This document shows, one piece after another, positions 1 to 64,000 of a DNA stretch of 64,000 nucleotides. A program made the translations under genes and the position numbers. The notes under the pieces are model-generated. The model made no database searches, was not told the origin of the DNA, and saw only the letters and a list, made by a program, of their open reading frames with translations. Origin of the DNA: Pseudomonas syringae CC1557. GTDB lineage: Bacteria; Pseudomonadota; Gammaproteobacteria; Pseudomonadales; Pseudomonadaceae. The DNA lies in the NCBI RefSeq assembly GCF_000452705.1, contig NZ_CP007014.1, positions 3,224,001-3,288,000 on the forward strand. Reading direction: 5' to 3'. Position 1 is the first letter of the stretch. Every line of letters begins with the position of its first letter.

Positions 1-804
1 GATATCGACCGGGCGCATCTGGTGCGCGGCATCGTTGGCCAGGAGTTGCAGCGTATCGACCACAAGGCCGGTCGTGAATGCACCACCGAATGCTGCCTGA
101 GCGTCGACGGCCTGAGCCGCAACGGCGAGTTCGAAGACATCAGCCTGCAACTGCGGCACGGTGAAATTCTCGGTATATACGGCTTGATGGGCTCTGGCCG
201 CAGCGAGTTTCTCAACTGCATCTACGGCCTGACTACCCCGGACGCCGGCAGCGTCACGCTGCGCGGCAAGCCGATGCCGATCGGCCTGCCCAAAGCGACC
301 ATTCGTGCTGGCATGTCGCTGGTCACCGAAGACCGCAAGGACAGCGGCCTGGTGCTGAGCGGCAGCATTCTTTCCAATATCGCACTCTCGGCCTACAAGC
401 AGTTGTCACGCTGGTCGCTGATCAATGCGCGCAAGGAACAGCAACTGGCCGAAGACATGGTCAGGCGGCTGCAGATCAAGACCACGTCGCTGGACCTGCC
501 AGTGTCATCCATGAGCGGTGGCAACCAGCAGAAAGTAGTGCTCGCCAAATGCCTTTCTACCCAGCCGGTCTGCCTGTTGTGTGACGAGCCCACGCGGGGT
601 ATCGACGAGGGTGCCAAACAGGAGATCTATCACCTGCTGGATCAGTTCGTGCGCGCAGGTGGTGCAGCTATTGTGGTGTCGTCGGAAGCTCCGGAACTGC
701 TGCGCCTGAGTGACCGGATCGCCGTATTCAAGGGTGGCAGGCTGGTGACCATCAGCAGCGATGCCGACCTTTCCCAGGAAGCCTTGCTGAGTCTTGCCTC
801 ATGA
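1..804 (+). CDS. sugar ABC transporter ATP-binding protein, C-terminal part (5' truncated by window)
   Basis: The reading frame is open from base 1, so the gene begins upstream of the window. What remains is the second nucleotide-binding domain of a tandem RbsA/MglA/XylG-type sugar importer ATPase. It has a degenerate Walker A (GLMGSGRSEF, about bases 181-210), the signature MSGGNQQK (about 511-534) and a Walker B with CDEPTRGID (about 583-609). The GSGRS form of the P-loop and the NQQK signature are typical of the C-terminal half of this family. It sits on the cytoplasmic side and powers the permease that follows, whose start codon overlaps its stop by 4 bp (ATGA). The N-terminal half cannot be seen. 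The substrate is inferred from the downstream enzymes, probably a polyol, not from this protein. Confidence 0.9.
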   Translation, partial: DIDRAHLVRGIVGQELQRIDHKAGRECTTECCLSVDGLSRNGEFEDISLQLRHGEILGIYGLMGSGRSEFLNCIYGLTTPDAGSVTLRGKPMPIGLPKATIRAGMSLVTEDRKDSGLVLSGSILSNIALSAYKQLSRWSLINARKEQQLAEDMVRRLQIKTTSLDLPVSSMSGGNQQKVVLAKCLSTQPVCLLCDEPTRGIDEGAKQEIYHLLDQFVRAGGAAIVVSSEAPELLRLSDRIAVFKGGRLVTISSDADLSQEALLSLAS

Positions 805-1778
805 ATAGCAAAACTGTTATCGCCCCTGCCACCGTTGAGCCGCGCAGCCGTTTGCGCCTGTCCTTCGACCGTTTTGGCCTGCCGCTGGTGTTCATTCTGC
901 TGTGCCTGGTCATGGCGTTTGCCAGCGAATACTTCATGACCTGGCGCAACTGGATGGACATTCTGCGCCAGACCTCGATCAACGGCATCCTTGCGGTTGG
1001 CATGACCTACGTGATCCTCACCAAAGGCATCGACCTGTCGGTGGGCTCGATTCTGGCCTTCGCCGGGTTGTGCAGCGCCCTGGTGGCGACCCAGGGTTAC
1101 GGCCTGCTGGCAGCAGTCAGCGCGGGTATGTTCGCCGGTGCCATGCTCGGGGTGGTCAACGGCTTCATGGTCGCCAACCTGTCAATTCCGCCATTCGTGG
1201 CCACGCTGGGCATGCTCAGTATTGCCCGCGGCATGACGTTTATCCTCAACGACGGCAGCCCGGTTACCGACCTGCCTGAAGAATACCTGGCGCTGGGCAT
1301 CGGCAAGATAGGCCCAATCGGTGTGCCGATCATCATCTTCGCTGTGGTCGCACTGATCTTCTGGATGGTGCTGCGCTACACCACCTACGGCCGCTATGTG
1401 TACGCCGTGGGCGGCAACGAAAAAAGCGCACGTACCTCGGGCATCGGCGTGCGCAAGGTGATGTTTTCGGTGTACGTGGTATCCGGGCTGCTGGCGGGAC
1501 TGGCAGGCGTGGTGCTGTCGGCGAGAACCACTTCCGCCCTGCCCCAGGCCGGCATGTCGTATGAACTGGACGCGATTGCTGCTGTGGTGATCGGGGGCAC
1601 CAGCCTGTCTGGTGGCACTGGCAGCATCGTCGGCACGCTGTTCGGCGCGCTGCTGATCGGCGTCATCAATAACGGCCTCAACCTGCTGGGTGTGTCTTCG
1701 TATTACCAGCAGGTAGCCAAGGGCCTGATCATCGTGTTCGCAGTACTGATTGACGTGTGGCGCAAGAAGAAACGCTAG
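801..1778 (+). CDS. RbsC-like sugar ABC transporter permease
   Basis: This 325-residue polytopic membrane protein belongs to the BPD_transp_2 (RbsC/XylH) family. After a short polar N-terminus it has about eight to ten hydrophobic segments. It carries the family's conserved loop around GGNEKSARTSGI (about residues 200-212), the likely contact with the ATPase, and the Gly-rich GGTSLSGGTGS segment near residue 268. The ATG overlaps the stop of the upstream ATPase by 4 bp, which implies translational coupling. The binding-protein gene follows 51 bp later. It should form the dimeric channel of a high-affinity sugar or polyol importer. The length is normal for the family and nothing is missing. 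The substrate cannot be read from the sequence. Confidence 0.93.
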   Translation: MNSKTVIAPATVEPRSRLRLSFDRFGLPLVFILLCLVMAFASEYFMTWRNWMDILRQTSINGILAVGMTYVILTKGIDLSVGSILAFAGLCSALVATQGYGLLAAVSAGMFAGAMLGVVNGFMVANLSIPPFVATLGMLSIARGMTFILNDGSPVTDLPEEYLALGIGKIGPIGVPIIIFAVVALIFWMVLRYTTYGRYVYAVGGNEKSARTSGIGVRKVMFSVYVVSGLLAGLAGVVLSARTTSALPQAGMSYELDAIAAVVIGGTSLSGGTGSIVGTLFGALLIGVINNGLNLLGVSSYYQQVAKGLIIVFAVLIDVWRKKKR

Positions 1779-1829
1779 TCCTTTTTCTCTGAATGACCGA
1801 CTGACTACAACAATAACGAGGTGCTCATC

Positions 1830-2840
1830 ATGAAATTCGGTAAATCCCTGGCCGCTGTCGCGGCGCTCACCCTGCTTGCCAGCAGCATCGCTCTGGCGGC
1901 CGACAGCAAGACCTACAAGATCGGCGCTGCGGTGTATGGCCTCAAGGGCCAGTTCATGCAGAACTGGGTGCGTGAGCTAAAGCAGCACCCGGCGGTCAAG
2001 GATGGCACTGTGCAGATCACCGTATTTGACGGCAACTACGACGCACTGACCCAGAACAACCAGATTGAAACGATGATCACCCAGCACTTCGACGCGATCA
2101 TTTTCGTGCCAATCGATACCAAGGCCGGGATCGGTACCGTGGCACGGGCGATGGAGAGCGACATTCCGGTGATCGCCTCCAATACCCGGGTGGCCAGTGC
2201 CAAGGTGCCTTATGTGGGCAACGATGATGTCGAGGGTGGTCGCCTCCAGGCACAGGCCATGGTCGACAAGCTCAACGGCAAGGGCAACGTGGTGATCATT
2301 CAGGGCCCGATTGGCCAGTCGGCGCAGATCGACCGGGAAAAAGGCGAGATGGAAGTGCTGAAGAAACACCCGGACATCAAGATCATCGAAATGAAGACCG
2401 CCAACTGGTCCCGTGCCGAAGCGCTGGCGCTCACCGAAGACTGGCTCAACGCGCACCCCAACGGAGGCATCTCCGGGATCATTTCGCAGAACGACGACAT
2501 GGCCCTTGGAGCCCTGCAAGCGGTGAAATCCCGCAACCTGAAGCCTTCGGATGTACCGATCACCTCCATCGACGGCATGCCCGACGCCATTCAGGCGGCC
2601 AAGAAAAACGAAGTCACCACCTTCCTGCAAGACGCCCAGGCGCAATCCCAAGGCGCCCTCGACGTCGCCCTGCGCGCCTTGGCTGGCAAGGATTACAAGC
2701 CGAAGTCAGTGATCTGGGAACGCTACGCCAAGGACGTGAAATGGGGCGACGGGACTGACAAGAACTACATCCTGCCGTGGGTACCGGTGACCGATGCCAA
2801 TGCTGACGCGCTGTATCAGCAGGTCAGCGGCGGCAAGTAA
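1830..2840 (+). CDS. periplasmic sugar-binding protein of ABC transporter (RbsB-like)
   Basis: A 336-residue substrate-binding protein of the periplasmic-binding-protein type 1 (RbsB/Peripla_BP_4) family. I chose the ATG at 1830 because AACGAGG lies about 9 bp upstream and it gives a clean signal peptide (MKFGKSLAAVAALTLLASS) ending at ALA-AD. A GTG at 1821 would add three residues. The mature part shows the two-lobed sugar-binder pattern, with an IFVPIDT segment and an ISQNDDMALGALQAV segment near the hinge. It delivers its ligand to the RbsC-like permease. A 243-bp gap holding a large inverted repeat separates it from the catabolic genes. Such a structure could protect the 3' end of the transporter mRNA and so raise binding-protein levels, which is inference. 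Confidence 0.92.
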   Translation: MKFGKSLAAVAALTLLASSIALAADSKTYKIGAAVYGLKGQFMQNWVRELKQHPAVKDGTVQITVFDGNYDALTQNNQIETMITQHFDAIIFVPIDTKAGIGTVARAMESDIPVIASNTRVASAKVPYVGNDDVEGGRLQAQAMVDKLNGKGNVVIIQGPIGQSAQIDREKGEMEVLKKHPDIKIIEMKTANWSRAEALALTEDWLNAHPNGGISGIISQNDDMALGALQAVKSRNLKPSDVPITSIDGMPDAIQAAKKNEVTTFLQDAQAQSQGALDVALRALAGKDYKPKSVIWERYAKDVKWGDGTDKNYILPWVPVTDANADALYQQVSGGK

Positions 2841-2871
2841 GCCGAAGAACGCGCAGAGCGCCACAGGTGTG

Positions 2872-3003
2872 TGACGCCGAGCGTCACGAACGGCATTCCG
2901 AATGCGGAGCGTGAGGAACGGGAAGTGTTCGGTCCGACAGCTCTCGTTTATCGCTGCAACGTTCCAGCGTGGTAATGCCGTTCTGGACGCTCTGCGTCCG
3001 ATC
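2872..3003. repeat. dispersed inverted repeat, copy A (inside the polyol operon)
   Basis: Two arms of about 53 bases face each other. The left arm (2872-2925) contains GACGCCGAGCGTCACGAACG and GGCATTCC...GGAGCGTGAGG. The right arm (2950-3003), read in reverse complement, begins ATCGGACGCAGAGCGTCC and continues AGAACGGCATTACCACGC. Related copies occur at 15716-15890, 19275-19358 and, degraded, around 54788-55020. This copy lies between the binding-protein gene and the SDR gene of one apparent operon, so it is probably transcribed and could fold into a long hairpin. Confidence 0.8.
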
Positions 3004-3083
3004 TTGAGTGTGCGGTAAAGCATGGATTTGTGACGCAGAACGTGACGAATCATCAGTCAACCAGCGCTACGGGAGTCATATCA

Positions 3084-3839
3084 ATGTCTGAATTCTGGAA
3101 CAAGGCCTTCGATCTCCAAGGACGTTGCGCCGTGATCACCGGCGGCGCCGCCGGGATCGGTCTGGCCTGCGCCAGCCTGCTGGTCGAGCGTGGTGCGCGG
3201 GTTGCACTGCTGGACCGCGACCCGGCAGTGGTCGACGTGGCTGCCGGTCTTGGCAGCGGGCATATCGGCATCGCTGTCGATCTGCGCCGGATCGATCAGG
3301 TGAACAGCACTATCAATAGCGTATTCGAGCATTTTCAACGCATCGATTACCTGGTCAACAGCGCGGGCGTCGCGGTGCTCGACAAGGCGCTCGATGTGAA
3401 TGAAGAAGCCTGGGACACGACGCTGGACATCAACCTCAAGGCCAGTTTCTTCGTCGCTCAGGCCTGCGCCAGGCACATGCTGGCCCAAGGCAGCGGACGC
3501 ATCGTCAATCTCGCCTCTCAGGCTGCTGTCATTGGTCTTGATCGACACGTCGCCTACTGCGCAAGCAAGGCCGCAGTGGTCGGCATGACCAAAGTACTGG
3601 CCATGGAGTGGGCACCACACATCAACGTCAACGCCATTTCCCCAACCATCGTCGAAACCGCGCTGGGCAAGAAAGCCTGGGCCGGTGAAGCGGGCGAACG
3701 CGCCAAGACACAGATCCCGGCCGGACGCTTCGCCCAGCCCGAAGAGATAGCCGGTTTGACGCTGTACCTGCTCAGCGATGCCGCGAGCATGATCACCGGC
3801 GAAAACGTGGTCATCGACGGCGGCTACAGCATTCAGTAA
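3084..3839 (+). CDS. SDR-family polyol dehydrogenase (threitol/erythritol type suggested)
   Basis: A 251-residue classical short-chain dehydrogenase/reductase. The N-terminal Rossmann motif TGGAAGIG is at about residues 19-26, NSAG near residue 90, and the catalytic Tyr158-x3-Lys162 lies in AYCASKA. The C-terminal VIDGGYSIQ is typical of sugar-alcohol dehydrogenases. I chose the ATG at 3084, with GGGAG 8 bp upstream, because the residues before it do not resemble the family. It should oxidise a secondary hydroxyl with NAD(P)+. Lying between a sugar/polyol importer and a zinc dehydrogenase plus DhaK/DhaL, it resembles D-threitol dehydrogenases of tetritol pathways. That substrate is inferred from context, and other polyols such as arabinitol or ribitol are possible. 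Confidence 0.85.
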   Translation: MSEFWNKAFDLQGRCAVITGGAAGIGLACASLLVERGARVALLDRDPAVVDVAAGLGSGHIGIAVDLRRIDQVNSTINSVFEHFQRIDYLVNSAGVAVLDKALDVNEEAWDTTLDINLKASFFVAQACARHMLAQGSGRIVNLASQAAVIGLDRHVAYCASKAAVVGMTKVLAMEWAPHINVNAISPTIVETALGKKAWAGEAGERAKTQIPAGRFAQPEEIAGLTLYLLSDAASMITGENVVIDGGYSIQ

Positions 3840-3868
3840 CTCATTTTTCAGTCGCGAGGTTTATCGTC

Positions 3869-4984
3869 ATGTCCACCGCCATCGAACGCACTGCCGAACA
3901 ACGCTCTCCCGTCATTCCGGCCACCATGCAGGCAGTGGTGTGCTACGGCCCGGAAGACTATCGGCTGGAAACCGTCGACGTCCCCACGCCTGGCCCTGAC
4001 GAAATCCTCACCAAAGTCGAGCTGTGCGGCATCTGCATGGGCGATATCAAGACCTATCGCGGTGCGCCGTCGTTCTGGGGCGACGCCGAGCAACCGCGCT
4101 ACGTCAAGCCACCGATGATTCCCGGTCACGAATTTGTCTGCCGCGTGGTTGCGCTCGGCCCCGGTGCAGAAAAGCGCGGTGTGCAGGTGGGGGACCGGGT
4201 CATTTCCGAACAGATCGTGCCGTGCTGGGGTTGCCGCTTCTGCAACCACGGCCAGTACTGGATGTGCCAGAAGCACGATCTGTACGGTTTTCAGAACAAC
4301 GTACAGGGTGCCATGGCCCAGTACATGATTTTTACCAAAGAAGGCATCGTCCATCAGGTGCCGGATTCCATCGCACCGGATGAAGCGATCCTGATCGAAC
4401 CCCTCGCCTGCTCACTGCATGCTGCCGAACGCGCCAACGTCGATTTCGATGACATCGTGGTGGTCGCAGGGGCCGGTACGCTGGGATTGGGGATCATCGG
4501 CGCAGTGCGTATGCGCAATCCCAAAAAGCTCATCGTGCTCGACATGAAACCTGAGCGCGCAGCCCTTGCGTTGCGCATGGGTGCAGATGAAGTATGGAAC
4601 CCGGCCGAGGTTGACGTGCTGGCGAAAATCCGCGAAATCACTGACGGCTATGGCTGCGACATTTATATAGAGGCCACCGGGCATCACAAGGCAGTCAATC
4701 AGGGCCTGGCGATGTTGCGCAAACTGGGGCGTTTCGTCGAGTTCAGCGTGTTCAATGACGAAGCTACCGTGGACTGGTCGATCATCGGCGACCGTAAGGA
4801 ACTCGATGTACTCGGCTCACACCTGGGACCGTATATGTACCCGCGAGCCATCGATTTTATCGGCAACCGCAAGATCGACATGCGCGACGTGGTCACACAC
4901 AAGTTCGCCCTCGCCGATTTCAAGCAGGCCTTCGAGGTCATGGAGCGCGGCGACAAATCCTTGAAGGTGGTACTGGAACCGTAA
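3869..4984 (+). CDS. zinc-dependent medium-chain dehydrogenase, erythritol/L-threitol dehydrogenase-like
   Basis: A 371-residue zinc-containing MDR dehydrogenase. The catalytic-zinc ligands are Cys in ELCGICMGD (about residue 52) and His-Glu in PGHEF (about residue 89). The structural zinc lobe is CWGCRFCNHGQYWMC (about residues 117-131). The nucleotide-binding loop is VAGAGTLGLG (about residues 203-212). The ATG at 3869 is 29 bp after the SDR stop. The overall sequence resembles proteins I know as erythritol/L-threitol dehydrogenase (EltD), which oxidise tetritols to erythrulose. Followed by DhaK/DhaL subunits, which can phosphorylate erythrulose, it suggests the order transport, oxidation, phosphorylation. 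The family assignment is firm. The exact substrate is inferred. Confidence 0.85.
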   Translation: MSTAIERTAEQRSPVIPATMQAVVCYGPEDYRLETVDVPTPGPDEILTKVELCGICMGDIKTYRGAPSFWGDAEQPRYVKPPMIPGHEFVCRVVALGPGAEKRGVQVGDRVISEQIVPCWGCRFCNHGQYWMCQKHDLYGFQNNVQGAMAQYMIFTKEGIVHQVPDSIAPDEAILIEPLACSLHAAERANVDFDDIVVVAGAGTLGLGIIGAVRMRNPKKLIVLDMKPERAALALRMGADEVWNPAEVDVLAKIREITDGYGCDIYIEATGHHKAVNQGLAMLRKLGRFVEFSVFNDEATVDWSIIGDRKELDVLGSHLGPYMYPRAIDFIGNRKIDMRDVVTHKFALADFKQAFEVMERGDKSLKVVLEP

Positions 4985-5024
4985 TCCGCCCGATCCTTAT
5001 AAGAACAACACAGGAAAACGCGTT

Positions 5025-6026
5025 ATGAATCGAGTGATCAATGACCCGGACCAAGTGGTCGAGGACATGCTGTGCGGCCTGCTGGTTGCCCACCCCGAAT
5101 TGTCGCAAAGCGACAGCAACCCGCGCGTTATCAGTAAAGCCAGACCTTCCGCACAAGGGCATGTGGGCATTGTGACGGGTGGCGGCTCTGGCCATGAACC
5201 GGCTTTTCTGGGTTATGTCGGCCCAGGCCTGGTGGATGCCGTAGCCGTTGGCGAGATTTTCTCCTCGCCCACCGCGAAAAGCTTTTTCGATGCGTTCCGC
5301 GCTGCCGATCACGGGGCCGGTATAGCCTGCCTGTACGGCAATTACGCAGGCGACAACATGAACGTGAAGCTGGCGATGAAAATGGCCGCCAGCAAAGACC
5401 TGCAAGTGCGCACCGTGGTGGCCAACGATGACGTCGCCTCCGCCCCGAAAGCCGATATCGCCAAGCGCCGCGGCGTGGCCGGGGAAATTTTCATGTGGAA
5501 GGTCGGCGGTGCCGCCGCCGCACAAGGCTACGACCTGGGTGGCGTGATCCGCGTTGCCCAGAAAGCCGTCGACCAGTGCCGCTCCATCGGCATTGGCCTG
5601 ACGCCCTGCACCATCGCGGCAGTCGGCAAGCCGAATTTCCAGATTCCGGACGGCAAGATGGAATTGGGTATCGGTCACCATGGAGAACCGGGCATAGAGG
5701 TCATCTCTATCGAATCCGCCGCCGCGATGGCAGAACGGATGCTCACGCCCATTCTTGCCGACCGCGACTTCAGCACTGACGAGAGCGTCGTGGTGCTGGT
5801 CTCCGGTCTCGGCGCAACGCCGGTCATGGAGCTTTACATCTTTTACGCCGAGGTAGAAAGCCTGCTCAAAGCCAAGGGTTTGAAGGTCCATCGCTGCTAC
5901 GTTGGCAACTACTTCACCTCGCTGGAAATGATGGGCGTGACCCTGACCCTGCTGGGTCTGGATGATGAATTGAAAACCCTGATCGACCACCCTTGCCGCT
6001 CCATCGGCATGACCCAGGCGGAGTGA
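5025..6026 (+). CDS. dhaK: dihydroxyacetone/erythrulose kinase subunit DhaK
   Basis: A 333-residue DhaK-domain protein, close to the size of stand-alone DhaK subunits. The N-terminal loop TGGGSGHEPAF (about residues 51-61) and GNYAGDNMNVK (about 105-115) are family hallmarks. The substrate-binding histidine, which forms a hemiaminal with the ketose, lies in GIGHHGEPG (His219 by position). The ATG at 5025 is preceded by ACAGGAAA. DhaL follows after 3 bp. In E. coli the split DhaK/DhaL pair is driven by the PTS protein DhaM. No DhaM is seen here, so the phosphoryl donor, whether ATP or a PTS protein encoded elsewhere, is unresolved. In this operon the likely ketose is erythrulose rather than dihydroxyacetone, which is inference from the dehydrogenases upstream. 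Confidence 0.88.
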   Translation: MNRVINDPDQVVEDMLCGLLVAHPELSQSDSNPRVISKARPSAQGHVGIVTGGGSGHEPAFLGYVGPGLVDAVAVGEIFSSPTAKSFFDAFRAADHGAGIACLYGNYAGDNMNVKLAMKMAASKDLQVRTVVANDDVASAPKADIAKRRGVAGEIFMWKVGGAAAAQGYDLGGVIRVAQKAVDQCRSIGIGLTPCTIAAVGKPNFQIPDGKMELGIGHHGEPGIEVISIESAAAMAERMLTPILADRDFSTDESVVVLVSGLGATPVMELYIFYAEVESLLKAKGLKVHRCYVGNYFTSLEMMGVTLTLLGLDDELKTLIDHPCRSIGMTQAE

Positions 6027-6029
6027 ACC

Positions 6030-6674
6030 ATGAGCCAGCATTTCTCCACACATGACGGCACTGCCATCGTTGCAAGCCTGGTGAGCGTGATCGTCGCCAA
6101 CCGCGAATACCTCAGCGAAGTCGACGGCGCCATCGGCGATGGCGACCATGGCATCAATATGGCTAAAGGCTTTGCCCACTGCGGTCGCACCATCGAAGGA
6201 CGTCAACTGACCCTCGCCGAAGCGCTGGACGAACTGACCCTGAGCCTGATGGAAGGCATCGGCGGCTCGATGGGCCCGCTATATGGCAGCCTGTTCATCG
6301 GCATGGCCGATCAGGTGCGCGGCAGTGACGAGATCGACGCAGCAACCTTCGCCAACCTGTTGCGTGGCGGACTCACCTCATTGCAGGACATTACCGAAGC
6401 CGGTGTCGGCGATAAATGCCTGATGGACACCCTGATCCCGGCCGTCGAAGCCTTTGAACAGGCGCATGCCGCTGGCGCTTCATTCAACGAGGCCCTGAAC
6501 GCGATGAAAAGCGCCGCCGCACAAGGGCGTGATTCAACCAGGGATCTGGTGGCAAAAATCGGCCGCGCCAGTCGACTGGGTGAGCGCTCACTCGGCGTGC
6601 TGGATGCGGGGGCGGTGTCGTGCTGCCTGATTTTGAACAGGCTGGCGGATTCGGTGCAGCCGAGGCTTGTCTAG
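6030..6674 (+). CDS. dhaL: dihydroxyacetone/erythrulose kinase subunit DhaL
   Basis: A 214-residue DhaL-domain protein, the nucleotide-binding partner of DhaK. The Mg/ADP-binding aspartates are in GDGDHGINM (about residues 34-42), and the lid and helical-barrel motif GGSMGPLYG is near residue 83. It starts 3 bp after dhaK, so the two are translationally coupled and presumably form one enzyme. It appears to be the last gene of the operon, since the next feature is a broken gene on the other strand. No isomerase for tetrulose phosphate is present downstream. If the tetritol reading is right, one should lie upstream of the window or elsewhere in the genome. Confidence 0.88.
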   Translation: MSQHFSTHDGTAIVASLVSVIVANREYLSEVDGAIGDGDHGINMAKGFAHCGRTIEGRQLTLAEALDELTLSLMEGIGGSMGPLYGSLFIGMADQVRGSDEIDAATFANLLRGGLTSLQDITEAGVGDKCLMDTLIPAVEAFEQAHAAGASFNEALNAMKSAAAQGRDSTRDLVAKIGRASRLGERSLGVLDAGAVSCCLILNRLADSVQPRLV

Positions 6675-6762
6675 TTTGATAGCGAACTGACAGGCATTGT
6701 TTGATGATCGACCTGTGAATACGTATGGGTGCGGCTCATGAACCTGGTCGATAAGGCTCTAT

Positions 6763-7207
6763 TCAGGCGAAAGCAAAAGGCCCTTCGAAGTTGCCGATCG
6801 GCACCCAATGCGTAATAAGCCCCGTATCGCTTTTCCAGTGATGCAACAGCAATGCTGGCGGTTCGATGTACGAGGCATCGCTGGCATCAGGGCGAAGCTG
6901 CAAGGCAATGGCTGTGGTCGTGCTTGGCGCCGTACACATCAACGTACCGCCAAAGCGAAGCTGCATGAAGCGATGGATGTGTCCGCAGACGATCCGTTCA
7001 ACGGCAGGGTATCGCGACACGACCTCGGCCAGTCGCTCGCCTCGTTCATTCCATCAGGTCGCCGCTGAACAGAATCAGATCGGGGGGCGGGGCGAGGGCG
7101 TTTATCGTGTCGACGGCAGCCGCCAGCATCGCGTTCGAATCAACCACTCCCTGATAGAGCTGCCCCCTTGGACGTACATGCGTGTCGGATATTTGCGCAA
7201 TCAGCAT
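6763..7207 (-). pseudogene. remnant of CpdA-like 3',5'-cyclic-nucleotide phosphodiesterase (internal deletion plus frameshift)
   Basis: Reading from an ATG at 7207, the first part is an intact metallophosphoesterase N-terminus: MLIAQISDTHVRPRG, then a typical helix, then DLILFSGDLM. It stops at a TGA about 7061-7059 (just after SGDLME). A second frame, open from about 7050 to 6763, resumes with SRYPAVERIVCGHIHRF, the conserved GHxH metal-binding motif, and runs to a normal C-terminus. Between the two, the middle of the family is gone, including the GNHD motif, in all probably more than 100 residues, and the frames differ. Intact CpdA-like enzymes are about 260 residues. Both metal-binding ends remain but the centre does not, so I regard the gene as inactivated by deletion. 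Sequencing error cannot explain so large a loss. Confidence 0.85.
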
Positions 7208-7315
7208 TGCATTACCTCAATCGTGATCAGGTTGCCCGTTCATTAACACAACGAGCTTTGCAACGAGCGGGCCAGACTGCGCCGGATCACTGGGTACTCC
7301 CGAAGGAGATGACTA

Positions 7316-7903
7316 TCAGGCCTCGGGAAACACGGGCTCGCCAAGATTCAGCATCAGCCGGTTGGCCCAGGCAAATATCGAAATGGCGTGGATAAGGTCC
7401 AGAATCTGTGTGTCATCCAGCCCGTGTTCACGCAACGCCTGAATGTGCTCGGCATTGAGTTCAGCAGGCTCAAGTGTCAGATCGATGGCAAACTGCACGA
7501 TGGCTTTTTCGCGTGCGCTGGTGCCCGCCGTCGCCGGGTCGGCAAACACCTCGGCGATCACGTCATTACGCTTGGCCAGTTGCTCGAAGCGCTGCGCATG
7601 CACCGAAGCGCAATACACGCAGCGATTGATCCGCGACACCACGGTGCTCGCCAGCTCCCGCTCGGCGCGCGACAGCCCGCCCGGCGCGTACATGATGGCG
7701 TTGAAGGCCTGAGAACGCTGGCGCAGGATGTCCGGGTGATGCGCCAGGGTCAGGTAATAATCCGAGGTTTTGGCTTGCGGATGGCTCTCTTCAAGCACCG
7801 CTATCTGTTCGGCAGTGGCGTCGTCGAGATTCACAGTCGGCAACCAGGCCTTCCAGCCCAGCACCTGGTTAGTGAAGCCTTCGATCTTGATTGGCTCGCT
7901 CAT
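7316..7903 (-). CDS. alkylhydroperoxidase (AhpD/CMD)-domain protein, Avi_7169-like
   Basis: A 195-residue protein of the AhpD/carboxymuconolactone decarboxylase superfamily. The redox motif CVYCASVHAQRF (about residues 98-109) has the CxxC-x3-H layout of AhpD-like peroxidase-related enzymes. The N-terminal part (KIEGFTNQVLGWKAWLPTV) and the C-terminal ISIFAWANRLMLNLGEP match a subfamily I recall as Avi_7169. The ATG at 7903 overlaps the stop of the upstream CMD-domain gene by 4 bp. It is the last gene of a minus-strand operon with a peptide-type ABC transporter and a flavoprotein. A role in reducing a peroxide or handling a reactive product is plausible but not shown. No downstream terminator is obvious. 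Confidence 0.82.
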   Translation of the reverse strand: MSEPIKIEGFTNQVLGWKAWLPTVNLDDATAEQIAVLEESHPQAKTSDYYLTLAHHPDILRQRSQAFNAIMYAPGGLSRAERELASTVVSRINRCVYCASVHAQRFEQLAKRNDVIAEVFADPATAGTSAREKAIVQFAIDLTLEPAELNAEHIQALREHGLDDTQILDLIHAISIFAWANRLMLNLGEPVFPEA

Positions 7904-8430
7904 TGGGCAGCTCCGGCAGATTTCATGGCGCTCAGCCCGGCGGCCAGACGTACCTGATAGGACAGGAATGCGATCAATTGCGCCAGGACCACGATTTCCG
8001 CGGTGCTCAGGCCTTGTTGCTGCAATGCCTGCAAGGCATGTTGATCACCCTGCACCGGAGACTCGATCAAGGTGCGGGTAAAGCTCAGGATCGCCGCCAA
8101 TCGTGGGTCTTTCAGCCTATCGATCCGGCTGCCATCAATATCGGCACGTACACAGTTGTCCAGACCGAGCTTTTCCAGCTGCGCCAGGTAATGCGCGGTC
8201 AGGGTTGGCTGCGCGCTTAGCCGCGTTGCGTAATAGGCGACCCACAGGCGCTCGATCAGCGACAGGTTGTTATCCAGTGCCGGATCGAAAAACAATTGCT
8301 GGCTGCCTTCGGTGGCTGATGCAACCTTGTCCCGCGCATGGCGCACGGTGTGCAACGGGCTGCCTGGCTCGATAGCCAGCAGTTCATCCAGCAAGTCCGG
8401 CGTTGTCTGATGTTCAGCAGTCGATGTCAT
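7900..8430 (-). CDS. CMD-domain protein, Avi_7170-like
   Basis: A 176-residue protein of the carboxymuconolactone decarboxylase-like fold. It has no CxxC pair, unlike its downstream partner, which may make it a structural or regulatory half of a hetero-oligomer. The C-terminal helix region (GLSTAEIVVLAQLIAFLSYQ) is the typical CMD pattern. I recognise the arrangement of a CMD protein overlapping an AhpD-like protein, next to a Dpp-type transporter, as the Avi_7170/Avi_7169 pair. The ATG at 8430 lies 70 bp after the binding-protein stop. The biochemical role is unknown. Confidence 0.75.
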   Translation of the reverse strand: MTSTAEHQTTPDLLDELLAIEPGSPLHTVRHARDKVASATEGSQQLFFDPALDNNLSLIERLWVAYYATRLSAQPTLTAHYLAQLEKLGLDNCVRADIDGSRIDRLKDPRLAAILSFTRTLIESPVQGDQHALQALQQQGLSTAEIVVLAQLIAFLSYQVRLAAGLSAMKSAGAAQ

Positions 8431-8500
8431 GAAATACCCTGCAATGCTGTGGTGGCGTTCGCGCTGTCGCTGTCACAAGCGCTGCGCGAACCGAGGAAGA

Positions 8501-10066
8501 TCAAGGCTGTTCGGTGACCATGGTCGCTGCGGTACGGTCGCTGACCAGCGGCTCGACTTTCAGGCCTTTGCGCGCGGCCCAGATGTTCTGGTAATGAAAC
8601 AGCGGAATGATGCCGACGTCGTCGCTGACCACCTTGACCGAGTCCTGGAGGATTTTGCGGCGCTTGGCTTCATCGAATTCGGCAGTCGAATCGGCCAGCG
8701 CCTTGTCCACCAGCGGGTTGCTGTAATGGCCCCAGTTGGAGGCGCCCAGCCCCTTGCTGCTGTTGACTGTGGTCAGAATGTTGGTCAGCGCATAAGCCGC
8801 TTCACCCGTGCCATTGCCCCAGGCAATCACACTGATGGCCAGTTCATTCTTGTTTGCCTTGCCCGCGTATACGGCCCACGGCAGTACTTCCAGCTGCACC
8901 TTGACGCCGATTCGCGTCCAGAACTGCGCCACGGCCTGCATGACTTCCGGCGCTTGCGGGTAACGGTCGCCCGGTACGTGTACGGTCAACTGAAAACCTT
9001 CGGGAAAGCCTGCCTGCGCCAGCAGGTCCTTGGCCTGTTTGACGTCATACGGGATGTTCTTGATCTCAGGGTTGTAACCGAAGGTGTTGGCCGGCATCCA
9101 CTGGTTGGCCTCGGTGACCGTGCCCTGCATGATGCGCTCGTCGATGGCCGGACGATTGATCGCCAGGGACAGCGCCTTGCGCACCCGCACGTCCAGCAAT
9201 GGGTTCTCGGCCAGCGGCTTGCCCGCGTTATCACGAATGAACTCGTTGGGACCGACGCGGAAGCTCGGCTGAATGATCAACGCACGCAGCCCCTGATAAG
9301 CAAACACATTCACGCTTGGCGTCTTGCGCAGGCGCTCGACATCGGTTGGCGACACCTTGTCGATCACGTCCACGTCGCCTGCCAGCAAAGCCGCCGTTCG
9401 ATTGGCCGCGTTAGCGATGAAACGGAAATCAACCTTGTCCCAGGTCGGCTTCGCGCCCCAGTAACTGTCATTGCGGGCAAAGATCGTGCGGTCGCCCGGC
9501 ACGTAGGACACAAAGCGATAAGGCCCGGTGCCGATCATGGCCTTGCCCGAATTGTAATCGGCACTGCTCGCCGTCGCGCCTGCGTGCCGACTGACAATGT
9601 AGATCGAGTCGATGTCCGGCAGCAGGTTGGCGTTGGGCAGACGGGTCTTGATAATCAGCGTGTGCTCATCCCTGGCCTTGACCGATTCCACCGTGCGCAT
9701 GGCACCCGCGTAAGAGGCGACACTGCCCGGTACGCTGCGCGCACGCTCGAAAGAGAACACCAGATCGTCAGCCGTCAGTGGCGTGCCGTCCTGCCATTTC
9801 ACGTCATCACGCAGGGCAAACTCCCACGTGGTGTCGTCCACGACTTTCCAGCTTTTCGCGAGCCCAGGCAGGGTCTTGTCGTCGCGACGGCTGACCAGCG
9901 ATTCAAAGGCATGCAGCGCCACCGAACGGTCGCCCGCGTAGTTGTTCAACTGTGGATCAAGGGACGAGACCGGGTCGGCATAACCGATACGCAGGTCCTG
10001 CGCCGAGGCACTGCCGGCTGCCAGTAGCAGAGCCGAGGCCAGCAACGAACGAACGAGTGGTTTCAT
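8501..10066 (-). CDS. dipeptide/oligopeptide-type ABC transporter substrate-binding protein
   Basis: A 521-residue extracellular solute-binding protein of family 5 (DppA/OppA fold). It starts with a signal peptide (MKPLVRSLLASALLLAAGSASA). The mature protein begins QDLRIGYADPVSSLDPQLNN, with the family's typical opening, followed by RDDVKWQDGTPLTADDLVFS (about residues 88-107). These proteins bind peptides but also nickel, opines, glutathione and other organic ligands, so the name does not fix the substrate. It is encoded 64 bp downstream of the second ATPase gene and upstream of the two CMD genes. I think it is the KPN_01854-like subfamily, which keeps company with Avi_7169/7170 proteins, but I hold that with moderate confidence only. 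Confidence 0.9.
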   Translation of the reverse strand: MKPLVRSLLASALLLAAGSASAQDLRIGYADPVSSLDPQLNNYAGDRSVALHAFESLVSRRDDKTLPGLAKSWKVVDDTTWEFALRDDVKWQDGTPLTADDLVFSFERARSVPGSVASYAGAMRTVESVKARDEHTLIIKTRLPNANLLPDIDSIYIVSRHAGATASSADYNSGKAMIGTGPYRFVSYVPGDRTIFARNDSYWGAKPTWDKVDFRFIANAANRTAALLAGDVDVIDKVSPTDVERLRKTPSVNVFAYQGLRALIIQPSFRVGPNEFIRDNAGKPLAENPLLDVRVRKALSLAINRPAIDERIMQGTVTEANQWMPANTFGYNPEIKNIPYDVKQAKDLLAQAGFPEGFQLTVHVPGDRYPQAPEVMQAVAQFWTRIGVKVQLEVLPWAVYAGKANKNELAISVIAWGNGTGEAAYALTNILTTVNSSKGLGASNWGHYSNPLVDKALADSTAEFDEAKRRKILQDSVKVVSDDVGIIPLFHYQNIWAARKGLKVEPLVSDRTAATMVTEQP

Positions 10067-10130
10067 GGGTGATTCCTTGTACGCAATGGCGGAGATTGAC
10101 GAGCTTCAGGGGCTCGTTCAGTGTTGGTCA

Positions 10131-11144
10131 TTAGCCTTGATCATTTAAATGACACGCGCTCTGGTGGTTCGGCGAAACCTCCCTCAGCGCTGGAACTTCC
10201 TCGCGGCAGCGCGGCATGGCGTGCGGGCAGCGAGGGTGGAAATGACACCCGGCAGGCGGGTTCAGCGGGCTGGGGATTTCCCCTTTGATCGCGTCATAAC
10301 GGGTACTGCGAATATCGAAGCGCGGGATCTGCGCCAGCAGCGCCTGGGTGTACGGGTGATTGGCCCGCGCAAACAGGTTATCGACCGAGGCTGTCTCGAC
10401 CACGCGGCCCAGGTACATCACCACCACGCGGTCACAAAGGTGCTCGACCACACCCAGATCGTGGCTGATGAACAGATACGTCAGGCCCAGCTCATCGCGC
10501 AGGTCCATGAACAGATTAAGGATCTGTGCCTGAATCGAGACGTCCAGCGCGGCCACCGATTCATCGCACACCAGCAGTTCCGGCTGCACCGCCAGCGCAC
10601 GGGCGATGCCGATCCGCTGACGCTGACCGCCGCTGAACTGATGCGGATAACGCTGACGCAGTTGTGGGCTGAGTCCGGCACGCTGCAGTTGCGCGCTGAC
10701 ATAGTCGTCGGCACCTTTGCGGTCGGTCAGGCCATGCAGCAGTGCGCCCTCGCCGACGATACGGTCGACCCGCAAGCGCGGATTGAGGCTCGACGACGGG
10801 TCCTGAAAAATCATCTGCACCTTGAGACGCAGCGACTTGCGCTCCTTCGCGGTCAGGCTGTCGAGCGGCTTGCCGTCCACCAGCGCGCTGCCGGAAGACA
10901 CCGGCAACAGTCCGGCAACCATGCGTCCAAGGGTCGATTTGCCGCAACCCGACTCGCCCACCAGCCCGACCACTTCGCCGCGCACAATACGCAGATCGAC
11001 ACGATCTACGGCATGCGTCACCGGCTTGGGGCGTGTCAGGTGCAGGCGTTGCAGCAGCCCTTCAAACGAGCGCTCGTTCACGGTTTTGCCAAAAGTCTTG
11101 CTGACCTGTTGCAGTTCGATGAGGGGGATCTGATCACTGGACAT
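10131..11144 (-). CDS. DppF/OppF-like ABC transporter ATP-binding protein
   Basis: A 337-residue ATPase of the dipeptide/oligopeptide importer family. Walker A is GESGCGKST (about residues 60-68), the signature is FSGGQRQRIGIARAL (about 161-175), and CDESVAALD is Walker B with the D-loop. The C-terminal oligo_HPY domain contains CHFHPRCPHAMPRC, a cysteine cluster that binds Fe-S in some Dpp/Opp ATPases. I chose the ATG at 11144, where the MSSDQIPLIEL start fits the family. Longer readings add about 59 non-homologous residues. It overlaps the upstream ATPase stop by 11 bp. Walker B has Ser in place of the usual Pro after Glu (DESVAALD), a tolerated variant. Confidence 0.92.
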   Translation of the reverse strand: MSSDQIPLIELQQVSKTFGKTVNERSFEGLLQRLHLTRPKPVTHAVDRVDLRIVRGEVVGLVGESGCGKSTLGRMVAGLLPVSSGSALVDGKPLDSLTAKERKSLRLKVQMIFQDPSSSLNPRLRVDRIVGEGALLHGLTDRKGADDYVSAQLQRAGLSPQLRQRYPHQFSGGQRQRIGIARALAVQPELLVCDESVAALDVSIQAQILNLFMDLRDELGLTYLFISHDLGVVEHLCDRVVVMYLGRVVETASVDNLFARANHPYTQALLAQIPRFDIRSTRYDAIKGEIPSPLNPPAGCHFHPRCPHAMPRCREEVPALREVSPNHQSACHLNDQG

Positions 11145-12150
11145 CGGCAGCAGCTCCTGGATAAAAGCAGCGAACCGTATGGCCCGGCAGAATTTCGCGT
11201 GGTTCAGGGTCCTGCGCGCATATTTCTGCTGCTCTGGGGCAGCGCGCGGCAAACGCACAGCCAGCAGGCATCGACAGCAGATCCGGTGCCATGCCGGGAA
11301 TCTGCCGCAAGCGCTGACCACGTTTGTTGCGGCTCGGCAGGCTGTCGATCAGGCCCTGTGTGTAAGGATGTTGCGGACGATCCAGAACCTGCTCGACCGA
11401 ACCCTGCTCGACGATACGTCCGGCGTACATCACCGCCATATCGTCAGCCAACCCGGCCACCACGGACAGGTCATGGGTGATCCAGATCAGCGAAGTGCCC
11501 TGCTCGCGCACCAGTTTCTGCACTTCACTGAGGATCTGCGCCTGAATGGTCACGTCCAGCGCGGTGGTCGGCTCGTCGGCGATGATCAGGTCAGGCGAGT
11601 GCAACAGCGCAATCGCGATCGCCACCCGCTGACGCATGCCGCCGGAGAGCTGATGCGGATAGGCACGCAAGCGCTCTTCGGGGCTGGCAATGCCCATCAG
11701 CGCCAAGGTGCGGCTGGCATGCTCGCGGGCATCGCGTTTACTGATCGAACGATGCGCGCGTACCGCTTCGATCATTTGCGTATCGACGCGCAGTACCGGG
11801 TTGAGGGTCATCATCGGGTCCTGAAAAATCATCGCCACCCGATTGCCCTGGATTTCCCGCAGTTGCGCGGTGGAGAGCTTTGTCAGGTCCCGGCCCTTGA
11901 ACAGTACCTGGCCGCCACTGATGCGCCCCGGTTCATCCACCAGACCGAGAATCGAGAAACCGGTCACCGATTTGCCCGACCCCGACTCGCCCACCAGCCC
12001 TAGAATGCGCCCCGGCTGCACGCGCAACGACACATTGCGCACCGCAGGCAACACACCGGCGCGGGTATGAAACGAGGTACACAGGTCGCGCACCTCGAGG
12101 GTCGGCTGTTCGACTGAAACTGGCGCAGATGACACTTCAGGCAGGCTCAT
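11134..12150 (-). CDS. DppD/OppD-like ABC transporter ATP-binding protein
   Basis: A 338-residue first ATPase of the peptide-type importer. It has Walker A GESGSGKSV (about residues 54-62), signature LSGGMRQRVAIAIAL (about 167-181), Walker B with ADEPTTALD, and the C-terminal oligo_HPY Cys motif CAFAARCPRAAEIC. The start MSLPEVSSAPVS at 12150 overlaps the permease stop by 4 bp. With the DppF-like partner it forms the usual heterodimeric motor. The order permease, permease, ATPase, ATPase is standard for Dpp/Opp systems. Here the binding protein comes last, and a flavoprotein precedes the set. Confidence 0.92.
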   Translation of the reverse strand: MSLPEVSSAPVSVEQPTLEVRDLCTSFHTRAGVLPAVRNVSLRVQPGRILGLVGESGSGKSVTGFSILGLVDEPGRISGGQVLFKGRDLTKLSTAQLREIQGNRVAMIFQDPMMTLNPVLRVDTQMIEAVRAHRSISKRDAREHASRTLALMGIASPEERLRAYPHQLSGGMRQRVAIAIALLHSPDLIIADEPTTALDVTIQAQILSEVQKLVREQGTSLIWITHDLSVVAGLADDMAVMYAGRIVEQGSVEQVLDRPQHPYTQGLIDSLPSRNKRGQRLRQIPGMAPDLLSMPAGCAFAARCPRAAEICAQDPEPREILPGHTVRCFYPGAAADVQ

Positions 12151-13067
12151 CGCTGCAACCTCGGGTTCAGGACATCACGCAGGCGGTCACCGACCAGATT
12201 GATCGCAACAATGGTGATCAGCAGTGCCAGCCCCGGAAACAGGCTGATCCAGTATTCATTGCTGAGCATGTATTGAAAGCCGTTGGCGATCAGCAGGCCC
12301 AGCGACGGCTCGGTCACCGGCACGCCAAGGCCGAGAAACGACAGGGTCGCTTCCAGGGTGATGGCGCGGGCGATCTGCAAGGCGCCGATCACGATCAGCG
12401 GCGGCAGGCAGTTGGGCAGAATGTGGCCGATCACCAGGCGTAGCGGCCCCACCCCCTGCCCGCGCGCTGCATCGACATATTCGCGGCGGCTTTCAGTGAG
12501 CGCCTGACCACGGGCGGTACGTGCGTAATAAGCCCATTCGAGCAGGATCAGGGTGAGCATCACGTTGCCGACGCCCTTGCCCAGCCAGGCCAGAATCATC
12601 AGCGCCATCAGAATCACCGGAAACGACAGCAACAGGTCGACCAGACGCATCAGCAACGCATCGACCCAGCCGCCGACATACGCAGAGACCAACCCCAACA
12701 GCGTGCCGATCACTGCTGCGATCAACGCTGAACCGATGCCGACCCACAGGCTGATGCGCAAGCCGTAGATAATCGCCGAGACCAGATCGCGGCCCTGCCC
12801 GTCAGTGCCCAGCCAATAGGTGTAACCGCTGTCCATGTTCAGGCTGCCGGGCGGCATGCGCGCATCCATCACGTTGAGCTGCATCAGGTCGTAGGGGTTC
12901 TGCACCACAATCCATGGCGCGAAGGCTGCGACCAGCACAATGATCACCAATAGCAGCAGGCCAACCACCGCCGTGGTGGAACTCATGAACTCGACGGCCA
13001 CCCGCCGCCAGGGCGACTGGGCCTGCAACAGGGTGTTCGCAGGCAGGGCTTTTTCAGTGATGCTCAT
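12147..13067 (-). CDS. DppC-like ABC transporter permease
   Basis: A 306-residue inner-membrane permease of the BPD_transp_1 family, with an OppC_N-type N-terminal domain. A cytoplasmic N-terminus is followed by a first membrane helix near residues 32-55, a periplasmic loop (PPGSLNMDSGYTYWLGTDGQG), then five helices. The EAA loop lies around REYVDAARGQGVGPLRLVIGH (about residues 195-215). The GTDGQGRDL motif at the start of the transport domain is diagnostic of the DppC/OppC side. Start and stop both overlap their neighbours by 4 bp. It pairs with the DppB-like permease encoded just upstream. Confidence 0.92.
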   Translation of the reverse strand: MSITEKALPANTLLQAQSPWRRVAVEFMSSTTAVVGLLLLVIIVLVAAFAPWIVVQNPYDLMQLNVMDARMPPGSLNMDSGYTYWLGTDGQGRDLVSAIIYGLRISLWVGIGSALIAAVIGTLLGLVSAYVGGWVDALLMRLVDLLLSFPVILMALMILAWLGKGVGNVMLTLILLEWAYYARTARGQALTESRREYVDAARGQGVGPLRLVIGHILPNCLPPLIVIGALQIARAITLEATLSFLGLGVPVTEPSLGLLIANGFQYMLSNEYWISLFPGLALLITIVAINLVGDRLRDVLNPRLQR

Positions 13068-14038
13068 CGGGATGCCTCGATACGTACGCGCGGATCCAGC
13101 AGGTAATACAAGCCATCGACGATAAGGTTGAGCACCACGAAAATCACCACGACCACCATCAGGTAGGCGACCACCACCGGGCGGTCAAGCATGTTGATGC
13201 TGTCGAGAATCAGCTTGCCCGCACCCGGCCAGGCAAAAATGCTTTCAGTGACGACGGCATAGGCGATGGTCGAGCCCAGCTCCATCGCCAGCACCGTCAC
13301 TACCGGAATCATGGTGTTGCGCATGACGTGCATGCACATCACGCGCATGGGCGACAGGCCTTTGGCACGGGCGAATTTGACGAATTCCTGCGGCAACACC
13401 TCACGCACGCCTGCGCGGGTCAGGCGCAACACCAGTGAAATCTTGAACAGTGCCAGGTTCAGCGCGGGCAACAGCAAGTGCTGCAAGCCGTCCAGCGTCA
13501 GCCACGACCATTGCACGCCCAGCCATTCACGGGTCTCGCCGCGCCCGCTGGCCGGCAGCCAGCCAAGTTTGATCGAGAACAGCATGATCATCATCAACGC
13601 CACCCAGAACGCCGGCAGCGAAAAGCCGACGATACTGGCAGCCATCATCAGGCGGGACAGCGGATGATCGGGATATAAACCGGCGAACATGCCCAGCGGC
13701 ACGCCGATCACCACGGCCAGAAACAGTGCGCTGAACGCCAGTTCGAAGGTCGCGGGCAGGCGCTGCAAAATCAGACGCATGGCGTCTTCGTGATACACGA
13801 AACTCTGGCCCAGATTGCCGTGCAACGCGCCCTTGAGAAAGATCAGGTATTGCTGCCACAACGGCTTGTCCAGCCCCAGGTGGACGATGGCTTGCAAGCG
13901 TTCGGCCTGATTGAGGTCTTCGCCCACCAGAATGTCCATCGGATTGCCGATGGCGTTGAGGCCGACGAACACCACCAGCGTCATCAACAGAATCACCAGC
14001 AACGACTGGGTAAGTCGGCGCAGCGCCCAGCCGATCAT
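13064..14038 (-). CDS. DppB-like ABC transporter permease
   Basis: A 324-residue permease of the DppB/OppB type. It begins with the usual first helix (MIGWALRRLTQSLLVILLM), followed by a periplasmic loop containing GNPMDILVGEDL and LGLDKPLWQQYL, both recognisable in DppB proteins. The EAA loop is near EFVKFARAKGLSPMRVMCMH. I chose the ATG at 14038 because MIGWALRRL matches the family start. It overlaps the flavoprotein stop by 4 bp, and a start at 14077 would add 13 unrelated residues. Coupling to the flavoprotein gene is a sign that uptake and oxidation belong to one pathway. Confidence 0.92.
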   Translation of the reverse strand: MIGWALRRLTQSLLVILLMTLVVFVGLNAIGNPMDILVGEDLNQAERLQAIVHLGLDKPLWQQYLIFLKGALHGNLGQSFVYHEDAMRLILQRLPATFELAFSALFLAVVIGVPLGMFAGLYPDHPLSRLMMAASIVGFSLPAFWVALMMIMLFSIKLGWLPASGRGETREWLGVQWSWLTLDGLQHLLLPALNLALFKISLVLRLTRAGVREVLPQEFVKFARAKGLSPMRVMCMHVMRNTMIPVVTVLAMELGSTIAYAVVTESIFAWPGAGKLILDSINMLDRPVVVAYLMVVVVIFVVLNLIVDGLYYLLDPRVRIEASR

Positions 14039-15495
14039 GTGCGTGACTCTTCGGCAGTCGGCTCGCTGACCAGCCACTCATCGCCCAACAATTCCGGCTC
14101 GGCATAATCGCGCATGGACTCGAAATGCAGCGCGATGTCTTCGTTGAACAGCAGCCCGACCAGTGCATGCGCCAACCGTTTGGAGCCTTCGCTGATGGCC
14201 GGGATGTCTCCGGACACCGCGCCGTAGCTCAGTGCTGCCGGGTAGCTGAAACAGTGAATGTGATTGAGCCCCGGACACGCACCGGGAGTTTTCTCCTGAA
14301 ATTCGAAGCAGTTGCCCAGGTCAGGCAGGACCGCCAGCTCAGTATCAGTTTCGCCAGGCGGCGCCGTGAAGCGGTCCTGCCAGACACGAATATGCGACGA
14401 GAACGGGGCAAATTCCGGGCGCTGTGCAAGGTCGGTGCGAAAGCCGGTGGCGAAGACCACAAAATCTGCTTCGATACGCGCCTTCGACGTGTGCAGCGAG
14501 ACCCCGCCAGCCGGATTTGCTTCGACCGCCAGCACGGCGTTGTCGAGCAGGAAACGCGCCCTGCCCGAGTTCGATACCCTGAGGGTACTGCCACGTGGCG
14601 GCGGCACTTGCTGGGTGTTGAGGTAGTGACGAATGCGCCACTTCCAGAGGTCCGGCAAGCGCCAGTAGCCGTGGACCATCCCCGGATTACCGACGCCCTT
14701 GCCTTTGTTGACGCGCGGCAGCTCGGCTCGACGAATCAGCAGATCGACTCGCTGCGCACCGGCTTCCAGCGCCGTCGCGGCGCTGTCCATGGCCGACGCG
14801 CCGCCACCGATGACCGCGACACGCTTGCCTGCGAACCAGTCATCCTGCAAACCGGCTGCCGAGTGTGTCCACAGATGATCCGGCAATTGCCGGGCGAAAT
14901 CCGGCACCCAGGGGCCACCCAGCCCATCACGACCGGTCGCGAGTACCACGTGCCGGGCCAGCATGAATCGGGTTTGCGCGGGCGTGGTGAGGTCCAGCTC
15001 GATCAGACCATCGGCTCTGGGTGCAACCCGGCTGACCCGGTGTTCGTTACGTACATCCAACGCCAGTACCTTGCGATACCAGCGCAGGTACTCGGCCCAT
15101 TGCAGGCGTGGAATCTTGTCCAGTGCGGCCCAGCCATCAGCACCGAACTGCGCTTCATACCAGGCACGAAAGGTCAGTGCCGGTAAACCCAGTGCCGGTC
15201 CGGTCAACTGTTTTGGCGAGCGCAGGGTTTCCATGCGTGCGGTGGTCGCCCACGGGCCCTCGAAACCTGCCGGAGACTGATCGAAGATTACTGCCGCGAC
15301 GCCCAGATGCCGCAGCTCGGCAGCCAGGGCAAGCCCGGCCATGCCGCCACCAATGATCGCCACGTCGAGCACGGCCTGCCCGGCACTGACCCGCGGTTTG
15401 ACCCAGGGCTTGGCAGGCAGGTCCAGCCAGGCCAGATCCTGTTGCAGGCGAGCTTCCAGCGCGGCAAGGCCGGCAGGCGGGTTTACATCGGACAT
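14035..15495 (-). CDS. FAD/NAD(P)-binding flavoprotein monooxygenase-like protein
   Basis: A 486-residue flavoprotein with two Rossmann motifs. The N-terminal FAD motif GGGMAGLALAAEL is at about residues 49-61, and a second dinucleotide motif VIGGGASAMDSAA lies near residue 230. The order FAD motif, then NAD(P) motif, and the ATGF signature (VVFATGFRTDL) near residue 350 are as in FMO and N-hydroxylating monooxygenases, although the fit to SidA or FMO is loose. I start it at the ATG at 15495 (MSDVNPPAGLAALEARL). A TTG at 15546 is possible but less likely. As first gene of a coupled operon with a Dpp-type importer and two AhpD/CMD proteins, it probably oxygenates the imported compound. The substrate is unknown. 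Confidence 0.85.
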   Translation of the reverse strand: MSDVNPPAGLAALEARLQQDLAWLDLPAKPWVKPRVSAGQAVLDVAIIGGGMAGLALAAELRHLGVAAVIFDQSPAGFEGPWATTARMETLRSPKQLTGPALGLPALTFRAWYEAQFGADGWAALDKIPRLQWAEYLRWYRKVLALDVRNEHRVSRVAPRADGLIELDLTTPAQTRFMLARHVVLATGRDGLGGPWVPDFARQLPDHLWTHSAAGLQDDWFAGKRVAVIGGGASAMDSAATALEAGAQRVDLLIRRAELPRVNKGKGVGNPGMVHGYWRLPDLWKWRIRHYLNTQQVPPPRGSTLRVSNSGRARFLLDNAVLAVEANPAGGVSLHTSKARIEADFVVFATGFRTDLAQRPEFAPFSSHIRVWQDRFTAPPGETDTELAVLPDLGNCFEFQEKTPGACPGLNHIHCFSYPAALSYGAVSGDIPAISEGSKRLAHALVGLLFNEDIALHFESMRDYAEPELLGDEWLVSEPTAEESRT

Positions 15496-15715
15496 TGGTC
15501 GGTACTCGGAAAAATGATCAGGCCCAAAGCCCTGGCGTTGACTCAAATCAATTCAAAAACCATTCCATATTTACTTAAAATGAATTCTTAAAGGCCTTGA
15601 ATGCTTAATCCGAATAGTAAAAGCCGTTTTTTATTCTAGCAACGCGCAAAAAAGCATATTGATATTTCCAAATGGAATTTAGGTGCTATCTGGCTACGCG
15701 TGGCGGCATGGGTAT
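15496..15715. promoter_or_regulatory. AT-rich upstream region of the flavoprotein-Dpp operon
   Basis: This stretch is clearly richer in A+T than its surroundings and should hold the promoter of the minus-strand operon that begins at 15495. I see a short dyad TTCCA-AA-TGGAA at 15666-15677 and a related ATTCCAT at about 15560-15568, which could be operator half-sites for a LysR or sulfur regulator. No -35/-10 pair or sigma-54 site stands out. This is position-based inference, not a mapped promoter. Confidence 0.4.
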
Positions 15716-15890
15716 GTGACGCAGAGCGTCACGAAAGGCGTTCCCACGCTGGAGCGTGCGGAACGAGAGGTATCTGGACTTTCGCTGTCTCGCCCCAGTG
15801 ACGCGCGCTGAGCGTCATCTACAAACTGACTGACTATCGTGCCAATGCTCCGCGTTGGCATGCATTTCTGGACGCTCCGCGTCCGATCTT
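15716..15890. repeat. dispersed inverted repeat, copy B
   Basis: The left arm, 15716-15770, reads GTGACGCAGAGCGTCACGAA and continues with a TTCCCACGCTGGAGCGTG unit. The right arm, 15833-15890, is its approximate reverse complement, ending GGACGCTCCGCGTCCGATC. A third partial unit (GACGCGCGCTGAGCGTCA) lies between them at about 15799-15816. It is the same family as copies at 2872, 19275 and 54788. It fills the gap between the LysR gene stop and the AT-rich operon promoter region. I see no coding capacity here. Confidence 0.8.
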
Positions 15891-15941
15891 CAGTCTTGTG
15901 CGATGACAGGCGTTACCAACGCTCAAGCTTAGATCCCTCTC

Positions 15942-16892
15942 TCACTCTGCATAAATGCTCTGCAACAGCGCATCGTGAGCACCGGCTTCGTGCATGATCA
16001 TCTCTGGCAACAGAATTTTCGCGGAAACGGCTATTTCCTCGATCAGCGCCCTTGCCACGTCCGATAACGGGCTGGCAAAGGCCGATATCAAACCGAAAAA
16101 GAACGGAATATTGCAGGTGATCGGCCTGACTACTACGCCTTGCACCGGCACGCCCATGGCGGTGAACGGGTCGACCAGTGCGATGCCGAGCCCTGCCCTG
16201 GCCATCTGCATGGCGATCAGCGAGGTGTTGGTGTCAAGCATGTGCGGAGGCTCGCCGACAACATCGTGAAACGCCTTGTCGATCCGTCGGCGAAATCGAT
16301 ACGGATTGGCCATGGTGATCAGGGTCTGTTGCCGCAGCAGCTCAATAGACAGAATGTCATGCGCGGCCAGTTCGGAGTCGGCAGGCAACACCGCCACGCA
16401 AGCTGCCTCGCCGATCCAGTGGATCTCCAGCCCACGATGTTCCAGCGGCAGGCTCACAGCCCCCAGATCCATGGTCTTCGACAGCACGGCCTGAACCACA
16501 TTCTCCGGGGACATGCTCTGGAGCTGGATCTGCTGTGGACGCAGATGCTCCGGCAGTCGTGACAGTGCCGCAGGCAGCAGCCCGGCCGCCAGCGCCGAAA
16601 TGGCGACCAGTTTGATCTGATGGTTTTCTTCCTGAGCGATGTGCTGCGCCCGTTGGCGAATGTTGCGAACGCTCAGCAACGCGCTTTCGACCTCGCCGTA
16701 CATCATGAACGCCTTGTGGGTCGGCGTGACCTTTGGCCCGCTGCGCTCGAACAGCGCAAAACCCAGCTCCTGCTCAAGTTCCTGAATAACCCGGGTGACG
16801 GAGGGCTGGGAGCGACCCAGCATTTTCCCGGCCGCCGTGACACTGCCTGCCGACATGACCGCCGCAAACGCTTCAAGTTGACGCAAATCCAT
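15942..16892 (-). CDS. LysR-family transcriptional regulator
   Basis: A 316-residue LysR regulator. The N-terminal winged helix-turn-helix reads MDLRQLEAFAAVMSAGSVTA, then AAGKMLGRSQPSVTRVIQEL. The effector-binding domain begins near residue 92. I chose the ATG at 16892, with AAGGCG about 8 bp upstream, because the HTH begins right at this methionine as is usual in the family. Upstream in-frame residues are not family-like. It is encoded on the same strand as, and upstream of, the flavoprotein-Dpp operon, separated by about 450 bp, and is the obvious candidate to regulate it. Control of that operon is inferred from position alone. The ligand domain resembles amino-acid/opine-type LysR proteins only in a general way. 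Confidence 0.9.
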   Translation of the reverse strand: MDLRQLEAFAAVMSAGSVTAAGKMLGRSQPSVTRVIQELEQELGFALFERSGPKVTPTHKAFMMYGEVESALLSVRNIRQRAQHIAQEENHQIKLVAISALAAGLLPAALSRLPEHLRPQQIQLQSMSPENVVQAVLSKTMDLGAVSLPLEHRGLEIHWIGEAACVAVLPADSELAAHDILSIELLRQQTLITMANPYRFRRRIDKAFHDVVGEPPHMLDTNTSLIAMQMARAGLGIALVDPFTAMGVPVQGVVVRPITCNIPFFFGLISAFASPLSDVARALIEEIAVSAKILLPEMIMHEAGAHDALLQSIYAE

Positions 16893-17082
16893 AAGCACGC
16901 CTTGATCATCACCGATACGTGAAGAATCCTGCGTTGCAGAACTCCCCGACTCAAAGCGCAAAAGTCTACACGCTGTCGGCATGGAAGGCCTCGCACCCGT
17001 CGCTCATACGTACGTAAAGTGTGGCTGAGGCTGGTCTTCCAGAAAGCTGCGGCGGTGTTTTGAGCAAAGCTCAGGGCGGTGC

Positions 17083-18138
17083 TTAAACGCCGACCATCAA
17101 GCGGTTGCGGCCCTGTTTCTTGCCCAGATAAAGCAATGCATCGGCTCGGCTCAGTGCAATCTCGAAACTTTCATCGCGATTGATCGCGACCACCGAAAGC
17201 GTCGCGGTCACCTTCATGACGTGCTCCCTGCTCCAGCCTGATTCGTTGCCAATGCGCGTCCAGATCCGGTCGGCGACCCGTTGCGCATCTTCCGTCGAGA
17301 TGTCGGGCATGAGCACCAGAAACTCTTCGCCGCCCCAGCGGGCCGGCATATCACTGCTGCGCACGCTTGAAGCAATAATGTCTGCCACACGCTGAAGAAC
17401 CACATCGCCGGTCTCATGCCCATGCTGGTCATTGATCAGTTTGAAATGGTCGATATCGAGCAAAATGAGTGACGCCGCCAGGCCCTGACGCCGTGCCTGC
17501 AACTGTCGCACGCGGTCCTGTACCCTGCGGCGCGTGAACAGGTTGGTCAGGCTGTCGCGATTGGCCAGGTGAAACAGACTCAACTGGATGGACGACGTGA
17601 AGCGCACCGAAAGCGCGGTCGCGTAGATCGACAGCGTGGTGGCGGTGAACAGGTTGATGACCCCGAACACATCAAGCGTCGTGCTGCTCAGGCCGGAATT
17701 GAGGCCCATGTGCCGCCGGAATGCGAAGCAGGCAACCAGCGCCGCCAGAATGGCCACGCTGAAAACAATCCGTTTGACGGTTATCAGCTGGAAGGTGAAG
17801 GCAATGACAGGGATGACGCAGAACATGTAAAAACTGAAATTGCTTTCCCACCCCAGCACACAGGTTGCCAATACCGCATGGGCAATGATTTCCAGGCTCA
17901 TCAGTTGCCCGGCCTGCTGGTAACGCTCTCCTCTGATCAGGTAGATACAGTTGACATAAATCAGGGTGCTGACAATGTTGGCAATCCACAGGATTTCAAC
18001 GTGCAGGGCGAGAAACACCAGCAGCGACACGGAGTGGATCCCGAGGGCGACGTAAACGATGGGCGTGATGTGTTTCCAGAACTGGGCGGCCGTGTCCTTG
18101 TACAGCTGGGATCGGTCTTCTGCCGGGAGGGTCATCAT
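17083..18138 (-). CDS. membrane-bound diguanylate cyclase (GGDEF)
   Basis: A 351-residue protein. The first half has about six hydrophobic segments (for example YVALGIHSVSLLVFLALHV), forming a membrane sensor module of MASE-like layout. The second half is a GGDEF domain with the active-site loop RWGGEEFL. The inhibitory I-site RSSD sits exactly five residues before GGEEF, so product feedback inhibition is expected. ILLDIDHFKLIND (metal-binding Asp) and NRDSLTNLFTRR are intact. It should make cyclic di-GMP from GTP. No EAL domain follows. I start at ATG 18138, and a GTG at 18180 is an in-frame alternative. It stands alone between a LysR gene and a hydrolase gene. The signal it senses is unknown. 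Confidence 0.9.
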   Translation of the reverse strand: MMTLPAEDRSQLYKDTAAQFWKHITPIVYVALGIHSVSLLVFLALHVEILWIANIVSTLIYVNCIYLIRGERYQQAGQLMSLEIIAHAVLATCVLGWESNFSFYMFCVIPVIAFTFQLITVKRIVFSVAILAALVACFAFRRHMGLNSGLSSTTLDVFGVINLFTATTLSIYATALSVRFTSSIQLSLFHLANRDSLTNLFTRRRVQDRVRQLQARRQGLAASLILLDIDHFKLINDQHGHETGDVVLQRVADIIASSVRSSDMPARWGGEEFLVLMPDISTEDAQRVADRIWTRIGNESGWSREHVMKVTATLSVVAINRDESFEIALSRADALLYLGKKQGRNRLMVGV

Positions 18139-18362
18139 CACGTTTCTCGAGGGTGCGGGCTGGGTATGACCATGAACCAAGGGGTGAATTCATCGACTCT
18201 GTCGGCAAAAAAGCACACCCCTTGCTACATTGTCTAACAATTTAACAAGCTGCTTTGCGATTATTGGATATGTATCAACGCAATACCAGGCTGCTTTAAT
18301 ACGCGATGATCATCAGCCCGTGGGTTCACGGGCGACCCGACTGACCCAGAGGAAGCATGCTG

Positions 18363-19250
18363 ATGGAACGTCTTACTGCGAAAGATTTTGCGCCTGAACT
18401 GCTTGAGCTCTATGACTATTATGCCCACGGCAAGATCAACAGGCGTGAATTTCTCGACCGTGCCGCACTGTTTACCCTGGGCGGGCTGACGGCCAGCGCA
18501 CTGCTTGCCGCGCTGAGCCCCAACTACGCGCTGGCCACCCAGATCGAGTTCACCGACCCGGATATCGTTGCCGACTACATTACCTATCCGTCCCCAAAGG
18601 GCCATGGTCAGGTACGCGGCTATCTGGTGCGTCCGGCAAAAGCCACCGGCAAAGTGCCTGCTGTTGTCGTGGTGCATGAAAATCGCGGTTTGAACCCGTA
18701 CATCGAAGACGTTGCGCGCCGAGTGGCGAAAGCCGGGTTCATTGCGCTTGCGCCTGATGGCCTGTCCTCGGTCGGCGGCTACCCGGGCAATGACGAAAAG
18801 GGTAAAGAGCTTCAGCAGAAAGTCGATCCGGAAAAGCTCATGAACGACTTCTTTGCCGCTGTCGAGTGGCTGATGAAGCATGACGCCACGACCGGCAAGG
18901 TCGGGATCACCGGTTTCTGCTATGGCGGCGGCGTGGCCAACGCTGCGGCTGTGGCCTATCCGGAACTGGGCGCAGCTGTCTCGTTCTACGGGCGTCAACC
19001 CAACACCGAAGACGTGGCCAGAATCAAGGCTCCGGTAATGATTCACTACGGCGAGCTGGACACCCGCATCAACGAAGGCTGGCCAGCCTATGAGAAGGCC
19101 TTGAAAGCGGCGGGCACGACCTACGAAACCTTCATCTATCCGGGCGCCAACCACGGCTTTCACAACGACTCCACCCCGCGTTATGACGAAGCCGCAGCCA
19201 AACTGGCCTGGGAGCGCACGTTGGGGTGGTTCAACAAGTATCTGGTGTGA
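18363..19250 (+). CDS. Tat-exported dienelactone hydrolase-family protein
   Basis: A 295-residue alpha/beta hydrolase of the dienelactone hydrolase family. Before the catalytic domain there is a twin-arginine signal: RREFLDRAALF followed by a hydrophobic stretch and ALSPNYALA, near residues 25-58. This implies export of the folded enzyme to the periplasm. The nucleophile is Cys in GFCYGGG (about residue 183), with Asp in GELDTR and His in GANHGFHN completing the triad. I start at ATG 18363, which has AGAGGAA at a better distance than the ATG at 18357. A Tat-exported DLH with a roughly 30-residue pre-signal segment is common in proteobacteria under the name YghX or carboxymethylenebutenolidase-like. 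The substrate is unknown, and no aromatic-degradation genes are nearby. Confidence 0.88.
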   Translation: MERLTAKDFAPELLELYDYYAHGKINRREFLDRAALFTLGGLTASALLAALSPNYALATQIEFTDPDIVADYITYPSPKGHGQVRGYLVRPAKATGKVPAVVVVHENRGLNPYIEDVARRVAKAGFIALAPDGLSSVGGYPGNDEKGKELQQKVDPEKLMNDFFAAVEWLMKHDATTGKVGITGFCYGGGVANAAAVAYPELGAAVSFYGRQPNTEDVARIKAPVMIHYGELDTRINEGWPAYEKALKAAGTTYETFIYPGANHGFHNDSTPRYDEAAAKLAWERTLGWFNKYLV

Positions 19251-19274
19251 TGAGCTGCCCCTGACCAGGCACAG

Positions 19275-19358
19275 CAGCGTGGAGCGTGCGGAACGATCAT
19301 CTCGACTATCGTGCGATGCTCCGCGTCGGCATGCAGCTCTGGACGCTCTGCGTCCGGG
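19275..19358. repeat. dispersed inverted repeat, copy C (abuts ydiJ stop)
   Basis: A shorter copy with a partial left arm (19275-19298, AGCGTGGAGCGTGCGGAACG) and a fuller right arm (19304-19358) that ends GGACGCTCTGCGTCCGGG. The right arm ends within 3 bp of the stop codon of the minus-strand gene that terminates at 19359, and the left arm begins about 25 bp after the stop of the plus-strand hydrolase. It therefore occupies the whole gap between two convergent genes and could act as a bidirectional mRNA 3' structure. Confidence 0.75.
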
Positions 19359-22300
19359 TTACAGCGCCCTCACACGCTCCAGCAGCACCTGCAACGGATG
19401 CTGCACCGCCTTGCCATCCTTGCGCTTGACCTGGCTGCGACAAGAATACCCGTCGGCGAGCAGTCGGCCATCACCTCCATGGCGCGCCACCAGTGGCTGC
19501 CAGGACTGTCGGTAAATGGTGTCGCTGGTCTTTGCGTTGCGGGTCTCGTGCCCATAAGTGCCGGACATGCCGCAGCAGCCGCTGGCCAGCACTTCCAGCT
19601 TGAGGCCCGCACGGGCGAAGGTTTTCTGCCAAAGGCCTACGCTGCCCGGCTCGTTGGTCTTTTCAGTGCAGTGCGGCAGGAAGTAATACGTGTCCTGCGT
19701 CACGGCGGCAGACTGATCTTCAAGCGCAGTCGCCAGCCATTCCTGCGGCAGCATGACAACTGGCACGTTCTCGCTGCCCAACGCCTTGCTGTATTCCTGG
19801 CGATAGACCAGGGTCATGGCCGGGTCCAGACCAATCAGTGGAATGTCGTACTCCGCCAATCTGCCAAGCGACTGGCTATTGAAGCTGGCAGCTTTCTCGA
19901 ACGCAGCCAGAAAACCCTGCACCTGCAATGGCTTGCCATTGGGCGCAAACGGCGCAAGGTAAACCTGATAGCCAAGGCGCGAGATCAGTTCCAGCCAGTC
20001 TGCCGCCAGTGGCGTTTCGAAATAACGGGTGAATGCATCCTGAACCAGCACCACCGTACGCTTGCGTTGCTGTTCGCTCAGTGCAGCCAGGCGCTGTGGC
20101 GTGGCGATGCCGACATTCCAGCGAGCGCAGGCGGCACGAAAGTCCATCAGGCTCAACAGCGGGCTGTCGACCATTCCGGCAACGTGCTCCAGCAGGTAGC
20201 GCACCGGTTTTGCGCCCATGATCGCGTTGTAAAGCTTCGGGAAGCGTGCCAGATGCGGAATGCTGAATTCCAGCGAGCCGATCAGGTAATCCTTGATCGG
20301 GCGCAGGTAACGGCTGTGATACAGCTCCAGAAAGCGTGAGCGAAACTCGGGCACATTGACTTTGACCGGGCACTGCCCTGCGCAGGATTTACAGGCCAGG
20401 CAACCGGCCATGGCGTCATAGACTTCGTGGGAGAAATCTTTCTGCCCGGCGACTCTGGCCACACTGTTGACGGTTCGCTGGGCCAGGCTTTTCAGCACGT
20501 TTGCGGTGCGCGCCCTGGCGCTGGCCGTCAGGACGTTCACATCCTGCTCGCCCTGCAAGCGCAACCATTCGCGCACCAGCGACGCACGGCCCTTGGGTGA
20601 ATGAATGCGGTCTCGGGTGGCTTTCCACGACGGGCACATGGCGTCGTCGGTGTCGTAGTTGTAACAGGCGCCATTGCCGTTGCAATGCAGCGCGCTGTCG
20701 TAGCTCTTCCAGACGCGCTCGTCGATCTTGCGGTCCAGATCGCCGCGTAGCGTCACTTCATCCACCAAGGTCAGACGCGCCTCGGGCACTGTCGCAGGCG
20801 TGGCGATCTTGCCGGGATTAAGCTGATTGAATGGGTCGCAGGCCGCTTTTAGCGCCTGCAACGCCGGGTACAACTCGCCGAAATACTCAGGCACATACTG
20901 CGAGCGCAGACCCTTGCCGTGTTCACCCCACAACAGACCGCCGTAGCGTTTGGTCAACGCGGCAACCGCGTCGGAAATCGGGCGAATCAGCGCCGCCTGC
21001 GCCGGGTCTTTCATGTCCAGAATAGGCCGTACATGCAGCACGCCCGCGTCCACATGGCCGAACATGCCGTATTGCAGGCCATAGCTGTCCAGCAGCGCAC
21101 GGAACTCCTGAATGTAGTCGGCGAGGTTTTCCGGTGGCACGGCGGTGTCTTCCACAAACGGCTGCGGCCGGGCTTCACCCTGGACGTTACCCAGCAAGCC
21201 CACCGAGCGCTTGCGCATGGTGTAGACCCGGCTCACCGCCGCGCTGCCGACTGCCAGCGTATGCCCGAGGCGCACCACCGAGGTGTCTGCCTGCAAGTGC
21301 GCGACAAACGCATGCACGCGCTGCTCTACTTCCTCCAGTTCGTCGCCACTGAACTCGATCAGGTTGATGCCCAGCGTCGGCGTCGCCGGATCCTGAGGGA
21401 AGTACTCCGCCACGCCATGCCAGACGATGTCCTGCATCGCCAGCATCAGCACCTTGGAGTCCACGGTTTCAATGGACAAAGGCTTGTGCGCCATCAAGGC
21501 CTTGGCATCGCGCAAGGCGTCCATGAACCCGGCGTAGCGCACGTTGACCAGAATCGAGTGCCTGGGAATCGGCAGCACATTGAGCCTGGCTTCGACGATG
21601 AAGCCCAGCGACCCTTCGGAGCCGCACAGCACGCTGTTGAGGTTGAAGCGCCCGTCTTCCTCGCGCAGGTGCGCCAGGTCATAGCCCGTCAGGCAGCGAT
21701 TCAGCGGCGGAAAGATGTCCTTGATCAGTTGCGCCTGGCTGTCGGCAATCTGCTGCGCGCAGCGGTACACGTCACCGGCCCGATCAACACGCGCCTGTTC
21801 ACTGGCCAGCTGCACGGGGCCCATCGCCTGGCTGTGAACGTACGAACCGCCGAGCAACACGGTCGACAGCTCCAGGACATGGTCACGCGTCTTGCCGTAA
21901 GTACAACTGCCCTGCCCGCTGGCGTCGGTATTGATCATGCCGCCCACGGTGGCACGGTTGGACGTCGACAATTCCGGCGCAAAAAACAGCCCGTGCGGTT
22001 TGAGCGCGGCATTCAGCTGATCCTTGACCACGCCGGTCTGCACCCGCACCCAGCGTTCCTCGACGTTGATTTCAAGGATGTTGTTCATGTGCCGAGACAG
22101 ATCGACCACCACGCCATCGGTCAGCGACTGCCCGTTGGTGCCGGTGCCGCCGCCACGCGGGGTCAATACCACCTGCTGGTGCTCGGGCCGCGCGGCCAGT
22201 CGCGCGACGATCGCCACATCATGGCTGTCCATCGGAAATACCGCCGCCTGTGGCAAGCGCTGATAGATGGAGTTGTCGGTGGCCAGCACCGTGCGCGACC

Positions 22301-22406
22301 CATGATCTCTGGCGATTTCGCCGCGAAAGCCGCCCTCGACCAGCGCATTGAGGAAACGGTCGTAATGGCCGACCTGTACTGAGGTCGGTTTCAGCAGCGC
22401 AATCAT
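19359..22406 (-). CDS. ydiJ: FAD-linked oxidase with Fe-S C-terminal part, YdiJ-type D-2-hydroxyacid dehydrogenase
   Basis: A 1015-residue fusion, the size of E. coli YdiJ. The N-terminal FAD-binding PCMH domain has TPRGGGTGTNGQS (about residues 83-95). A FAD-linked oxidase C-terminal domain follows to about residue 540. Next is a [4Fe-4S]-binding region with CLACKSCAGQCPVK (about residues 667-680) and finally a CCG-type domain with SGCCGMSGTYGHE near the C-terminus. Family members oxidise D-2-hydroxyglutarate or related D-2-hydroxyacids and pass electrons to a membrane acceptor, and YdiJ itself is annotated as a D-2-hydroxyglutarate dehydrogenase. It is transcribed alone, divergent from a LysR gene across a 154-bp gap. 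Regulation by that LysR is a reasonable guess. Confidence 0.9.
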   Translation of the reverse strand: MIALLKPTSVQVGHYDRFLNALVEGGFRGEIARDHGSRTVLATDNSIYQRLPQAAVFPMDSHDVAIVARLAARPEHQQVVLTPRGGGTGTNGQSLTDGVVVDLSRHMNNILEINVEERWVRVQTGVVKDQLNAALKPHGLFFAPELSTSNRATVGGMINTDASGQGSCTYGKTRDHVLELSTVLLGGSYVHSQAMGPVQLASEQARVDRAGDVYRCAQQIADSQAQLIKDIFPPLNRCLTGYDLAHLREEDGRFNLNSVLCGSEGSLGFIVEARLNVLPIPRHSILVNVRYAGFMDALRDAKALMAHKPLSIETVDSKVLMLAMQDIVWHGVAEYFPQDPATPTLGINLIEFSGDELEEVEQRVHAFVAHLQADTSVVRLGHTLAVGSAAVSRVYTMRKRSVGLLGNVQGEARPQPFVEDTAVPPENLADYIQEFRALLDSYGLQYGMFGHVDAGVLHVRPILDMKDPAQAALIRPISDAVAALTKRYGGLLWGEHGKGLRSQYVPEYFGELYPALQALKAACDPFNQLNPGKIATPATVPEARLTLVDEVTLRGDLDRKIDERVWKSYDSALHCNGNGACYNYDTDDAMCPSWKATRDRIHSPKGRASLVREWLRLQGEQDVNVLTASARARTANVLKSLAQRTVNSVARVAGQKDFSHEVYDAMAGCLACKSCAGQCPVKVNVPEFRSRFLELYHSRYLRPIKDYLIGSLEFSIPHLARFPKLYNAIMGAKPVRYLLEHVAGMVDSPLLSLMDFRAACARWNVGIATPQRLAALSEQQRKRTVVLVQDAFTRYFETPLAADWLELISRLGYQVYLAPFAPNGKPLQVQGFLAAFEKAASFNSQSLGRLAEYDIPLIGLDPAMTLVYRQEYSKALGSENVPVVMLPQEWLATALEDQSAAVTQDTYYFLPHCTEKTNEPGSVGLWQKTFARAGLKLEVLASGCCGMSGTYGHETRNAKTSDTIYRQSWQPLVARHGGDGRLLADGYSCRSQVKRKDGKAVQHPLQVLLERVRAL

Positions 22407-22560
22407 GGTGGTCTTCCTGGCTGGCTAGGCGTTTTATATGCAAAGCACGTATGCTTCGAAACGCTCGTATGCATGGTGTTATCAACGGTTACCGTGATTC
22501 TCCCGCCTGTCATGCTCCAGCGCAAACGTAAAACATGCCGTTTTTCCATGAGTTTTATGA
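22407..22560. promoter_or_regulatory. divergent ydiJ / LysR intergenic region with repeated half-sites
   Basis: This 154-bp region must hold both promoters. Visible elements are CGTATGC at 22448-22454 and again at 22466-22472 (18 bp apart, roughly two helical turns), TATGCA motifs on both sides, and a dyad ACGGT-T-ACCGT at 22485-22495. The two CGTATGC copies on the same face fit a dimeric regulator such as LysR. Which gene they serve is not determined by the sequence. Confidence 0.45.
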
Positions 22561-23466
22561 ATGAACACCAGAAGACTGACGCCTTCGATGTCACTGCTCC
22601 TCGCTTTCGAGGCAGCGGCCCGGCATGGCAGCTTCACCAAGGCTGCAGATGAACTGGCCCTGACCCAGAGCGCGGTCAGCCGTCAGGTACAGTCACTGGA
22701 AGCGCAACTGCAGGTCGAGCTGTTCAAACGTGATGGCAGGCGCATCGAGCTGACCACCGCAGGCGCGTTGTATCAGCACGAACTGGCCGCTGCACTGGGC
22801 CGCATCCGCAGCGCGACCTTGCAGACCATCGCCCACAAGTCCGAGGGTGGCACTCTGCATCTGGCCGTGCTGCCGACCTTCGGCTCCAAATGGCTGCTGC
22901 CGCGGATGAATGATTTCTACACCGGGCATCCTGGCTATGTTGTGCACATTCACTCGCGCATCGTGCATGCCGACCTGACGCCGGCCGCCAGCGAAATGAA
23001 CGCTATCATTTGTGCGGGCCATGGCAACTGGCCGGGTTACATCGCGCATCCGCTGGTCAGCGAGAAGTTGGTGGTCATCGCCAGCCCTGCTGCGCTTGCC
23101 GGCTACCCGTCAATGACCTTGGCACAGGTTGCCCAGCAGTCGTTGCTGAGCGTGGTGTCTCGGCCCAATGCCTGGTCGGACTGGTTCGACAGCAATCAAC
23201 TGGCCCATCACATCATGCGCCTCGGCCCGAGCTTCGAACTGACCTCACACCTGATTCAAGCGGTGGCCGCGGGGATCGGCATTGCGCTGGTGCCACGCAT
23301 TCTGGTGCAGGATGAGATCAGCAACGGCGAACTGGTCACGCTGTTCGAGCCCATGGACAGCGGACGCAATTACTACCTGGCCTACGCCACGCGCTTTCAG
23401 AACCTGCCGTCGCTGTGTGTATTCCGGGACTGGCTATTGTCGACGCCCTTTCCAGACAGTCTGTGA
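22561..23466 (+). CDS. LysR-family regulator, GcvA-like
   Basis: A 301-residue LysR protein of the GcvA subgroup: MNTRRLTPSMSLLLAFEAAA, then RHGSFTKAADELALTQSAVSRQ, the typical HTH at about residues 20-42. The effector domain follows from about residue 95. It is divergent from ydiJ (154-bp gap) and is followed 25 bp later by a second LysR gene with the same HTH pattern (GSFTRAASELNLTQSAISRQ), so the two look like an old duplication. It may regulate ydiJ, its downstream neighbour, or the transporter operon at 24583. The ATG at 22561 is the first codon that gives a family-type N-terminus. The ligand is unknown. Confidence 0.88.
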   Translation: MNTRRLTPSMSLLLAFEAAARHGSFTKAADELALTQSAVSRQVQSLEAQLQVELFKRDGRRIELTTAGALYQHELAAALGRIRSATLQTIAHKSEGGTLHLAVLPTFGSKWLLPRMNDFYTGHPGYVVHIHSRIVHADLTPAASEMNAIICAGHGNWPGYIAHPLVSEKLVVIASPAALAGYPSMTLAQVAQQSLLSVVSRPNAWSDWFDSNQLAHHIMRLGPSFELTSHLIQAVAAGIGIALVPRILVQDEISNGELVTLFEPMDSGRNYYLAYATRFQNLPSLCVFRDWLLSTPFPDSL

Positions 23467-23491
23467 ATCGAGTCCGTAAACAGGAGCCACC

Positions 23492-24400
23492 GTGCGTATC
23501 GAGCCTCTTCCGCCACTGCAGAACCTGATTGCCTTCGAAGCCACCGTGCGGCATGGCAGCTTTACTCGCGCTGCCAGCGAGTTGAACCTGACCCAGAGCG
23601 CGATCAGCCGTCAGGTCGCCCAGCTCGAAGAATTCCTCGGCCGGGCGTTATTCCGGCGCGAGCACAAGCGTATTCACCTGACAGTCGCCGGGCAGATCTA
23701 CGCCGAACAGATCCAGCGCATGCTGACCCTGTGTGCCGAGGCCACGACACAGGTCATCACCCACAGCGGCGATCAACAGCTGACGCTGGCCTGTTCCAGT
23801 GGTGTTGCGGCCTTGTGGTTAGGCCCGCTGCTCGGCCGTTATCGCGATGCGTTTCCGGCCGTGGATATCCGCTTGCGGGTGGTCGACGGGCTGGATTCGC
23901 TGATCCGCGCTGAATTCGATCTGGCGCTGTATTTTTTGCGCGAAGTGTCACCCGCAGGCCTGGACAGCAAGCTGCTGTTCGCCGAATCAGTGAATGCCTA
24001 CTGCTCGCCCGACTACCTGAAAGGCCAGGTGCTGGAACCTGCACAGCTGCTGGATCACTGTCTGCTGATGCTCGAAGACGGTCAGCGTCAGTGGCTGTCC
24101 TGGTCAGACTGGTTTGGCCGTCAGGGCGTCGATGCCTCGCTGATCCGCCAGCGCATGACGGTAAATCTGTACCCGGTACTGGTCGATCTGGCCATTGCCG
24201 GGCATGGCATCGTGCTGGGCTGGCAACCGATGATCAATCGCCACGTGCAATCCGGTGCGCTGGTGCCAGCCTGCAACAGCAGCGTTGGCGCAGTCGGTGG
24301 CTATTACTTGCTGACACCCAGCGGCAAGATGCCCCGTCGCGCAGCACGTGCTTTCGAAAAATGGCTGACAGAGAAAATAGCGCAGCCCCTGAAACCCTGA
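23492..24400 (+). CDS. LysR-family regulator, GcvA-like
   Basis: A 302-residue LysR regulator closely similar in layout to the one before it. It starts at GTG 23492 with AGGAGCC about 6 bp upstream. The HTH reads RHGSFTRAASELNLTQSAIS (about residues 20-39). The ligand-binding domain has the usual two lobes, and near residue 175 a cysteine-containing NAYCSPDY segment. It precedes an MFS transporter-amidohydrolase pair by 182 bp on the same strand, with a strong palindrome in that gap. It is the likeliest regulator of the pair. Two adjacent GcvA-like paralogs suggest related ligands for the ydiJ and amidohydrolase units. Confidence 0.88.
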   Translation: MRIEPLPPLQNLIAFEATVRHGSFTRAASELNLTQSAISRQVAQLEEFLGRALFRREHKRIHLTVAGQIYAEQIQRMLTLCAEATTQVITHSGDQQLTLACSSGVAALWLGPLLGRYRDAFPAVDIRLRVVDGLDSLIRAEFDLALYFLREVSPAGLDSKLLFAESVNAYCSPDYLKGQVLEPAQLLDHCLLMLEDGQRQWLSWSDWFGRQGVDASLIRQRMTVNLYPVLVDLAIAGHGIVLGWQPMINRHVQSGALVPACNSSVGAVGGYYLLTPSGKMPRRAARAFEKWLTEKIAQPLKP

Positions 24401-24403
24401 CAC

Positions 24404-24426
24404 TTGCATGCGTCATGCGCATGCAA
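24404..24426. promoter_or_regulatory. perfect 9-5-9 palindrome, candidate operator
   Basis: TTGCATGCG and CGCATGCAA flank a 5-bp spacer (TCATG). Nine base pairs match exactly in each arm. It lies just after the LysR stop and about 160 bp before the MFS start, a usual distance for an activator or repressor site. An arm of nine matched bases is unlikely by chance at a gene border. Confidence 0.55.
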
Positions 24427-24552
24427 ACCTGCGTAATAAGCGTTTTCTCCAAACCGGCTCAGCACCTACTCTCGAACCAAGCGGGCCAAGACCCGACTCT
24501 GCCGCACCTCGCCAACTCTGCCCTTAATCAATGCAGCCAATGCAGGGGCTTC

Positions 24553-24573
24553 CCTGCGTGATTCGCATGCAGG
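24553..24573. promoter_or_regulatory. imperfect palindrome over the MFS ribosome-binding site
   Basis: CCTGCGTG, ATTCG spacer, CATGCAGG: seven of eight positions pair. The right arm runs into the AGGAG Shine-Dalgarno sequence at 24571-24575, ahead of the GTG start at 24583. It shares the GCATGC core with the perfect palindrome at 24404. It could be a second operator, or an mRNA hairpin that hides the ribosome-binding site. Confidence 0.4.
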
Positions 24574-24582
24574 AGCCAACCA

Positions 24583-25905
24583 GTGAGCACTACACAACAA
24601 TCGGCCTCACAGCACCATGATCGAACCCATCAGCAGAAAGCGCGCCGCGCAGTCACCGCCACAGTGATCGGCAATGGCCTTGAATGGTTCGACTTTACGG
24701 TTTACAGCTTCTTCTCGGTCATCATTGCCAAAGTATTCTTCCCCACCGGCAGCGAACTGACCTCTTACCTGCTGGCACTGGCGACGTTCGGCGTCGGTTT
24801 TTTCATGCGCCCGGTCGGCGGCATCGTGCTCGGCATCTACAGTGACAAGCGTGGTCGCAAGGCTGCGCTGTCGCTGACCATCCTGCTCATGGCGCTGGGC
24901 ACACTGATCATCGGCCTGACCCCGAGCTTCGCGCAGATCGGCTACCTGGCACCGGTGCTGATCGTGCTGGCGCGCCTGCTGCAGGGCTTCTCCGCCGGTG
25001 GCGAAATGGGCAGCGCCACCGCCTTTCTAACTGAGCATGCCCCCGAGGGCAAGAAGGCTTTCTATTCCAGCTGGATTCAGGCCAGCATCGGCGTTGCGGT
25101 GCTGCTCGGCTCGGCACTGGGTGCGCTCCTGTCGACGTATCTGACCCAGGCACAGCTCGAAAGCTGGGGCTGGCGTGTGCCGTTTCTGATCGGCACGCTG
25201 ATTGGCCCGGTCGGCTTCTACATTCGCAGCCGGGTCGACGAAACGCCTGCTTACAACGCCGCCAAACAGGTCGAATCGCCCCTGCGCGAAGTCATACAAA
25301 CGTATCCGCGCCAGACACTCATCAGCTTTTCGCTGGTGGTGCTGTGGACCGTCTGCACCTACGCGATCCTGTTCTACATTCCATCCTATGCGCAGCGCGT
25401 ACTTGGCCTGCCGTCATGGATGGGATTCAGCGCCGGCATGATGGGCGGCGCGGTGCTGATCGTCGCCACCCCGATTGTCGGCGCACTGGCCGACCGCAGC
25501 GGCCATCGTCCCTGGTTGCTGGGATCGGCCATCGCAATCTTCTTCAGCGCCTACCCGATGTTTCTGCTCATCAACCAGATGCCGGGGCTTTATTCGCTGC
25601 TGATCTTCGAGCTGGTGCTCGGCTTGCTGATCTCCGCCTACATCGGTTCGATCCTCGCGGCCTTTGGTGAGTTGTTGCCGACCCACGTGCTGTCCACCGG
25701 CCTGTCAGTGGCCTACAACTTCGCCGTGACCATTTTCGGCGGCTTTGCCACCTTCACCATTACCTGGTTGATCTCCACAACCGGCAGCAACCTTGCACCC
25801 GCCTTTTACATCATGTTCGCCGCCATCGTCAGCGGCAGCGGCGCGCTGCTCTATAGCGATCGCGCGCCAACCGTTCATCGCCCTTTGACTGGAGCTTTCC
25901 AATGA
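24583..25905 (+). CDS. MFS transporter, metabolite:H+ symporter (MHS) type
   Basis: A 440-residue major-facilitator protein with about twelve hydrophobic helices. GNGLEWFDFTVYSFF in the first helix and MRPVGGIVLGIYSDKRGRK in the loop between helices 2 and 3 are hallmarks of the MHS group (ProP, KgtP, citrate and shikimate carriers). I use the GTG at 24583, with AGGAG 8 bp upstream. Its stop overlaps the start of the amidohydrolase by 4 bp, so it probably imports that enzyme's substrate or exports its product. MHS carriers usually take up organic acids or zwitterions. The particular ligand is unknown. Confidence 0.92.
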   Translation: MSTTQQSASQHHDRTHQQKARRAVTATVIGNGLEWFDFTVYSFFSVIIAKVFFPTGSELTSYLLALATFGVGFFMRPVGGIVLGIYSDKRGRKAALSLTILLMALGTLIIGLTPSFAQIGYLAPVLIVLARLLQGFSAGGEMGSATAFLTEHAPEGKKAFYSSWIQASIGVAVLLGSALGALLSTYLTQAQLESWGWRVPFLIGTLIGPVGFYIRSRVDETPAYNAAKQVESPLREVIQTYPRQTLISFSLVVLWTVCTYAILFYIPSYAQRVLGLPSWMGFSAGMMGGAVLIVATPIVGALADRSGHRPWLLGSAIAIFFSAYPMFLLINQMPGLYSLLIFELVLGLLISAYIGSILAAFGELLPTHVLSTGLSVAYNFAVTIFGGFATFTITWLISTTGSNLAPAFYIMFAAIVSGSGALLYSDRAPTVHRPLTGAFQ

Positions 25906-27161
25906 ATACCGCTGAATCCCCCTGCCTGATCCTGCGCAACGGCCGCCTGCTGGACCTGCAACTGGGCGAGTTGATCACCGGCCAGGAAGTCGTGATCGAG
26001 GGCGAGCGCATCGTCGAGGTGCGCGCTGAGGGTCAACCTGCCCCGGCCAACGCGCAGGTGGTTGATCTGGGCGGCAGGACCCTGATGCCCGGCCTGATCG
26101 ATTGCCACGTACACGTACTGGCGTCCAATGCCAATCTGGGCATGAACGCCTTGCAGCCCAACGCGATCATCATGTACCGCGCGCTGCCGATTCTGGCGGC
26201 GATGCTCAATCGTGGTTTCACCACCGTGCGTGACGCCGGCGGTGCCGACTGGGCGTTGGCGCGTTCGATTCAGATGGGCCTGATTCCGGGCCCGAGGATT
26301 TTTGCATCCGGCAAAGCGCTGTCGCAGACCGGTGGCCACGGCGACATGCGCGCCCGAGGTGAACTGCTGCTCAACGAGCCTTGCTCATGTTGCTTCCGGG
26401 CCGGGGCCATCGCCCGCGTGGTCGATGGCGTCGACAATGTGCGCCTGGCAGTGCGTGAAGAGCTGCAACAAGGCGCCAACCAGATCAAGATCATGGCCTC
26501 GGGCGGCGTTTCATCGCCCACCGATCCGATTGCCAACACTCAATACAGCGAGGCCGAAATTCGCGCCATCGTCGACGAAGCGGCAGCGGCCAATACCTAC
26601 GTCATGGCCCATGCCTACACAGCCCGGGCCATTCGCCGTGCCATCGAATGCGGTGTGCGGACCATCGAGCATGGCAATCTGGTGGACGCCGACACCGCTC
26701 GCCTGATGGCCGAAAAAGGCGCGTTTGCGGTGCCGACCCAGGTCACCTACGAGATGCTCGCCGAGTACGGCGAACGCTTCGGCCTGCCCGCTGATTCAGT
26801 GGCGAAGATCGAAGACGTACGACAGGCCGGGCGTAACGCTCTGTTGCTGTTCGCCGAAGCCGGCGTACCCATGGGCTATGGCTCGGATCTGCTAGGCGAA
26901 ATGCACGAATATCAGACCCACGAACTGAAGATTCGCGCGGAGCTGCTGGGTAATCTGGCAGCGCTGCGCAGTGCCACCAGTGTTGCCGCACAGATTCTGC
27001 AACGCGAAGGTGAACTGGGCTGCATTGCTGCCGGGGCGATTGCCGATCTGCTGGTGGTGGACGGCGACCCGCTGAGCGACATCAGCTGCCTTGTGGGCCA
27101 GGGTGAGCAGCTGGCGATGATTGTTCAGGGTGGTCAGGTGCGCAAGAACACCCTGCTCTGA
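25902..27161 (+). CDS. metal-dependent amidohydrolase (Xaa-Pro dipeptidase/imidazolonepropionase-like)
   Basis: A 419-residue amidohydrolase. After a beta-sandwich start, DCHVHVLAS (about residues 67-75) gives the HxH metal pair. KIMASGGVSSP has the lysine that is usually carbamylated (about residue 196), MAHAYTARAIRRA and EHGNLVD give two more metal-ligand histidines, and MGYGSDLLGE has the catalytic aspartate (about residue 329). It is coupled by a 4-bp overlap to the MHS transporter. The pattern fits the group of bacterial amidohydrolases that hydrolyse N-acylated amino acids or cyclic amides. The true substrate is not apparent. It converges on the deacetylase gene with only 7 bp between the stops. 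Confidence 0.9.
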   Translation: MNTAESPCLILRNGRLLDLQLGELITGQEVVIEGERIVEVRAEGQPAPANAQVVDLGGRTLMPGLIDCHVHVLASNANLGMNALQPNAIIMYRALPILAAMLNRGFTTVRDAGGADWALARSIQMGLIPGPRIFASGKALSQTGGHGDMRARGELLLNEPCSCCFRAGAIARVVDGVDNVRLAVREELQQGANQIKIMASGGVSSPTDPIANTQYSEAEIRAIVDEAAAANTYVMAHAYTARAIRRAIECGVRTIEHGNLVDADTARLMAEKGAFAVPTQVTYEMLAEYGERFGLPADSVAKIEDVRQAGRNALLLFAEAGVPMGYGSDLLGEMHEYQTHELKIRAELLGNLAALRSATSVAAQILQREGELGCIAAGAIADLLVVDGDPLSDISCLVGQGEQLAMIVQGGQVRKNTLL

Positions 27162-27168
27162 CCCGCCG

Positions 27169-28068
27169 TCAGTGAGCGTTGTGGTCCCAGATCCAGTTCC
27201 ACACGCCGGGTAAGTGAACAGGCTGGTCGGCGTTCCTGACGGTACGCGCCAAGGCAGCGCGCTGCAATTGCGCGCTGTCATCGTAAAACGGCTTTTCGGC
27301 CAGACGCACGCCGGTCTGCGCCGCGCTGTCGACCAGTATCTGCAAATATTCCTGCGCGTGCCGTGCGGTGTAGCGGTTCAGGTCATGGAAGGTCACCACC
27401 ACCGGAATCACTCCGTCGACCGCAGGCATTTCCCCGGCAGCAATGCGCTCGCGTACCTGAGATAGCTGGCTGACCATGTTCGAGCGCCGCCGCAGGCTGA
27501 AGTTGTAACCCCAGATTTTACCGTCGTTGGCGCTCAGGTCAGTCAGCAAGACATGCAGGCCGTGGCGCTGATAGGCGCTGAACGTGCGTTTGTCGTAGTT
27601 CCAGAATGGCGGCCGCAGCAAAACGGTCGGCGCCCCGGTGATGGAGGCCATAATGGCGCAGCCCTTGCTCAGGGACTGCTCCAGTTCGTCGTCGGTCAAC
27701 GAGCGATGATTGGTGTGGTGCGGTGTGGCGGAATGAAAGCCCAGCAGATGGCCTTCCTCATGCTCGCGCTGCATGATCGCCCGGCCTTGATCACTGTTGC
27801 CCGCGCCTGTTGCGCCGGTCTGTACGAAAAATACCGCCTTGATGTGCGGCTGAACCGGGTTCTCGGCCAGGCTGTCGAGCACCGTGATACTCGGGTTGTA
27901 AAACGTCGAAGCACTCGGGCCGTCGTCAAAAGTCAGCAGGAAACGAACCGGCGGCTGCTGACGCAACTGCTCGGCAGTCTTTGCCGTCAGCGGCACTGGC
28001 GCACTGATGCAGGCCGACAGGCTCAGGGCGATGGCAAGCATCCACAGGGCATTGAATACGGGTTTCAT
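27169..28068 (-). CDS. polysaccharide deacetylase-family lipoprotein
   Basis: A 299-residue protein with a lipoprotein signal (MKPVFNALWMLAIALSLSAC; lipobox Cys20) and a NodB-homology domain. TFDDGPS (about residues 48-54) gives the catalytic and metal-binding Asp pair. HSATPHHTNH and RPPFWNYD supply the metal histidines and the Arg motif. It is probably anchored to the outer or inner membrane, facing the periplasm, and removes N- or O-acetyl groups from a glycan or, less likely, another amide. Its ATG overlaps the stop of the GNAT-C39 gene by 4 bp, so the two are co-translated. Why a deacetylase is coupled to a protease-acyltransferase is unexplained. Confidence 0.88.
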   Translation of the reverse strand: MKPVFNALWMLAIALSLSACISAPVPLTAKTAEQLRQQPPVRFLLTFDDGPSASTFYNPSITVLDSLAENPVQPHIKAVFFVQTGATGAGNSDQGRAIMQREHEEGHLLGFHSATPHHTNHRSLTDDELEQSLSKGCAIMASITGAPTVLLRPPFWNYDKRTFSAYQRHGLHVLLTDLSANDGKIWGYNFSLRRRSNMVSQLSQVRERIAAGEMPAVDGVIPVVVTFHDLNRYTARHAQEYLQILVDSAAQTGVRLAEKPFYDDSAQLQRAALARTVRNADQPVHLPGVWNWIWDHNAH

Positions 28069-29228
28069 CTGAGGGCTGGATCCTTTGCGTGAGCTGCCAA
28101 AGCCTTGTGTAAAGCGGACGAATGATCATCCACCGGCGCGGCAAACACAATAACCGCAGCTCTGAGTTTGTCGGCGCCGAAACAGCTCATGCGGTTGAAG
28201 TCAGCGTGGCTGACCGGCATGTGCTGGCAGTCGATGGCCTGACGATGCAGGCTGTGATCGATGTCAGGATCGTGCAGGTAGACAAAATCGCTGTCGCAAT
28301 CGGTCACCATTACCCAATGCGGGGCCTTGGAGCGTGTCAGGCGGTAGCTGCTGATCAGCACCAGGGGTTTGCCACCGTCGGCCAGTACACGCGGCAGATT
28401 CAGCGAGCGATTGGGTAACGATTGCACACCGCAGGCGTCAAGCTCGCGACAGAACTGTTCGTGAACCAGACGGATGACTTGTTTCTTGTTGTCGCTGCGC
28501 ACTCCGCCCAGAAACAACGGGCCTGACACCGACACCAGCAGATTCACCGCAAAACCGCGCCGCCATGCCGCCAGTGCCAGGCCTTGTGGGCTACACCCGC
28601 CGTGACCGGAGGTCATGAACACCGTGGTCGCTTCGCGCCAGATCTGCACTTCTTCAGCGCGGTCCATCAAACGCTCGGGCTGCAAGGCTTTCATGGCCAT
28701 CAATAAACAGGCCGGGCCACAGGTGAAATCCAGCGTCTGCTGGTAGTAAGGCACCGAACGGCTGTCGTGCCTGACGTGCTCGACGATACGCTTCTCGTAA
28801 CGAAGCGCCGGGGCGTGGTCCTGGTAGTAATCGTCGACCTGAGCGAAACGCCGATAACCGTTGCGCTCGTACAGGCCAATCGCTGCGGCATTGTCGGGCC
28901 GCACCTCCAGCCGCAGGTACGCGCAATCGCGCTCCACCGCCTGTTGTTCGGCACGCTGCAACAACTGTCTGCCCAGCCCCTGTCCCCTCGCAGACTCGGC
29001 GATCGCCAGCGAATACAAACGCCCCAGCGAAGTGCCGCGATGGAACAGCACCAGCGCGTAACCGGTGAGTTGACCCGCGTGCTCGGCGACGATCAGACAC
29101 GCGTTGGCGCGGCGGATCATCCAGTGAAAACTGCGTGCCGTCAGCCGGTCGCCTTCAAAGCTCTGGTTCTCCAGAAACAGCAGCGCCTCGACATCGGCTT
29201 CAACTGCATCACGAAATATAAAGTCCAT
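28065..29228 (-). CDS. fusion of GNAT acetyltransferase and C39-type papain-fold peptidase
   Basis: A 387-residue two-domain protein. Residues about 1-150 are a GNAT N-acetyltransferase (SLAIAESARGQGLGRQLL is the acetyl-CoA loop; GLYERNGYRRF is motif B). Residues about 165-370 are a C39-type peptidase: TCGPACLLM has the catalytic Cys, HWVMVTDCD the His, and YLHDPD the following Asp. I prefer the ATG at 29228, and a GTG at 29234 is possible. It is divergent from a RimK-like ATP-grasp gene across 93 bp, a neighbourhood I recall from comparative work on amidoligases, where these proteins are predicted to form a peptide or tag system. It is predicted to be cytoplasmic, with no signal peptide. Neither activity is proven. 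Confidence 0.85.
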   Translation of the reverse strand: MDFIFRDAVEADVEALLFLENQSFEGDRLTARSFHWMIRRANACLIVAEHAGQLTGYALVLFHRGTSLGRLYSLAIAESARGQGLGRQLLQRAEQQAVERDCAYLRLEVRPDNAAAIGLYERNGYRRFAQVDDYYQDHAPALRYEKRIVEHVRHDSRSVPYYQQTLDFTCGPACLLMAMKALQPERLMDRAEEVQIWREATTVFMTSGHGGCSPQGLALAAWRRGFAVNLLVSVSGPLFLGGVRSDNKKQVIRLVHEQFCRELDACGVQSLPNRSLNLPRVLADGGKPLVLISSYRLTRSKAPHWVMVTDCDSDFVYLHDPDIDHSLHRQAIDCQHMPVSHADFNRMSCFGADKLRAAVIVFAAPVDDHSSALHKALAAHAKDPALR

Positions 29229-29321
29229 CTGCACCGCCGTAAAAGTTGTGTAACGAAACGGGACATTTCAAAAAGCACATGCTTAATAGAAAGGACTTGT
29301 TTCCCATCGGATCGATTACAC

Positions 29322-30908
29322 ATGTCAGCGGCACAGGTGAAGATGAACGAAGTATCGGCCCAACTTGCACTTTCAGCAACAACCAGACGTGCAGCCCCCA
29401 CACCCCCCTTTGCAGCGCAGAGGCAACTGGTGATTATTGTCGAACGGCTTGAAGACTGGGCATCGTACTTCCCCAGCGAAGACTTGATCAGCGCTCAGGA
29501 CTATCTCGAAAAACCGCTGAAAGCCACAGCAGGCAAGCGTGTACAAGTTATCAACCTGTGCCGGAGCTACAAGTACCTGGGCCATGGCTATTACTGTTCG
29601 CTGCTGGCCGAAGCGCGCCAGCACAATGTAATTCCTTCGGTAAAAACCATCAGCGAGTTAACGCGAAAATCACTCTACGGCCTGGCCCTGGACGACCTCG
29701 ACAAGTTGCTGGAGACGGCACTTCAGGATCATCCCTATGACGACACCGAAGGGTTTACCCTGACGCTGTACTTCGGCCAGACCACACTGGAACCGTTGAA
29801 AGATCTGGCCCGTCAGTTGTTTGAAGCCTTTCCCTGTCCGATCCTGATGGTCGAGTTTCGCAAGCGTGACAATTGGCATATCGCCGGTATCAAAGCCGGC
29901 GCCCTGCCCCGTTTGCGCGATGATCAGCAAGACGAGTTTGCCATCGCGCTGGACGGTTTCAGCCGCAAGATCTGGCGACAGCCCAGCTCTCGTCGTCTGG
30001 CGCGTTACGACCTGGCGATCCTCCACGACCCGCAGGAGCAACTGCCGCCGTCCAACACTCAGGCGCTGGCCAACTTCATTCGCGTCGGTCAGCGTCTGGG
30101 CATTGATGTCGAGCTGATTGAAAAAAAGGACTATGCCCGTCTGGCGGAGTACGACGCACTGCTGATTCGAGAAACCACCAGTGTCGATAACCACACCTAC
30201 CGGTTTGCCAAAAAAGCCGAAAGCGAAGGCCTGGTGGTCATGGATGACCCCACGTCAATTCTGCGCTGCACCAACAAGGTGTACCTGACCGACCTGCTGA
30301 AAAGCCACGAGCTGGGGATGCCACGAACCGAAATACTCTACAAGGATCGCCCCGAGGAACTGCAACACGTCGCCACGCGGCTGGGTTTCCCGCTGGTACT
30401 GAAAATCCCTGACGGCTGCTTCTCCAGAGGCGTCATCAAGGTCAGCACACCCGAGGAGATGCACACCGCGACGACCCAGTTGTTCGAGCATTCGGTGTTG
30501 TTGCTGGCACAGGAGTTTTTCTACACCGAATACGACTGGCGCATCGGCATTCTCAATCGCAAGCCGATATTTGCCTGCCAGTACTTCATGTCCAAGGGGC
30601 ATTGGCAGATCTACAACCACAAGGCGATTGGTGCCGAGGTCATTGGCGAATGCCGCACGCTTGCGGTACACGAAGCGCCGAGGGCTGTGGTCGAACTGGC
30701 GCTCAAGACCGCCAACCTGATCGGTGACGGGCTTTATGGTGTCGACCTGAAACAATCCGGTGATCAAGTCGTGGTGATTGAAGTCAACGACAACCCGAAT
30801 CTGGATGCCGGTATCGAAGACGCTTATCTGCAGGATGATCTGTACAGTCTGGTGCTGGAAGAATTCATTCGGCGCCTGGAACTCAAGCGCCTCGGCCAGG
30901 CATGGTGA
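29322..30908 (+). CDS. RLAN-domain RimK-family ATP-grasp ligase
   Basis: A 528-residue enzyme. The N-terminal RLAN domain (about residues 40-200) shows LVIIVERLEDWASYFPSED and NLCRSYKYLGHGYYCSLLAE. The RimK-type ATP-grasp domain (about residues 225-520) has FPLVLKIPDGCFSRGVIKV, the nucleotide-binding lysine region, and VIEVNDNPNLDAG, the metal-binding acidic residues. It should join a carboxylate to an amine with ATP, as RimK adds glutamate to ribosomal protein S6. I chose the ATG at 29322, and an ATG at 29343 is an alternative. It is divergent from the GNAT-C39 gene and followed 4 bp later by a CorA-like gene. Its acceptor, peptide or protein, is unknown. Confidence 0.85.
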   Translation: MSAAQVKMNEVSAQLALSATTRRAAPTPPFAAQRQLVIIVERLEDWASYFPSEDLISAQDYLEKPLKATAGKRVQVINLCRSYKYLGHGYYCSLLAEARQHNVIPSVKTISELTRKSLYGLALDDLDKLLETALQDHPYDDTEGFTLTLYFGQTTLEPLKDLARQLFEAFPCPILMVEFRKRDNWHIAGIKAGALPRLRDDQQDEFAIALDGFSRKIWRQPSSRRLARYDLAILHDPQEQLPPSNTQALANFIRVGQRLGIDVELIEKKDYARLAEYDALLIRETTSVDNHTYRFAKKAESEGLVVMDDPTSILRCTNKVYLTDLLKSHELGMPRTEILYKDRPEELQHVATRLGFPLVLKIPDGCFSRGVIKVSTPEEMHTATTQLFEHSVLLLAQEFFYTEYDWRIGILNRKPIFACQYFMSKGHWQIYNHKAIGAEVIGECRTLAVHEAPRAVVELALKTANLIGDGLYGVDLKQSGDQVVVIEVNDNPNLDAGIEDAYLQDDLYSLVLEEFIRRLELKRLGQAW

Positions 30909-30912
30909 AACG

Positions 30913-31842
30913 ATGATTCAAGGTCTGAAACTTGATGCCGGTCGATTGCAGCCCTGTGACTCGCAAAAGGCTCAGGTGCTGTGGTTCAGCAAACCTGATG
31001 CTGGCGAGCGCAGGTTGCTGCTGGAGCAGTTCCACCTCGACGAGCATGCGGTGGCCTCGGCGCTCGACCCGGATGAAATATCGCGCATCGAGTTTCATCC
31101 CGATGCGTTGTTTTTGATCTGGAAACGCCCCGAGAACTATTCGGGCAAGGACAGCTTCTCGTTCGATGTTTCATCATTTGGCGTGCTGCTGAGTCAGGAT
31201 CAACTGCTGCTGATCTGTGATGACGATCAGCTCTTGAGCACGCTGGGGTCTCATCGTCCTCTGAACCAGCCGCTGGATATCCTGCTGGAGATGCTGTTCA
31301 ACAACATTCACCACTATCTGGGACACTTGAAGGTCATCAAGATGGTCGCCCGGGAATTGCAGCAGAAATTCAACTCATCGCTGGAAAACCGCCATCTGTT
31401 GCAAATGTTCAACCTCAGCGAAAGTCTGGTCTATTACATCAACGCTATCCACAGCAATGGCGCGGTGCTGACGCGCCTGCGCAATCACGCGCAAGGCAAG
31501 CAATACGCGGCTACCAGTCTGGCGCTGATCGACGACATGATCATCGAGAACGATCAGTGCTACAAACAGGCTGAAATATATTCCACCGTGTTCGCCGGTC
31601 TGATGGATGCACGGGGCAACCTGGTCAACAACAGCACCAACACCCTGCTGCGCAAACTGACTTTGATCAACGTGGTGTTTCTGCCGTTGAACCTGATTGC
31701 CGGAATCGGCGGCATGTCAGAATTCAGCATGATGACCGCCCCGCTACAGTGGTGGGTGTCTTACCCGGCCTTGCTACTGGCCATGCTCGGGCTCGGGGCG
31801 GTGATGGTCCTGGGACTGCGCAAAATGGCCCGCTCGACCTGA
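30913..31842 (+). CDS. CorA-like divalent-cation channel protein with GMS instead of GMN
   Basis: A 309-residue CorA superfamily protein with a cytoplasmic alpha/beta and coiled-coil region (about residues 1-240) and two C-terminal membrane helices (LINVVFLPLNLIAGIGG, about residues 255-272, and WWVSYPALLLAMLGL, about 282-300). CorA and ZntB channels carry Gly-Met-Asn (GMN) at the end of the first helix. Here the tripeptide is GMS in GIGGMSEF. The gene starts 4 bp after the ATP-grasp stop, so co-translation is likely. It may move Mg2+ or another ion in support of the ligase system, or it may no longer be a selective channel. The GMS change is unusual. Confidence 0.82.
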   Translation: MIQGLKLDAGRLQPCDSQKAQVLWFSKPDAGERRLLLEQFHLDEHAVASALDPDEISRIEFHPDALFLIWKRPENYSGKDSFSFDVSSFGVLLSQDQLLLICDDDQLLSTLGSHRPLNQPLDILLEMLFNNIHHYLGHLKVIKMVARELQQKFNSSLENRHLLQMFNLSESLVYYINAIHSNGAVLTRLRNHAQGKQYAATSLALIDDMIIENDQCYKQAEIYSTVFAGLMDARGNLVNNSTNTLLRKLTLINVVFLPLNLIAGIGGMSEFSMMTAPLQWWVSYPALLLAMLGLGAVMVLGLRKMARST

Positions 31843-31846
31843 GCCG

Positions 31847-32698
31847 TTACTTTTCCCAGTCGGCCTTGGCGATCTGCAAACCATGCAGCCCGTTGTACGC
31901 CGCACGCTCGGGAGACTGCCAGCCCTCCAGTAACGAGGCGTCGAGGTCATAGATCTCGACACCCAACGGCCGGCAGACGCTTAGCGGGTCCTGGGCCTCA
32001 GGGCCCCACATTGGCAGTGACAGGTCGCCACCCGGACAGGTCGACAGCGCACACAGCAGGTCGATCTCCGCAAAAAACTCCAGGTAGTCGCCCTTCTGCG
32101 CTGGGCAGGCTTTCATGAAATACATATCGTCGTGATTCAGGCCGGTGCACTGAAAGATGTTCAGCACATCGTGCACATCGAATTCGGTCAGACCATGCGG
32201 CAACACTGCGCGAGTCAGGTTCGAATGGCAGTGGTGATGAAAGTCTTCGCCGGTCAGCATCTTGTTGACGTAAGGGTCACAGCGCGTACCGAGCAAGTCG
32301 TGCAGGCGGCCGCCATGCTCGTCGATGCCGTAGCTGGCGAGGCTGTCATCGGTGATGGTAACCAGCGGCCGCAGGAACGGCAGGTTCGACCACAACCGGT
32401 CATGGGTGCTGACGTGCGCACCCTGCAACTGACGCGTGCGCGCTGCCCATAAGCGTTCGCGAGGGTCATTGGCATTCCATACGTTGAAATCGCCCACTTG
32501 CGGCCCGACCGGTGTGGTGACGCGAAACACCTGGCCAGCCCTGACCTTCCACGCGCGCCCGGTGCGAATCGGTACTTCGAACTGTTCGACCAATGTGCGC
32601 TGCTGCGCATTCGCCCGTATACGCTCGTAAAAAGCCGTGTCCACTTGCAGCGCTGCGCCCTTGCTGACCTGATAGGCGGCTGGGTAGTCTTTGTACAT
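31847..32698 (-). CDS. DUF1989 (urea carboxylase-associated) family protein
   Basis: A 283-residue protein of the DUF1989 family, often annotated as urea carboxylase-associated. Visible landmarks are the N-terminal VRAGQVFRV, VGDFNVWNAND (about residues 68-78), the histidine-rich HHHCHSNL near residue 154, and TCPGGDLSL near residue 225. The clustered His and Cys suggest a metal site. It converges with the CorA-like gene (4 bp between stops), so it is not in that operon, and it lies 71 bp from the dnaE2 stop. No urea carboxylase or allophanate genes are in the window, so any nitrogen role is unsupported here. Start ATG at 32698 is preceded by GAGAAG. Confidence 0.8.
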   Translation of the reverse strand: MYKDYPAAYQVSKGAALQVDTAFYERIRANAQQRTLVEQFEVPIRTGRAWKVRAGQVFRVTTPVGPQVGDFNVWNANDPRERLWAARTRQLQGAHVSTHDRLWSNLPFLRPLVTITDDSLASYGIDEHGGRLHDLLGTRCDPYVNKMLTGEDFHHHCHSNLTRAVLPHGLTEFDVHDVLNIFQCTGLNHDDMYFMKACPAQKGDYLEFFAEIDLLCALSTCPGGDLSLPMWGPEAQDPLSVCRPLGVEIYDLDASLLEGWQSPERAAYNGLHGLQIAKADWEK

Positions 32699-32769
32699 TC
32701 AGGGCTTCTCGTTGGCAGGATGTAGCGATTAATGCTGCAAATTGCGGGCCTGGTGCTGGCCTGACCCGA

Positions 32770-35700
32770 TCACTGAAAATCCCGACTGCGCACATCCAGC
32801 CCTGTCAGCAGCGGCGTGAGGTCATACAGCCGCTGGGCGATCAGGTGGCGCACGCCGCTTTTCGATTCCAGCCGTCCGAACACGTGCAGTAACTGCGAAC
32901 CGACCAATACCTTGCGCTGGCGCTCGGCCAGGTCGCGCCAGACCACGACATTGACCATGCCGAACTCATCTTCCAGCGTCACGAAGGTCACGCCGCTGGC
33001 AGTGCCCGGTCGTTGTCGGCCGATAACCAGACCTGCCACGCTGAGGGTTCGGTCGTTTTCCAGCGTCAGCAAGTCCTGCGAGCTGCGAAAGCGCTTGGCA
33101 GCCAGTTGCCGCCGCAGCAAGGCCAATGGGTGTGGACCAAGGGTGGTGCCGAGTGTGGCGTAATCGGCAACCAGGTCTTCGGCCACGGTCGGCAGCGGCA
33201 GCGTTACCTGGGTTTCTTCGCTGGGCAGGTCGCTGAACAGCGGACGCTGGGCTTCGACCCCTGCCACTTCCCAGCGCGCCCGGTGCCGATGGCCGATCAG
33301 ACCGCGCAAGGCCCCGGAATCTGCAAGTGCTTCGGCGGCGCGAGCATCGAGCCCGGCGCGTAACGTCAGGTCCGTAGCATCGGCAAACGGTCGCTTCGAA
33401 CGCGCCGTTTCGATACGCAAGGCATCGTCTTCACGAAAGCCACCCACCATACGCAACCCGAGACGAATGGCCAGATTGCGCGTGCTGTCAGGGTGGTCCA
33501 GCGGTTCCAGCGAGCAATCCCAGTGGCTGTAACGGATGTCCACCGGGCGTATTTCGATGTGATGACGCCGCGCGTCTTGCAGCAGTTGGTCCGGGCTGTA
33601 AAAGCCCATCGGCCAGCTGTTGATCAGCGCGCAGGTAAAGGCTGCCGGCTCATTGCATTTGAGCCAGCAACTGGCATAGGTCAGCAAGGCAAAGCTGGCG
33701 GCATGGGATTCAGGAAAGCCGTAGCTGCCGAAGCCTTTGATCTGTTCGAAGATGCGGTCGGCAAAGTCCGCTTCGTAACCGTTGTTCAGCATGCCTGTGC
33801 GCAAACGCTCACGGTGCGGATCCAGCCCGCCGTGGCGTTTCCAGGCGGCCATGGCGCGGCGCAATTCGTCGGCCTCGCCGGGCGTATAACCCGCGGCAAT
33901 GATCGCCACTTCCATGACCTGTTCCTGAAACAGCGGTACGCCCAAGGTGCGCTCAAAGACACTTTTCAGCTTGGGCGGATAGGTGATGACTTCCTCTTTA
34001 TTACGCCGACGCAGGTACGGATGAACCATGTCGCCCTGAATCGGCCCCGGCCGGACAATGGCGACTTCGATGACCAGGTCATAAAACTTCTCGGGCCTGA
34101 GGCGTGGCAGCATGGCCATCTGGGCACGGGACTCGATTTGGAATACGCCGATGGTGTCGGCGCGGCTGATCATTTCGTAGGTTTTCCGATCATCACCTGG
34201 CAGATTTGCCAGGGTCCAGCGCTTGCCTCGGTGCAGATGCACCAAATCGAACGTCCTGCGCAGTGCACTGAGCATGCCCAGTGCAAGGATGTCGACTTTC
34301 AGCAGGCCGACCAGATCCAGATCGTCCTTGTCCCATTGAATGATGGTGCGCTCGGCCATCGCCGCATTCTCGACCGGCACCAGTGTGTCCAGCGGGTGCT
34401 CGGAAATCACGAAGCCGCCCGGATGCTGCGAGAGATGCCGAGGGAAGCCGATAAGCTCGCCGGTCAGTGCCAGCACACGCTTTAGGATCGGTGTGTCGGC
34501 ATCGAAACCGTATTCGCGCAAGCGTTCGGGCGAAGGCAGCGAGTCGCTCCAGCGACTGAACGCTTCGGACAAAGTATTGATCTGGTCAGACGGCAAGCCC
34601 AGCACCTTGGCCACGTCACGCAGTGCGCCAGAACCGTGATAAGTGCTGGCCACGGCGGTCAGCGCCGCCCTGCCCCGGCCGTAACGCCGGAATATGTACT
34701 GGATGACTTCTTCGCGGCGGTCATGCTCGAAATCCACGTCAATGTCGGGGGGTTCGTTGCGCTCTTTGGAAATGAAGCGTTCGAACAACAGGTTGCTCTG
34801 TTCCGGGTTCAGCTCGGTGATGCCCAGCGCGTAGCACACTGCCGAGTTGGCCGCCGACCCACGGCCCTGACAAAGAATGTGCTGGCTGCGGGCAAACTCG
34901 ACGATGTCGTGGACCGTCAGAAAGTAGCTATCGAACTTCTTTTCCGTGATCAGGGCCAGTTCTTTCTCGACCTGCGCACGCGTCGACACACTCAAGCCTT
35001 TCGGCCAGCGCCTGCGAATTCCGCGCTCGGTCAGCTCGCGCAGCCATGATGTGGAGGTCTGCCCCTTGGGCACCAGTTCATGGGGGTATTCATAGCGCAA
35101 TTGATCGAAGGTGAAGGTGCAGCGCCGGGCAATGCGCGCCGACTCGGCCAGCAGCCAGTCAGGGTAATGCTCGGCCAGTGCGTCGAGTGGACGTAGATGG
35201 CGCTCGCCGTTGGCAAAGAGCAGGTGCCCGGCTTCGGCCACGGTGGTGTGATGGCGGATGGCAGTCATGGTGTCCTGCAAAGCGCGTCGCCCACGGGCAT
35301 GCATGTGTACGTCGCCGCTGGCCACTGCCGGAATGCCCAGCGACTGCGCCAGCGCCAGCAAATCGGCCAGACGCTGATCGTCATCCGCACCGCGATGCAG
35401 CTCTACGCCCAGCCACAGGCGCTCGGCAAAATGCTCGCGCAACCAGTTGCCCTGCGCCAGACAGGTTTGAGCGTCGCCTTCGATATCCGCCAGCCAGATG
35501 GCCAGCAAACCACGGGATGAGTGCTCGAAATCTTCACGCAGCAGACGATATTCACCCTTTTTGGCCCTGCGCCGGGCAGCGGTGATCAACCTGCACAGCG
35601 CTTCATATCCCGTTTTGTCCTCCACCAGCAGGACAATCTTCGGGCCATTTTCGATGTGCATTTCGCTGCCGACGATCAACGGCAGACCGGTTTTCTGCGA

Positions 35701-35865
35701 CGCCTGCCAAGCGCGAACGATACCTGCCAGGGTGCATTCGTCGGTAATCGCCAGCGCCGTGTAGCCATGGCGCACGGCCCGCTCGAACAACTCACGGGCA
35801 CTTGAAGCGCCACGCTGAAAGCTGAAGTTGGACAGGCAATGCAGCTCGGCATAGTCGGTACTCAT
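32770..35865 (-). CDS. dnaE2: error-prone DNA polymerase DnaE2 (ImuC)
   Basis: A 1031-residue C-family DNA polymerase, the usual DnaE2/ImuC size. The N-terminal PHP domain opens [15 protein letters not shown]. The catalytic Asp pair is in [16 protein letters not shown] (about residues 370-385), with a third acidic residue in the palm further on. The helix-hairpin-helix region and an OB-fold ([19 protein letters not shown]) follow near the C-terminus. It extends primers past lesions in the SOS mutasome with ImuA and ImuB. I take the ATG at 35865, which overlaps the imuB stop by 4 bp. Longer readings add residues antisense to imuB. It is the last gene of the lexA2-imuA-imuB-dnaE2 operon. Confidence 0.95.
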
Positions 35866-37277
35866 GCGAACCAGCCGTGCAGCAGCAGTTCGCCCTGCTC
35901 GCCAACGCTGCGATAGGCCCAGGCGCGCTGGCCATTGAGGGTTTCGACCAGATAATAGTCGCGGCGCACATCCCCACCGTCCCACCAGCCAGACTCGATT
36001 CGTTCCGGACCGGCCAGAATGCGCGTGGTATGCACAGGCAACGGCTGCGGCTCTCGCAACAGCCAGCCCGGACGCGTACAGCCGCGTGCGGGCAGAACCG
36101 GGTTGCGAGTGCTGTACGGTTGCCAGGCACATTCCGGACGATGATCCGCCTGGGCGCGCAGGCCAGAGACTGACTCGTCGCCCAGCCGCGCCCGCAAGCG
36201 TTCGCGCAGTTGCTCCCAGGGCAAGGTCTGTTGCACGCGCTCATCGAACAGCTCGCGGTGGGCCGGCACGAAATCCGGCAGATCCCGCGCCAGCAAACGC
36301 ACCGCCCGTACCGGCGAGGCTACCAGCACCTGTTCCAGCCTGCCGCGCGCCAGTTCGAAAAGCATCGAAACATCGCGTTCGGCACTGAGCAACCCGACCG
36401 GGATGACCGTTTCCGGGCCGTCGACGTGCTCCAGGTGCAGGGCAAATCGCTGCACACCGCTGTCGCGTCCTGCCAGAAACAATGCCAGGTCGGCAATCAG
36501 GCGTTTAAGGGGGAACAACAGGGCCTGATGCGATTCGACATCGAAATTCAGCTCGATACGCACATCGAAGAAGTCAGGCGGCGTGTAGCACTCCAGCGCC
36601 ACGGGACGTGCTCCCAGCAGTGTGTCGAAGTGCTGCAAGACACCGGCCGGGAAACGCCGCGCCAGGGTATCGCGCGGCAACGCCAGCACTTGCCGCACGC
36701 TGCGCAAGCCCATGCGTGTCAGGGCGGTGGTGATTTCGCGGCTCAGGCCGATACGCTCCAGCGGCATCTGTTCCAGGGTCCGGCGCAATTCATGTGGGCA
36801 ATCGATACTCAGCCCGTCGTGCATGTTGGCCAGCATTCGCGCTGCTACCGGATTGGGCGCCACCACGATGCGATGCCGAAAGCCCTGCTCGGTCAGTTCT
36901 TCACGCAAACGCGCCTCGAACACGGGCCACGGCCCGAACAGCTTGAGGCTGGACTCGATTTCCATCAGCAGCACGCGAGGATATTTAAGGCTGACATTGG
37001 AGCTGAAGCCGTAGGCCCAGGCTGCAAGCAGTTGTTGCAAGCGCTCTATGTCGGACGGGTCGTGCTCGACTGTGGTGAAGTTCGGCACCAATGCCTGCGC
37101 TGCGGTCAATGCTTGCCCGGCTTTCAACCCCAGCGTACGCGCAGCCGGATTGACCGCTTGCACCACCCGGCGCTGGGCGCTGCCGCTGATCAGCGCCAAA
37201 GGTTCGTCGGGATTTACATGACGGCGCATGACGCCGTCGAGTGCCAGTTGCGGCAGCAAGACACAGGCCCACAGCAT
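35862..37277 (-). CDS. imuB: ImuB, Y-family polymerase-like mutasome scaffold
   Basis: A 471-residue Y-family homologue. It starts [15 protein letters not shown], with GAGG about 8 bp upstream of ATG 37277. The acidic catalytic residues of active Y polymerases are missing: the usual DEA/SIDE region reads [13 protein letters not shown] here. This is the known state of ImuB proteins, which act as scaffolds rather than polymerases. A QTLPW motif in the C-terminal half is a plausible beta-clamp binding site. Overlap of 4 bp with dnaE2 and a 7-bp gap from imuA indicate one transcription unit. Its role is to bring DnaE2 to the sliding clamp after DNA damage. Confidence 0.92.
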
Positions 37278-37284
37278 AAGAACC

Positions 37285-37908
37285 TCAAGCGCCGGTCGGA
37301 AACGGGATGGGAAAAGGCGGCGCAAGCCCGCCCCGGCATTTGAGCACCCGCAATTGTGCAGGCCGGGTATCGAGGACCACGCGCAGGGCTGCTGGCGAGG
37401 GGTTGGCAGCCGCCTGCTGAGGGCGACAGGCAAACGCCAGGGTCTGCCCGGTTTCAGCGGCCACCTGCAATCGCCGCAGCGCACGGTCATCAACCATACC
37501 GGGCCAGCACACCACCGCACCGCAACTGCCGGAACGCAGACATTGCTCAGCCGCCCACAGCGCATCGCGGGCACTGGCCTCGACCACCACCAACTGACGC
37601 AGGTCGACACCGGCGGCCAGCCAGGCCTGCGGGTAGGGAATATAGGGTGGCGCAACCAGCACGATGCGCTCACCGATACTGGACAGCCGCGCCAGGCTCG
37701 GCCACAGCAAACGCAACTCGCCGCTGCCATTGGCAGGAATGAGGATTTCAGTCAGTGCCGAAGCCGGCCAGCCGCCTGTCGGCAAGGCGTTGTCGAGCGC
37801 CGCATGACCACTGGGGTGCGGGCTGAGCGCCGGTGCACTCTGCTGACGCCCTTTCCAGACCCGGCGTTCATCCAGCAGGGTATCGAGGCTGACCACCGCG
37901 CCCATCAT
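37285..37908 (-). CDS. imuA: ImuA, translesion synthesis-associated RecA-like protein
   Basis: A 207-residue member of the ImuA/SulA-like RecA-fold family. It has an N-terminal LLDERRVWKGRQQ helix, GHAALDNALPTGGWPASALTEIL (the residue region that in active RecA proteins leads into the P-loop, here without GKT), and a C-terminal region rich in Pro. The start MMGAVV at 37908 overlaps the lexA2 stop by 4 bp. It works with ImuB and DnaE2 in SOS mutagenesis. The exact biochemical role is still debated in the field. The size and order are normal for pseudomonads. Confidence 0.92.
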   Translation of the reverse strand: MMGAVVSLDTLLDERRVWKGRQQSAPALSPHPSGHAALDNALPTGGWPASALTEILIPANGSGELRLLWPSLARLSSIGERIVLVAPPYIPYPQAWLAAGVDLRQLVVVEASARDALWAAEQCLRSGSCGAVVCWPGMVDDRALRRLQVAAETGQTLAFACRPQQAAANPSPAALRVVLDTRPAQLRVLKCRGGLAPPFPIPFPTGA

Positions 37909-38522
37909 TCGCGGCGCACCAGGCCACAGAACACACCTTCGATGGCGAAGTCCTGATCGGGAGTGACGATGATCGGTTGATAGGCCGGGTTGCGTGGCAG
38001 CAGGTGCAACTGATCGCCCCGGTGCTGCAAGCGCTTGATGGTGACTTCGCCGTCCAGACGGGCGACGACGATCTGCCCGTCACTGGCCTGCGGATTGCGG
38101 TGCACGCCCACCAGATCGCCATCGAGAATACCGTCCTCGATCATCGAGTCGCCCTGCACGCGCAGCAAGTAGTCCGGCACGCGGGTAAACGTGCCACGAT
38201 CCAGGTGCAACGTGGTGTGTATGTCCAGATCCGGGCCGATGGGTGCGCCTGCAGCGACACGGCCCAGCACCGGGATTTCCAGTAACTCGGGGCGCAGCTC
38301 GCTGTTCAGCAGACGAATGCCGCGTGCCTGATGCGGTACGACCTCAATAAGACCGGCTTCAGTCAGGGCCACGATGTGTTTGCGCGCCACACTGCGCGAA
38401 GCAAATCCGAAGGCCTCGGAGATTTCCGCAAGGCTCGGCGATTGCCCTTGCTGCACGATGCGATCGCGGATGAAGGTAAGGATTGCGCTACGGCGGGGAG
38501 ATAATGTGCTCATGGAGCACAT
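37905..38522 (-). CDS. lexA2: LexA2 repressor of the mutagenesis cassette
   Basis: A 205-residue LexA. The N-terminal winged helix is PSLAEISEAFGFASRSVARK (about residues 30-49). The autocleavage Ala-Gly bond is in VAAGAPIG near residue 94. The catalytic Ser is in GDSMIEDG (about residue 126) and Lys in EVTIKRL (about residue 163). Cleavage is triggered by RecA on single-stranded DNA. This is the second LexA type of pseudomonads, in front of imuA-imuB-dnaE2. I prefer the ATG at 38522, with AAAAGAG about 6 bp upstream. An ATG at 38513 is in frame. A perfect LexA2 box overlaps both candidates' start region, so autoregulation is certain in principle. Confidence 0.92.
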   Translation of the reverse strand: MCSMSTLSPRRSAILTFIRDRIVQQGQSPSLAEISEAFGFASRSVARKHIVALTEAGLIEVVPHQARGIRLLNSELRPELLEIPVLGRVAAGAPIGPDLDIHTTLHLDRGTFTRVPDYLLRVQGDSMIEDGILDGDLVGVHRNPQASDGQIVVARLDGEVTIKRLQHRGDQLHLLPRNPAYQPIIVTPDQDFAIEGVFCGLVRRE

Positions 38523-38529
38523 TTGTACT
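38516..38529 (-). promoter_or_regulatory. LexA2 operator AGTAC-N4-GTGCT overlapping the lexA2 start codon
   Basis: On the minus strand the sequence is AGTACAAATGTGCT, an exact match to the AGTAC(N4)GTGCT box reported for the LexA2 of Pseudomonas and some other proteobacteria. It covers the ATG at 38522 and stops 2 bp before the ATG at 38513. A repressor here would block the whole cassette. Its overlap with the translation start means the transcription start must lie within or very near the box, or that the leader is extremely short. Confidence 0.9.
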
Positions 38530-38625
38530 CTTTTCGGTATTTTGTGGCTAGCGCAGTTGGTCGGATTTGAATGGCTCGATATTGCGCAGCCCAACACAGG
38601 CCTCGATGAGCCTGGAAAACCGGGA

Positions 38626-38738
38626 TTTTGTAGGAGCGAACGTGTTCCCGAAGGCGCCGTTTCAGACACTGGATCTTCTATGGACGCACTGGCCCTTTCG
38701 CTAACACGCCAAGCGTCGCGCGGTTTGCTCCTACAAAA
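38626..38738. repeat. TAGGAGC-type inverted repeat (REP-like hairpin)
   Basis: TTTTGTAGGAGC at 38626-38637 and GCTCCTACAAAA at 38727-38738 are exact reverse complements of 12 bp, with similar bases continuing outward (CCGGGA against CTGGG). The 90 bases between contain no gene. Outward from this element lie lexA2 and an aldo/keto reductase, transcribed away from it. TGTAGGAGCGA elements of this kind are common in Pseudomonas genomes. Together with the LexA box they account for most of the 335-bp gap. The rest shows nothing I recognise beyond promoter space. Confidence 0.75.
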
Positions 38739-38857
38739 GCTGGGTTAGAAGACTATTGTTTAGATTTTCACAACAGTGAAATCGTAAATACCCGGTTTAT
38801 TGGGTCAATCAAATGGCAGAGACTCTTGGGGTCTTTCAAATGTCAGGAGCACTCACA

Positions 38858-39850
<993 letters not shown>

Positions 39851-39853
<3 letters not shown>

Positions 39854-39869
39854 CAGAATGCTGTCATTT
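39851..39869. terminator. weak hairpin between convergent genes
   Basis: TGACAG (39851-39856, including the stop codon) pairs with CTGTCA (39861-39866) around AATG, followed by TTT. Six base pairs with a short T-run could serve as a weak terminator for the aldo/keto reductase gene. It may be chance. Confidence 0.3.
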
Positions 39870-39874
39870 CGAGG

Positions 39875-40561
39875 TCAGGTCGACGTTGGGCAAGTCTCGG
39901 TGCCGTTGTTCAGGTCCTGTTTATGACTCTTGTAATCCAGCGTGGCCTTGCCGTCGACCCACTTGAGGGTGACCACCACCACTGAATCGAAATCATCATT
40001 GGTCCAGTCATCGACCAGATTGACGGCCTTGCCGGATGCTTCTTCAGCAACCTTGTTGATCAGCTCCGGCAAGTAGCCGTGAGACCAGGCGGTATAGATA
40101 ATCGCGTTGTGGTATTTGTCATGCATCAACTCCTCGGCCAGATCGCCGGTGTCGTTGGCGCCAAAGTCGATGTTGACCGGCAGCCCAAGCTTGATGGCGC
40201 TGGGACCTACCGTCATCAAAGGTCGAACGTAACTGTAGGAAAGGTCGCCATCACCTTCTTCCACATGCCGACTGGGATTGGCAGCGAAGATGTAGTCCGC
40301 CTTGCCAAACTTCCTGGGAAGCACCTCTGATAATTCAATCGCGCGATTAAGCCCTTGGCAATTCAACTGACCCAAACCCATGGCCGGCTTTTCAGCATGA
40401 CGAAGAAACACCAGTGTCTGCGTACCGTTCTTGGTCTCGGCGAGGGCCCCCTTGCCAACAGTAAACAGCGTCAAGGCTGAAACCATCAGCAGCGCAGGCA
40501 GAGAGAACCAGGCTATGCGGCGCTGAAGTCGGGTGGTCAATGCTATTTTTGGAATTTTCAT
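39875..40561 (-). CDS. secreted or membrane-anchored histidine phosphatase-family protein
   Basis: A 228-residue protein with an N-terminal hydrophobic stretch (LPALLMVSALTLFTVG, about residues 22-37) and a histidine-phosphatase (phosphoglycerate mutase-like) fold. The phosphohistidine site is FLRHAEKP (about residues 52-59), a RHxxK variant of RHG. A second His is in AWSHGYLP near residue 160. The hydrophobic start is followed by GALAE, so it may be a cleaved signal peptide with a periplasmic enzyme, or an anchor. The substrate could be a sugar phosphate or a phosphorylated lipid carrier. Nothing around it decides. It has its own promoter space of about 490 bp upstream. Confidence 0.8.
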   Translation of the reverse strand: MKIPKIALTTRLQRRIAWFSLPALLMVSALTLFTVGKGALAETKNGTQTLVFLRHAEKPAMGLGQLNCQGLNRAIELSEVLPRKFGKADYIFAANPSRHVEEGDGDLSYSYVRPLMTVGPSAIKLGLPVNIDFGANDTGDLAEELMHDKYHNAIIYTAWSHGYLPELINKVAEEASGKAVNLVDDWTNDDFDSVVVVTLKWVDGKATLDYKSHKQDLNNGTETCPTST

Positions 40562-41050
40562 GGTTTAACATCCGATGCGCATTAAGAGGGATCAGCCATC
40601 TGGCTGCTGCGAATACGCCTGCTTGGCGTTTCGTCCCGAGAACTTCCTGCGGATCAGTCGAATCCGTGTCTCAGGTAAAAGTAACCACGCGCGATACTAG
40701 TGTGCGCATGTTTCTGAATTAAGAATGCGGACGATTAAGAGTGTCAAAAAACGATTGTGTTGCACGACTGGCGGAAAATTTCTGCCTGACGGGTCGAAAC
40801 CTGTCAAAAAAACGCCGAATCGGGCATTGAACGCTTGCTGTTGATACCGCAACAGTCATTCGACAGCTTGTTGCCGAATCAACATCCCTGAGCCGGGATA
40901 AATCGTTCTAGCCCTTGATATACAAAGCCCCCAAGCCTTTGGCACAGAGCGTGCAATATTCCATTTGTGAATCTAACGCCCTTCTGACTGCTGATTTCGG
41001 AATATGAAAAACAGCAGACTTGCCTTTTTCCCCTGAGCTGGACGCCCACT
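40562..41050. promoter_or_regulatory. 489-bp intergenic region carrying a sigma-54-like promoter
   Basis: The region separates the histidine phosphatase (-) from the sulfonate-type operon (+). Apart from the sigma-54 site at 40939 I see no gene and no strong repeat. A-rich stretches such as GTCAAAAAA occur twice (40742 and 40803 area) and may be curved DNA or spacers. Enhancer-binding sites expected for a sigma-54 activator are not identifiable by eye. Confidence 0.4.
40939..40956 (+). promoter_or_regulatory. sigma-54 (RpoN) -24/-12 promoter
   Basis: TTGGCACAGAGCGTGCAA has GG at -24 and GC at -12 separated by exactly ten bases. It matches the YTGGCACG-N4-TTGCW consensus at all but two positions (A for G after TGGCAC, and G for T before TGC). 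It sits about 95 bp before the ATG of the sulfonate-type binding protein. Transcription by RpoN would need an activator protein, and no such gene is in the window. In Pseudomonas some sulfur-scavenging genes are RpoN-dependent, which fits. Confidence 0.7.
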
Positions 41051-42064
41051 ATGCCACGTCTTCCTGTTTCTTTTCGGTTGCAGTCTCCTCATGCACTGTT
41101 TCGCTGGATAGCGACGACCTGCGCTTTGGCCGTAAGTCTGCAGGGCGCAGCAGTGCACGCGGATGAAACCAAGCCTGCCGAGATCCGTCTGGATTATGCC
41201 TACTACTCGCCGGTCAGCCTGGCGCTCAAGCATTTCGGCTGGCTGGAAAAAGCGCTTCCGGACGCCAAAGTCACCTGGGTGCTGAGCCAGGGCAGTAACC
41301 GTTCGCTGGAATACCTGAACAGCGGCAGTGTCGACTTTGCCTCTTCGGCCAGTTTGTCTGCAGTGCTGGCCCGGGCCAACGGTAGCCCGATAAAGTCGGT
41401 TTACGTTTACAGCCGGGCAGAATGGACCGCTCTGGTGGTGCGCAAGGACTCGCCACTGCAATCGGTGGCCGAGTTGAAAGGCAAGAAGATCGCCGCCACC
41501 AAAGGCACCGACCCGTACTTGTTCACCCTGCGTGCGCTGCAACAGGCCGGTCTGAAAAAGGATGATGTCGAGCTCCTGCACCTGCAGCATCCCGACGGGC
41601 GTACCGCGCTTGAAAAAGGCGATGTGGACGCCTGGGCAGGACTTGACCCGCACATGGCGGCCAGCGAAATCCAGTCCGGCTCACGCCTGCTTTACCGCAA
41701 CAAGGATTTCAACAGTTATGGCGTGCTGAGCGTGACCGAAACTTATGCCAAAGAACACCCGCAAGCGATCAGAACGGTCTTGACCGCCTATGAAAAAGCC
41801 CGCGAATGGGCGGTGAAGAACCCGGATGAGCTGGCCAGGTTGCTGGCGACCGAGTCAGGCCTTCCGCTCGAGGTCGCTCGCCTGCAATTGTCGCGTACCG
41901 ATCTAGGCAACCCGCAACTGAGCGCAAAAGACGTGGAGGCCTCCAAAGCTGCCGCGCCGATCCTGATCTCGGAAGACCTGGTGCGCAAAGGTGTCAATGT
42001 CGAGCAGGTGATTGATCAGTTGATCACCCCGGACTTCTCCAAAGTCGTGATAGCGACACCATGA
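41051..42064 (+). CDS. aliphatic sulfonate/sulfate-ester-type ABC transporter substrate-binding protein
   Basis: A 337-residue periplasmic binding protein of the SsuA/TauA (NMT1-like) family. It has a long signal (about 37 residues, with twin basic start and CALAVSLQGAAVHA). The mature part shows EIRLDYAYYSPVSLAL and DFASSASLSAVLARANGSPI, the typical SsuA landmarks. It is followed by coupled permease and ATPase genes and preceded by a sigma-54-like promoter. Such transporters import alkanesulfonates, sulfate esters or taurine when sulfate is scarce. No monooxygenase (SsuD) or FMN reductase (SsuE) gene is adjacent, so the compound cannot be narrowed. Its stop overlaps the permease start by 4 bp. 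Confidence 0.85.
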   Translation: MPRLPVSFRLQSPHALFRWIATTCALAVSLQGAAVHADETKPAEIRLDYAYYSPVSLALKHFGWLEKALPDAKVTWVLSQGSNRSLEYLNSGSVDFASSASLSAVLARANGSPIKSVYVYSRAEWTALVVRKDSPLQSVAELKGKKIAATKGTDPYLFTLRALQQAGLKKDDVELLHLQHPDGRTALEKGDVDAWAGLDPHMAASEIQSGSRLLYRNKDFNSYGVLSVTETYAKEHPQAIRTVLTAYEKAREWAVKNPDELARLLATESGLPLEVARLQLSRTDLGNPQLSAKDVEASKAAAPILISEDLVRKGVNVEQVIDQLITPDFSKVVIATP

Positions 42065-42909
42065 CCAGCCAGGAAAAGTCTCTGCATGCGGTGCCGCAGA
42101 CCACGTCGACTGAGCGTCAGGCGCGCAACCTGTGGCAGCGCTCCGGCACACGACTCAAAGGGCTGGTAGTCCCCGCGCTGGTTATCGTGTTGCTGGAAGT
42201 CATCGTGCGTATCGGCTGGTTGCCGTCTTACCAGATGCCGGCACCCAGCGAAATACTGCTGACCCTGCGAGACCTGGCAGACGGTGCCTTGTGGAAGCAC
42301 GTCAGCGCCAGCCTGTTACGCGTTCTGAGTGGTTTTCTGATAGGTGCCGGTCTAGCGCTGCTATTCGCGGCCTGGGTCGGGCTCAGTCGCGAGGCAGAGG
42401 CTTATCTGGAACCGACCTTCGCCGGGCTGCGCTCAATCCCCAGTCTGGCCTGGGTCCCGCTGCTGTTGCTGTGGCTGGGGATCGGCGAGACGTCAAAGAT
42501 CGTGCTGATTGCCATCGGCGCGTTCTTCCCCGTTTACCTTAATGGTGTGGCAGCGATTCGCGGCATTGACCGCAAGCTGGTGGAGGTAGGCCAGATGTAT
42601 GGTTTCAGTCGCTACCGCCTGACCCGCCGCATTCTGCTGCCCGCCGCCCTGCCCGGCCTTTTCACCGGTTTGCGCAGCGGTATGAGCCTGGCCTGGATGT
42701 TTCTGGTGGCCGCCGAACTGATAGCGGCCACTAAAGGCCTGGGTTACCTGCTCAGTGACGGGCGCGAAACTTCGCGCCCGGACATCGTGCTGGCGGCGAT
42801 TATCGTTCTGGCCACGCTGGGCAAATTGAGCGACGGCCTGCTGGCTGGCCTGGAAAAACGCTTTCTGGCCTGGCGAGACACATTCAACGGTCAGAGCCGT
42901 GAGGGTTGA
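42061..42909 (+). CDS. sulfonate-type ABC transporter permease (SsuC-like)
   Basis: A 282-residue permease of the BPD_transp_1 family as in SsuC/TauC. After a 30-residue polar N-terminus there are about six helices (LVVPALVIVLLEVIVRIGW is the first). The EAA loop contains EVGQMYGFSRYRLTRRILLP (about residues 177-196), the ATPase contact. It overlaps the binding-protein stop by 4 bp and is 3 bp ahead of the ATPase. Length and layout are normal. It forms the transmembrane path for a sulfonate-like compound, the identity of which is open. Confidence 0.88.
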   Translation: MTSQEKSLHAVPQTTSTERQARNLWQRSGTRLKGLVVPALVIVLLEVIVRIGWLPSYQMPAPSEILLTLRDLADGALWKHVSASLLRVLSGFLIGAGLALLFAAWVGLSREAEAYLEPTFAGLRSIPSLAWVPLLLLWLGIGETSKIVLIAIGAFFPVYLNGVAAIRGIDRKLVEVGQMYGFSRYRLTRRILLPAALPGLFTGLRSGMSLAWMFLVAAELIAATKGLGYLLSDGRETSRPDIVLAAIIVLATLGKLSDGLLAGLEKRFLAWRDTFNGQSREG

Positions 42910-42912
42910 TAG

Positions 42913-43626
42913 ATGCCGGATTCGTTGCTGAACATTCGTGTAGAGCACAAGGCTTTCGCTGGCCATACCGTGTTGCAAGGCATTGATCTGTCATTGCAGC
43001 CAGGGGAAATCGTCAGTCTGCTCGGCCCCAGCGGTTGCGGTAAAAGTACGCTGCTGCGTATTGTCGCCGGACTTGAGCAGGATTTTCGGGGTGCGGTCGC
43101 GCGGACCGGGGGCGAAGTGGCGTTCGTGTTCCAGGAGCCGAGGCTGATGCCCTGGCTGACGGTAGAGCAAAATATCGGCTTCAGTGACGATGAACGCTAC
43201 GACCGCGACTGGGTCGGTCAGTTGATCGAAGAAGTGGGTCTGGCAGGCTTTGCCAATGCATTGCCAAAGGCGCTGTCCGGCGGTATGGCGCAGCGCGTGG
43301 CGATTGCGCGCGGCCTGTATTCGCAGCCGGCCGTATTACTACTGGATGAACCGTTCAGCGCAGTGGATGCCTTCACCCGCATGAAGCTTCAGGACCTGCT
43401 GCTGCAACTGGCACGACGTCACGCAATCACCCTGTTGCTGGTGACCCATGATGTCGACGAAGCGCTGTATCTGAGCAATCGCGTGCTGGTCATGGGCAGT
43501 CGTCCCGGCACCATCACCCATGAACTGGCTATCGGACTGACAACGCCGAGAGATCGCCGTGATCCCCTGCTGGCCCGACTCAAGGCTCAGGCACTGACCG
43601 AACTGCATCAGGCGCATGTCATCTGA
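42913..43626 (+). CDS. sulfonate-type ABC transporter ATP-binding protein (SsuB-like)
   Basis: A 237-residue ATPase. Walker A is LLGPSGCGKSTLL (about residues 35-47), the Q-loop is in VFQEPRLMPW, the signature is LSGGMAQRVAIARGL and Walker B is LLLDEPFSAVD. The FQEPRLMPW form is shared by SsuB and TauB. It is the last gene of the three-gene importer operon. Its stop lies 23 bp from the stop of the convergent polyamine-binding-protein gene. Function is standard and the substrate is inferred from the family. Confidence 0.9.
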   Translation: MPDSLLNIRVEHKAFAGHTVLQGIDLSLQPGEIVSLLGPSGCGKSTLLRIVAGLEQDFRGAVARTGGEVAFVFQEPRLMPWLTVEQNIGFSDDERYDRDWVGQLIEEVGLAGFANALPKALSGGMAQRVAIARGLYSQPAVLLLDEPFSAVDAFTRMKLQDLLLQLARRHAITLLLVTHDVDEALYLSNRVLVMGSRPGTITHELAIGLTTPRDRRDPLLARLKAQALTELHQAHVI

Positions 43627-43649
43627 ATACTGGTAGCGGGTTGAAGCGT

Positions 43650-44729
43650 CTATTTGCCCGCCATGATTTCATTCCATATCCGCAGGCGCAGCTCGTCGAT
43701 GTCGACAGGGATCTGGGCCATCACGAACAGGCGGCTGAGCATGTCGGCATCAGGATAGATATTAGTGTCCGACCATATGCCGGGATTGATCAGCGCATCC
43801 GCTTTTTCATTACCGTTTGCGTAATGCACGGTGTTGGTGATGTTGGCAATCACCTCCGGACGCAGCAGGTAGTTCATGAAGGCGTAAGCACCTTTGACGT
43901 CCGTCGCGTCGGCCGGAATGGCGATCATGTCGAACCACATGGGCGCGCCTTCCCTGGGCACTACGTAGCTGATCCTGGTGCTGCTGCCCGCCTTCACGGC
44001 CAACTCCTGGGCTTGGGAGATGTCTCCTGAATACCCCACGGCAACGCAGATTTTCCCGGCGGCCAGGTCGGCAACATAATCAGCGGCACTGAAGTTACGA
44101 ATATAGGGCCTTACGCTGTCGAGCACCGCTCGGGCCTTGCTGTAATCGTCCGGCACTTCGCTGTGCGGCGGCAAACCGAGGTAATTCAAGGTGATCGGAA
44201 ACAGGGCTGGCGCACTGTCGAGGAACGCGACACCGCACTGGGCGAGCTTTTTCATGTTTTCCGGCTTCAGCACCAGATCCCAGGAATCAAGAGGCGCATC
44301 CTTGCCAAGAATTGCCTTGACCCTGGCCGCGTCATAGCCAATTCCGGTGCTGCCCCACAGGTACGGGAAACCGTGACGGTTTCCCGGATCACTGGCTTCC
44401 AGCACCTTGAGCAATACCGGATTGAGATTTTTCCAATTGGGCAACTGGCTCTTGTCGAGAGGTTTGAGCAACCCTTTTTCGATTTGCCGCCCCATGAAAT
44501 GGATGGACGGGAATACCACGTCGTAACCGGAATGGCCAGCCACCAGCTTTGCGTTCAACGCTTCGTTGCTGTCAAAGGTGTCATACGTGGTCTTGTAACC
44601 GGTCTCGGCCTGGAACTTTGTCAGCGTGTCCGGCGCGATATAGTCGGTCCAGTTGAGGATATTGACCGTCTCCGCCGCATGGCTGGTCGAGGCCAGCAGC
44701 ATGAGAGCAGCAAGGTATTTTTTCAGCAT
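43650..44729 (-). CDS. polyamine (putrescine-type) ABC substrate-binding protein, orphan
   Basis: A 359-residue periplasmic protein of the PotF/SpuD family. The signal peptide is MLKKYLAALMLLASTSHA. The mature part starts ETVNILNWTDYIAPDTL, the well-known PotF/SpuD opening with the tryptophan that lines the polyamine cage. Asp and Glu residues likely to bind amines are in TYDTFDSNEAL. No polyamine permease or ATPase genes accompany it, so it must share a transporter encoded elsewhere or act as a sensor. ATG 44729 has GAGGAAC upstream. Ligand could be putrescine, spermidine or a related amine. Confidence 0.88.
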   Translation of the reverse strand: MLKKYLAALMLLASTSHAAETVNILNWTDYIAPDTLTKFQAETGYKTTYDTFDSNEALNAKLVAGHSGYDVVFPSIHFMGRQIEKGLLKPLDKSQLPNWKNLNPVLLKVLEASDPGNRHGFPYLWGSTGIGYDAARVKAILGKDAPLDSWDLVLKPENMKKLAQCGVAFLDSAPALFPITLNYLGLPPHSEVPDDYSKARAVLDSVRPYIRNFSAADYVADLAAGKICVAVGYSGDISQAQELAVKAGSSTRISYVVPREGAPMWFDMIAIPADATDVKGAYAFMNYLLRPEVIANITNTVHYANGNEKADALINPGIWSDTNIYPDADMLSRLFVMAQIPVDIDELRLRIWNEIMAGK

Positions 44730-45100
44730 GCGCAGTTCCTCGGGTCAATAGCGACAGCTTGCCCCAGACGCTGTGCGAAAACCACCGTCATTGGGACAAA
44801 AGAAGTCCATGACAGTGATGAGAAACTGCACAGAACGTGCCTATCAATACCCTTTAATGATGCATTTCATGTAATTGAATTTCTCATTCAGCGTCATAAA
44901 AATTTTTTCCAGAAAAAGCCCGGTCAGTGCTATTTTCATTACTCGTCAGACCGCTCAGTAATCCCGCCGGAAAGCAGCCCCGACAGATGTCTGCCAAAGC
45001 AGCTCATCTTCTGGTCATCACAGCTTTGCCAGACGCGTCCTGATTGGTCTGCCTACCCAATGGAGCATTGGACGCTCGATCGATTCAGGTGGGCCATGTC
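44730..45100. promoter_or_regulatory. 371-bp divergent intergenic region
   Basis: It separates the polyamine-binding-protein gene (-) from the DUF1652 gene (+) and must contain at least two promoters. The stretch from about 44850 to 44940 is AT-rich (AATTGAATTTCTCATTCAGC; AAAAATTTTTTCC). I see no coding sequence, hairpin terminator or repeat that I recognise. Confidence 0.35.
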
Positions 45101-45367
45101 ATGACTAAAGTCACCTTCCCCAATGCCTGCCAATTGATGCGCTGGCATTTCCACCCGATTGGCTTTGAAGCCTCAATGGATGCGCCCGGCAGCATGATCG
45201 CCAGGCTGTTTGATCGAGCCAGTGGCGAAACGGTGGTGGCCATTGCTGGTCTGCCCTGTTCCACCGTGATGAACGCTGCGGACGTCGAGCGCATCATCGA
45301 AGCCATCGAGGACGAGCTGGAGCTGTTTGGCGCGCACACTCAGCGGCAGGTGGCGGGCTTTTCCTGA
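45101..45367 (+). CDS. DUF1652-domain protein
   Basis: An 88-residue protein of the DUF1652 family, found mostly in Pseudomonas. Recognisable pieces are VTFPNACQLMRWHFHPIGFE (residues 4-23), ARLFDRASGET and AGLPCSTVMNAADVERIIEA. I take the ATG at 45101, because the 19 residues that a start at 45044 would add are not family-like. The family is uncharacterised and small, soluble and acidic at the end. It is alone, convergent with a helicase gene 51 bp away. The function is unknown. Confidence 0.8.
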   Translation: MTKVTFPNACQLMRWHFHPIGFEASMDAPGSMIARLFDRASGETVVAIAGLPCSTVMNAADVERIIEAIEDELELFGAHTQRQVAGFS

Positions 45368-45418
45368 GCGGCTCCGGCCTGAAACGTCCCGTCTGAACCT
45401 GCATACCCAGCTGAAGCC

Positions 45419-47911
45419 TCAGCCCGCCTGCACCTTGCCGCGCAGATCATCAAAGAATGGTTTGTCCCGGGCAATTCTGTCCGATGCCTTGGGCATCTGC
45501 GTGCTGTCTCCGGTACTGGCACTTTCATCGATGTACCAATAACAGTGACGCGACGAGCGCGTGATAGCCACGTAGGCCAGCCGCAGCACTTCATCTTTCT
45601 GCGCCGTGTCAAACGGCTGAAGATCGTTAGCGTCGCCCAACCCCGCCAATCGATAGATCTGGTTCTTGTAGGGCGATACGGTCAGATGCTGACAGTCCCC
45701 CAGCAGGAAAACAGCATCAGCCTGCAAGCCCTTGGAGCTGTGATACGTCAGCGTGCGTATCCGGCGGCCTTGCGCACCCATCGCCGCGTCGGCATCGATC
45801 AATGCCTGCAGGCGCTCGGTAAACCGGGCCTTTTCGCTGCCCTTGCGGTACAGCAGCAGAATTGAATCCCCATCGTTGTAATGTTCAGCCACACGCTCGG
45901 CGAGCTCGTCCTCGTTACGGTCCAGTACCTTGACCGGCAACAGTTCCTGAGGCGCACCACTGGCACGGGCCTTTTTGCCCGGAATCGCTGGAGCGGCGCG
46001 GACGATATGTTCTGCCGCGTCTATGATGTGCTGATGGCTGCGGAAATTCTCACTGAGCATGACTTTGGTGGTGGCCGGCGACGAAAACTCTTTGGCGAAC
46101 TCCATGAAGTACTTCGGCGAACTGCCGCGCCAGCCGTAAATCGATTGCCAGTCATCGCCCACGCAGAGCAGCGACGAACGCTGCGCAATGCGGCCCACCT
46201 GGAGGGCCGGGCCGCGACGCCTGATCTCGCGCAGGCTGGCACGGATCCACGAAACGATTTGTGGCGACACGTCCTGAAATTCGTCGATCATCAAGTGCGA
46301 CAGCGGCCTGAGCATCTCGTCGCTGACCTGCCTGAGGTTCTGCGGGGACGTCTCACCAAACAGGGCGAACATCCGGTTGTAGGTCATGACCGGTGGAGTC
46401 TGTGCCAGCAGGTGCGCTTCGAACGCTTTCCAGAACAGGCTCAGCCCCTCAAAGAAGAAGCGGTCAGGGTCATCACTGGCAAAACTCATCTCGGCGACTG
46501 CGGCGGGAACATCCAGCCCGAGGTTCTCGATAAAGCTGGCAGCTGTTACGAAACAGTCCAGAAGTGGCGCTGCACCGAGTTCGCCCTTGACCCGATAATC
46601 AAATCCGGGCCCGGCCACTGCAGTTCCGGCAAGAGACTGCAAAATCTTGCTGGCAGCCTGATAGTTATCCATCCATATCAATGGCTTGTCGCAGAAAGCT
46701 TGAAACAGGGTGCGCTTGATGACCCCTTCGGCCCACACCGGCAGTTTGGCACCCGGACGCTTGAGATGCTGGTCTTCACTGGGGTCCAGACCCAATACCA
46801 CCCATGCATCGAGTTCGGCGATATAACCGTGGAAGTGGAACGGAAAGCCATTTATTTCAACGGTTTGGCGCATAGGCTCAATGCCTTTTATGGGCCAGAT
46901 TCCGGCACGAATCCACAAATCCTCTACCGTGTCGCACCATTCCTCATCACGTTTCGAGGACAGCTCGGTCACCGCCACGCGCTTCTGCACGTCCGGGTGA
47001 TCGCGATCCAGTTCCTTGAGCTGTAACGCATGGCGATACAGCGGCGCCATGACCTCACGAAAGCGCTCATTGCTGGCGTACAGGTCGCGGTAGCAAAGAT
47101 TCAGCTGCTGGCGTTGAGCGTCGTTGATACGCAAATCGAACGGGTTGCTGTCCGCGTCCTCCAGCCCTGATGACTGACTGCTCAGGTTTTCGAAGGCGCG
47201 CAACTGTTCGAAGCCCGGCAAACTGCGCACCAGCGGCAGAATACGCGAATGAAAGGTACGCACCAGATCCCTGGCCTGCTTCTGCCCCACTGCATGACCC
47301 CACAAAGCCATGACGTCGATCAGCTTGCCGATGAAGTCCTTGCGTGACTCTCGCGTGAAGGTCACCACCGTCATCGCGTTCAGCTCGTAACCCAGATAGT
47401 GGTGCAGGAGCAGAATACGCAGCACCAGTGATGTCGACTTGCCCGCGCCCGCCCCTGCAATGACATACGTGGACGGCGTATCGCTGAAAATCATCTTCCA
47501 TTGCGCCGTGCTGGGTTGGGCATGCGCTAACAACTTTTCCGCGACATCCGCCTTGACGCGCTTTTTCAGCTCGGGCGTCAGCGCCAGCCGCCAGTCATCG
47601 AACAGGTGGTCATCAACCTTCGGCCCGCGATGCAGGGCTGGACGTGTATCGCTGATTACCAGCACCTGGCGACCCAGCTCCTGGCCGTCGAGATAGCCTT
47701 CGGCGTAGCCTTCACGGACACCTTCTATGTGGCCGTTCAGATAGCCGTCGGCGTGCCCCTGAAACCAGGACGGTGTGTGCTGCGCGCCCAGCCCGGTCAG
47801 GCTGCGCCCCATCAGACGCGCCAACAGGCGTCTGAAAAACGGCAATTGCCGCGGCGGTATGAGATCGACATCCAGGTCATGAGGAAGCTCGGAGGGCAGA
47901 TCGTCGGGCAC
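45419..47911 (-). CDS. UvrD/Rep-family superfamily-1 DNA helicase with N-terminal Gly-x3 repeat
   Basis: An 830-residue UvrD-type helicase. Motif I is IAGAGAGKSTSL (about residues 151-162), motif Ia is near VVTFTRESRKDF, motif II is MIDEFQDVSPQ (about residues 540-550), motif III is VGDDWQSIYGWRG, motif V is TYHSSKGLQADAV and motif VI is VAITRSSRH. Long alpha-helical insertions sit between I and II. Before the helicase core, residues 52-80 hold eight glycines at every fourth position (see findings). It is monocistronic. Helicases of this type act in repair or recombination, and no partner nuclease gene is adjacent. Start ATG 47911. Confidence 0.9.
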   Translation of the reverse strand: MPDDLPSELPHDLDVDLIPPRQLPFFRRLLARLMGRSLTGLGAQHTPSWFQGHADGYLNGHIEGVREGYAEGYLDGQELGRQVLVISDTRPALHRGPKVDDHLFDDWRLALTPELKKRVKADVAEKLLAHAQPSTAQWKMIFSDTPSTYVIAGAGAGKSTSLVLRILLLHHYLGYELNAMTVVTFTRESRKDFIGKLIDVMALWGHAVGQKQARDLVRTFHSRILPLVRSLPGFEQLRAFENLSSQSSGLEDADSNPFDLRINDAQRQQLNLCYRDLYASNERFREVMAPLYRHALQLKELDRDHPDVQKRVAVTELSSKRDEEWCDTVEDLWIRAGIWPIKGIEPMRQTVEINGFPFHFHGYIAELDAWVVLGLDPSEDQHLKRPGAKLPVWAEGVIKRTLFQAFCDKPLIWMDNYQAASKILQSLAGTAVAGPGFDYRVKGELGAAPLLDCFVTAASFIENLGLDVPAAVAEMSFASDDPDRFFFEGLSLFWKAFEAHLLAQTPPVMTYNRMFALFGETSPQNLRQVSDEMLRPLSHLMIDEFQDVSPQIVSWIRASLREIRRRGPALQVGRIAQRSSLLCVGDDWQSIYGWRGSSPKYFMEFAKEFSSPATTKVMLSENFRSHQHIIDAAEHIVRAAPAIPGKKARASGAPQELLPVKVLDRNEDELAERVAEHYNDGDSILLLYRKGSEKARFTERLQALIDADAAMGAQGRRIRTLTYHSSKGLQADAVFLLGDCQHLTVSPYKNQIYRLAGLGDANDLQPFDTAQKDEVLRLAYVAITRSSRHCYWYIDESASTGDSTQMPKASDRIARDKPFFDDLRGKVQAG

Positions 47912-48040
47912 GCAGACTCCATTGGGTGGCTTGCAGGCAGAAAAGGCGCCTATGGTGGCCGGATTCGCCTGCAGGTTCCAGTGAAATGCTTTGCCGTCAG
48001 TGCGTTAGCCGATCAACTGCATGCAATGTGGCAGGTACTG

Positions 48041-48964
48041 TCAAACTGGCATGACCGATTTCGGCACCAGCGCGCCTGGGTGCTGGATGACTACACCGGC
48101 CAGGCGATGCCCCGCTTCGGCAGCCTGTCGCGGGTGCTCGCCACCCAGACGGGCGGCCAGGTAGGCTGCACTGAATGAGTCACCTGCCGCCGTGGTGTCA
48201 ACGATGTGCTCGACCTTCTGCGGCGCTATTTCAAAGCGCTCGCCGCCGGCTTCTATAAGACAACTCTGCGCACCCCGTTTGATGACGACCTCACCAATGC
48301 CGCGTTGCCGATAGGCTTTCAACAATTGCTCGCTGTCGGTGTAACCATACAGCGCCTGTTCGTCTTCCTCGGTCAGCAGCGCCAGATCCACCTGCGGCAG
48401 AAACGCCTGATAGGCTTCACGCGCCTGATCGACACTGGTCCACAGCCGGGGACGATAATTGTTGTCGAACGCGACCTTCACCCCACGCGCCCTGGCGCGG
48501 ACCAGGGTGTCGAGCAACCGCGCACGGCCCTGTTCACCAAGAACTGCCAGGGTGATGCCGCTGAAATACAGCACGTCGTAGCTGGCCAGTGCCGAGAGGA
48601 TCGGCTCGGCAGCTGGCGTCATGAAACAGTCACGGACAGCAGCCTCGTTGCGCCAGTAGAGAAAACGCCGCTCGCCATTGGCATCGGTCTGGATGCAGTA
48701 AAGCCCCGGCAGACGACCCGGCAGGCGCTGCACCTTGCCCAGCCCGATGCCCTCGGCGGCCCAGGCCCTGCACATGGCGTCGCTGAAGCTGTCGTCACCC
48801 AGTGCGGTCACGTAATCCACCTGGGCGCGATCACCGAGCAGTCGGCACAGATAGACGGCGGTATTCAGCGTGTCACCGCCGAAACTCTGACGCAGGCTGC
48901 CGTCGGCATGTTGCTGCAATTCGATCATGCATTCGCCGATCAGGGCGACGCGTGGAAGGCTCAT
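48041..48964 (-). CDS. PfkB-family sugar-acid kinase, 2-dehydro-3-deoxygluconokinase-like
   Basis: A 307-residue ribokinase/PfkB-family kinase. It starts LPRVALIGECMIELQQH, with SFGGDTLNTAVYLCRLLG (sugar-binding Gly-Gly) near residues 27-44. The catalytic signature is DTTAAGDSFSAAYLA (about residues 252-266), where the AAGD Asp is the base. The sequence is close to KdgK, which phosphorylates 2-keto-3-deoxygluconate to KDPG. AAGGAG precedes ATG 48964. It is the last gene of a minus-strand unit with a PLP-dependent lyase, an IclR regulator, RidA and an amino-acid-type transporter, so a sugar acid made by deamination is its likely substrate. That reading is inferred. Confidence 0.82.
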   Translation of the reverse strand: MSLPRVALIGECMIELQQHADGSLRQSFGGDTLNTAVYLCRLLGDRAQVDYVTALGDDSFSDAMCRAWAAEGIGLGKVQRLPGRLPGLYCIQTDANGERRFLYWRNEAAVRDCFMTPAAEPILSALASYDVLYFSGITLAVLGEQGRARLLDTLVRARARGVKVAFDNNYRPRLWTSVDQAREAYQAFLPQVDLALLTEEDEQALYGYTDSEQLLKAYRQRGIGEVVIKRGAQSCLIEAGGERFEIAPQKVEHIVDTTAAGDSFSAAYLAARLGGEHPRQAAEAGHRLAGVVIQHPGALVPKSVMPV

Positions 48965-48991
48965 GGGGCGATACTCCTTCGAATACTTGAA

Positions 48992-50197
48992 CTAGAAAAA
49001 CGTGCTGAAGGGCTCGATCACTCTCAGATCATCATCTACCAGACAACCTGAACGCCACTTGTCGAAGGTCAGACACGGGTGCGAGGTGCCGAAGGAAATG
49101 ATGTCGCCGACCTGCAACTGACAGCCGGGTGCGACCGTCATGAAGGCGTGCTGGTCCATGACGGCCGTGACCTTGCAGGCGCTGACATCATCGCCCGAGG
49201 CTGGCACTGCGCCTGCCTTGTAGCGCAACAGCGGGTTAGGCAGGCCGGCGTCATAGGCTACATCGCGCTTGCCCATGGCGATCACTGCAAAACCCGGCTC
49301 AGGCAGGGACTGCACGTGCGCCCAGACCTCCAGCGCCGGACGCAGCGCTTCGCTCAACTCGGCACGTCGATCCAGCACGCAGCATTGCGCATCCTTGTAG
49401 ATGCCGTGGTCGTGTACCACGTAACTGCCAGGCCGCAAGACGCTGAGAAAGCGCTCGCGGACTGCCTGAGCATCGAACGCTTCGGCAATCAGGTCATACC
49501 AGGCAGAGCCCGACGCCGTCACAATCGGCCGCTGCAGAGCGAATGCGCCCTTGTCCTGCAAATCGACCGCCAGGCGTACCAGCGAAGCGGCAAAGGCCTT
49601 GATGCCTTCGATGGCGTGCTCGCCATGAATAACCCCTTCGTAACCCTCGATACCGGTCAGTGCCAGCGCAGGCTGGGCCTGAACGGCGTCGGCCAGCGCC
49701 AGCACCTGCGCTTCGCTACGACAGCCACAGCGGCCACCGGGCACGCCATACTCGATCATCACGTTCAAGCGCAGACCACGGGCGGCAAAGAACTCGCCAA
49801 GTGCAGCGACGTTGTCCGGATGGTCGACCATGCAGTGAAACTCGAACATCGAATCAGCCAGCAGATCAGCGATCAGCGCCATGTTTGGCGCACCGACCAG
49901 CTGATTGGCCATCAATACGCGCTTTACGCCATGGGCATACGCGGCTTGAGTCTGCATGGCTGTCGCCAGGGTCATGCCCCAGGCACCCGCGTCCAGTTGG
50001 CGGCGAAACAGCGCGGGGACCATGCTGGTCTTGCCGTGCGGTGCCAATTCCGCACCGCTGTCGGTGACAAAACGCTGCATCCAGCGAATATTGTGCTCCA
50101 GCGCCTGATTGTGGATGACCAGCGCAGGCAGACTGACGTCGCGGGTCAGACTGTCACCCGGCTGTGCAGTGCCTTTTTGCATGACGGCGATGCTCAT
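48992..50197 (-). CDS. DSD1/D-threonine aldolase-family PLP enzyme (amino acid deaminase-like)
   Basis: A 401-residue fold-type III PLP enzyme with an alanine-racemase N-terminal barrel. The PLP lysine is in APHGKTSMVP (about residue 56). The C-terminal domain carries the likely zinc or metal ligands in GTSHPCLTFDKW (His and Cys near residues 376-378), as in D-serine dehydratase DSD1 and D-threonine aldolase. I use the ATG at 50197, with CAGGAG 8 bp upstream; the longer open frame adds residues antisense to the IclR gene. It should release ammonia from, or cleave, a D-amino or beta-hydroxy amino compound. Pairing with a KDG-kinase-like protein makes D-glucosaminate one candidate. Start and neighbours are tightly spaced (14 bp after iclR). 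Confidence 0.85.
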   Translation of the reverse strand: MSIAVMQKGTAQPGDSLTRDVSLPALVIHNQALEHNIRWMQRFVTDSGAELAPHGKTSMVPALFRRQLDAGAWGMTLATAMQTQAAYAHGVKRVLMANQLVGAPNMALIADLLADSMFEFHCMVDHPDNVAALGEFFAARGLRLNVMIEYGVPGGRCGCRSEAQVLALADAVQAQPALALTGIEGYEGVIHGEHAIEGIKAFAASLVRLAVDLQDKGAFALQRPIVTASGSAWYDLIAEAFDAQAVRERFLSVLRPGSYVVHDHGIYKDAQCCVLDRRAELSEALRPALEVWAHVQSLPEPGFAVIAMGKRDVAYDAGLPNPLLRYKAGAVPASGDDVSACKVTAVMDQHAFMTVAPGCQLQVGDIISFGTSHPCLTFDKWRSGCLVDDDLRVIEPFSTFF

Positions 50198-50211
50198 CGG
50201 TAATCTCCTGG

Positions 50212-50976
50212 TTATTCGTTGATTCGGCGAGCCAGGCCGTTGGCGCTGTCGATCAGCACCCGACGGTAGTCGCTGTAATGGGTTTTGGCATCGGCCCGTG
50301 GCGCGACGATGCACAGCGTTGCGATGCACTGGCCGTGCTCGTTCTTCACGGGGGCGGCGAAACAGTGGGTGAAGGTGTCGGCCACGCTGTCGAAGGAGAA
50401 GAACCCCTCCTCCCCGGCCTTGCGAATTTCCCGCAGGAACGTCTCCAGCGGCAGGCGCTCGCCGCCCGGCAGGATGAAATCGTCGACGTCGATCAGGTCG
50501 ATGATTTGCTGATCGCTCAGGTGGCTGAGCAACAAGCGGCCGGAAGCCGTCCACGGGATCGGTGCGTTCTCGCCGATGTCCGAGGAAATCCGGAAATGCC
50601 GCTCGCCTTCTTTCATCAGCGCGACCGTGTATTTACGGCCATTGAGCAGGCACATCTGCGCGGTTTCCCGCGTCTGACTGACGATATCGCACAGGCAGGA
50701 TTCCGCCTCGCGGGTGAAATCGAAGTGCCGCAGGTGCGCCTGGCCGAGAAAATACAGCTGTCGGCCCAGGTAGACATGCCCGTCCTTGCCGACCGTTTCC
50801 AGAATCCGCCGCTCCAGCAACGACGCCACCAGTTCGTAGACAGTCGACTTGGGGCTGCCAATACCGCTGGCAATTTCGTTGGGACGCATGGGCCTGGCCT
50901 TTTCCTTGAGAAAATCCAGAATATCGAACGCCCGGTCCAGCCCGCGCGCCCGGCGCTTGATTGTGTCTTCGGTCAT
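50212..50976 (-). CDS. IclR-family transcriptional regulator
   Basis: A 254-residue IclR protein. The winged helix occupies about residues 12-65 (LDRAFDILDFLKE, MRPNEIASGIGSPKSTVYEL). The effector-binding domain follows, with WTASGRLLLSHLSD and an SFDSVADTFTHCFAAPV segment. I use the ATG at 50976, with AAGGATA upstream. It sits between the RidA and PLP-enzyme genes, 94 bp and 14 bp away, and most likely controls this transport and catabolic unit, as IclR proteins often regulate neighbouring carbon-source genes. The effector is presumably the pathway substrate or an intermediate. Confidence 0.9.
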   Translation of the reverse strand: MTEDTIKRRARGLDRAFDILDFLKEKARPMRPNEIASGIGSPKSTVYELVASLLERRILETVGKDGHVYLGRQLYFLGQAHLRHFDFTREAESCLCDIVSQTRETAQMCLLNGRKYTVALMKEGERHFRISSDIGENAPIPWTASGRLLLSHLSDQQIIDLIDVDDFILPGGERLPLETFLREIRKAGEEGFFSFDSVADTFTHCFAAPVKNEHGQCIATLCIVAPRADAKTHYSDYRRVLIDSANGLARRINE

Positions 50977-51070
50977 GAGGGTATCCTTCGGATAGCGGCA
51001 CGCTGCAAACCTCAAGCTAAAAGCCTAATTTGATCTGGCTTGCAGCTCGCAGCCTTGCAGCGTGTAGCGG

Positions 51071-51457
51071 CTACTTCCGTTTATAAGCTATGCAGTCGAT
51101 TTCGACCTTGCAGTCCACCATCATGTTGGCCTGCACGCAAGCCCGCGCCGGGGCGTGTTCGGGGCTGAAGTATTCGCCGAACACCTTGTTGAAGCTCCAG
51201 AAGTCGCGTGGGTCTTCCAGCCATACGCCGACGCGAACCACGTCCTTGATGTCGTACCCGGCCTCTTCGAGGATTGCGATCAGGTTGCGCATGGTCTGGT
51301 GCGTTTGCTCGACGATACCGCCAACGATGATCTCGCCGTCCTGCGCGGGGACCTGGCCGGAAACGTGCAACCAGCCATCGGCCTCGACGGCTCGGGCGAA
51401 TGGGCGCGGCTGTCCGCCACCTGCGGTGCTGCCTGCGCCATAACGGGTAATAGTCAT
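51071..51457 (-). CDS. RidA-family enamine/imine deaminase
   Basis: A 128-residue RidA (YjgF/YER057c/UK114) protein. The family arginine that binds the carboxylate is in APARACVQANMMVDCKVEID (about residues 101-120). RidA hydrolyses reactive enamine or imine intermediates released by PLP-dependent lyases. Beside a PLP lyase gene it fits the role of clearing a 2-aminoacrylate-like or amino-sugar-derived enamine. The start ATG 51457 is preceded by AAGGAG. It follows the transporter ATPase gene by 40 bp on the same strand. Confidence 0.9.
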   Translation of the reverse strand: MTITRYGAGSTAGGGQPRPFARAVEADGWLHVSGQVPAQDGEIIVGGIVEQTHQTMRNLIAILEEAGYDIKDVVRVGVWLEDPRDFWSFNKVFGEYFSPEHAPARACVQANMMVDCKVEIDCIAYKRK

Positions 51458-51497
51458 GAGTTTCTCCTTGCATTGAAACGTTAAAAGGGTTGAAACG

Positions 51498-52289
51498 TTA
51501 AAAACGGATGTTCTTGAGGAATTCGCTCAGGCGTGCTGACTTCGGCTGCTCGAACAGGGCTTTCGGTGCGCCTTGCTCTTCGATGCGGCCCTGATTCATG
51601 AACACGATCTGATCCGACACCTCATAGGCAAAGCGCATCTCGTGGGTCACCAGCAACATGGTCATGCCCTCCTCGGCCAGGTCTTTGATCACGCTCAGCA
51701 CTTCGCCCACCAGCTCCGGGTCCAGTGCCGAGGTCACTTCGTCGAACAGCATCAGGCTGGGGTTCATGGCAATGGCGCGGGCTATCGCCACGCGCTGCTG
51801 TTGACCACCGGACAACTGGCCGGGAAAGTGATTGCGCCGCTCCAGCAGCCCGACCCGGTCCAGCCACTTCTCGGCCAGGGCAATCGCCTGATCCTTGGGC
51901 ATCTTCTTGACCTTGAGCAGGCCCAGGGTCACGTTCTGCAAGGCGCTGAGGTGTGGAAACAGATTGAATTGCTGAAACGCCATGCCGGTCATGGCCCGGT
52001 GTTGCGCGATCAGACGCTCCGGATGGCGGACGCGCTTGCCATCTACGTCGCTGTAGCCGATGTCCTGACCTTCAAGACGAATGTGGCCGCCTTGAAACTC
52101 CTCCAGCAGGTTGACGCAACGCAGCAAAGTTGTCTTGCCCGAGCCGCTGGAACCGATCAGGGTGACAACGTTGCCCTTCTGCATGCGCAGATCGACGCCT
52201 TTGAGCACTTCCACTTCGCCGTAGGATTTATGCAGGCCCTCAATGCTGAGCAGCGCCGGGCCGGGGGTTGCGGTGTGAGTCTGTGTCAT
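51498..52289 (-). CDS. polar amino-acid-type ABC transporter ATP-binding protein
   Basis: A 263-residue HisP/GlnQ-type ATPase. Walker A is [13 protein letters not shown] (about residues 43-55), the signature is [15 protein letters not shown] and Walker B is [14 protein letters not shown], the Val after Glu being usual for amino-acid importers. The start overlaps the permease stop by 4 bp. It drives uptake of a polar amino acid or a similar amino compound through the two permeases encoded upstream. The downstream enzymes suggest an amino acid that is also a sugar acid, or a beta-hydroxy amino acid. Confidence 0.92.
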
Positions 52290-52948
52290 GGCAAGGCCAC
52301 CCGTTTTTCAATGTGTCGCCCAAGAAGCTCGATGGCGTAGTTGATGAGGAAGAACAGGAAACCGGCAAACAGGTAGAACTCCAGCGTCATGAAGGTGCGA
52401 GCGATCACCTGCTGGGTGCTCAGCAGCAACTCGGCCACGCCGATCACCGACAACAGGGTCGATGCCTTGACGATCTCGGTCGAGGAGTTGACCCAGGTTG
52501 GCAGGATCTGACGCATCGCCTGAGGCAGCAGCACATACCGCAGCGTCTGGTTGAAGCGCAGGCCAATCGCCTTGCTCGCCTCGATCTGACCTCGCGGAAT
52601 GGCCTGCAAGGCACCGCGCACGATCTCCGCAACGTGAGAGCCGCAAAACAGCGTCAGGCCTATCGCGCCAGCCTGAAACGCACTGATCTGCCAGCCCAGC
52701 GCCGGCACCATATAGAACACCGCCAGCACCAGCACGAACACCGGCGTGCCGCGAATCAGGTCGACATACAGCCGAACCGGCAAGCGAGCGAAGAATCCGC
52801 CATAGGTCAGGGTCAGACCGGCGCACATGCCGATCAGGGTGCCGAACAGAATCGCCAGCGCCGAGCACTGGATGCTGGTCAGAAAGCCGGACCAGAGCAC
52901 TTCACGTGCGGCCCACAACTCGTGCAACCAGCCAGGGGGTTGATACAT
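52286..52948 (-). CDS. amino-acid-type ABC transporter permease 1
   Basis: A 220-residue HisM/GlnP-type permease with about five helices. Its EAA-type loop contains [20 protein letters not shown] (about residues 122-141). It is one of two permeases of identical length in this operon, 9 bp apart. They probably form a heterodimer, as HisQ/HisM do. The stop overlaps the start of the ATPase by 4 bp. Confidence 0.9.
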
Positions 52949-52957
52949 GACGGCCTC

Positions 52958-53620
52958 CTAGCGGCGAATCGCCAGACGTTGTTCGAGGGCGCGCAAAAGC
53001 ATGGCGATCACGTAGCAGGCAACCACATACAGCGCAGTGGTCACCAGCCAGGTTTCGATCACCCGATAGCTTTCGACGTTGATCTTGCGTGCGTAATAGG
53101 TCAGCTCGGGTACGGCAATCGCGGCCGCCAGCGAGGTGTCCTTGAACAGCGATATGAAGTTATTGGAAAGCGCTGGCAGTACGTTGCGCAACATGACCGG
53201 TACGGTGATGTAAGCCCTCACCTGCCATTCACCCAGGCCGATGGCCAGCCCCGCTTCGCGCTGTCCCTTGTGGATACTCAGCAATCCCGCACGGAACACT
53301 TCGGTCAGGTACGCACCCGCGTAAAGCGAGAGCGTGACGATGAACGACGCCAGCTTGTCCAGACGAATGCCCAACCCGGGCAAGGCAAAGTAGATCAGCA
53401 GGATCAACACCAGAATCGGCGTGTTGCGTACTACCGTCACGTAGATCGATGCCACCACTCGCAGCGCCCGATAACGTGACAACAGCGCGAAAGCGTTCAT
53501 CAAGCCGATGACACAACCGATGGCAATCGAGAACAACGCCAGTTCCAGACCAAGGCCCAGACCGGCCAGCAGGTTGGGGAAATCCCGCCATACGGCATCA
53601 AAATTCAACTGATAGTTCAT
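52958..53620 (-). CDS. amino-acid-type ABC transporter permease 2
   Basis: A 220-residue permease of the same family as its neighbour. About five helices are visible. The EAA loop has GQREAGLAIGLGEWQVRAYI (about residues 119-138). It begins MNYQLNFDAVWRDFPNLLAG, a start typical of HisM/GltJ/GlnP proteins. It comes right after the binding-protein gene (63-bp gap), the common order SBP, permease, permease, ATPase. Substrate as for the other subunits. Confidence 0.9.
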   Translation of the reverse strand: MNYQLNFDAVWRDFPNLLAGLGLGLELALFSIAIGCVIGLMNAFALLSRYRALRVVASIYVTVVRNTPILVLILLIYFALPGLGIRLDKLASFIVTLSLYAGAYLTEVFRAGLLSIHKGQREAGLAIGLGEWQVRAYITVPVMLRNVLPALSNNFISLFKDTSLAAAIAVPELTYYARKINVESYRVIETWLVTTALYVVACYVIAMLLRALEQRLAIRR

Positions 53621-53683
53621 GTTCGCCCGTACCTGGCAGGGATGGCCAATCGGCCTGCCCTACCCTTGAAGGTCAAATTCGGC

Positions 53684-54535
53684 TTATTTGTATTCCATCG
53701 GGAAACCGATCGCTGGCACCGGCAGGTCAACGCCAAACCATTGTTTGAACGACGCTGCGTAGGCCGGAAACTCAACACCGGTCATGGCTTCGTGCAAGGC
53801 GGTGTTGACGAAGTTCAGCCAGTCCTGATCGCCACGCTTGACGGCGCAGGCGTAGGTTTGCGGGCTCCAGGCAAAGGCCGGTGAGCGGTAGCGGCCAGGG
53901 TTCTGCACCATCAGGTACTTGACCGAAGACTGGTCGGTGGCGGCCGTATCGGCGCGACCTGAATTGATGGCCTGATACATCAGGTCGACGCTGTCGTACT
54001 GATCGACCTTGGCCTTGGGCAGCGCCTGATGCACCAGTTCTTCGGCGTATACGTTTTGCAGCACGGCAACGGTCACGCCATCGCCTGCTGCTTTCAGGTC
54101 ATCGATTTCCTTGTACTTGCTATTGGCTGGAAGCAGCAAGGCAACGCCTTCGCGGTAGTACGGCAGCGTGAAAGCCACCTGTTGCGCGCGGCTGGCGGTG
54201 ACGGTGATGAACTGGCAACTGATGTCGACCTTGTCAGTCAGCAAGTTGGGAATCCTGGCGTCCGAGGACTGCACCACGAACTCGACCTTGCTCGGGTCAT
54301 TGAACAGGCCCTTGGCAATGATTCTGCCGATGTCGATATCGAAGCCCTGCAATTTCCCATCCGCGCCCTGAAAGTGCCACGGCGCGTTGGTGCTGCCTGT
54401 GCCGACGATAAGGTTGCCACGTTTCAACACCGCATCCAGTTTGCTGCCTTCGGCCGCCTGCGCCGCATTGGCCAGCGTGAATGAGGCTGCAAGAACAAAT
54501 GCACAAGCTTTCAGAAAAGAAGGTCCGCGATGCAT
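53684..54535 (-). CDS. amino-acid-type ABC transporter substrate-binding protein
   Basis: A 283-residue SBP_bac_3-type protein. A signal peptide (MHRGPSFLKACAFVLAASF, ending at AQA-AEG) is followed by the mature start SKLDAVLKRGNLIVGTG. NAPWHFQGADGKLQGFDIDI has the family's GFDIDI motif (about residue 70), and an ADTAATDQSS segment lies on the second lobe. I chose ATG 54535, with GGAG upstream. The longer frame to 54580 lacks a family start. It is the first gene of the minus-strand uptake and catabolism unit that runs to 48041. Candidate ligands are amino acids or amino sugar acids. Confidence 0.9.
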   Translation of the reverse strand: MHRGPSFLKACAFVLAASFTLANAAQAAEGSKLDAVLKRGNLIVGTGSTNAPWHFQGADGKLQGFDIDIGRIIAKGLFNDPSKVEFVVQSSDARIPNLLTDKVDISCQFITVTASRAQQVAFTLPYYREGVALLLPANSKYKEIDDLKAAGDGVTVAVLQNVYAEELVHQALPKAKVDQYDSVDLMYQAINSGRADTAATDQSSVKYLMVQNPGRYRSPAFAWSPQTYACAVKRGDQDWLNFVNTALHEAMTGVEFPAYAASFKQWFGVDLPVPAIGFPMEYK

Positions 54536-54787
54536 GACATAAACTCCGCCGGGGTATTCGTAATCCGCTATAGCGGACACTAGTGTGTAACAACGGAATA
54601 GACAGCAGAAAGTGTGCCATAGGCGTCAAACAGAAGACGCCACATTAAAAAGCCGAGGCAAATCAACAGGCTGAAATTCAGAGGGTGATGCAGGAAAGTG
54701 AGGGGAGATACTGGAGGTAACGCTACCGATTGCCACATTAGGGTGGTAAGGCCCCACTCTTGTGCGTATGCGCTGTTATCGGGCGCG

Positions 54788-55020
54788 GGGTATCAACGTC
54801 CATGAGCCCGGAGCGCGAGCGCAAAATGCCTGACTCTCGCGCCACTCTGCGTTGGTGTGCATCCATGACGCTCTGCGTGACAAATCCAAGCCGCGCAGCG
54901 CCTCAAGAGCGGACGCAGAGCGTTGGAACGAGAGGTGTCAGGGCGAAAGCCTCTCGATCTCTTGCCATGCGCTAACGGAGGGACAAAAGTCCTGGTAACG
55001 GGGCCCACAGAGCGTGGGGA
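54788..55020. repeat. degraded dispersed repeat, copy D
   Basis: Fragments of the same family as copies at 2872, 15716 and 19275: CATGACGCTCTGCGTGACAA at 54864-54883, GAGCGGACGCAGAGCGTTGG at 54907-54926 followed by AACGAGAGG, and CACAGAGCGTGGGGAC near 55006-55021. The arms are interrupted and point both ways. The whole gap 54536-55026 (491 bp) has no gene. Its part next to 54535 is promoter space of the transporter operon, in which I see no certain element. Confidence 0.6.
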
Positions 55021-55026
55021 CAAGAA

Positions 55027-55386
55027 TCAAAGGCAGGTAGCAACAGCCGCCGATCGCAAGGCGGCTTGGGTATCGCCTTGCGGAGCATAGAACTCAACGG
55101 TGGTGGCCGGGCCTTTGCTGCGCACGTCGGCGAAGTACTTCGACTCGGTGGTGAACACCGTGAAGCCGCCACCGGACAAGTCATGCAGGAACACGTCCGA
55201 AGAGGTGCCGAACATGGCCTCGTTCTGCCAGGTCACCTGGATGCACTGGGCAACGGCAGCGTCCTGTTTGGCGCTGGACAGCACCTTTGAAGGCCCTGCC
55301 GAGCGCGCCGAGACGGAAGGCGCTGCGCACCCGGCCAATGTAGCTGCCGCAAGTACCGCTGCACCCGTCAAAAACAGAAACTTCAT
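55027..55386 (-). CDS. small lipoprotein, function unknown
   Basis: A 119-residue protein with a lipoprotein signal (MKFLFLTGAAVLAAATLAGC; Cys20 in LAGC). The mature part has CIQVTWQNEAMFGTSSDVF and ends in ATCL, with two more cysteines, probably a disulfide. I recognise the general look of small Pseudomonas lipoproteins but not a named family. I use the ATG at 55386. A second start at 55422 would move the lipobox away from the N-terminus. It is encoded on the same strand as the hemerythrin gene (48 bp gap), perhaps in a loose operon. I do not assign a role. Confidence 0.72.
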   Translation of the reverse strand: MKFLFLTGAAVLAAATLAGCAAPSVSARSAGPSKVLSSAKQDAAVAQCIQVTWQNEAMFGTSSDVFLHDLSGGGFTVFTTESKYFADVRSKGPATTVEFYAPQGDTQAALRSAAVATCL

Positions 55387-55434
55387 GTCATGCCCACGCT
55401 GGTAAAAAGCCGATTCTAGCATTGCAGCGCAGTA

Positions 55435-55878
55435 TCAGCTCTCCGCCAATTGCTCTTCGTATTCCTTCACGTACTCGCCCGCCAGGCTCTCTTTCTGCTT
55501 TTCGTCGAGCAGCTTGCCCGCCATCTGGAAGAACTTCTGTTCCTCTTCCTTCAAGTGGTGATGGACTTTTTCCGAGAGTTTTTTTGCAGTCGCCAGCCAG
55601 GCTGGACTGGACATTTCGGTCTCGTCGAGCTCTTCCATCATCTCGTCCATTTCATGATGCTCGGAAATGGCATGCCGGCTCAGGTCCACGCCATTGTCGT
55701 GGGCCATCAGCGGGATATAGAAGAAACGCTCTTCAGCGGTCTCGTGAGCTTGCAGTTCGTCCTTGAGCTGCTTGTAGGCCTCTGCCCGTTCGGCACTGTC
55801 GCCACTGGTCTGGATCAGCGCATCGGCGTAACCACGTTGACGGTCATGACTCTCGCGCAATGCTTCGAAAATATTCAA
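55435..55878 (-). CDS. hemerythrin HHE-domain protein
   Basis: A 147-residue hemerythrin-like four-helix protein. The iron-binding pattern has His in LRESHDRQ (about residue 10), HETAEE (about residue 44), SEHHEMDE (about residue 73), and a HHHLKEEE set near residue 108. I use the TTG at 55878: GGAGAC lies 7 bp upstream, and the start MNIFEALRESHDRQ matches the family, while an ATG at 55917 would add 13 residues not seen in relatives. It probably binds oxygen, or nitric oxide or iron, for redox sensing or storage. It is expressed with no clear partner. Confidence 0.85.
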   Translation of the reverse strand: MNIFEALRESHDRQRGYADALIQTSGDSAERAEAYKQLKDELQAHETAEERFFYIPLMAHDNGVDLSRHAISEHHEMDEMMEELDETEMSSPAWLATAKKLSEKVHHHLKEEEQKFFQMAGKLLDEKQKESLAGEYVKEYEEQLAES

Positions 55879-55993
55879 GGTCTTGTCTCCAGGTCGGCTT
55901 CCGGGAGCTGGAAGCATTGTGGACTAGACCCTTGACGAAGATCAGCAGTTCAAGAAAATGCTGGCAAATAACCAGTGCACTAAAATGAAGTAC

Positions 55994-56419
55994 TCAGGCA
56001 AGCTCGAAAATCACATCCTGAGCACCTTCCCACAGCGTTTTCACGCCCAGCTTGCGCAGGTTCTCCTTGCCTTCGGTGATGGTCAGGAAATGATTGCCCG
56101 CCAACTGCCCCATCTTGCTGGCGAAGCAGCATGAGCCATAAGCCAGGATAATCTCGGTCTCGCTGTAACCGCCCGGATAGAAAAGAATATCGCCCACCGA
56201 AGGATGGCTGGTCGCGTTCTCGAAACCGATCAACGTGTCATCAAGCTTCAGTTGATAATCATCCAGCGGCACCCAGCAACCCTCGCCGCTCCAGCGCACA
56301 TGGATAAACTTCTGCCGATAAGGCAGCAGCTTCAGAAACGCCTCGACCGTCTGCGGCGCATCCGGATTGGCTTCGGCCAGAAATTCATATCCGCCGGCAG
56401 TAATCTTAATAGTGGTCAA
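55994..56419 (-). CDS. DUF3830-family protein (cyclophilin-like fold)
   Basis: A 141-residue protein of the DUF3830 family. Typical pieces are TIKITAGGYEFLAEANPDAP (residues 3-22), FLKLLPYRQKFIHVRWSGE and GDILFYPGGYSETEIILAYG. I take the TTG at 56419, with GGAGCA 8 bp upstream; an ATG at 56482 would add 21 residues unlike relatives. The fold is cyclophilin-like in known members, yet the catalytic residues of cyclophilins are not obvious. It may bind a small ligand. It is encoded beside a GST gene (69-bp gap, same strand). The role is unknown. Confidence 0.78.
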   Translation of the reverse strand: MTTIKITAGGYEFLAEANPDAPQTVEAFLKLLPYRQKFIHVRWSGEGCWVPLDDYQLKLDDTLIGFENATSHPSVGDILFYPGGYSETEIILAYGSCCFASKMGQLAGNHFLTITEGKENLRKLGVKTLWEGAQDVIFELA

Positions 56420-56488
56420 CGCGAGTGCTCCTTGAAAGCCTGAAGACTTGAAACGGCGAGCAAGAATAAACGCGACCGTCATGCGTCG

Positions 56489-57115
56489 TCACGGAGTTCC
56501 GTTGCGGCCATACAACAGATAACCGGGCCGGTTGCTCAGACGTTGGTAATAAGCATTTACCGCAGGCAACTGTGGATGGTCCATCGGTGTTTCGAACCAG
56601 CGATTGACTGACAGCCCGATCGGGATATCTGCCAGAGCAAAAGACTCGCCGCTGACATAAGCGCCTGTTGTTTCGAGCTGTCGATTCAATATCTGCATAT
56701 GCCTGGCCCAATTGGCGCACGAAGCCTCAGTGGCGGCAGGATCGTTGAAATCAGCAGCGCGGCGCGTCAGTGACATGAACGCGTAGGACCAGGATCGATT
56801 CAGGTCCGCACTTTGCCAGTCTATCCACTGATCAACGCGCGCCCTCGCCTTCGGATCATGCGGATAAAGACGCCCTTCAGTGTCATGACAGGCAGCCAGA
56901 TAGCGAATGATGCTGTTGGACTCCCACAGCACAAAATCATCGTCAACGATGACCGGGACCATTGCATTCGGATTGAGCGTCAGAAACTCAGCGGTAGCGG
57001 TCGGTTTGAAGCCACTGCCCCACTCTTCTTGATCGAAGGGTATCTTCAGCTCCTCACACGCCCATAGCACTTTCCGTACATTTATCGAAGAAGACTTGCC
57101 CAATATGCGCAGCAT
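56489..57115 (-). CDS. glutathione S-transferase-family protein
   Basis: A 208-residue GST. The N-terminal thioredoxin-like domain has [19 protein letters not shown] (residues 5-23) with the Ser/Asn glutathione contact region, and [20 protein letters not shown] gives the cis-Pro and the Glu-Ser pair that holds glutathione (about residues 48-67). The C-terminal helical domain follows. It most resembles beta- or theta-type bacterial GSTs. It may conjugate or reduce small electrophiles. Single gene, ATG 57115. Confidence 0.88.
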
Positions 57116-57142
57116 TTCAGCGTCCTTTGCAAAAATAAGGTC

Positions 57143-57694
57143 TTATTCAGCAGTGCGATTCACCACCTTGGCAAACAGGCTGTTGCCATGGGTTTCGCCC
57201 TGAAACTCATAGTCAGGAAAACCTCTCACCTCATAGCCTTGACGCGGATAAAAGCTCAAAGCGCGCTCATTGCCAGACCAGACGGTCGCCCACAGCAGTG
57301 ATGCCTGCTTGCGGGCGGCGCAGTGTTCTGCAGCTTTGAGTAATAGACTCCCCGCACCACGTCCGGTGAAGCGTTCCTGTACGTAAAGGCGTTGCAGTTC
57401 GGCGGCGTTTGAATCGCGCAGGATCGGGTGATCCGTGCGCAGCTCGACCTGTGCGAAGCCGATCAGATGATCGTGCACTTCGGCAACTATAATAGTGAGG
57501 TTTGCCGGTTCGGCGAGTAACCGGACAAAAGCCCGAGGTGCAAAAGCCTCAAGGGCTTCGCGGGCGATGGACTCACGAATGCCTTGCGTTGCGTAAGTGT
57601 CGAGAAACACCTGCATGCCAAGTACGCTCAGGCACAGCGCGTCGTCGGGCGTTGCATCGCGTAGCGTGATTGCCAGTGAAGGAGGTGTGATCAT
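57143..57694 (-). CDS. GNAT-family N-acetyltransferase
   Basis: A 183-residue GNAT enzyme. YVQERFTGRGAGSLLLKAAE carries the acetyl-CoA loop (QxxGxG/A variant RFTGRGAG, about residues 112-123), and VWSGNERALSFYPRQGYEV is motif B. I use ATG 57694. The longer open frame to 57733 includes 13 residues not needed. It probably acetylates a small amine or an antibiotic-like compound. The acceptor is unknown. It follows an inverted repeat and a hairpin that separate it from the DUF3053 gene. Confidence 0.85.
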   Translation of the reverse strand: MITPPSLAITLRDATPDDALCLSVLGMQVFLDTYATQGIRESIAREALEAFAPRAFVRLLAEPANLTIIVAEVHDHLIGFAQVELRTDHPILRDSNAAELQRLYVQERFTGRGAGSLLLKAAEHCAARKQASLLWATVWSGNERALSFYPRQGYEVRGFPDYEFQGETHGNSLFAKVVNRTAE

Positions 57695-57708
57695 CAATCC
57701 GTTGAACC

Positions 57709-57750
57709 CGAGTGTCAGGTAAGCGAGACGCAAATCATACCTGACACTCG
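57709..57750. repeat. 13-bp inverted repeat upstream of the GNAT gene
   Basis: CGAGTGTCAGGTA (57709-57721) and its reverse complement TACCTGACACTCG (57738-57750) flank 16 bp. It lies 15 bp before the GNAT start. It may be an operator or, in RNA, a stem that includes part of the leader. A matching pair of this length in 42 bp is unlikely to be chance. Confidence 0.5.
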
Positions 57751-57753
57751 CTG

Positions 57754-57777
57754 CGGCCCGACAACAGCGTCGGGCCG
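57754..57777 (-). terminator. GC-rich hairpin after the DUF3053 gene
   Basis: CGGCCCGAC (57754-57762) and GTCGGGCCG (57769-57777) pair over nine positions around a 6-base loop, 17 bp beyond the stop of the minus-strand DUF3053 gene. There is no T-run, so a rho-independent terminator is uncertain. It could equally be an mRNA stabiliser. Confidence 0.45.
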
Positions 57778-57793
57778 GAACGTCAGCGCTGCC

Positions 57794-58495
57794 TTAGCGC
57801 CCGGTCATGAGCGACTGCAGTCGACCCTGTGCCTGTTGGGCATTCTTGCCCTGATCATTGAGTTCTTGCAGCAGCTTATTGAGTTCAGCCTGCACGACAG
57901 GGTCCTTTACGGTAATCGCGGAACCGGAAATATCAATCTGCGACTTGTGTGCATCTATGTAATCGGCGACTTTCAGACCTGTCGAAAATGTACCTTTGAT
58001 CTGCGGCAACACTTCACGAAATGTATTCGCAGGCACGCTGACAGTCCTGTCGTAGGCCTTGTCATAAACCACTTTCAAATCGTCCGGCTGTTTCAGCTTC
58101 GCGTGCGCAGCATCTGCCTTGCCTTGTTCTACGGTCAGTTCTTCACCCACCTTATCAAGACCGGTCTGCACGGCTGCGAGATCACCACGACGCTGCACGA
58201 CATCACTCACCGAGTGAAACGAACCCTTCTGCATCAGGCTGCTCAACGGCTGCACAGCGGTGTCCATGCCCGCGCCAAAGTCAGAGATCACAGCGTAATG
58301 CGAGGTGTAGTCACCAAAGGTCTTCTTCTCGTCGTCCGTCAACTTGGGAACGTGCAGGCCTGGTTTATCGATGATGCGGGTTTGCAGGAACTGAGTAAAC
58401 GCTGCACGTTGCTCAGGTTCCTTGTCGCCACAGCCAGCCAGTAACAACGGTAAGGCGACAGCCAGCAGCAAACCTGGACGAAAAAGGGACTTCAT
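57794..58495 (-). CDS. DUF3053-family lipoprotein
   Basis: A 233-residue lipoprotein. The signal is LLLAVALPLLLAGC with lipobox Cys22. The mature part is the DUF3053 fold, a mostly helical periplasmic protein of which E. coli YiaF is a member. Landmarks are AFTQFLQTRIIDKPGLHVPK near residues 32-51 and a long central helix region. ATG 58495 has GGAGG upstream. The family's role is unknown. It is monocistronic, transcribed away from the small membrane protein gene at 58810. Confidence 0.85.
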   Translation of the reverse strand: MKSLFRPGLLLAVALPLLLAGCGDKEPEQRAAFTQFLQTRIIDKPGLHVPKLTDDEKKTFGDYTSHYAVISDFGAGMDTAVQPLSSLMQKGSFHSVSDVVQRRGDLAAVQTGLDKVGEELTVEQGKADAAHAKLKQPDDLKVVYDKAYDRTVSVPANTFREVLPQIKGTFSTGLKVADYIDAHKSQIDISGSAITVKDPVVQAELNKLLQELNDQGKNAQQAQGRLQSLMTGR

Positions 58496-58809
58496 GTCAT
58501 GGACCTCCGAGAGAATAAGAATGCGTGTGCAGAGCAGTAGCGCCGCTGAACACAAGCCTGCTTATAGGCTCGTGACGGGGCCATCTAGTTCCGCAATGGC
58601 CGTATAACGACTGAAACAACGCGTTTGCTGGCCAGCCGATTGATTGTTTTCCAGCCGATCGTCTGGCTTCAGCACGCTTGATGAACCTGGGTGAGCGCCC
58701 ACGCACGTCCGGCCAAGGTAAAAGTTCCTGAACAATTCTTCATGTGATGAAACGTTTCAGCGACTAACCTCCATCGGACCGACAAAGTGAACAACAGGAG
58801 TCAATCACT
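58496..58809. promoter_or_regulatory. 314-bp intergenic region between divergent genes
   Basis: It holds the promoters of the DUF3053 gene (-) and of the small membrane protein (+). I see no coding sequence and no clear dyad. The segment before 58810 includes GAACAATTCTTCATGTGATG and TGAAACGTTTCA, the latter a 12-bp perfect palindrome (TGAAAC/GTTTCA) at 58747-58758, which could be an operator. Nothing else stands out. Confidence 0.4.
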
Positions 58810-58947
58810 ATGTTTGCACACGAGGCCATGGGCCTGATCATTATCACCGTCGTCTTTCTGCTTGGAGCGATAGCGCTGTTCATTCACCCGTTCCACGCGC
58901 TGGGAAGCTGGTTCAGGAAAAAAAGACAGGAACGGAAATCCGAATAG
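58810..58947 (+). CDS. 45-residue single-pass membrane protein
   Basis: A short gene with a good ribosome-binding site (AGGAG about 9 bp before ATG 58810). The product begins MFAHEAMG, then has one hydrophobic helix (LIIITVVFLLGAIALFI, about residues 9-25), and ends in a basic tail FRKKRQERKSE. Such proteins are common in Pseudomonas and are often stress-induced. The charged tail suggests the C-terminus is in the cytoplasm. No family name is certain. A perfect palindrome upstream and a hairpin downstream support a real transcription unit. Confidence 0.7.
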   Translation: MFAHEAMGLIIITVVFLLGAIALFIHPFHALGSWFRKKRQERKSE

Positions 58948-59313
58948 CTTGCGTCTCGACAAATGATTCAAACCCGCCACAGAAGGCTGGCCCGGCGATA
59001 GCCGGGCTTGCAGGACAGACCTTCACATCCCGGTCGATAAAACGAAGTTCAATCGACACTCATTTTCGCCAGAATAGAAGCCCAAACTTCATGCCGGCTG
59101 CGATAGCAAGTTGACACTACCCTCCTTCTGCTTATCGTTCCTTACATCACCAACACATCGGCGGAAGAGCAGACGCCTGAAAAAACATCACCCTCTAATG
59201 TTTCCTGTATGATACGATTTTGAAACAATCTGATATTGAAATAATGGCCATTAGTAAATATAGTGTGCGGCAAACTTGGTAACTAATTTGCCGCCAGTGC
59301 TTACAGGGTAGCC
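58948..59313. other. AT-rich 366-bp gap with a hairpin
   Basis: A GC-rich hairpin (GCCCGGC 58990-58996, GATA loop, GCCGGGC 59001-59007) lies about 43 bp after the small gene's stop and may end its transcript, though no T-run follows. Beyond it, 59100-59300 falls to much lower GC than the rest of the window (for example AATGGCCATTAGTAAATATA). I see no gene here. Confidence 0.45.
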
Positions 59314-60156
59314 ATGGTTAGTCCATCCATAAAAGTCCCCGGCTATATACGCAAGTCCAACGACGACTGCGCCCGACACCCGACGCGCGTGCTGGATTTC
59401 GGCAAATGCAAGGGCATCAGGAAGGGACCGGTTTTCCTCATCGGCTCAGGCCGTTCTGCAAAGGATTTTCCGGTCAATGAGTTCTCGGACGTCCCCATGA
59501 TTACAATGAACGGGGCCTTTTCGATTTTTGCCGGCACGAACATCCAGCCTTTCTTCTACGTTTGTTCGGACCGGGATTTCCCTAATCAACAGCCCGAGCT
59601 CTTCGCTGCTGCCCTGCGCGGCAGCGAGAATGTAGGCCTGTGGGAGGACCAGTTCCGTTCAAGCATGCCGAAACCGGCCGGACGTAGCTACGCACTGAAG
59701 AAATCCCCTAGATCATCTGCTATCGCCACCCTTTGTTCACGTGAAGAAGCGCTGGTCAGAAAGTTGTCGTTGTGGAGCAGTCGCAGCAGGGATATCGGTT
59801 TCAGCAAGGATCTGCAACTGGGTTTTTTCGATGCTCGCACGGTCATGTATCTGGCACTGCAACTGGCGTATCACCTGGGTTTCGATAACGTCTTTCTTGT
59901 AGGTTTTGATATGAACCAGTCTGCAGGAAGATTTTATGAATCCTCATCCGGCAAGCACTCTCCTTGCGGTCTGGACCAGCACTATGAGTCCCGAATTCTT
60001 CCCTCACTCGAACTCATGTCCAGGCATGTTGTAGGCGATGACTTTCAAGTATTCAACTTGTCCCAAACTTCGCGAGTGCCACACGAAATCATCCCCAAGT
60101 TGAGCATTGATGAAACCCGACAGATGTTGCGCAAGACAGGCAGCAACGTTGTCTGA
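59314..60156 (+). CDS. predicted glycan/LPS-related transferase-like protein, function uncertain
   Basis: A 280-residue protein of uncertain family. KGPVFLIGSGRSAKDFPVNE (about residues 37-56) looks like the nucleotide-binding start of the DUF115/sialyltransferase-like group (IGxGxS). TVMYLALQLAYHLGFDNVFL, followed by VGFDMNQ (about residues 180-206), is the typical GFD...GxD motif of LPS-modifying transferases and MptE-like enzymes. HYESRILPSLELMSRHV follows. There is no signal peptide. I would expect a cytoplasmic enzyme that uses a nucleotide-sugar or lipid-linked glycan. GC content is lower than in neighbouring genes and the region before it is AT-rich, so transfer is possible. Evidence is limited. 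Confidence 0.55.
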   Translation: MVSPSIKVPGYIRKSNDDCARHPTRVLDFGKCKGIRKGPVFLIGSGRSAKDFPVNEFSDVPMITMNGAFSIFAGTNIQPFFYVCSDRDFPNQQPELFAAALRGSENVGLWEDQFRSSMPKPAGRSYALKKSPRSSAIATLCSREEALVRKLSLWSSRSRDIGFSKDLQLGFFDARTVMYLALQLAYHLGFDNVFLVGFDMNQSAGRFYESSSGKHSPCGLDQHYESRILPSLELMSRHVVGDDFQVFNLSQTSRVPHEIIPKLSIDETRQMLRKTGSNVV

Positions 60157-60467
60157 GCGGGCAATGCCCGGCCATCAGACTGGCCGCCCTGTCAATGCTG
60201 CACCGCACACAACCCTTCAAACTCAGCCTCCGGCATCACCCGCCATGTCACTGCCGCCCGACCTATGCGACAATGCGCGCCAATGTCTGGCGTGAACCCC
60301 CACATTCATCTCCCGGCAACGCAGTCACGGCAGACTGCCGTTGCTGTCGACGCATGCCCGCTGGATAAGCCAAAGCTCAGCCGGAACGGGCTGGAAAACG
60401 ACAGATGTGGCCCAGAATCGGTCCCAGCCCAAATAAGCGCACCATAAGCTATTGATAGGTAAAGTAA
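60157..60467. other. 311-bp intergenic region before ybiT
   Basis: I see no gene. It must carry the ybiT promoter. A TAATAG-like or TATAAT-like -10 is not clear. The stretch 60431-60470 (AAATAAGCGCACC, then GATAGGTAAAG) is AT-richer and contains the AGGT ribosome-binding site. No terminator hairpin for the upstream gene is obvious. Confidence 0.3.
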
Positions 60468-62057
60468 TTGATCTCCACAGCTAACATCACGATGCAGTTC
60501 GGCGCCAAACCCTTGTTCGAGAACGTCTCGGTCAAGTTTGCTGCCGGTAACCGTTACGGCCTGATCGGCGCGAACGGCTGCGGAAAGTCCACGTTCATGA
60601 AAATCCTCGGCGGCGATCTCGAACCTTCGGGTGGCCAGGTGATGCTGGAGCCGAACGTGCGTCTGGGCAAGCTGCGCCAGGATCAGTTCGCCTACGAAGA
60701 ATTCACCGTGCTCGACACAGTGATCATGGGCCACGAGGAGCTGTGGAAGGTCAAGGCCGAGCGCGACCGTATCTATTCGCTGCCGGAAATGAGCGAAGAC
60801 GACGGTATGGCAGTCGCCGAGCTGGAAACCGAGTTCGCCGAAATGGACGGTTACACCGCCGAGTCGCGTGCCGGTGAATTGCTGCTCGGCCTGGGTATCG
60901 GCATCGAGCAGCACAGCGGTCCGATGAGCGAAGTGTCGCCGGGCTGGAAACTGCGTGTTCTGCTGGCGCAGGCACTGTTTTCCGATCCTGAAGTGCTGTT
61001 GCTCGACGAACCGACCAACCACCTGGACATAAACACTATTCGCTGGCTGGAAAACATTCTGACCCAGCGTAACAGCCTGATGATCATCATCTCCCACGAC
61101 CGTCACTTCCTGAACAGCGTGTGCACCCACATGGCTGACCTGGACTACGGCGAGTTGCGCCTGTTCCCGGGCAACTACGACGAGTACATGACCGTGGCCA
61201 CGCAGTCCCGCGAGCAACTGCTGTCGGACAACGCCAAGAAGAAGGCGCAGATTTCCGAACTGCAATCGTTCGTCAGCCGCTTCTCGGCCAACGCGTCGAA
61301 AGCCAAGCAGGCCACGTCCCGAGCCAAGGCGATCGACAAGATCCAGTTGGCCGAGGTCAAACCTTCGAGCCGCGTGAGCCCGTTCATTCGTTTCGAGCAA
61401 ACCAAGAAGCTGCATCGCCAGGCGGTCATCGTCGAGCGCATGGCCAAAGGCTTCGATGGCAAGACCCTGTTCAAGGATTTCAGCTTCCAGGTTGAAGCAG
61501 GCGAACGCGTTGCGATCATCGGCCCGAACGGTATCGGCAAGACCACCCTGCTGCGCACCCTGGTCAACGAACTGACCCCGGATGCAGGCACCGTGAAGTG
61601 GACCGACGCTGCGGAGCTGGGCTACTACGCCCAGGACCACGCTCACGACTTCGAAGACGACTGCAATCTGTTTGACTGGATGGGCCAGTGGACGCAGGGC
61701 GGCGAGCAAGTCGTGCGAGGCACACTGGGCCGCATGCTGTTCTCCAACGACGAAATCCTCAAGTCGGTCAAAGTGATTTCCGGTGGTGAACAGGGTCGTA
61801 TGCTGTTCGGCAAACTGATTCTGCAGAAGCCGAACGTGTTGATCATGGACGAACCGACCAACCACCTGGACATGGAATCCATTGAAGCGCTGAACCTGGC
61901 GCTGGAAAACTATCCGGGAACGTTGATCTTCGTCAGCCATGACCGGGAATTCGTATCCTCGCTGGCTACCCGCATCATCGAGCTCAGCCCGAGCGGCGTC
62001 ATCGACTTCAGCGGCACGTACGACGACTACCTGCGCAGCCAGGGCGTTACGTTTTAA
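60468..62057 (+). CDS. ybiT: ABC-F ATPase YbiT
   Basis: A 529-residue ABC-F protein with two ATP-binding domains. The first has [13 protein letters not shown] (about residues 33-45), and signature and Walker B segments near [13 protein letters not shown] (about residues 178-190). The linker is [20 protein letters not shown] (about residues 254-273). The second domain has [13 protein letters not shown] (about residues 349-361), [14 protein letters not shown] and [12 protein letters not shown]. The whole sequence matches E. coli YbiT as I know it. It starts with TTG at 60468, preceded by an AGGT site. ABC-F proteins act on the ribosome in translation. YbiT's exact duty is less clear than that of EttA. 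A strong terminator follows. Confidence 0.95.
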
Positions 62058-62082
62058 GCCTTACTGACTTTCCGGCGACACT

Positions 62083-62116
62083 AAAAAGCCCTGTCTCGTG
62101 ACAGGGCTTTTTGTTT
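62083..62116. terminator. rho-independent terminator, bidirectional
   Basis: AAAAAGCCCTGTC (62083-62095) and GACAGGGCTTTTT (62100-62112) form a 13-bp stem with a TCGT loop, with T-runs on both strands. It lies 26 bp after the ybiT stop and 11 bp before the stop of the convergent lactonase-like gene, so it can end both transcripts. Confidence 0.93.
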
Positions 62117-62126
62117 ACCGACTGTT

Positions 62127-63260
62127 TTACGAGCCTGGCTGACTCAGCATTTCGATCCAGAGTGCGCCCTTCCCCGATGGCGCCTCGCTGACCCGCTGCA
62201 AGGCACCGTTCGCCCCGATGGCGTAGCTGCCGACCTTGTCGCTTTTCTCTCCGCTGACCAACAACCAGCGCCCATTGGGCGACACGGCGATATTGCGCGG
62301 CTGTTTTTCCTGAACCGGATAGTTTTCAACGAACGTGACCTTGCCACTGGCCGGTTCGACCTTGAATACCGAGACACTGCTGCTGGTTCGCTCGCTGACA
62401 AACAGCCATTTGCCATCCGGTGCAATGCGTATGTCGGCGGCCCAGATGCGCGGCGTCGGGTCATCCTTGAGGTCGTTGTTACGCGCATCACGTGCTTGTC
62501 CGGGGGCCAGTTTCAAGCGCTCTGGAATGCCATCGGCATGGCTCACCTGCTTCAGCGCGCCAGTCTTGTCGTTGATCGCGAAGGCGGTCACTGTGCCGCT
62601 CATTTCACCCACCACGTACAGAAACTTTCCATCCGCCGAGAACGCCAGATGGCGCGGCCCGGTTTTGTCCGGAAGCGTCACGTAACCTTCGCCGATGGGC
62701 AACAGCTTGCCGTCTCTGGGCGCCAGGCGGAATTGCAGGACGCGGTCAACACCGAGGTTCCCGGCGTATACAAATCGGTTGCTGGGGTCTGTGCGCACCG
62801 AATGCGCGTGCATGCCGGTCTTGTACGTGGCAATGCTGTCGCTGGGGCGGTGCTGCGCGTCAATCGGCTGAACGCTGAGCAGATCGGCACCGTAGGACGC
62901 ACCGAACAGAAAGCGCCCACTGCGGTCCGTCGACAAGTAGGCCAGACTTTCCGCGAGCGGCGCCTGACCGAGCGGCTTGAGATGCCCGGTTCCCGGCTCT
63001 ATCGTGAAACTCAGCACTTGATAGGGCTTGGCGCGTAACGCGGCGAACAGGGCCTTGCCGTCCGGGGAAATAGCCATAGGGTTGACCTGGTCACCTGCCT
63101 GGGTCTGTTCGACCAGGCTTAGCGCCCCGCTCTTCTCGTCGAGACGGTACTGTGAGATGAGCCCGTCTGCGGGGCTGGAGATGTAAGCAAAGGTAGAGGC
63201 CTGAACAGGCGCACCGAACGAACAGCCGACCGCAGCGGCCAGCAAGAGGAATTTTCTCAT
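62127..63260 (-). CDS. secreted beta-propeller lactonase-family protein
   Basis: A 377-residue protein of the lactonase (YVTN/6-phosphogluconolactonase-like) family. A signal peptide (MRKFLLLAAAVGCSFGAPVQA) precedes repeated blades with motifs such as MAISPDGKALFAALRAKPY and HLAFSADGKFLYVVGEMSG. Five or more SPDGK/SADGK-type repeats are visible. I use ATG 63260, with AAAGG upstream, because the longer frame to 63338 delays the signal peptide. It is probably exported to the periplasm. Lactonase activity is assumed from the fold and not supported by catalytic residues seen here. Confidence 0.85.
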   Translation of the reverse strand: MRKFLLLAAAVGCSFGAPVQASTFAYISSPADGLISQYRLDEKSGALSLVEQTQAGDQVNPMAISPDGKALFAALRAKPYQVLSFTIEPGTGHLKPLGQAPLAESLAYLSTDRSGRFLFGASYGADLLSVQPIDAQHRPSDSIATYKTGMHAHSVRTDPSNRFVYAGNLGVDRVLQFRLAPRDGKLLPIGEGYVTLPDKTGPRHLAFSADGKFLYVVGEMSGTVTAFAINDKTGALKQVSHADGIPERLKLAPGQARDARNNDLKDDPTPRIWAADIRIAPDGKWLFVSERTSSSVSVFKVEPASGKVTFVENYPVQEKQPRNIAVSPNGRWLLVSGEKSDKVGSYAIGANGALQRVSEAPSGKGALWIEMLSQPGS

Positions 63261-63424
63261 GAAAGACCTTTTTGTTATTGTGTTGTAGTCAGTCATCCTA
63301 TGACCATCCCTGCAGATCGGCAACTGCCGTCTGATCATCCTGATAAAACCGTTAGCCTGCTTTCATTTATTCACGGCGCACGCCATCATGGGGGCACTCC
63401 CACCGCCTGCCAGCGAAGAGTCCA

Positions 63425-64000
63425 ATGTCTGTCGCGCAACCCGGTTCCACGACGATTACTCTGCAAATTGTCTCCATTGTTTTCTATACCTTCATCGCCT
63501 TCCTGTGCATCGGCTTACCTATTGCCGTATTGCCGGGTTACGTGCATGACCAGTTGGGTTTCAGCCCGCTGATTGCCGGGATGGCCATCGCCTCGCAATA
63601 CCTTGCGACCCTGCTCAGCCGCCCCTTTGCAGGCCGGGCAACGGACACGCTGGGCAGCAAACGCTCTATTGTGTTCGGCCTGTGGGGCATCTGCATCAGC
63701 GGCGCACTGACTTTGCTGGCGACGCTGTTAGAGGATTTTCCAGCGACCAGCCTGTCGATCCTGATCGTAGCCCGACTGTTTCTCGGTGTATCCCAAGGGC
63801 TCATCGGCGTTGGCACCATCAATTGGTGCATCGGCAAGGTCGGTGCGGAACACACCGCGCGCTCGATCTCCTGGAACGGCATTGCCTCCTACGGCGCGAT
63901 TGCCATTGGCGCACCAATGGGCGTGCTGATCATTGATGCAGTGGGTTTCAACAGCCTGGGCATCGCCTTGATGGTCATGGCCGGAGCAGCGCTGGTCCTG
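63425..64000 (+). CDS. MFS transporter, YhhS/YfcJ-like (3' truncated by window)
   Basis: The first 192 codons of a major-facilitator gene, open to the window edge. It begins MSVAQPGSTTITLQIVS and shows the first six hydrophobic segments. The loop between helices 2 and 3 reads SRPFAGRATDTLGSKR (about residues 65-80), an MFS signature. SWNGIASYGAIAIGAPMG, near residue 149, is the stretch that identifies the YhhS/YfcJ type of drug/metabolite exporters. ATG 63425 is the best start. It is transcribed away from the lactonase-like gene across about 164 bp. The substrate is unknown. Confidence 0.85.
   Translation, partial: MSVAQPGSTTITLQIVSIVFYTFIAFLCIGLPIAVLPGYVHDQLGFSPLIAGMAIASQYLATLLSRPFAGRATDTLGSKRSIVFGLWGICISGALTLLATLLEDFPATSLSILIVARLFLGVSQGLIGVGTINWCIGKVGAEHTARSISWNGIASYGAIAIGAPMGVLIIDAVGFNSLGIALMVMAGAALVL

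Follow-up and report, generated by a model that had tools for sequence, protein, structure and literature searches.

The locus lies in a 64-kb stretch of DNA (hereafter the window) from a 5.8 Mb genome and comprises four genes and a divergent intergenic region, with the following features:

27169..28068, minus strand: polysaccharide deacetylase with a lipoprotein-like N-terminus (PF01522); a neighbour, probably incidental
28065..29228, minus strand: GNAT domain (residues about 3-148) followed by a C39/DUF3335 papain-fold domain (about 158-364) (PF00583, PF11814); core
29239..29253, plus strand: putative site for a regulator, a direct repeat of CpxR-like type (GTAAA-N6-GTAA) between the divergent genes
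29260..29288, plus strand: weak -35/-10-like pair (GGGACA, 17 bases, TTAATA), right after the repeat and pointing towards the RLAN gene; read by eye
29343..30908, plus strand: RLAN-domain RimK-type ATP-grasp ligase of 521 aa (PF14401, PF08443); core
30913..31842, plus strand: CorA-like membrane protein with GMS replacing GMN (PF01544); Pseudomonas-level partner

The four genes lie where the original prediction put them and carry the Pfam domains listed above; also as predicted are the 4-bp overlap between the deacetylase and GNAT-C39 genes (28065-28068) and the 4-bp gap between the ligase and CorA-like genes (30909-30912). The ligase scored 176.3 bits for PF14401 and 33.9 bits for PF08443, both above cut-off, and the CorA-like protein scored 106 bits for PF01544. 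Both domains of the GNAT-C39 protein were also above cut-off; its gene, divergent from the adjoining ligase gene, starts with ATG, with an alternative upstream GTG start at 29234. No tRNA genes were found in the window.

We compared this locus with three sets of RLAN loci: a named set, taken as the best 80 out of 580 RLAN loci confirmed in one scan, with record titles that are Pseudomonas except for one Pantoea; a phylum set of 58 RLAN loci from the 56 RLAN-positive genomes among 299, from which the window's own locus was left out; and a class set of 75 loci from 81 positive genomes among 369, 6 of the 81 already being covered by the other sets. The nearest loci in the named set, L002-L006 and L070, which we take to be from the P. 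syringae group, encode ligases 92-97% identical to that of the window. With a neighbour limit of 3.5 kb, a GNAT and/or C39 gene was present near RLAN in 191 of 214 loci, the window included (named set, 78/80; phylum set, 57/58; class set, 55/75). Among the 299 phylum genomes, DUF3335 was detected in 47, of which 46 also had RLAN and 1 did not; 10 genomes had RLAN only and 242 had neither (Fisher p 4e-43, kinship ignored). The adjacency of the RLAN ligase and GNAT-C39 noted in the original prediction is far above chance in distant genomes by these counts, with DUF3335 in 46 of the 56 RLAN genomes. ORF clustering over 73 loci pointed to the same two genes: a single cluster, the core, spanned 23 families, and the next two reached 8. 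Two genes make up the conserved core: GNAT(-C39) and the RLAN/RimK-type ATP-grasp ligase. They lie on opposite strands in all 78 linked named loci; in the phylum set 36 pairs share a strand and 21 do not. Two further loci retrieved with the phylum set carry a GNAT-C39 gene alone, without RLAN. We detected no RLAN-GNAT fusion genes among the best 120 of 7999 matches, a search that says little since these 120 are all close relatives. A link to phage was dismissed, as a phage collection gave 4 records, each with 39% coverage, of the ATP-grasp part.

Ligase residues K354, Q390, D398, R400, D468, E480 and N482 were invariant in 44 aligned relatives, and the ATP-grasp part (residues 222-514) matched the structures of LysX, ArgX and RimK. 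The GNAT part matched Ard1 and RimI; the structure match lists of both core proteins were filled by their ATP-grasp and GNAT parts. In the C39 domain, Q164, C170 and H304 were kept in 39 of 39 aligned rows, with D at position 320 in 30 rows and E there in the other 9; Gln, Cys, His and Asp form the active-site set of a C39/papain-fold peptidase. A C39 profile gave weak matches at best against the PDB, including the BtrH N-terminal domain (E 0.017). L191 was dropped from alignment A1 and L158 from alignment A2 for stops in the stretch, and alignment A3 holds 13 of 16 rows, L192 having been dropped for a stop and L187 and L199 alongside. The GNAT lacks a C39 domain at 14 of the 57 linked loci of the phylum set and at 11 of the 78 of the named set, so that trimming would not be essential to the module. 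In a quick tree of 76 ligases, made by a method that warns of long branches, at least 8 changes of C39 label were forced by starred branches. Judged from these sequences, the C39 domain appears to have been gained and lost repeatedly, with GNAT retained.

A second form of the locus (form B) was found at 16 loci, all in the class set, with the partner genes on one strand. Thirteen of these combine RLAN with three genes, for a free C39-like peptidase, an amidoligase (GCS2) and a hydrolase of the FGase family; at two others only the C39-like gene was seen and at one only GCS2. Among named records, RLAN, GCS2 and FGase occur together in one of Legionella adelaidensis. Pfam searches on representatives gave PF13529 for two C39-like proteins and PF04107 and PF05013 for one locus, the others being assigned by profile. 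None of the 214 loci had both partner sets. The form B ligases formed one clade of 16 rows (SH-aLRT 100, quick method) in a tree that included alternate loci of the phylum set and kept rows scoring 300 bits or more, with L269, L290 and L293 left out; no residue positions separated form A, with GNAT(-C39), from form B ligases at 90/90. DUF3335 was not detected above cut-off in any of 15 form B genomes (all but G405 searched), one 21.5-bit match falling below it. The C39 domains of the two forms align across the Cys, His and Asp-Pro motifs, and the free C39 of form B matched the C39 domains of ComA/PCAT (E 2e-4). DUF2817 lay at most 2 kb from RLAN in 18 form A loci (14 in the phylum set, 4 in the class set); PF10994 was confirmed by Pfam in three of these neighbours, and one of the three proteins gave an AstE/AspA family match below threshold (19.4 of 25 bits). 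DUF2817 and FGase are both zinc-exopeptidase-like. Neither partner set was near RLAN in 7 of the 214 loci, two of them (L224 and L254) having a contig end within about 330 bp on the upstream side; exceptions to strict pairing of RLAN with GNAT/C39 include L079, L080, L143, L262, L291 and the P. aeruginosa locus L213, where no GNAT or C39 was found within 13.5 kb.

The other two genes of the window are far more restricted. Among 57 relatives, the CorA-like protein (E 1e-30) was detected in 14 genomes, all from the window's own genus and all with RLAN; one further RLAN-positive genome of the genus lacks it, as do all 21 that are RLAN-negative (Fisher p 4e-9, kinship ignored). All 14 genes lie within 3 kb of RLAN, and the copy in G672 contains a stop codon. 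The gene was near RLAN in 56 of 80 named loci and in 0 of 58 phylum-set loci; in the class set of 75, a single locus gave a weak match of 25 bits, at a distance of 2.9 kb and on the strand opposite to RLAN. Given the strict co-occurrence with RLAN inside the genus, a genus-level role in Pseudomonas is likely. GMN is the motif of the CorA Mg2+ channel. All 56 copies covering the motif had it replaced, by GMS in 55 and GVS in 1, and the window protein has GGMSE around residues 266-270. This loss, together with the absence of the gene near RLAN throughout the phylum set, makes it doubtful that the CorA-like protein supplies ions, as had been proposed.

Within the genus, 12 of the 15 genomes with RLAN carry the deacetylase ortholog, and so do 8 of the 21 without RLAN. 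It was near RLAN in the window's genome alone, being unlinked in the other 11 RLAN-positive carriers. Its 4-bp overlap with the GNAT-C39 gene recurs in L002, L005 and L070; taking longest-ORF starts, the overlap is larger in L003 and is replaced by gaps of 3 and 36 bp in L004 and L006. The full four-gene set occurred in the window and 6 of the 80 named Pseudomonas loci, and nowhere else among the 214. We conclude that the deacetylase is probably an incidental neighbour. The original prediction of four genes acting as one system does not stand, since the deacetylase is mostly unlinked and is also found without RLAN, and the CorA-like gene is limited to Pseudomonas.

The intergenic region carries a candidate regulatory site. 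The sequence at 29239-29253 is GTAAAAGTTGTGTAA, and we searched for such a repeat as GTAAA, 5-7 bases and GTAA within 330 bp before the RLAN match. Counting the window, 67 of 81 Pseudomonas loci have it; in the phylum set it was present at 3 of 58 loci, each from the window's own family, and in the class set at 1 of 75, counts that come from related species and are not independent. The repeat was found in 19 of 3240 Markov resamples; in control stretches away from the promoter it occurred in 27 of 2342 that were matched for GC and in 3 of 3656 taken at random; an earlier GC-matched control (452/2400) fell largely on the promoter itself. The adjacent -35/-10-like pair is a conserved footprint in a 71-locus alignment, but a promoter scan passed over it and gave as its sole site 29243-29215 on the other strand. 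In a published table, PA1345, a "hypothetical ATP-binding protein", is assigned by motif the CpxR site GTAAAGCTTGCGTAA, which was negative by DAP-Seq (PMC12802237). Because the same 15 bases of GTAAAGCTTGCGTAA lie 84 bp before the annotated RLAN gene start in L213, PA1345 is probably the RLAN gene of this locus. The window's genome encodes a CpxR-like regulator with 47-48% identity to E. coli CpxR (next best, 41-42%), its gene being accompanied by a CpxA-like match (31%, E 7e-35) and a weak CpxP-like match (27%, E 0.003); GTAAAGCTTGTGTAA lies between the cpxR-like and cpxP-like matches, on the opposite strand. In Pseudomonas a CpxR-type regulator probably controls the ligase gene, though a repeat of this kind might also be recognized by other regulators of the OmpR type.

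Since the ligase pairs with GNAT-C39 in distant genomes and the catalytic residues of the ligase, GNAT and C39 are conserved, the making, capping and trimming of a peptide, as in the original prediction, is a natural reading, and the occurrence of a ligase beside an acetylase(-peptidase) in many bacteria suggests that a small end-capped peptide is made and recycled. We tentatively favor a two-gene module that makes such a peptide, while leaving considerable room for doubt. The RLAN ATP-grasp enzyme would use ATP to extend a small acceptor by an amino acid at its carboxyl end; GNAT, with its closest structures being peptide and protein N-terminal acetylases, would acetylate and thereby block the amino end; and the C39 domain would hydrolyse or transfer a residue. 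In form B, GCS2 would instead provide a gamma-glutamyl cap and the FGase-family amidohydrolase would recycle the product, its place being taken at some form A loci by the DUF2817 hydrolase. In Pseudomonas the ligase would act with the CorA-fold membrane protein. We infer the steps of acceptor ligation, capping, C39 processing and amidohydrolase recycling, and the swap between acetyl and gamma-glutamyl caps would follow solely from the replacement of one gene by the other.

Several other explanations were weighed. The ligase might extend a protein C-terminus, as RimK does on S6, with GNAT acetylating a protein N-terminus and C39 removing the tag. This is the main rival that remains, even if we consider it rather unlikely: the nearest structures of both enzymes work on protein ends, and the actions of RimK, ArgX/LysX, RimI and Ard1 on such ends fit protein modification equally well and so count against a small peptide, as do the seven loci with neither partner set and L213. 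RimK and the protease RimB also constitute a comparable ligase/protease pair (PMC12239564). However, other genes of this genome encode RimK (469.8 bits) and RimI (139.2 bits), which makes modification of the ribosome by a RimI/RimK-like pair less likely. The RLAN protein itself scored 27.8 of the 331 bits of the NCBIfam cut-off for RimK (S6 glutamate ligase), and the window GNAT 83.8 of 86.4 bits for RimI (S18 acetylase); neither was assigned to these families. In addition, the neighbourhood of the core holds no conserved gene for a target, the sole 23-family ORF cluster being the core itself, no short ORF was common to more than two families in 65 loci, and the GCS2 partner of form B points to free glutamate.

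A single Pseudomonas envelope system, in which the ligase and GNAT-C39 would put a peptide on a glycan trimmed by the deacetylase with ions supplied through the CorA-like protein, would account for the tight spacing on both sides of the window locus and the same overlap in L002, L005 and L070, for the strict association of the CorA-like gene with RLAN in the genus and for the CpxR-like repeat. We nevertheless regard this as very improbable given that the deacetylase linkage is confined to the P. syringae group and the deacetylase is common without RLAN, and that the CorA-like gene has lost GMN and is missing from the phylum set, with one weak, distant match in the class set. Equally remote, by a shade more so, is a ribosomal precursor peptide on which the ligase and GNAT would act before C39 cleaves it, as in double-glycine systems. 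C39 peptidases do cleave leader peptides in ABC exporters (PMC10318531), but ORFs of 20-110 aa near the core (65 loci) formed just three two-row groups and the clustering over 73 loci contained no conserved ABC exporter. This weakens the reading, though a precursor confined to one lineage might exist. The end-capped small peptide, if correct, would give a chemical role and, in Pseudomonas, a physiological setting to an enzyme family present in 56 of the 299 sampled phylum genomes, and the two partner sets around one ligase make capping directly testable, with ligation expected to be the same and the cap different. A broader scheme is unlikely to hold in full: RLAN ligases would make one class of end-capped peptides in interchangeable acetyl (GNAT) and gamma-glutamyl (GCS2) versions, both of which would have a processing enzyme of C39 fold and, in many cases, a recycling amidohydrolase, the Pseudomonas acetyl version being switched on by envelope stress via CpxR and working with a CorA-fold protein without GMN.

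Iyer et al. reportedly predicted an RLAN ATP-grasp/GNAT-C39 neighbourhood (PF14401, PF11814) in 2009, and the same two proteins adjoin in the window. To this prediction our analysis adds which of the four genes group, the second form, the loss of GMN and the CpxR-like repeat; the 2009 paper may already include the second form and the repeat, as well as the optional C39 and the CorA-like partner. No function of RLAN or DUF3335 was reported among the literature titles listed, and frequent fusion of DUF3335 to GNAT is mentioned in PMC10318531.

The module also resembles characterized systems in part. NAGGN synthesis (AsnO, Ngg and an aminopeptidase) brings together GNAT and ATP-grasp, with a peptidase in the operon (PMC8070244), a combination that the logic of the module resembles. 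Ngg, however, is one fused protein encoded by a separate gene in the window's genome (907.7 bits, TIGR03103), and the module has no AsnO-like gene; the window GNAT, at 29.7 of the 569-bit TIGR03103 cut-off, was rejected as an NAGGN synthetase. RimK/RimB likewise has a RimK-type ligase with a protease partner, but RimB is a retropepsin where the module has C39, and the RLAN domain is extra to RimK. The P. aeruginosa Rlo operon, which encodes the RloA retropepsin, the inactive transglutaminase RloB and the ATP-grasp protein RloC and is linked to envelope stress (PMC12239564), is similarly an ATP-grasp and peptidase locus; the module was not identified as Rlo, as Pfam found no retropepsin or inactive 7TM transglutaminase family in the six genes at 25902-32698. 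Glutathione is made by a gamma-Glu ligase and an ATP-grasp enzyme. Form B, in which GCS2, a family of gamma-glutamyl ligases, accompanies the ATP-grasp ligase and an enzyme of papain fold, recalls glutathione/phytochelatin-type chemistry, a likeness drawn between the families alone.

Several of the surveyed loci carry a gene for the RimK-type ATP-grasp ligase with an N-terminal RLAN domain without a GNAT gene beside it (coordinates are those of each locus):

5905-7494, RLAN gene of locus L213, P. aeruginosa plasmid record pZYPA1927
8001-9548, RLAN gene of locus L079
8001-9548, RLAN gene of locus L080

The plasmid gene is 71% identical to the RLAN gene of the window, and no GNAT or C39 gene was found near it in 13.5 kb; its surroundings comprise pagP, an SDR gene, a Glu/Asp ABC transporter and a gamma-glutamyltransferase. 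L079 and L080, from P. oryzihabitans and an uncultured Pseudomonas, likewise lack an adjoining GNAT gene, and L079 retains the CorA-like gene despite this absence.

Another locus, from Aeromonas caviae, encodes a highly divergent RLAN protein, at 32% identity, with a GNAT gene approximately 0.2 kb away on the opposite strand:

7001-8404, RLAN protein of locus L214, Aeromonas caviae record

Within single genomes, we also observed RLAN and GNAT-C39 on separate contigs (G193; loci L143 and L144), and a GNAT-only partner at RLAN with a GNAT-C39 gene elsewhere on the same contig (G006; loci L179 and L180). DUF3335 was present with no RLAN match in Methanosarcina acetivorans, one of the control genomes, and in genome G008, indicating that this domain has other settings as well.

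Downstream of the CorA-like gene, two loci share a DUF1989 arrangement:

10505-13993, DUF1989 region of locus L002
10505-13911, DUF1989 region of locus L005

In both, the DUF1989 gene appears to be present as a 3´ fragment and, about 2.5 kb onward, as a long copy, a pattern that points to either an insertion or a partial duplication.

The window contains a further group of open frames:

32770-38669, SOS mutagenesis cassette-like open frames

Judged by their translations only, these look like error-prone polymerase, ImuB/ImuA-type and LexA-like genes.
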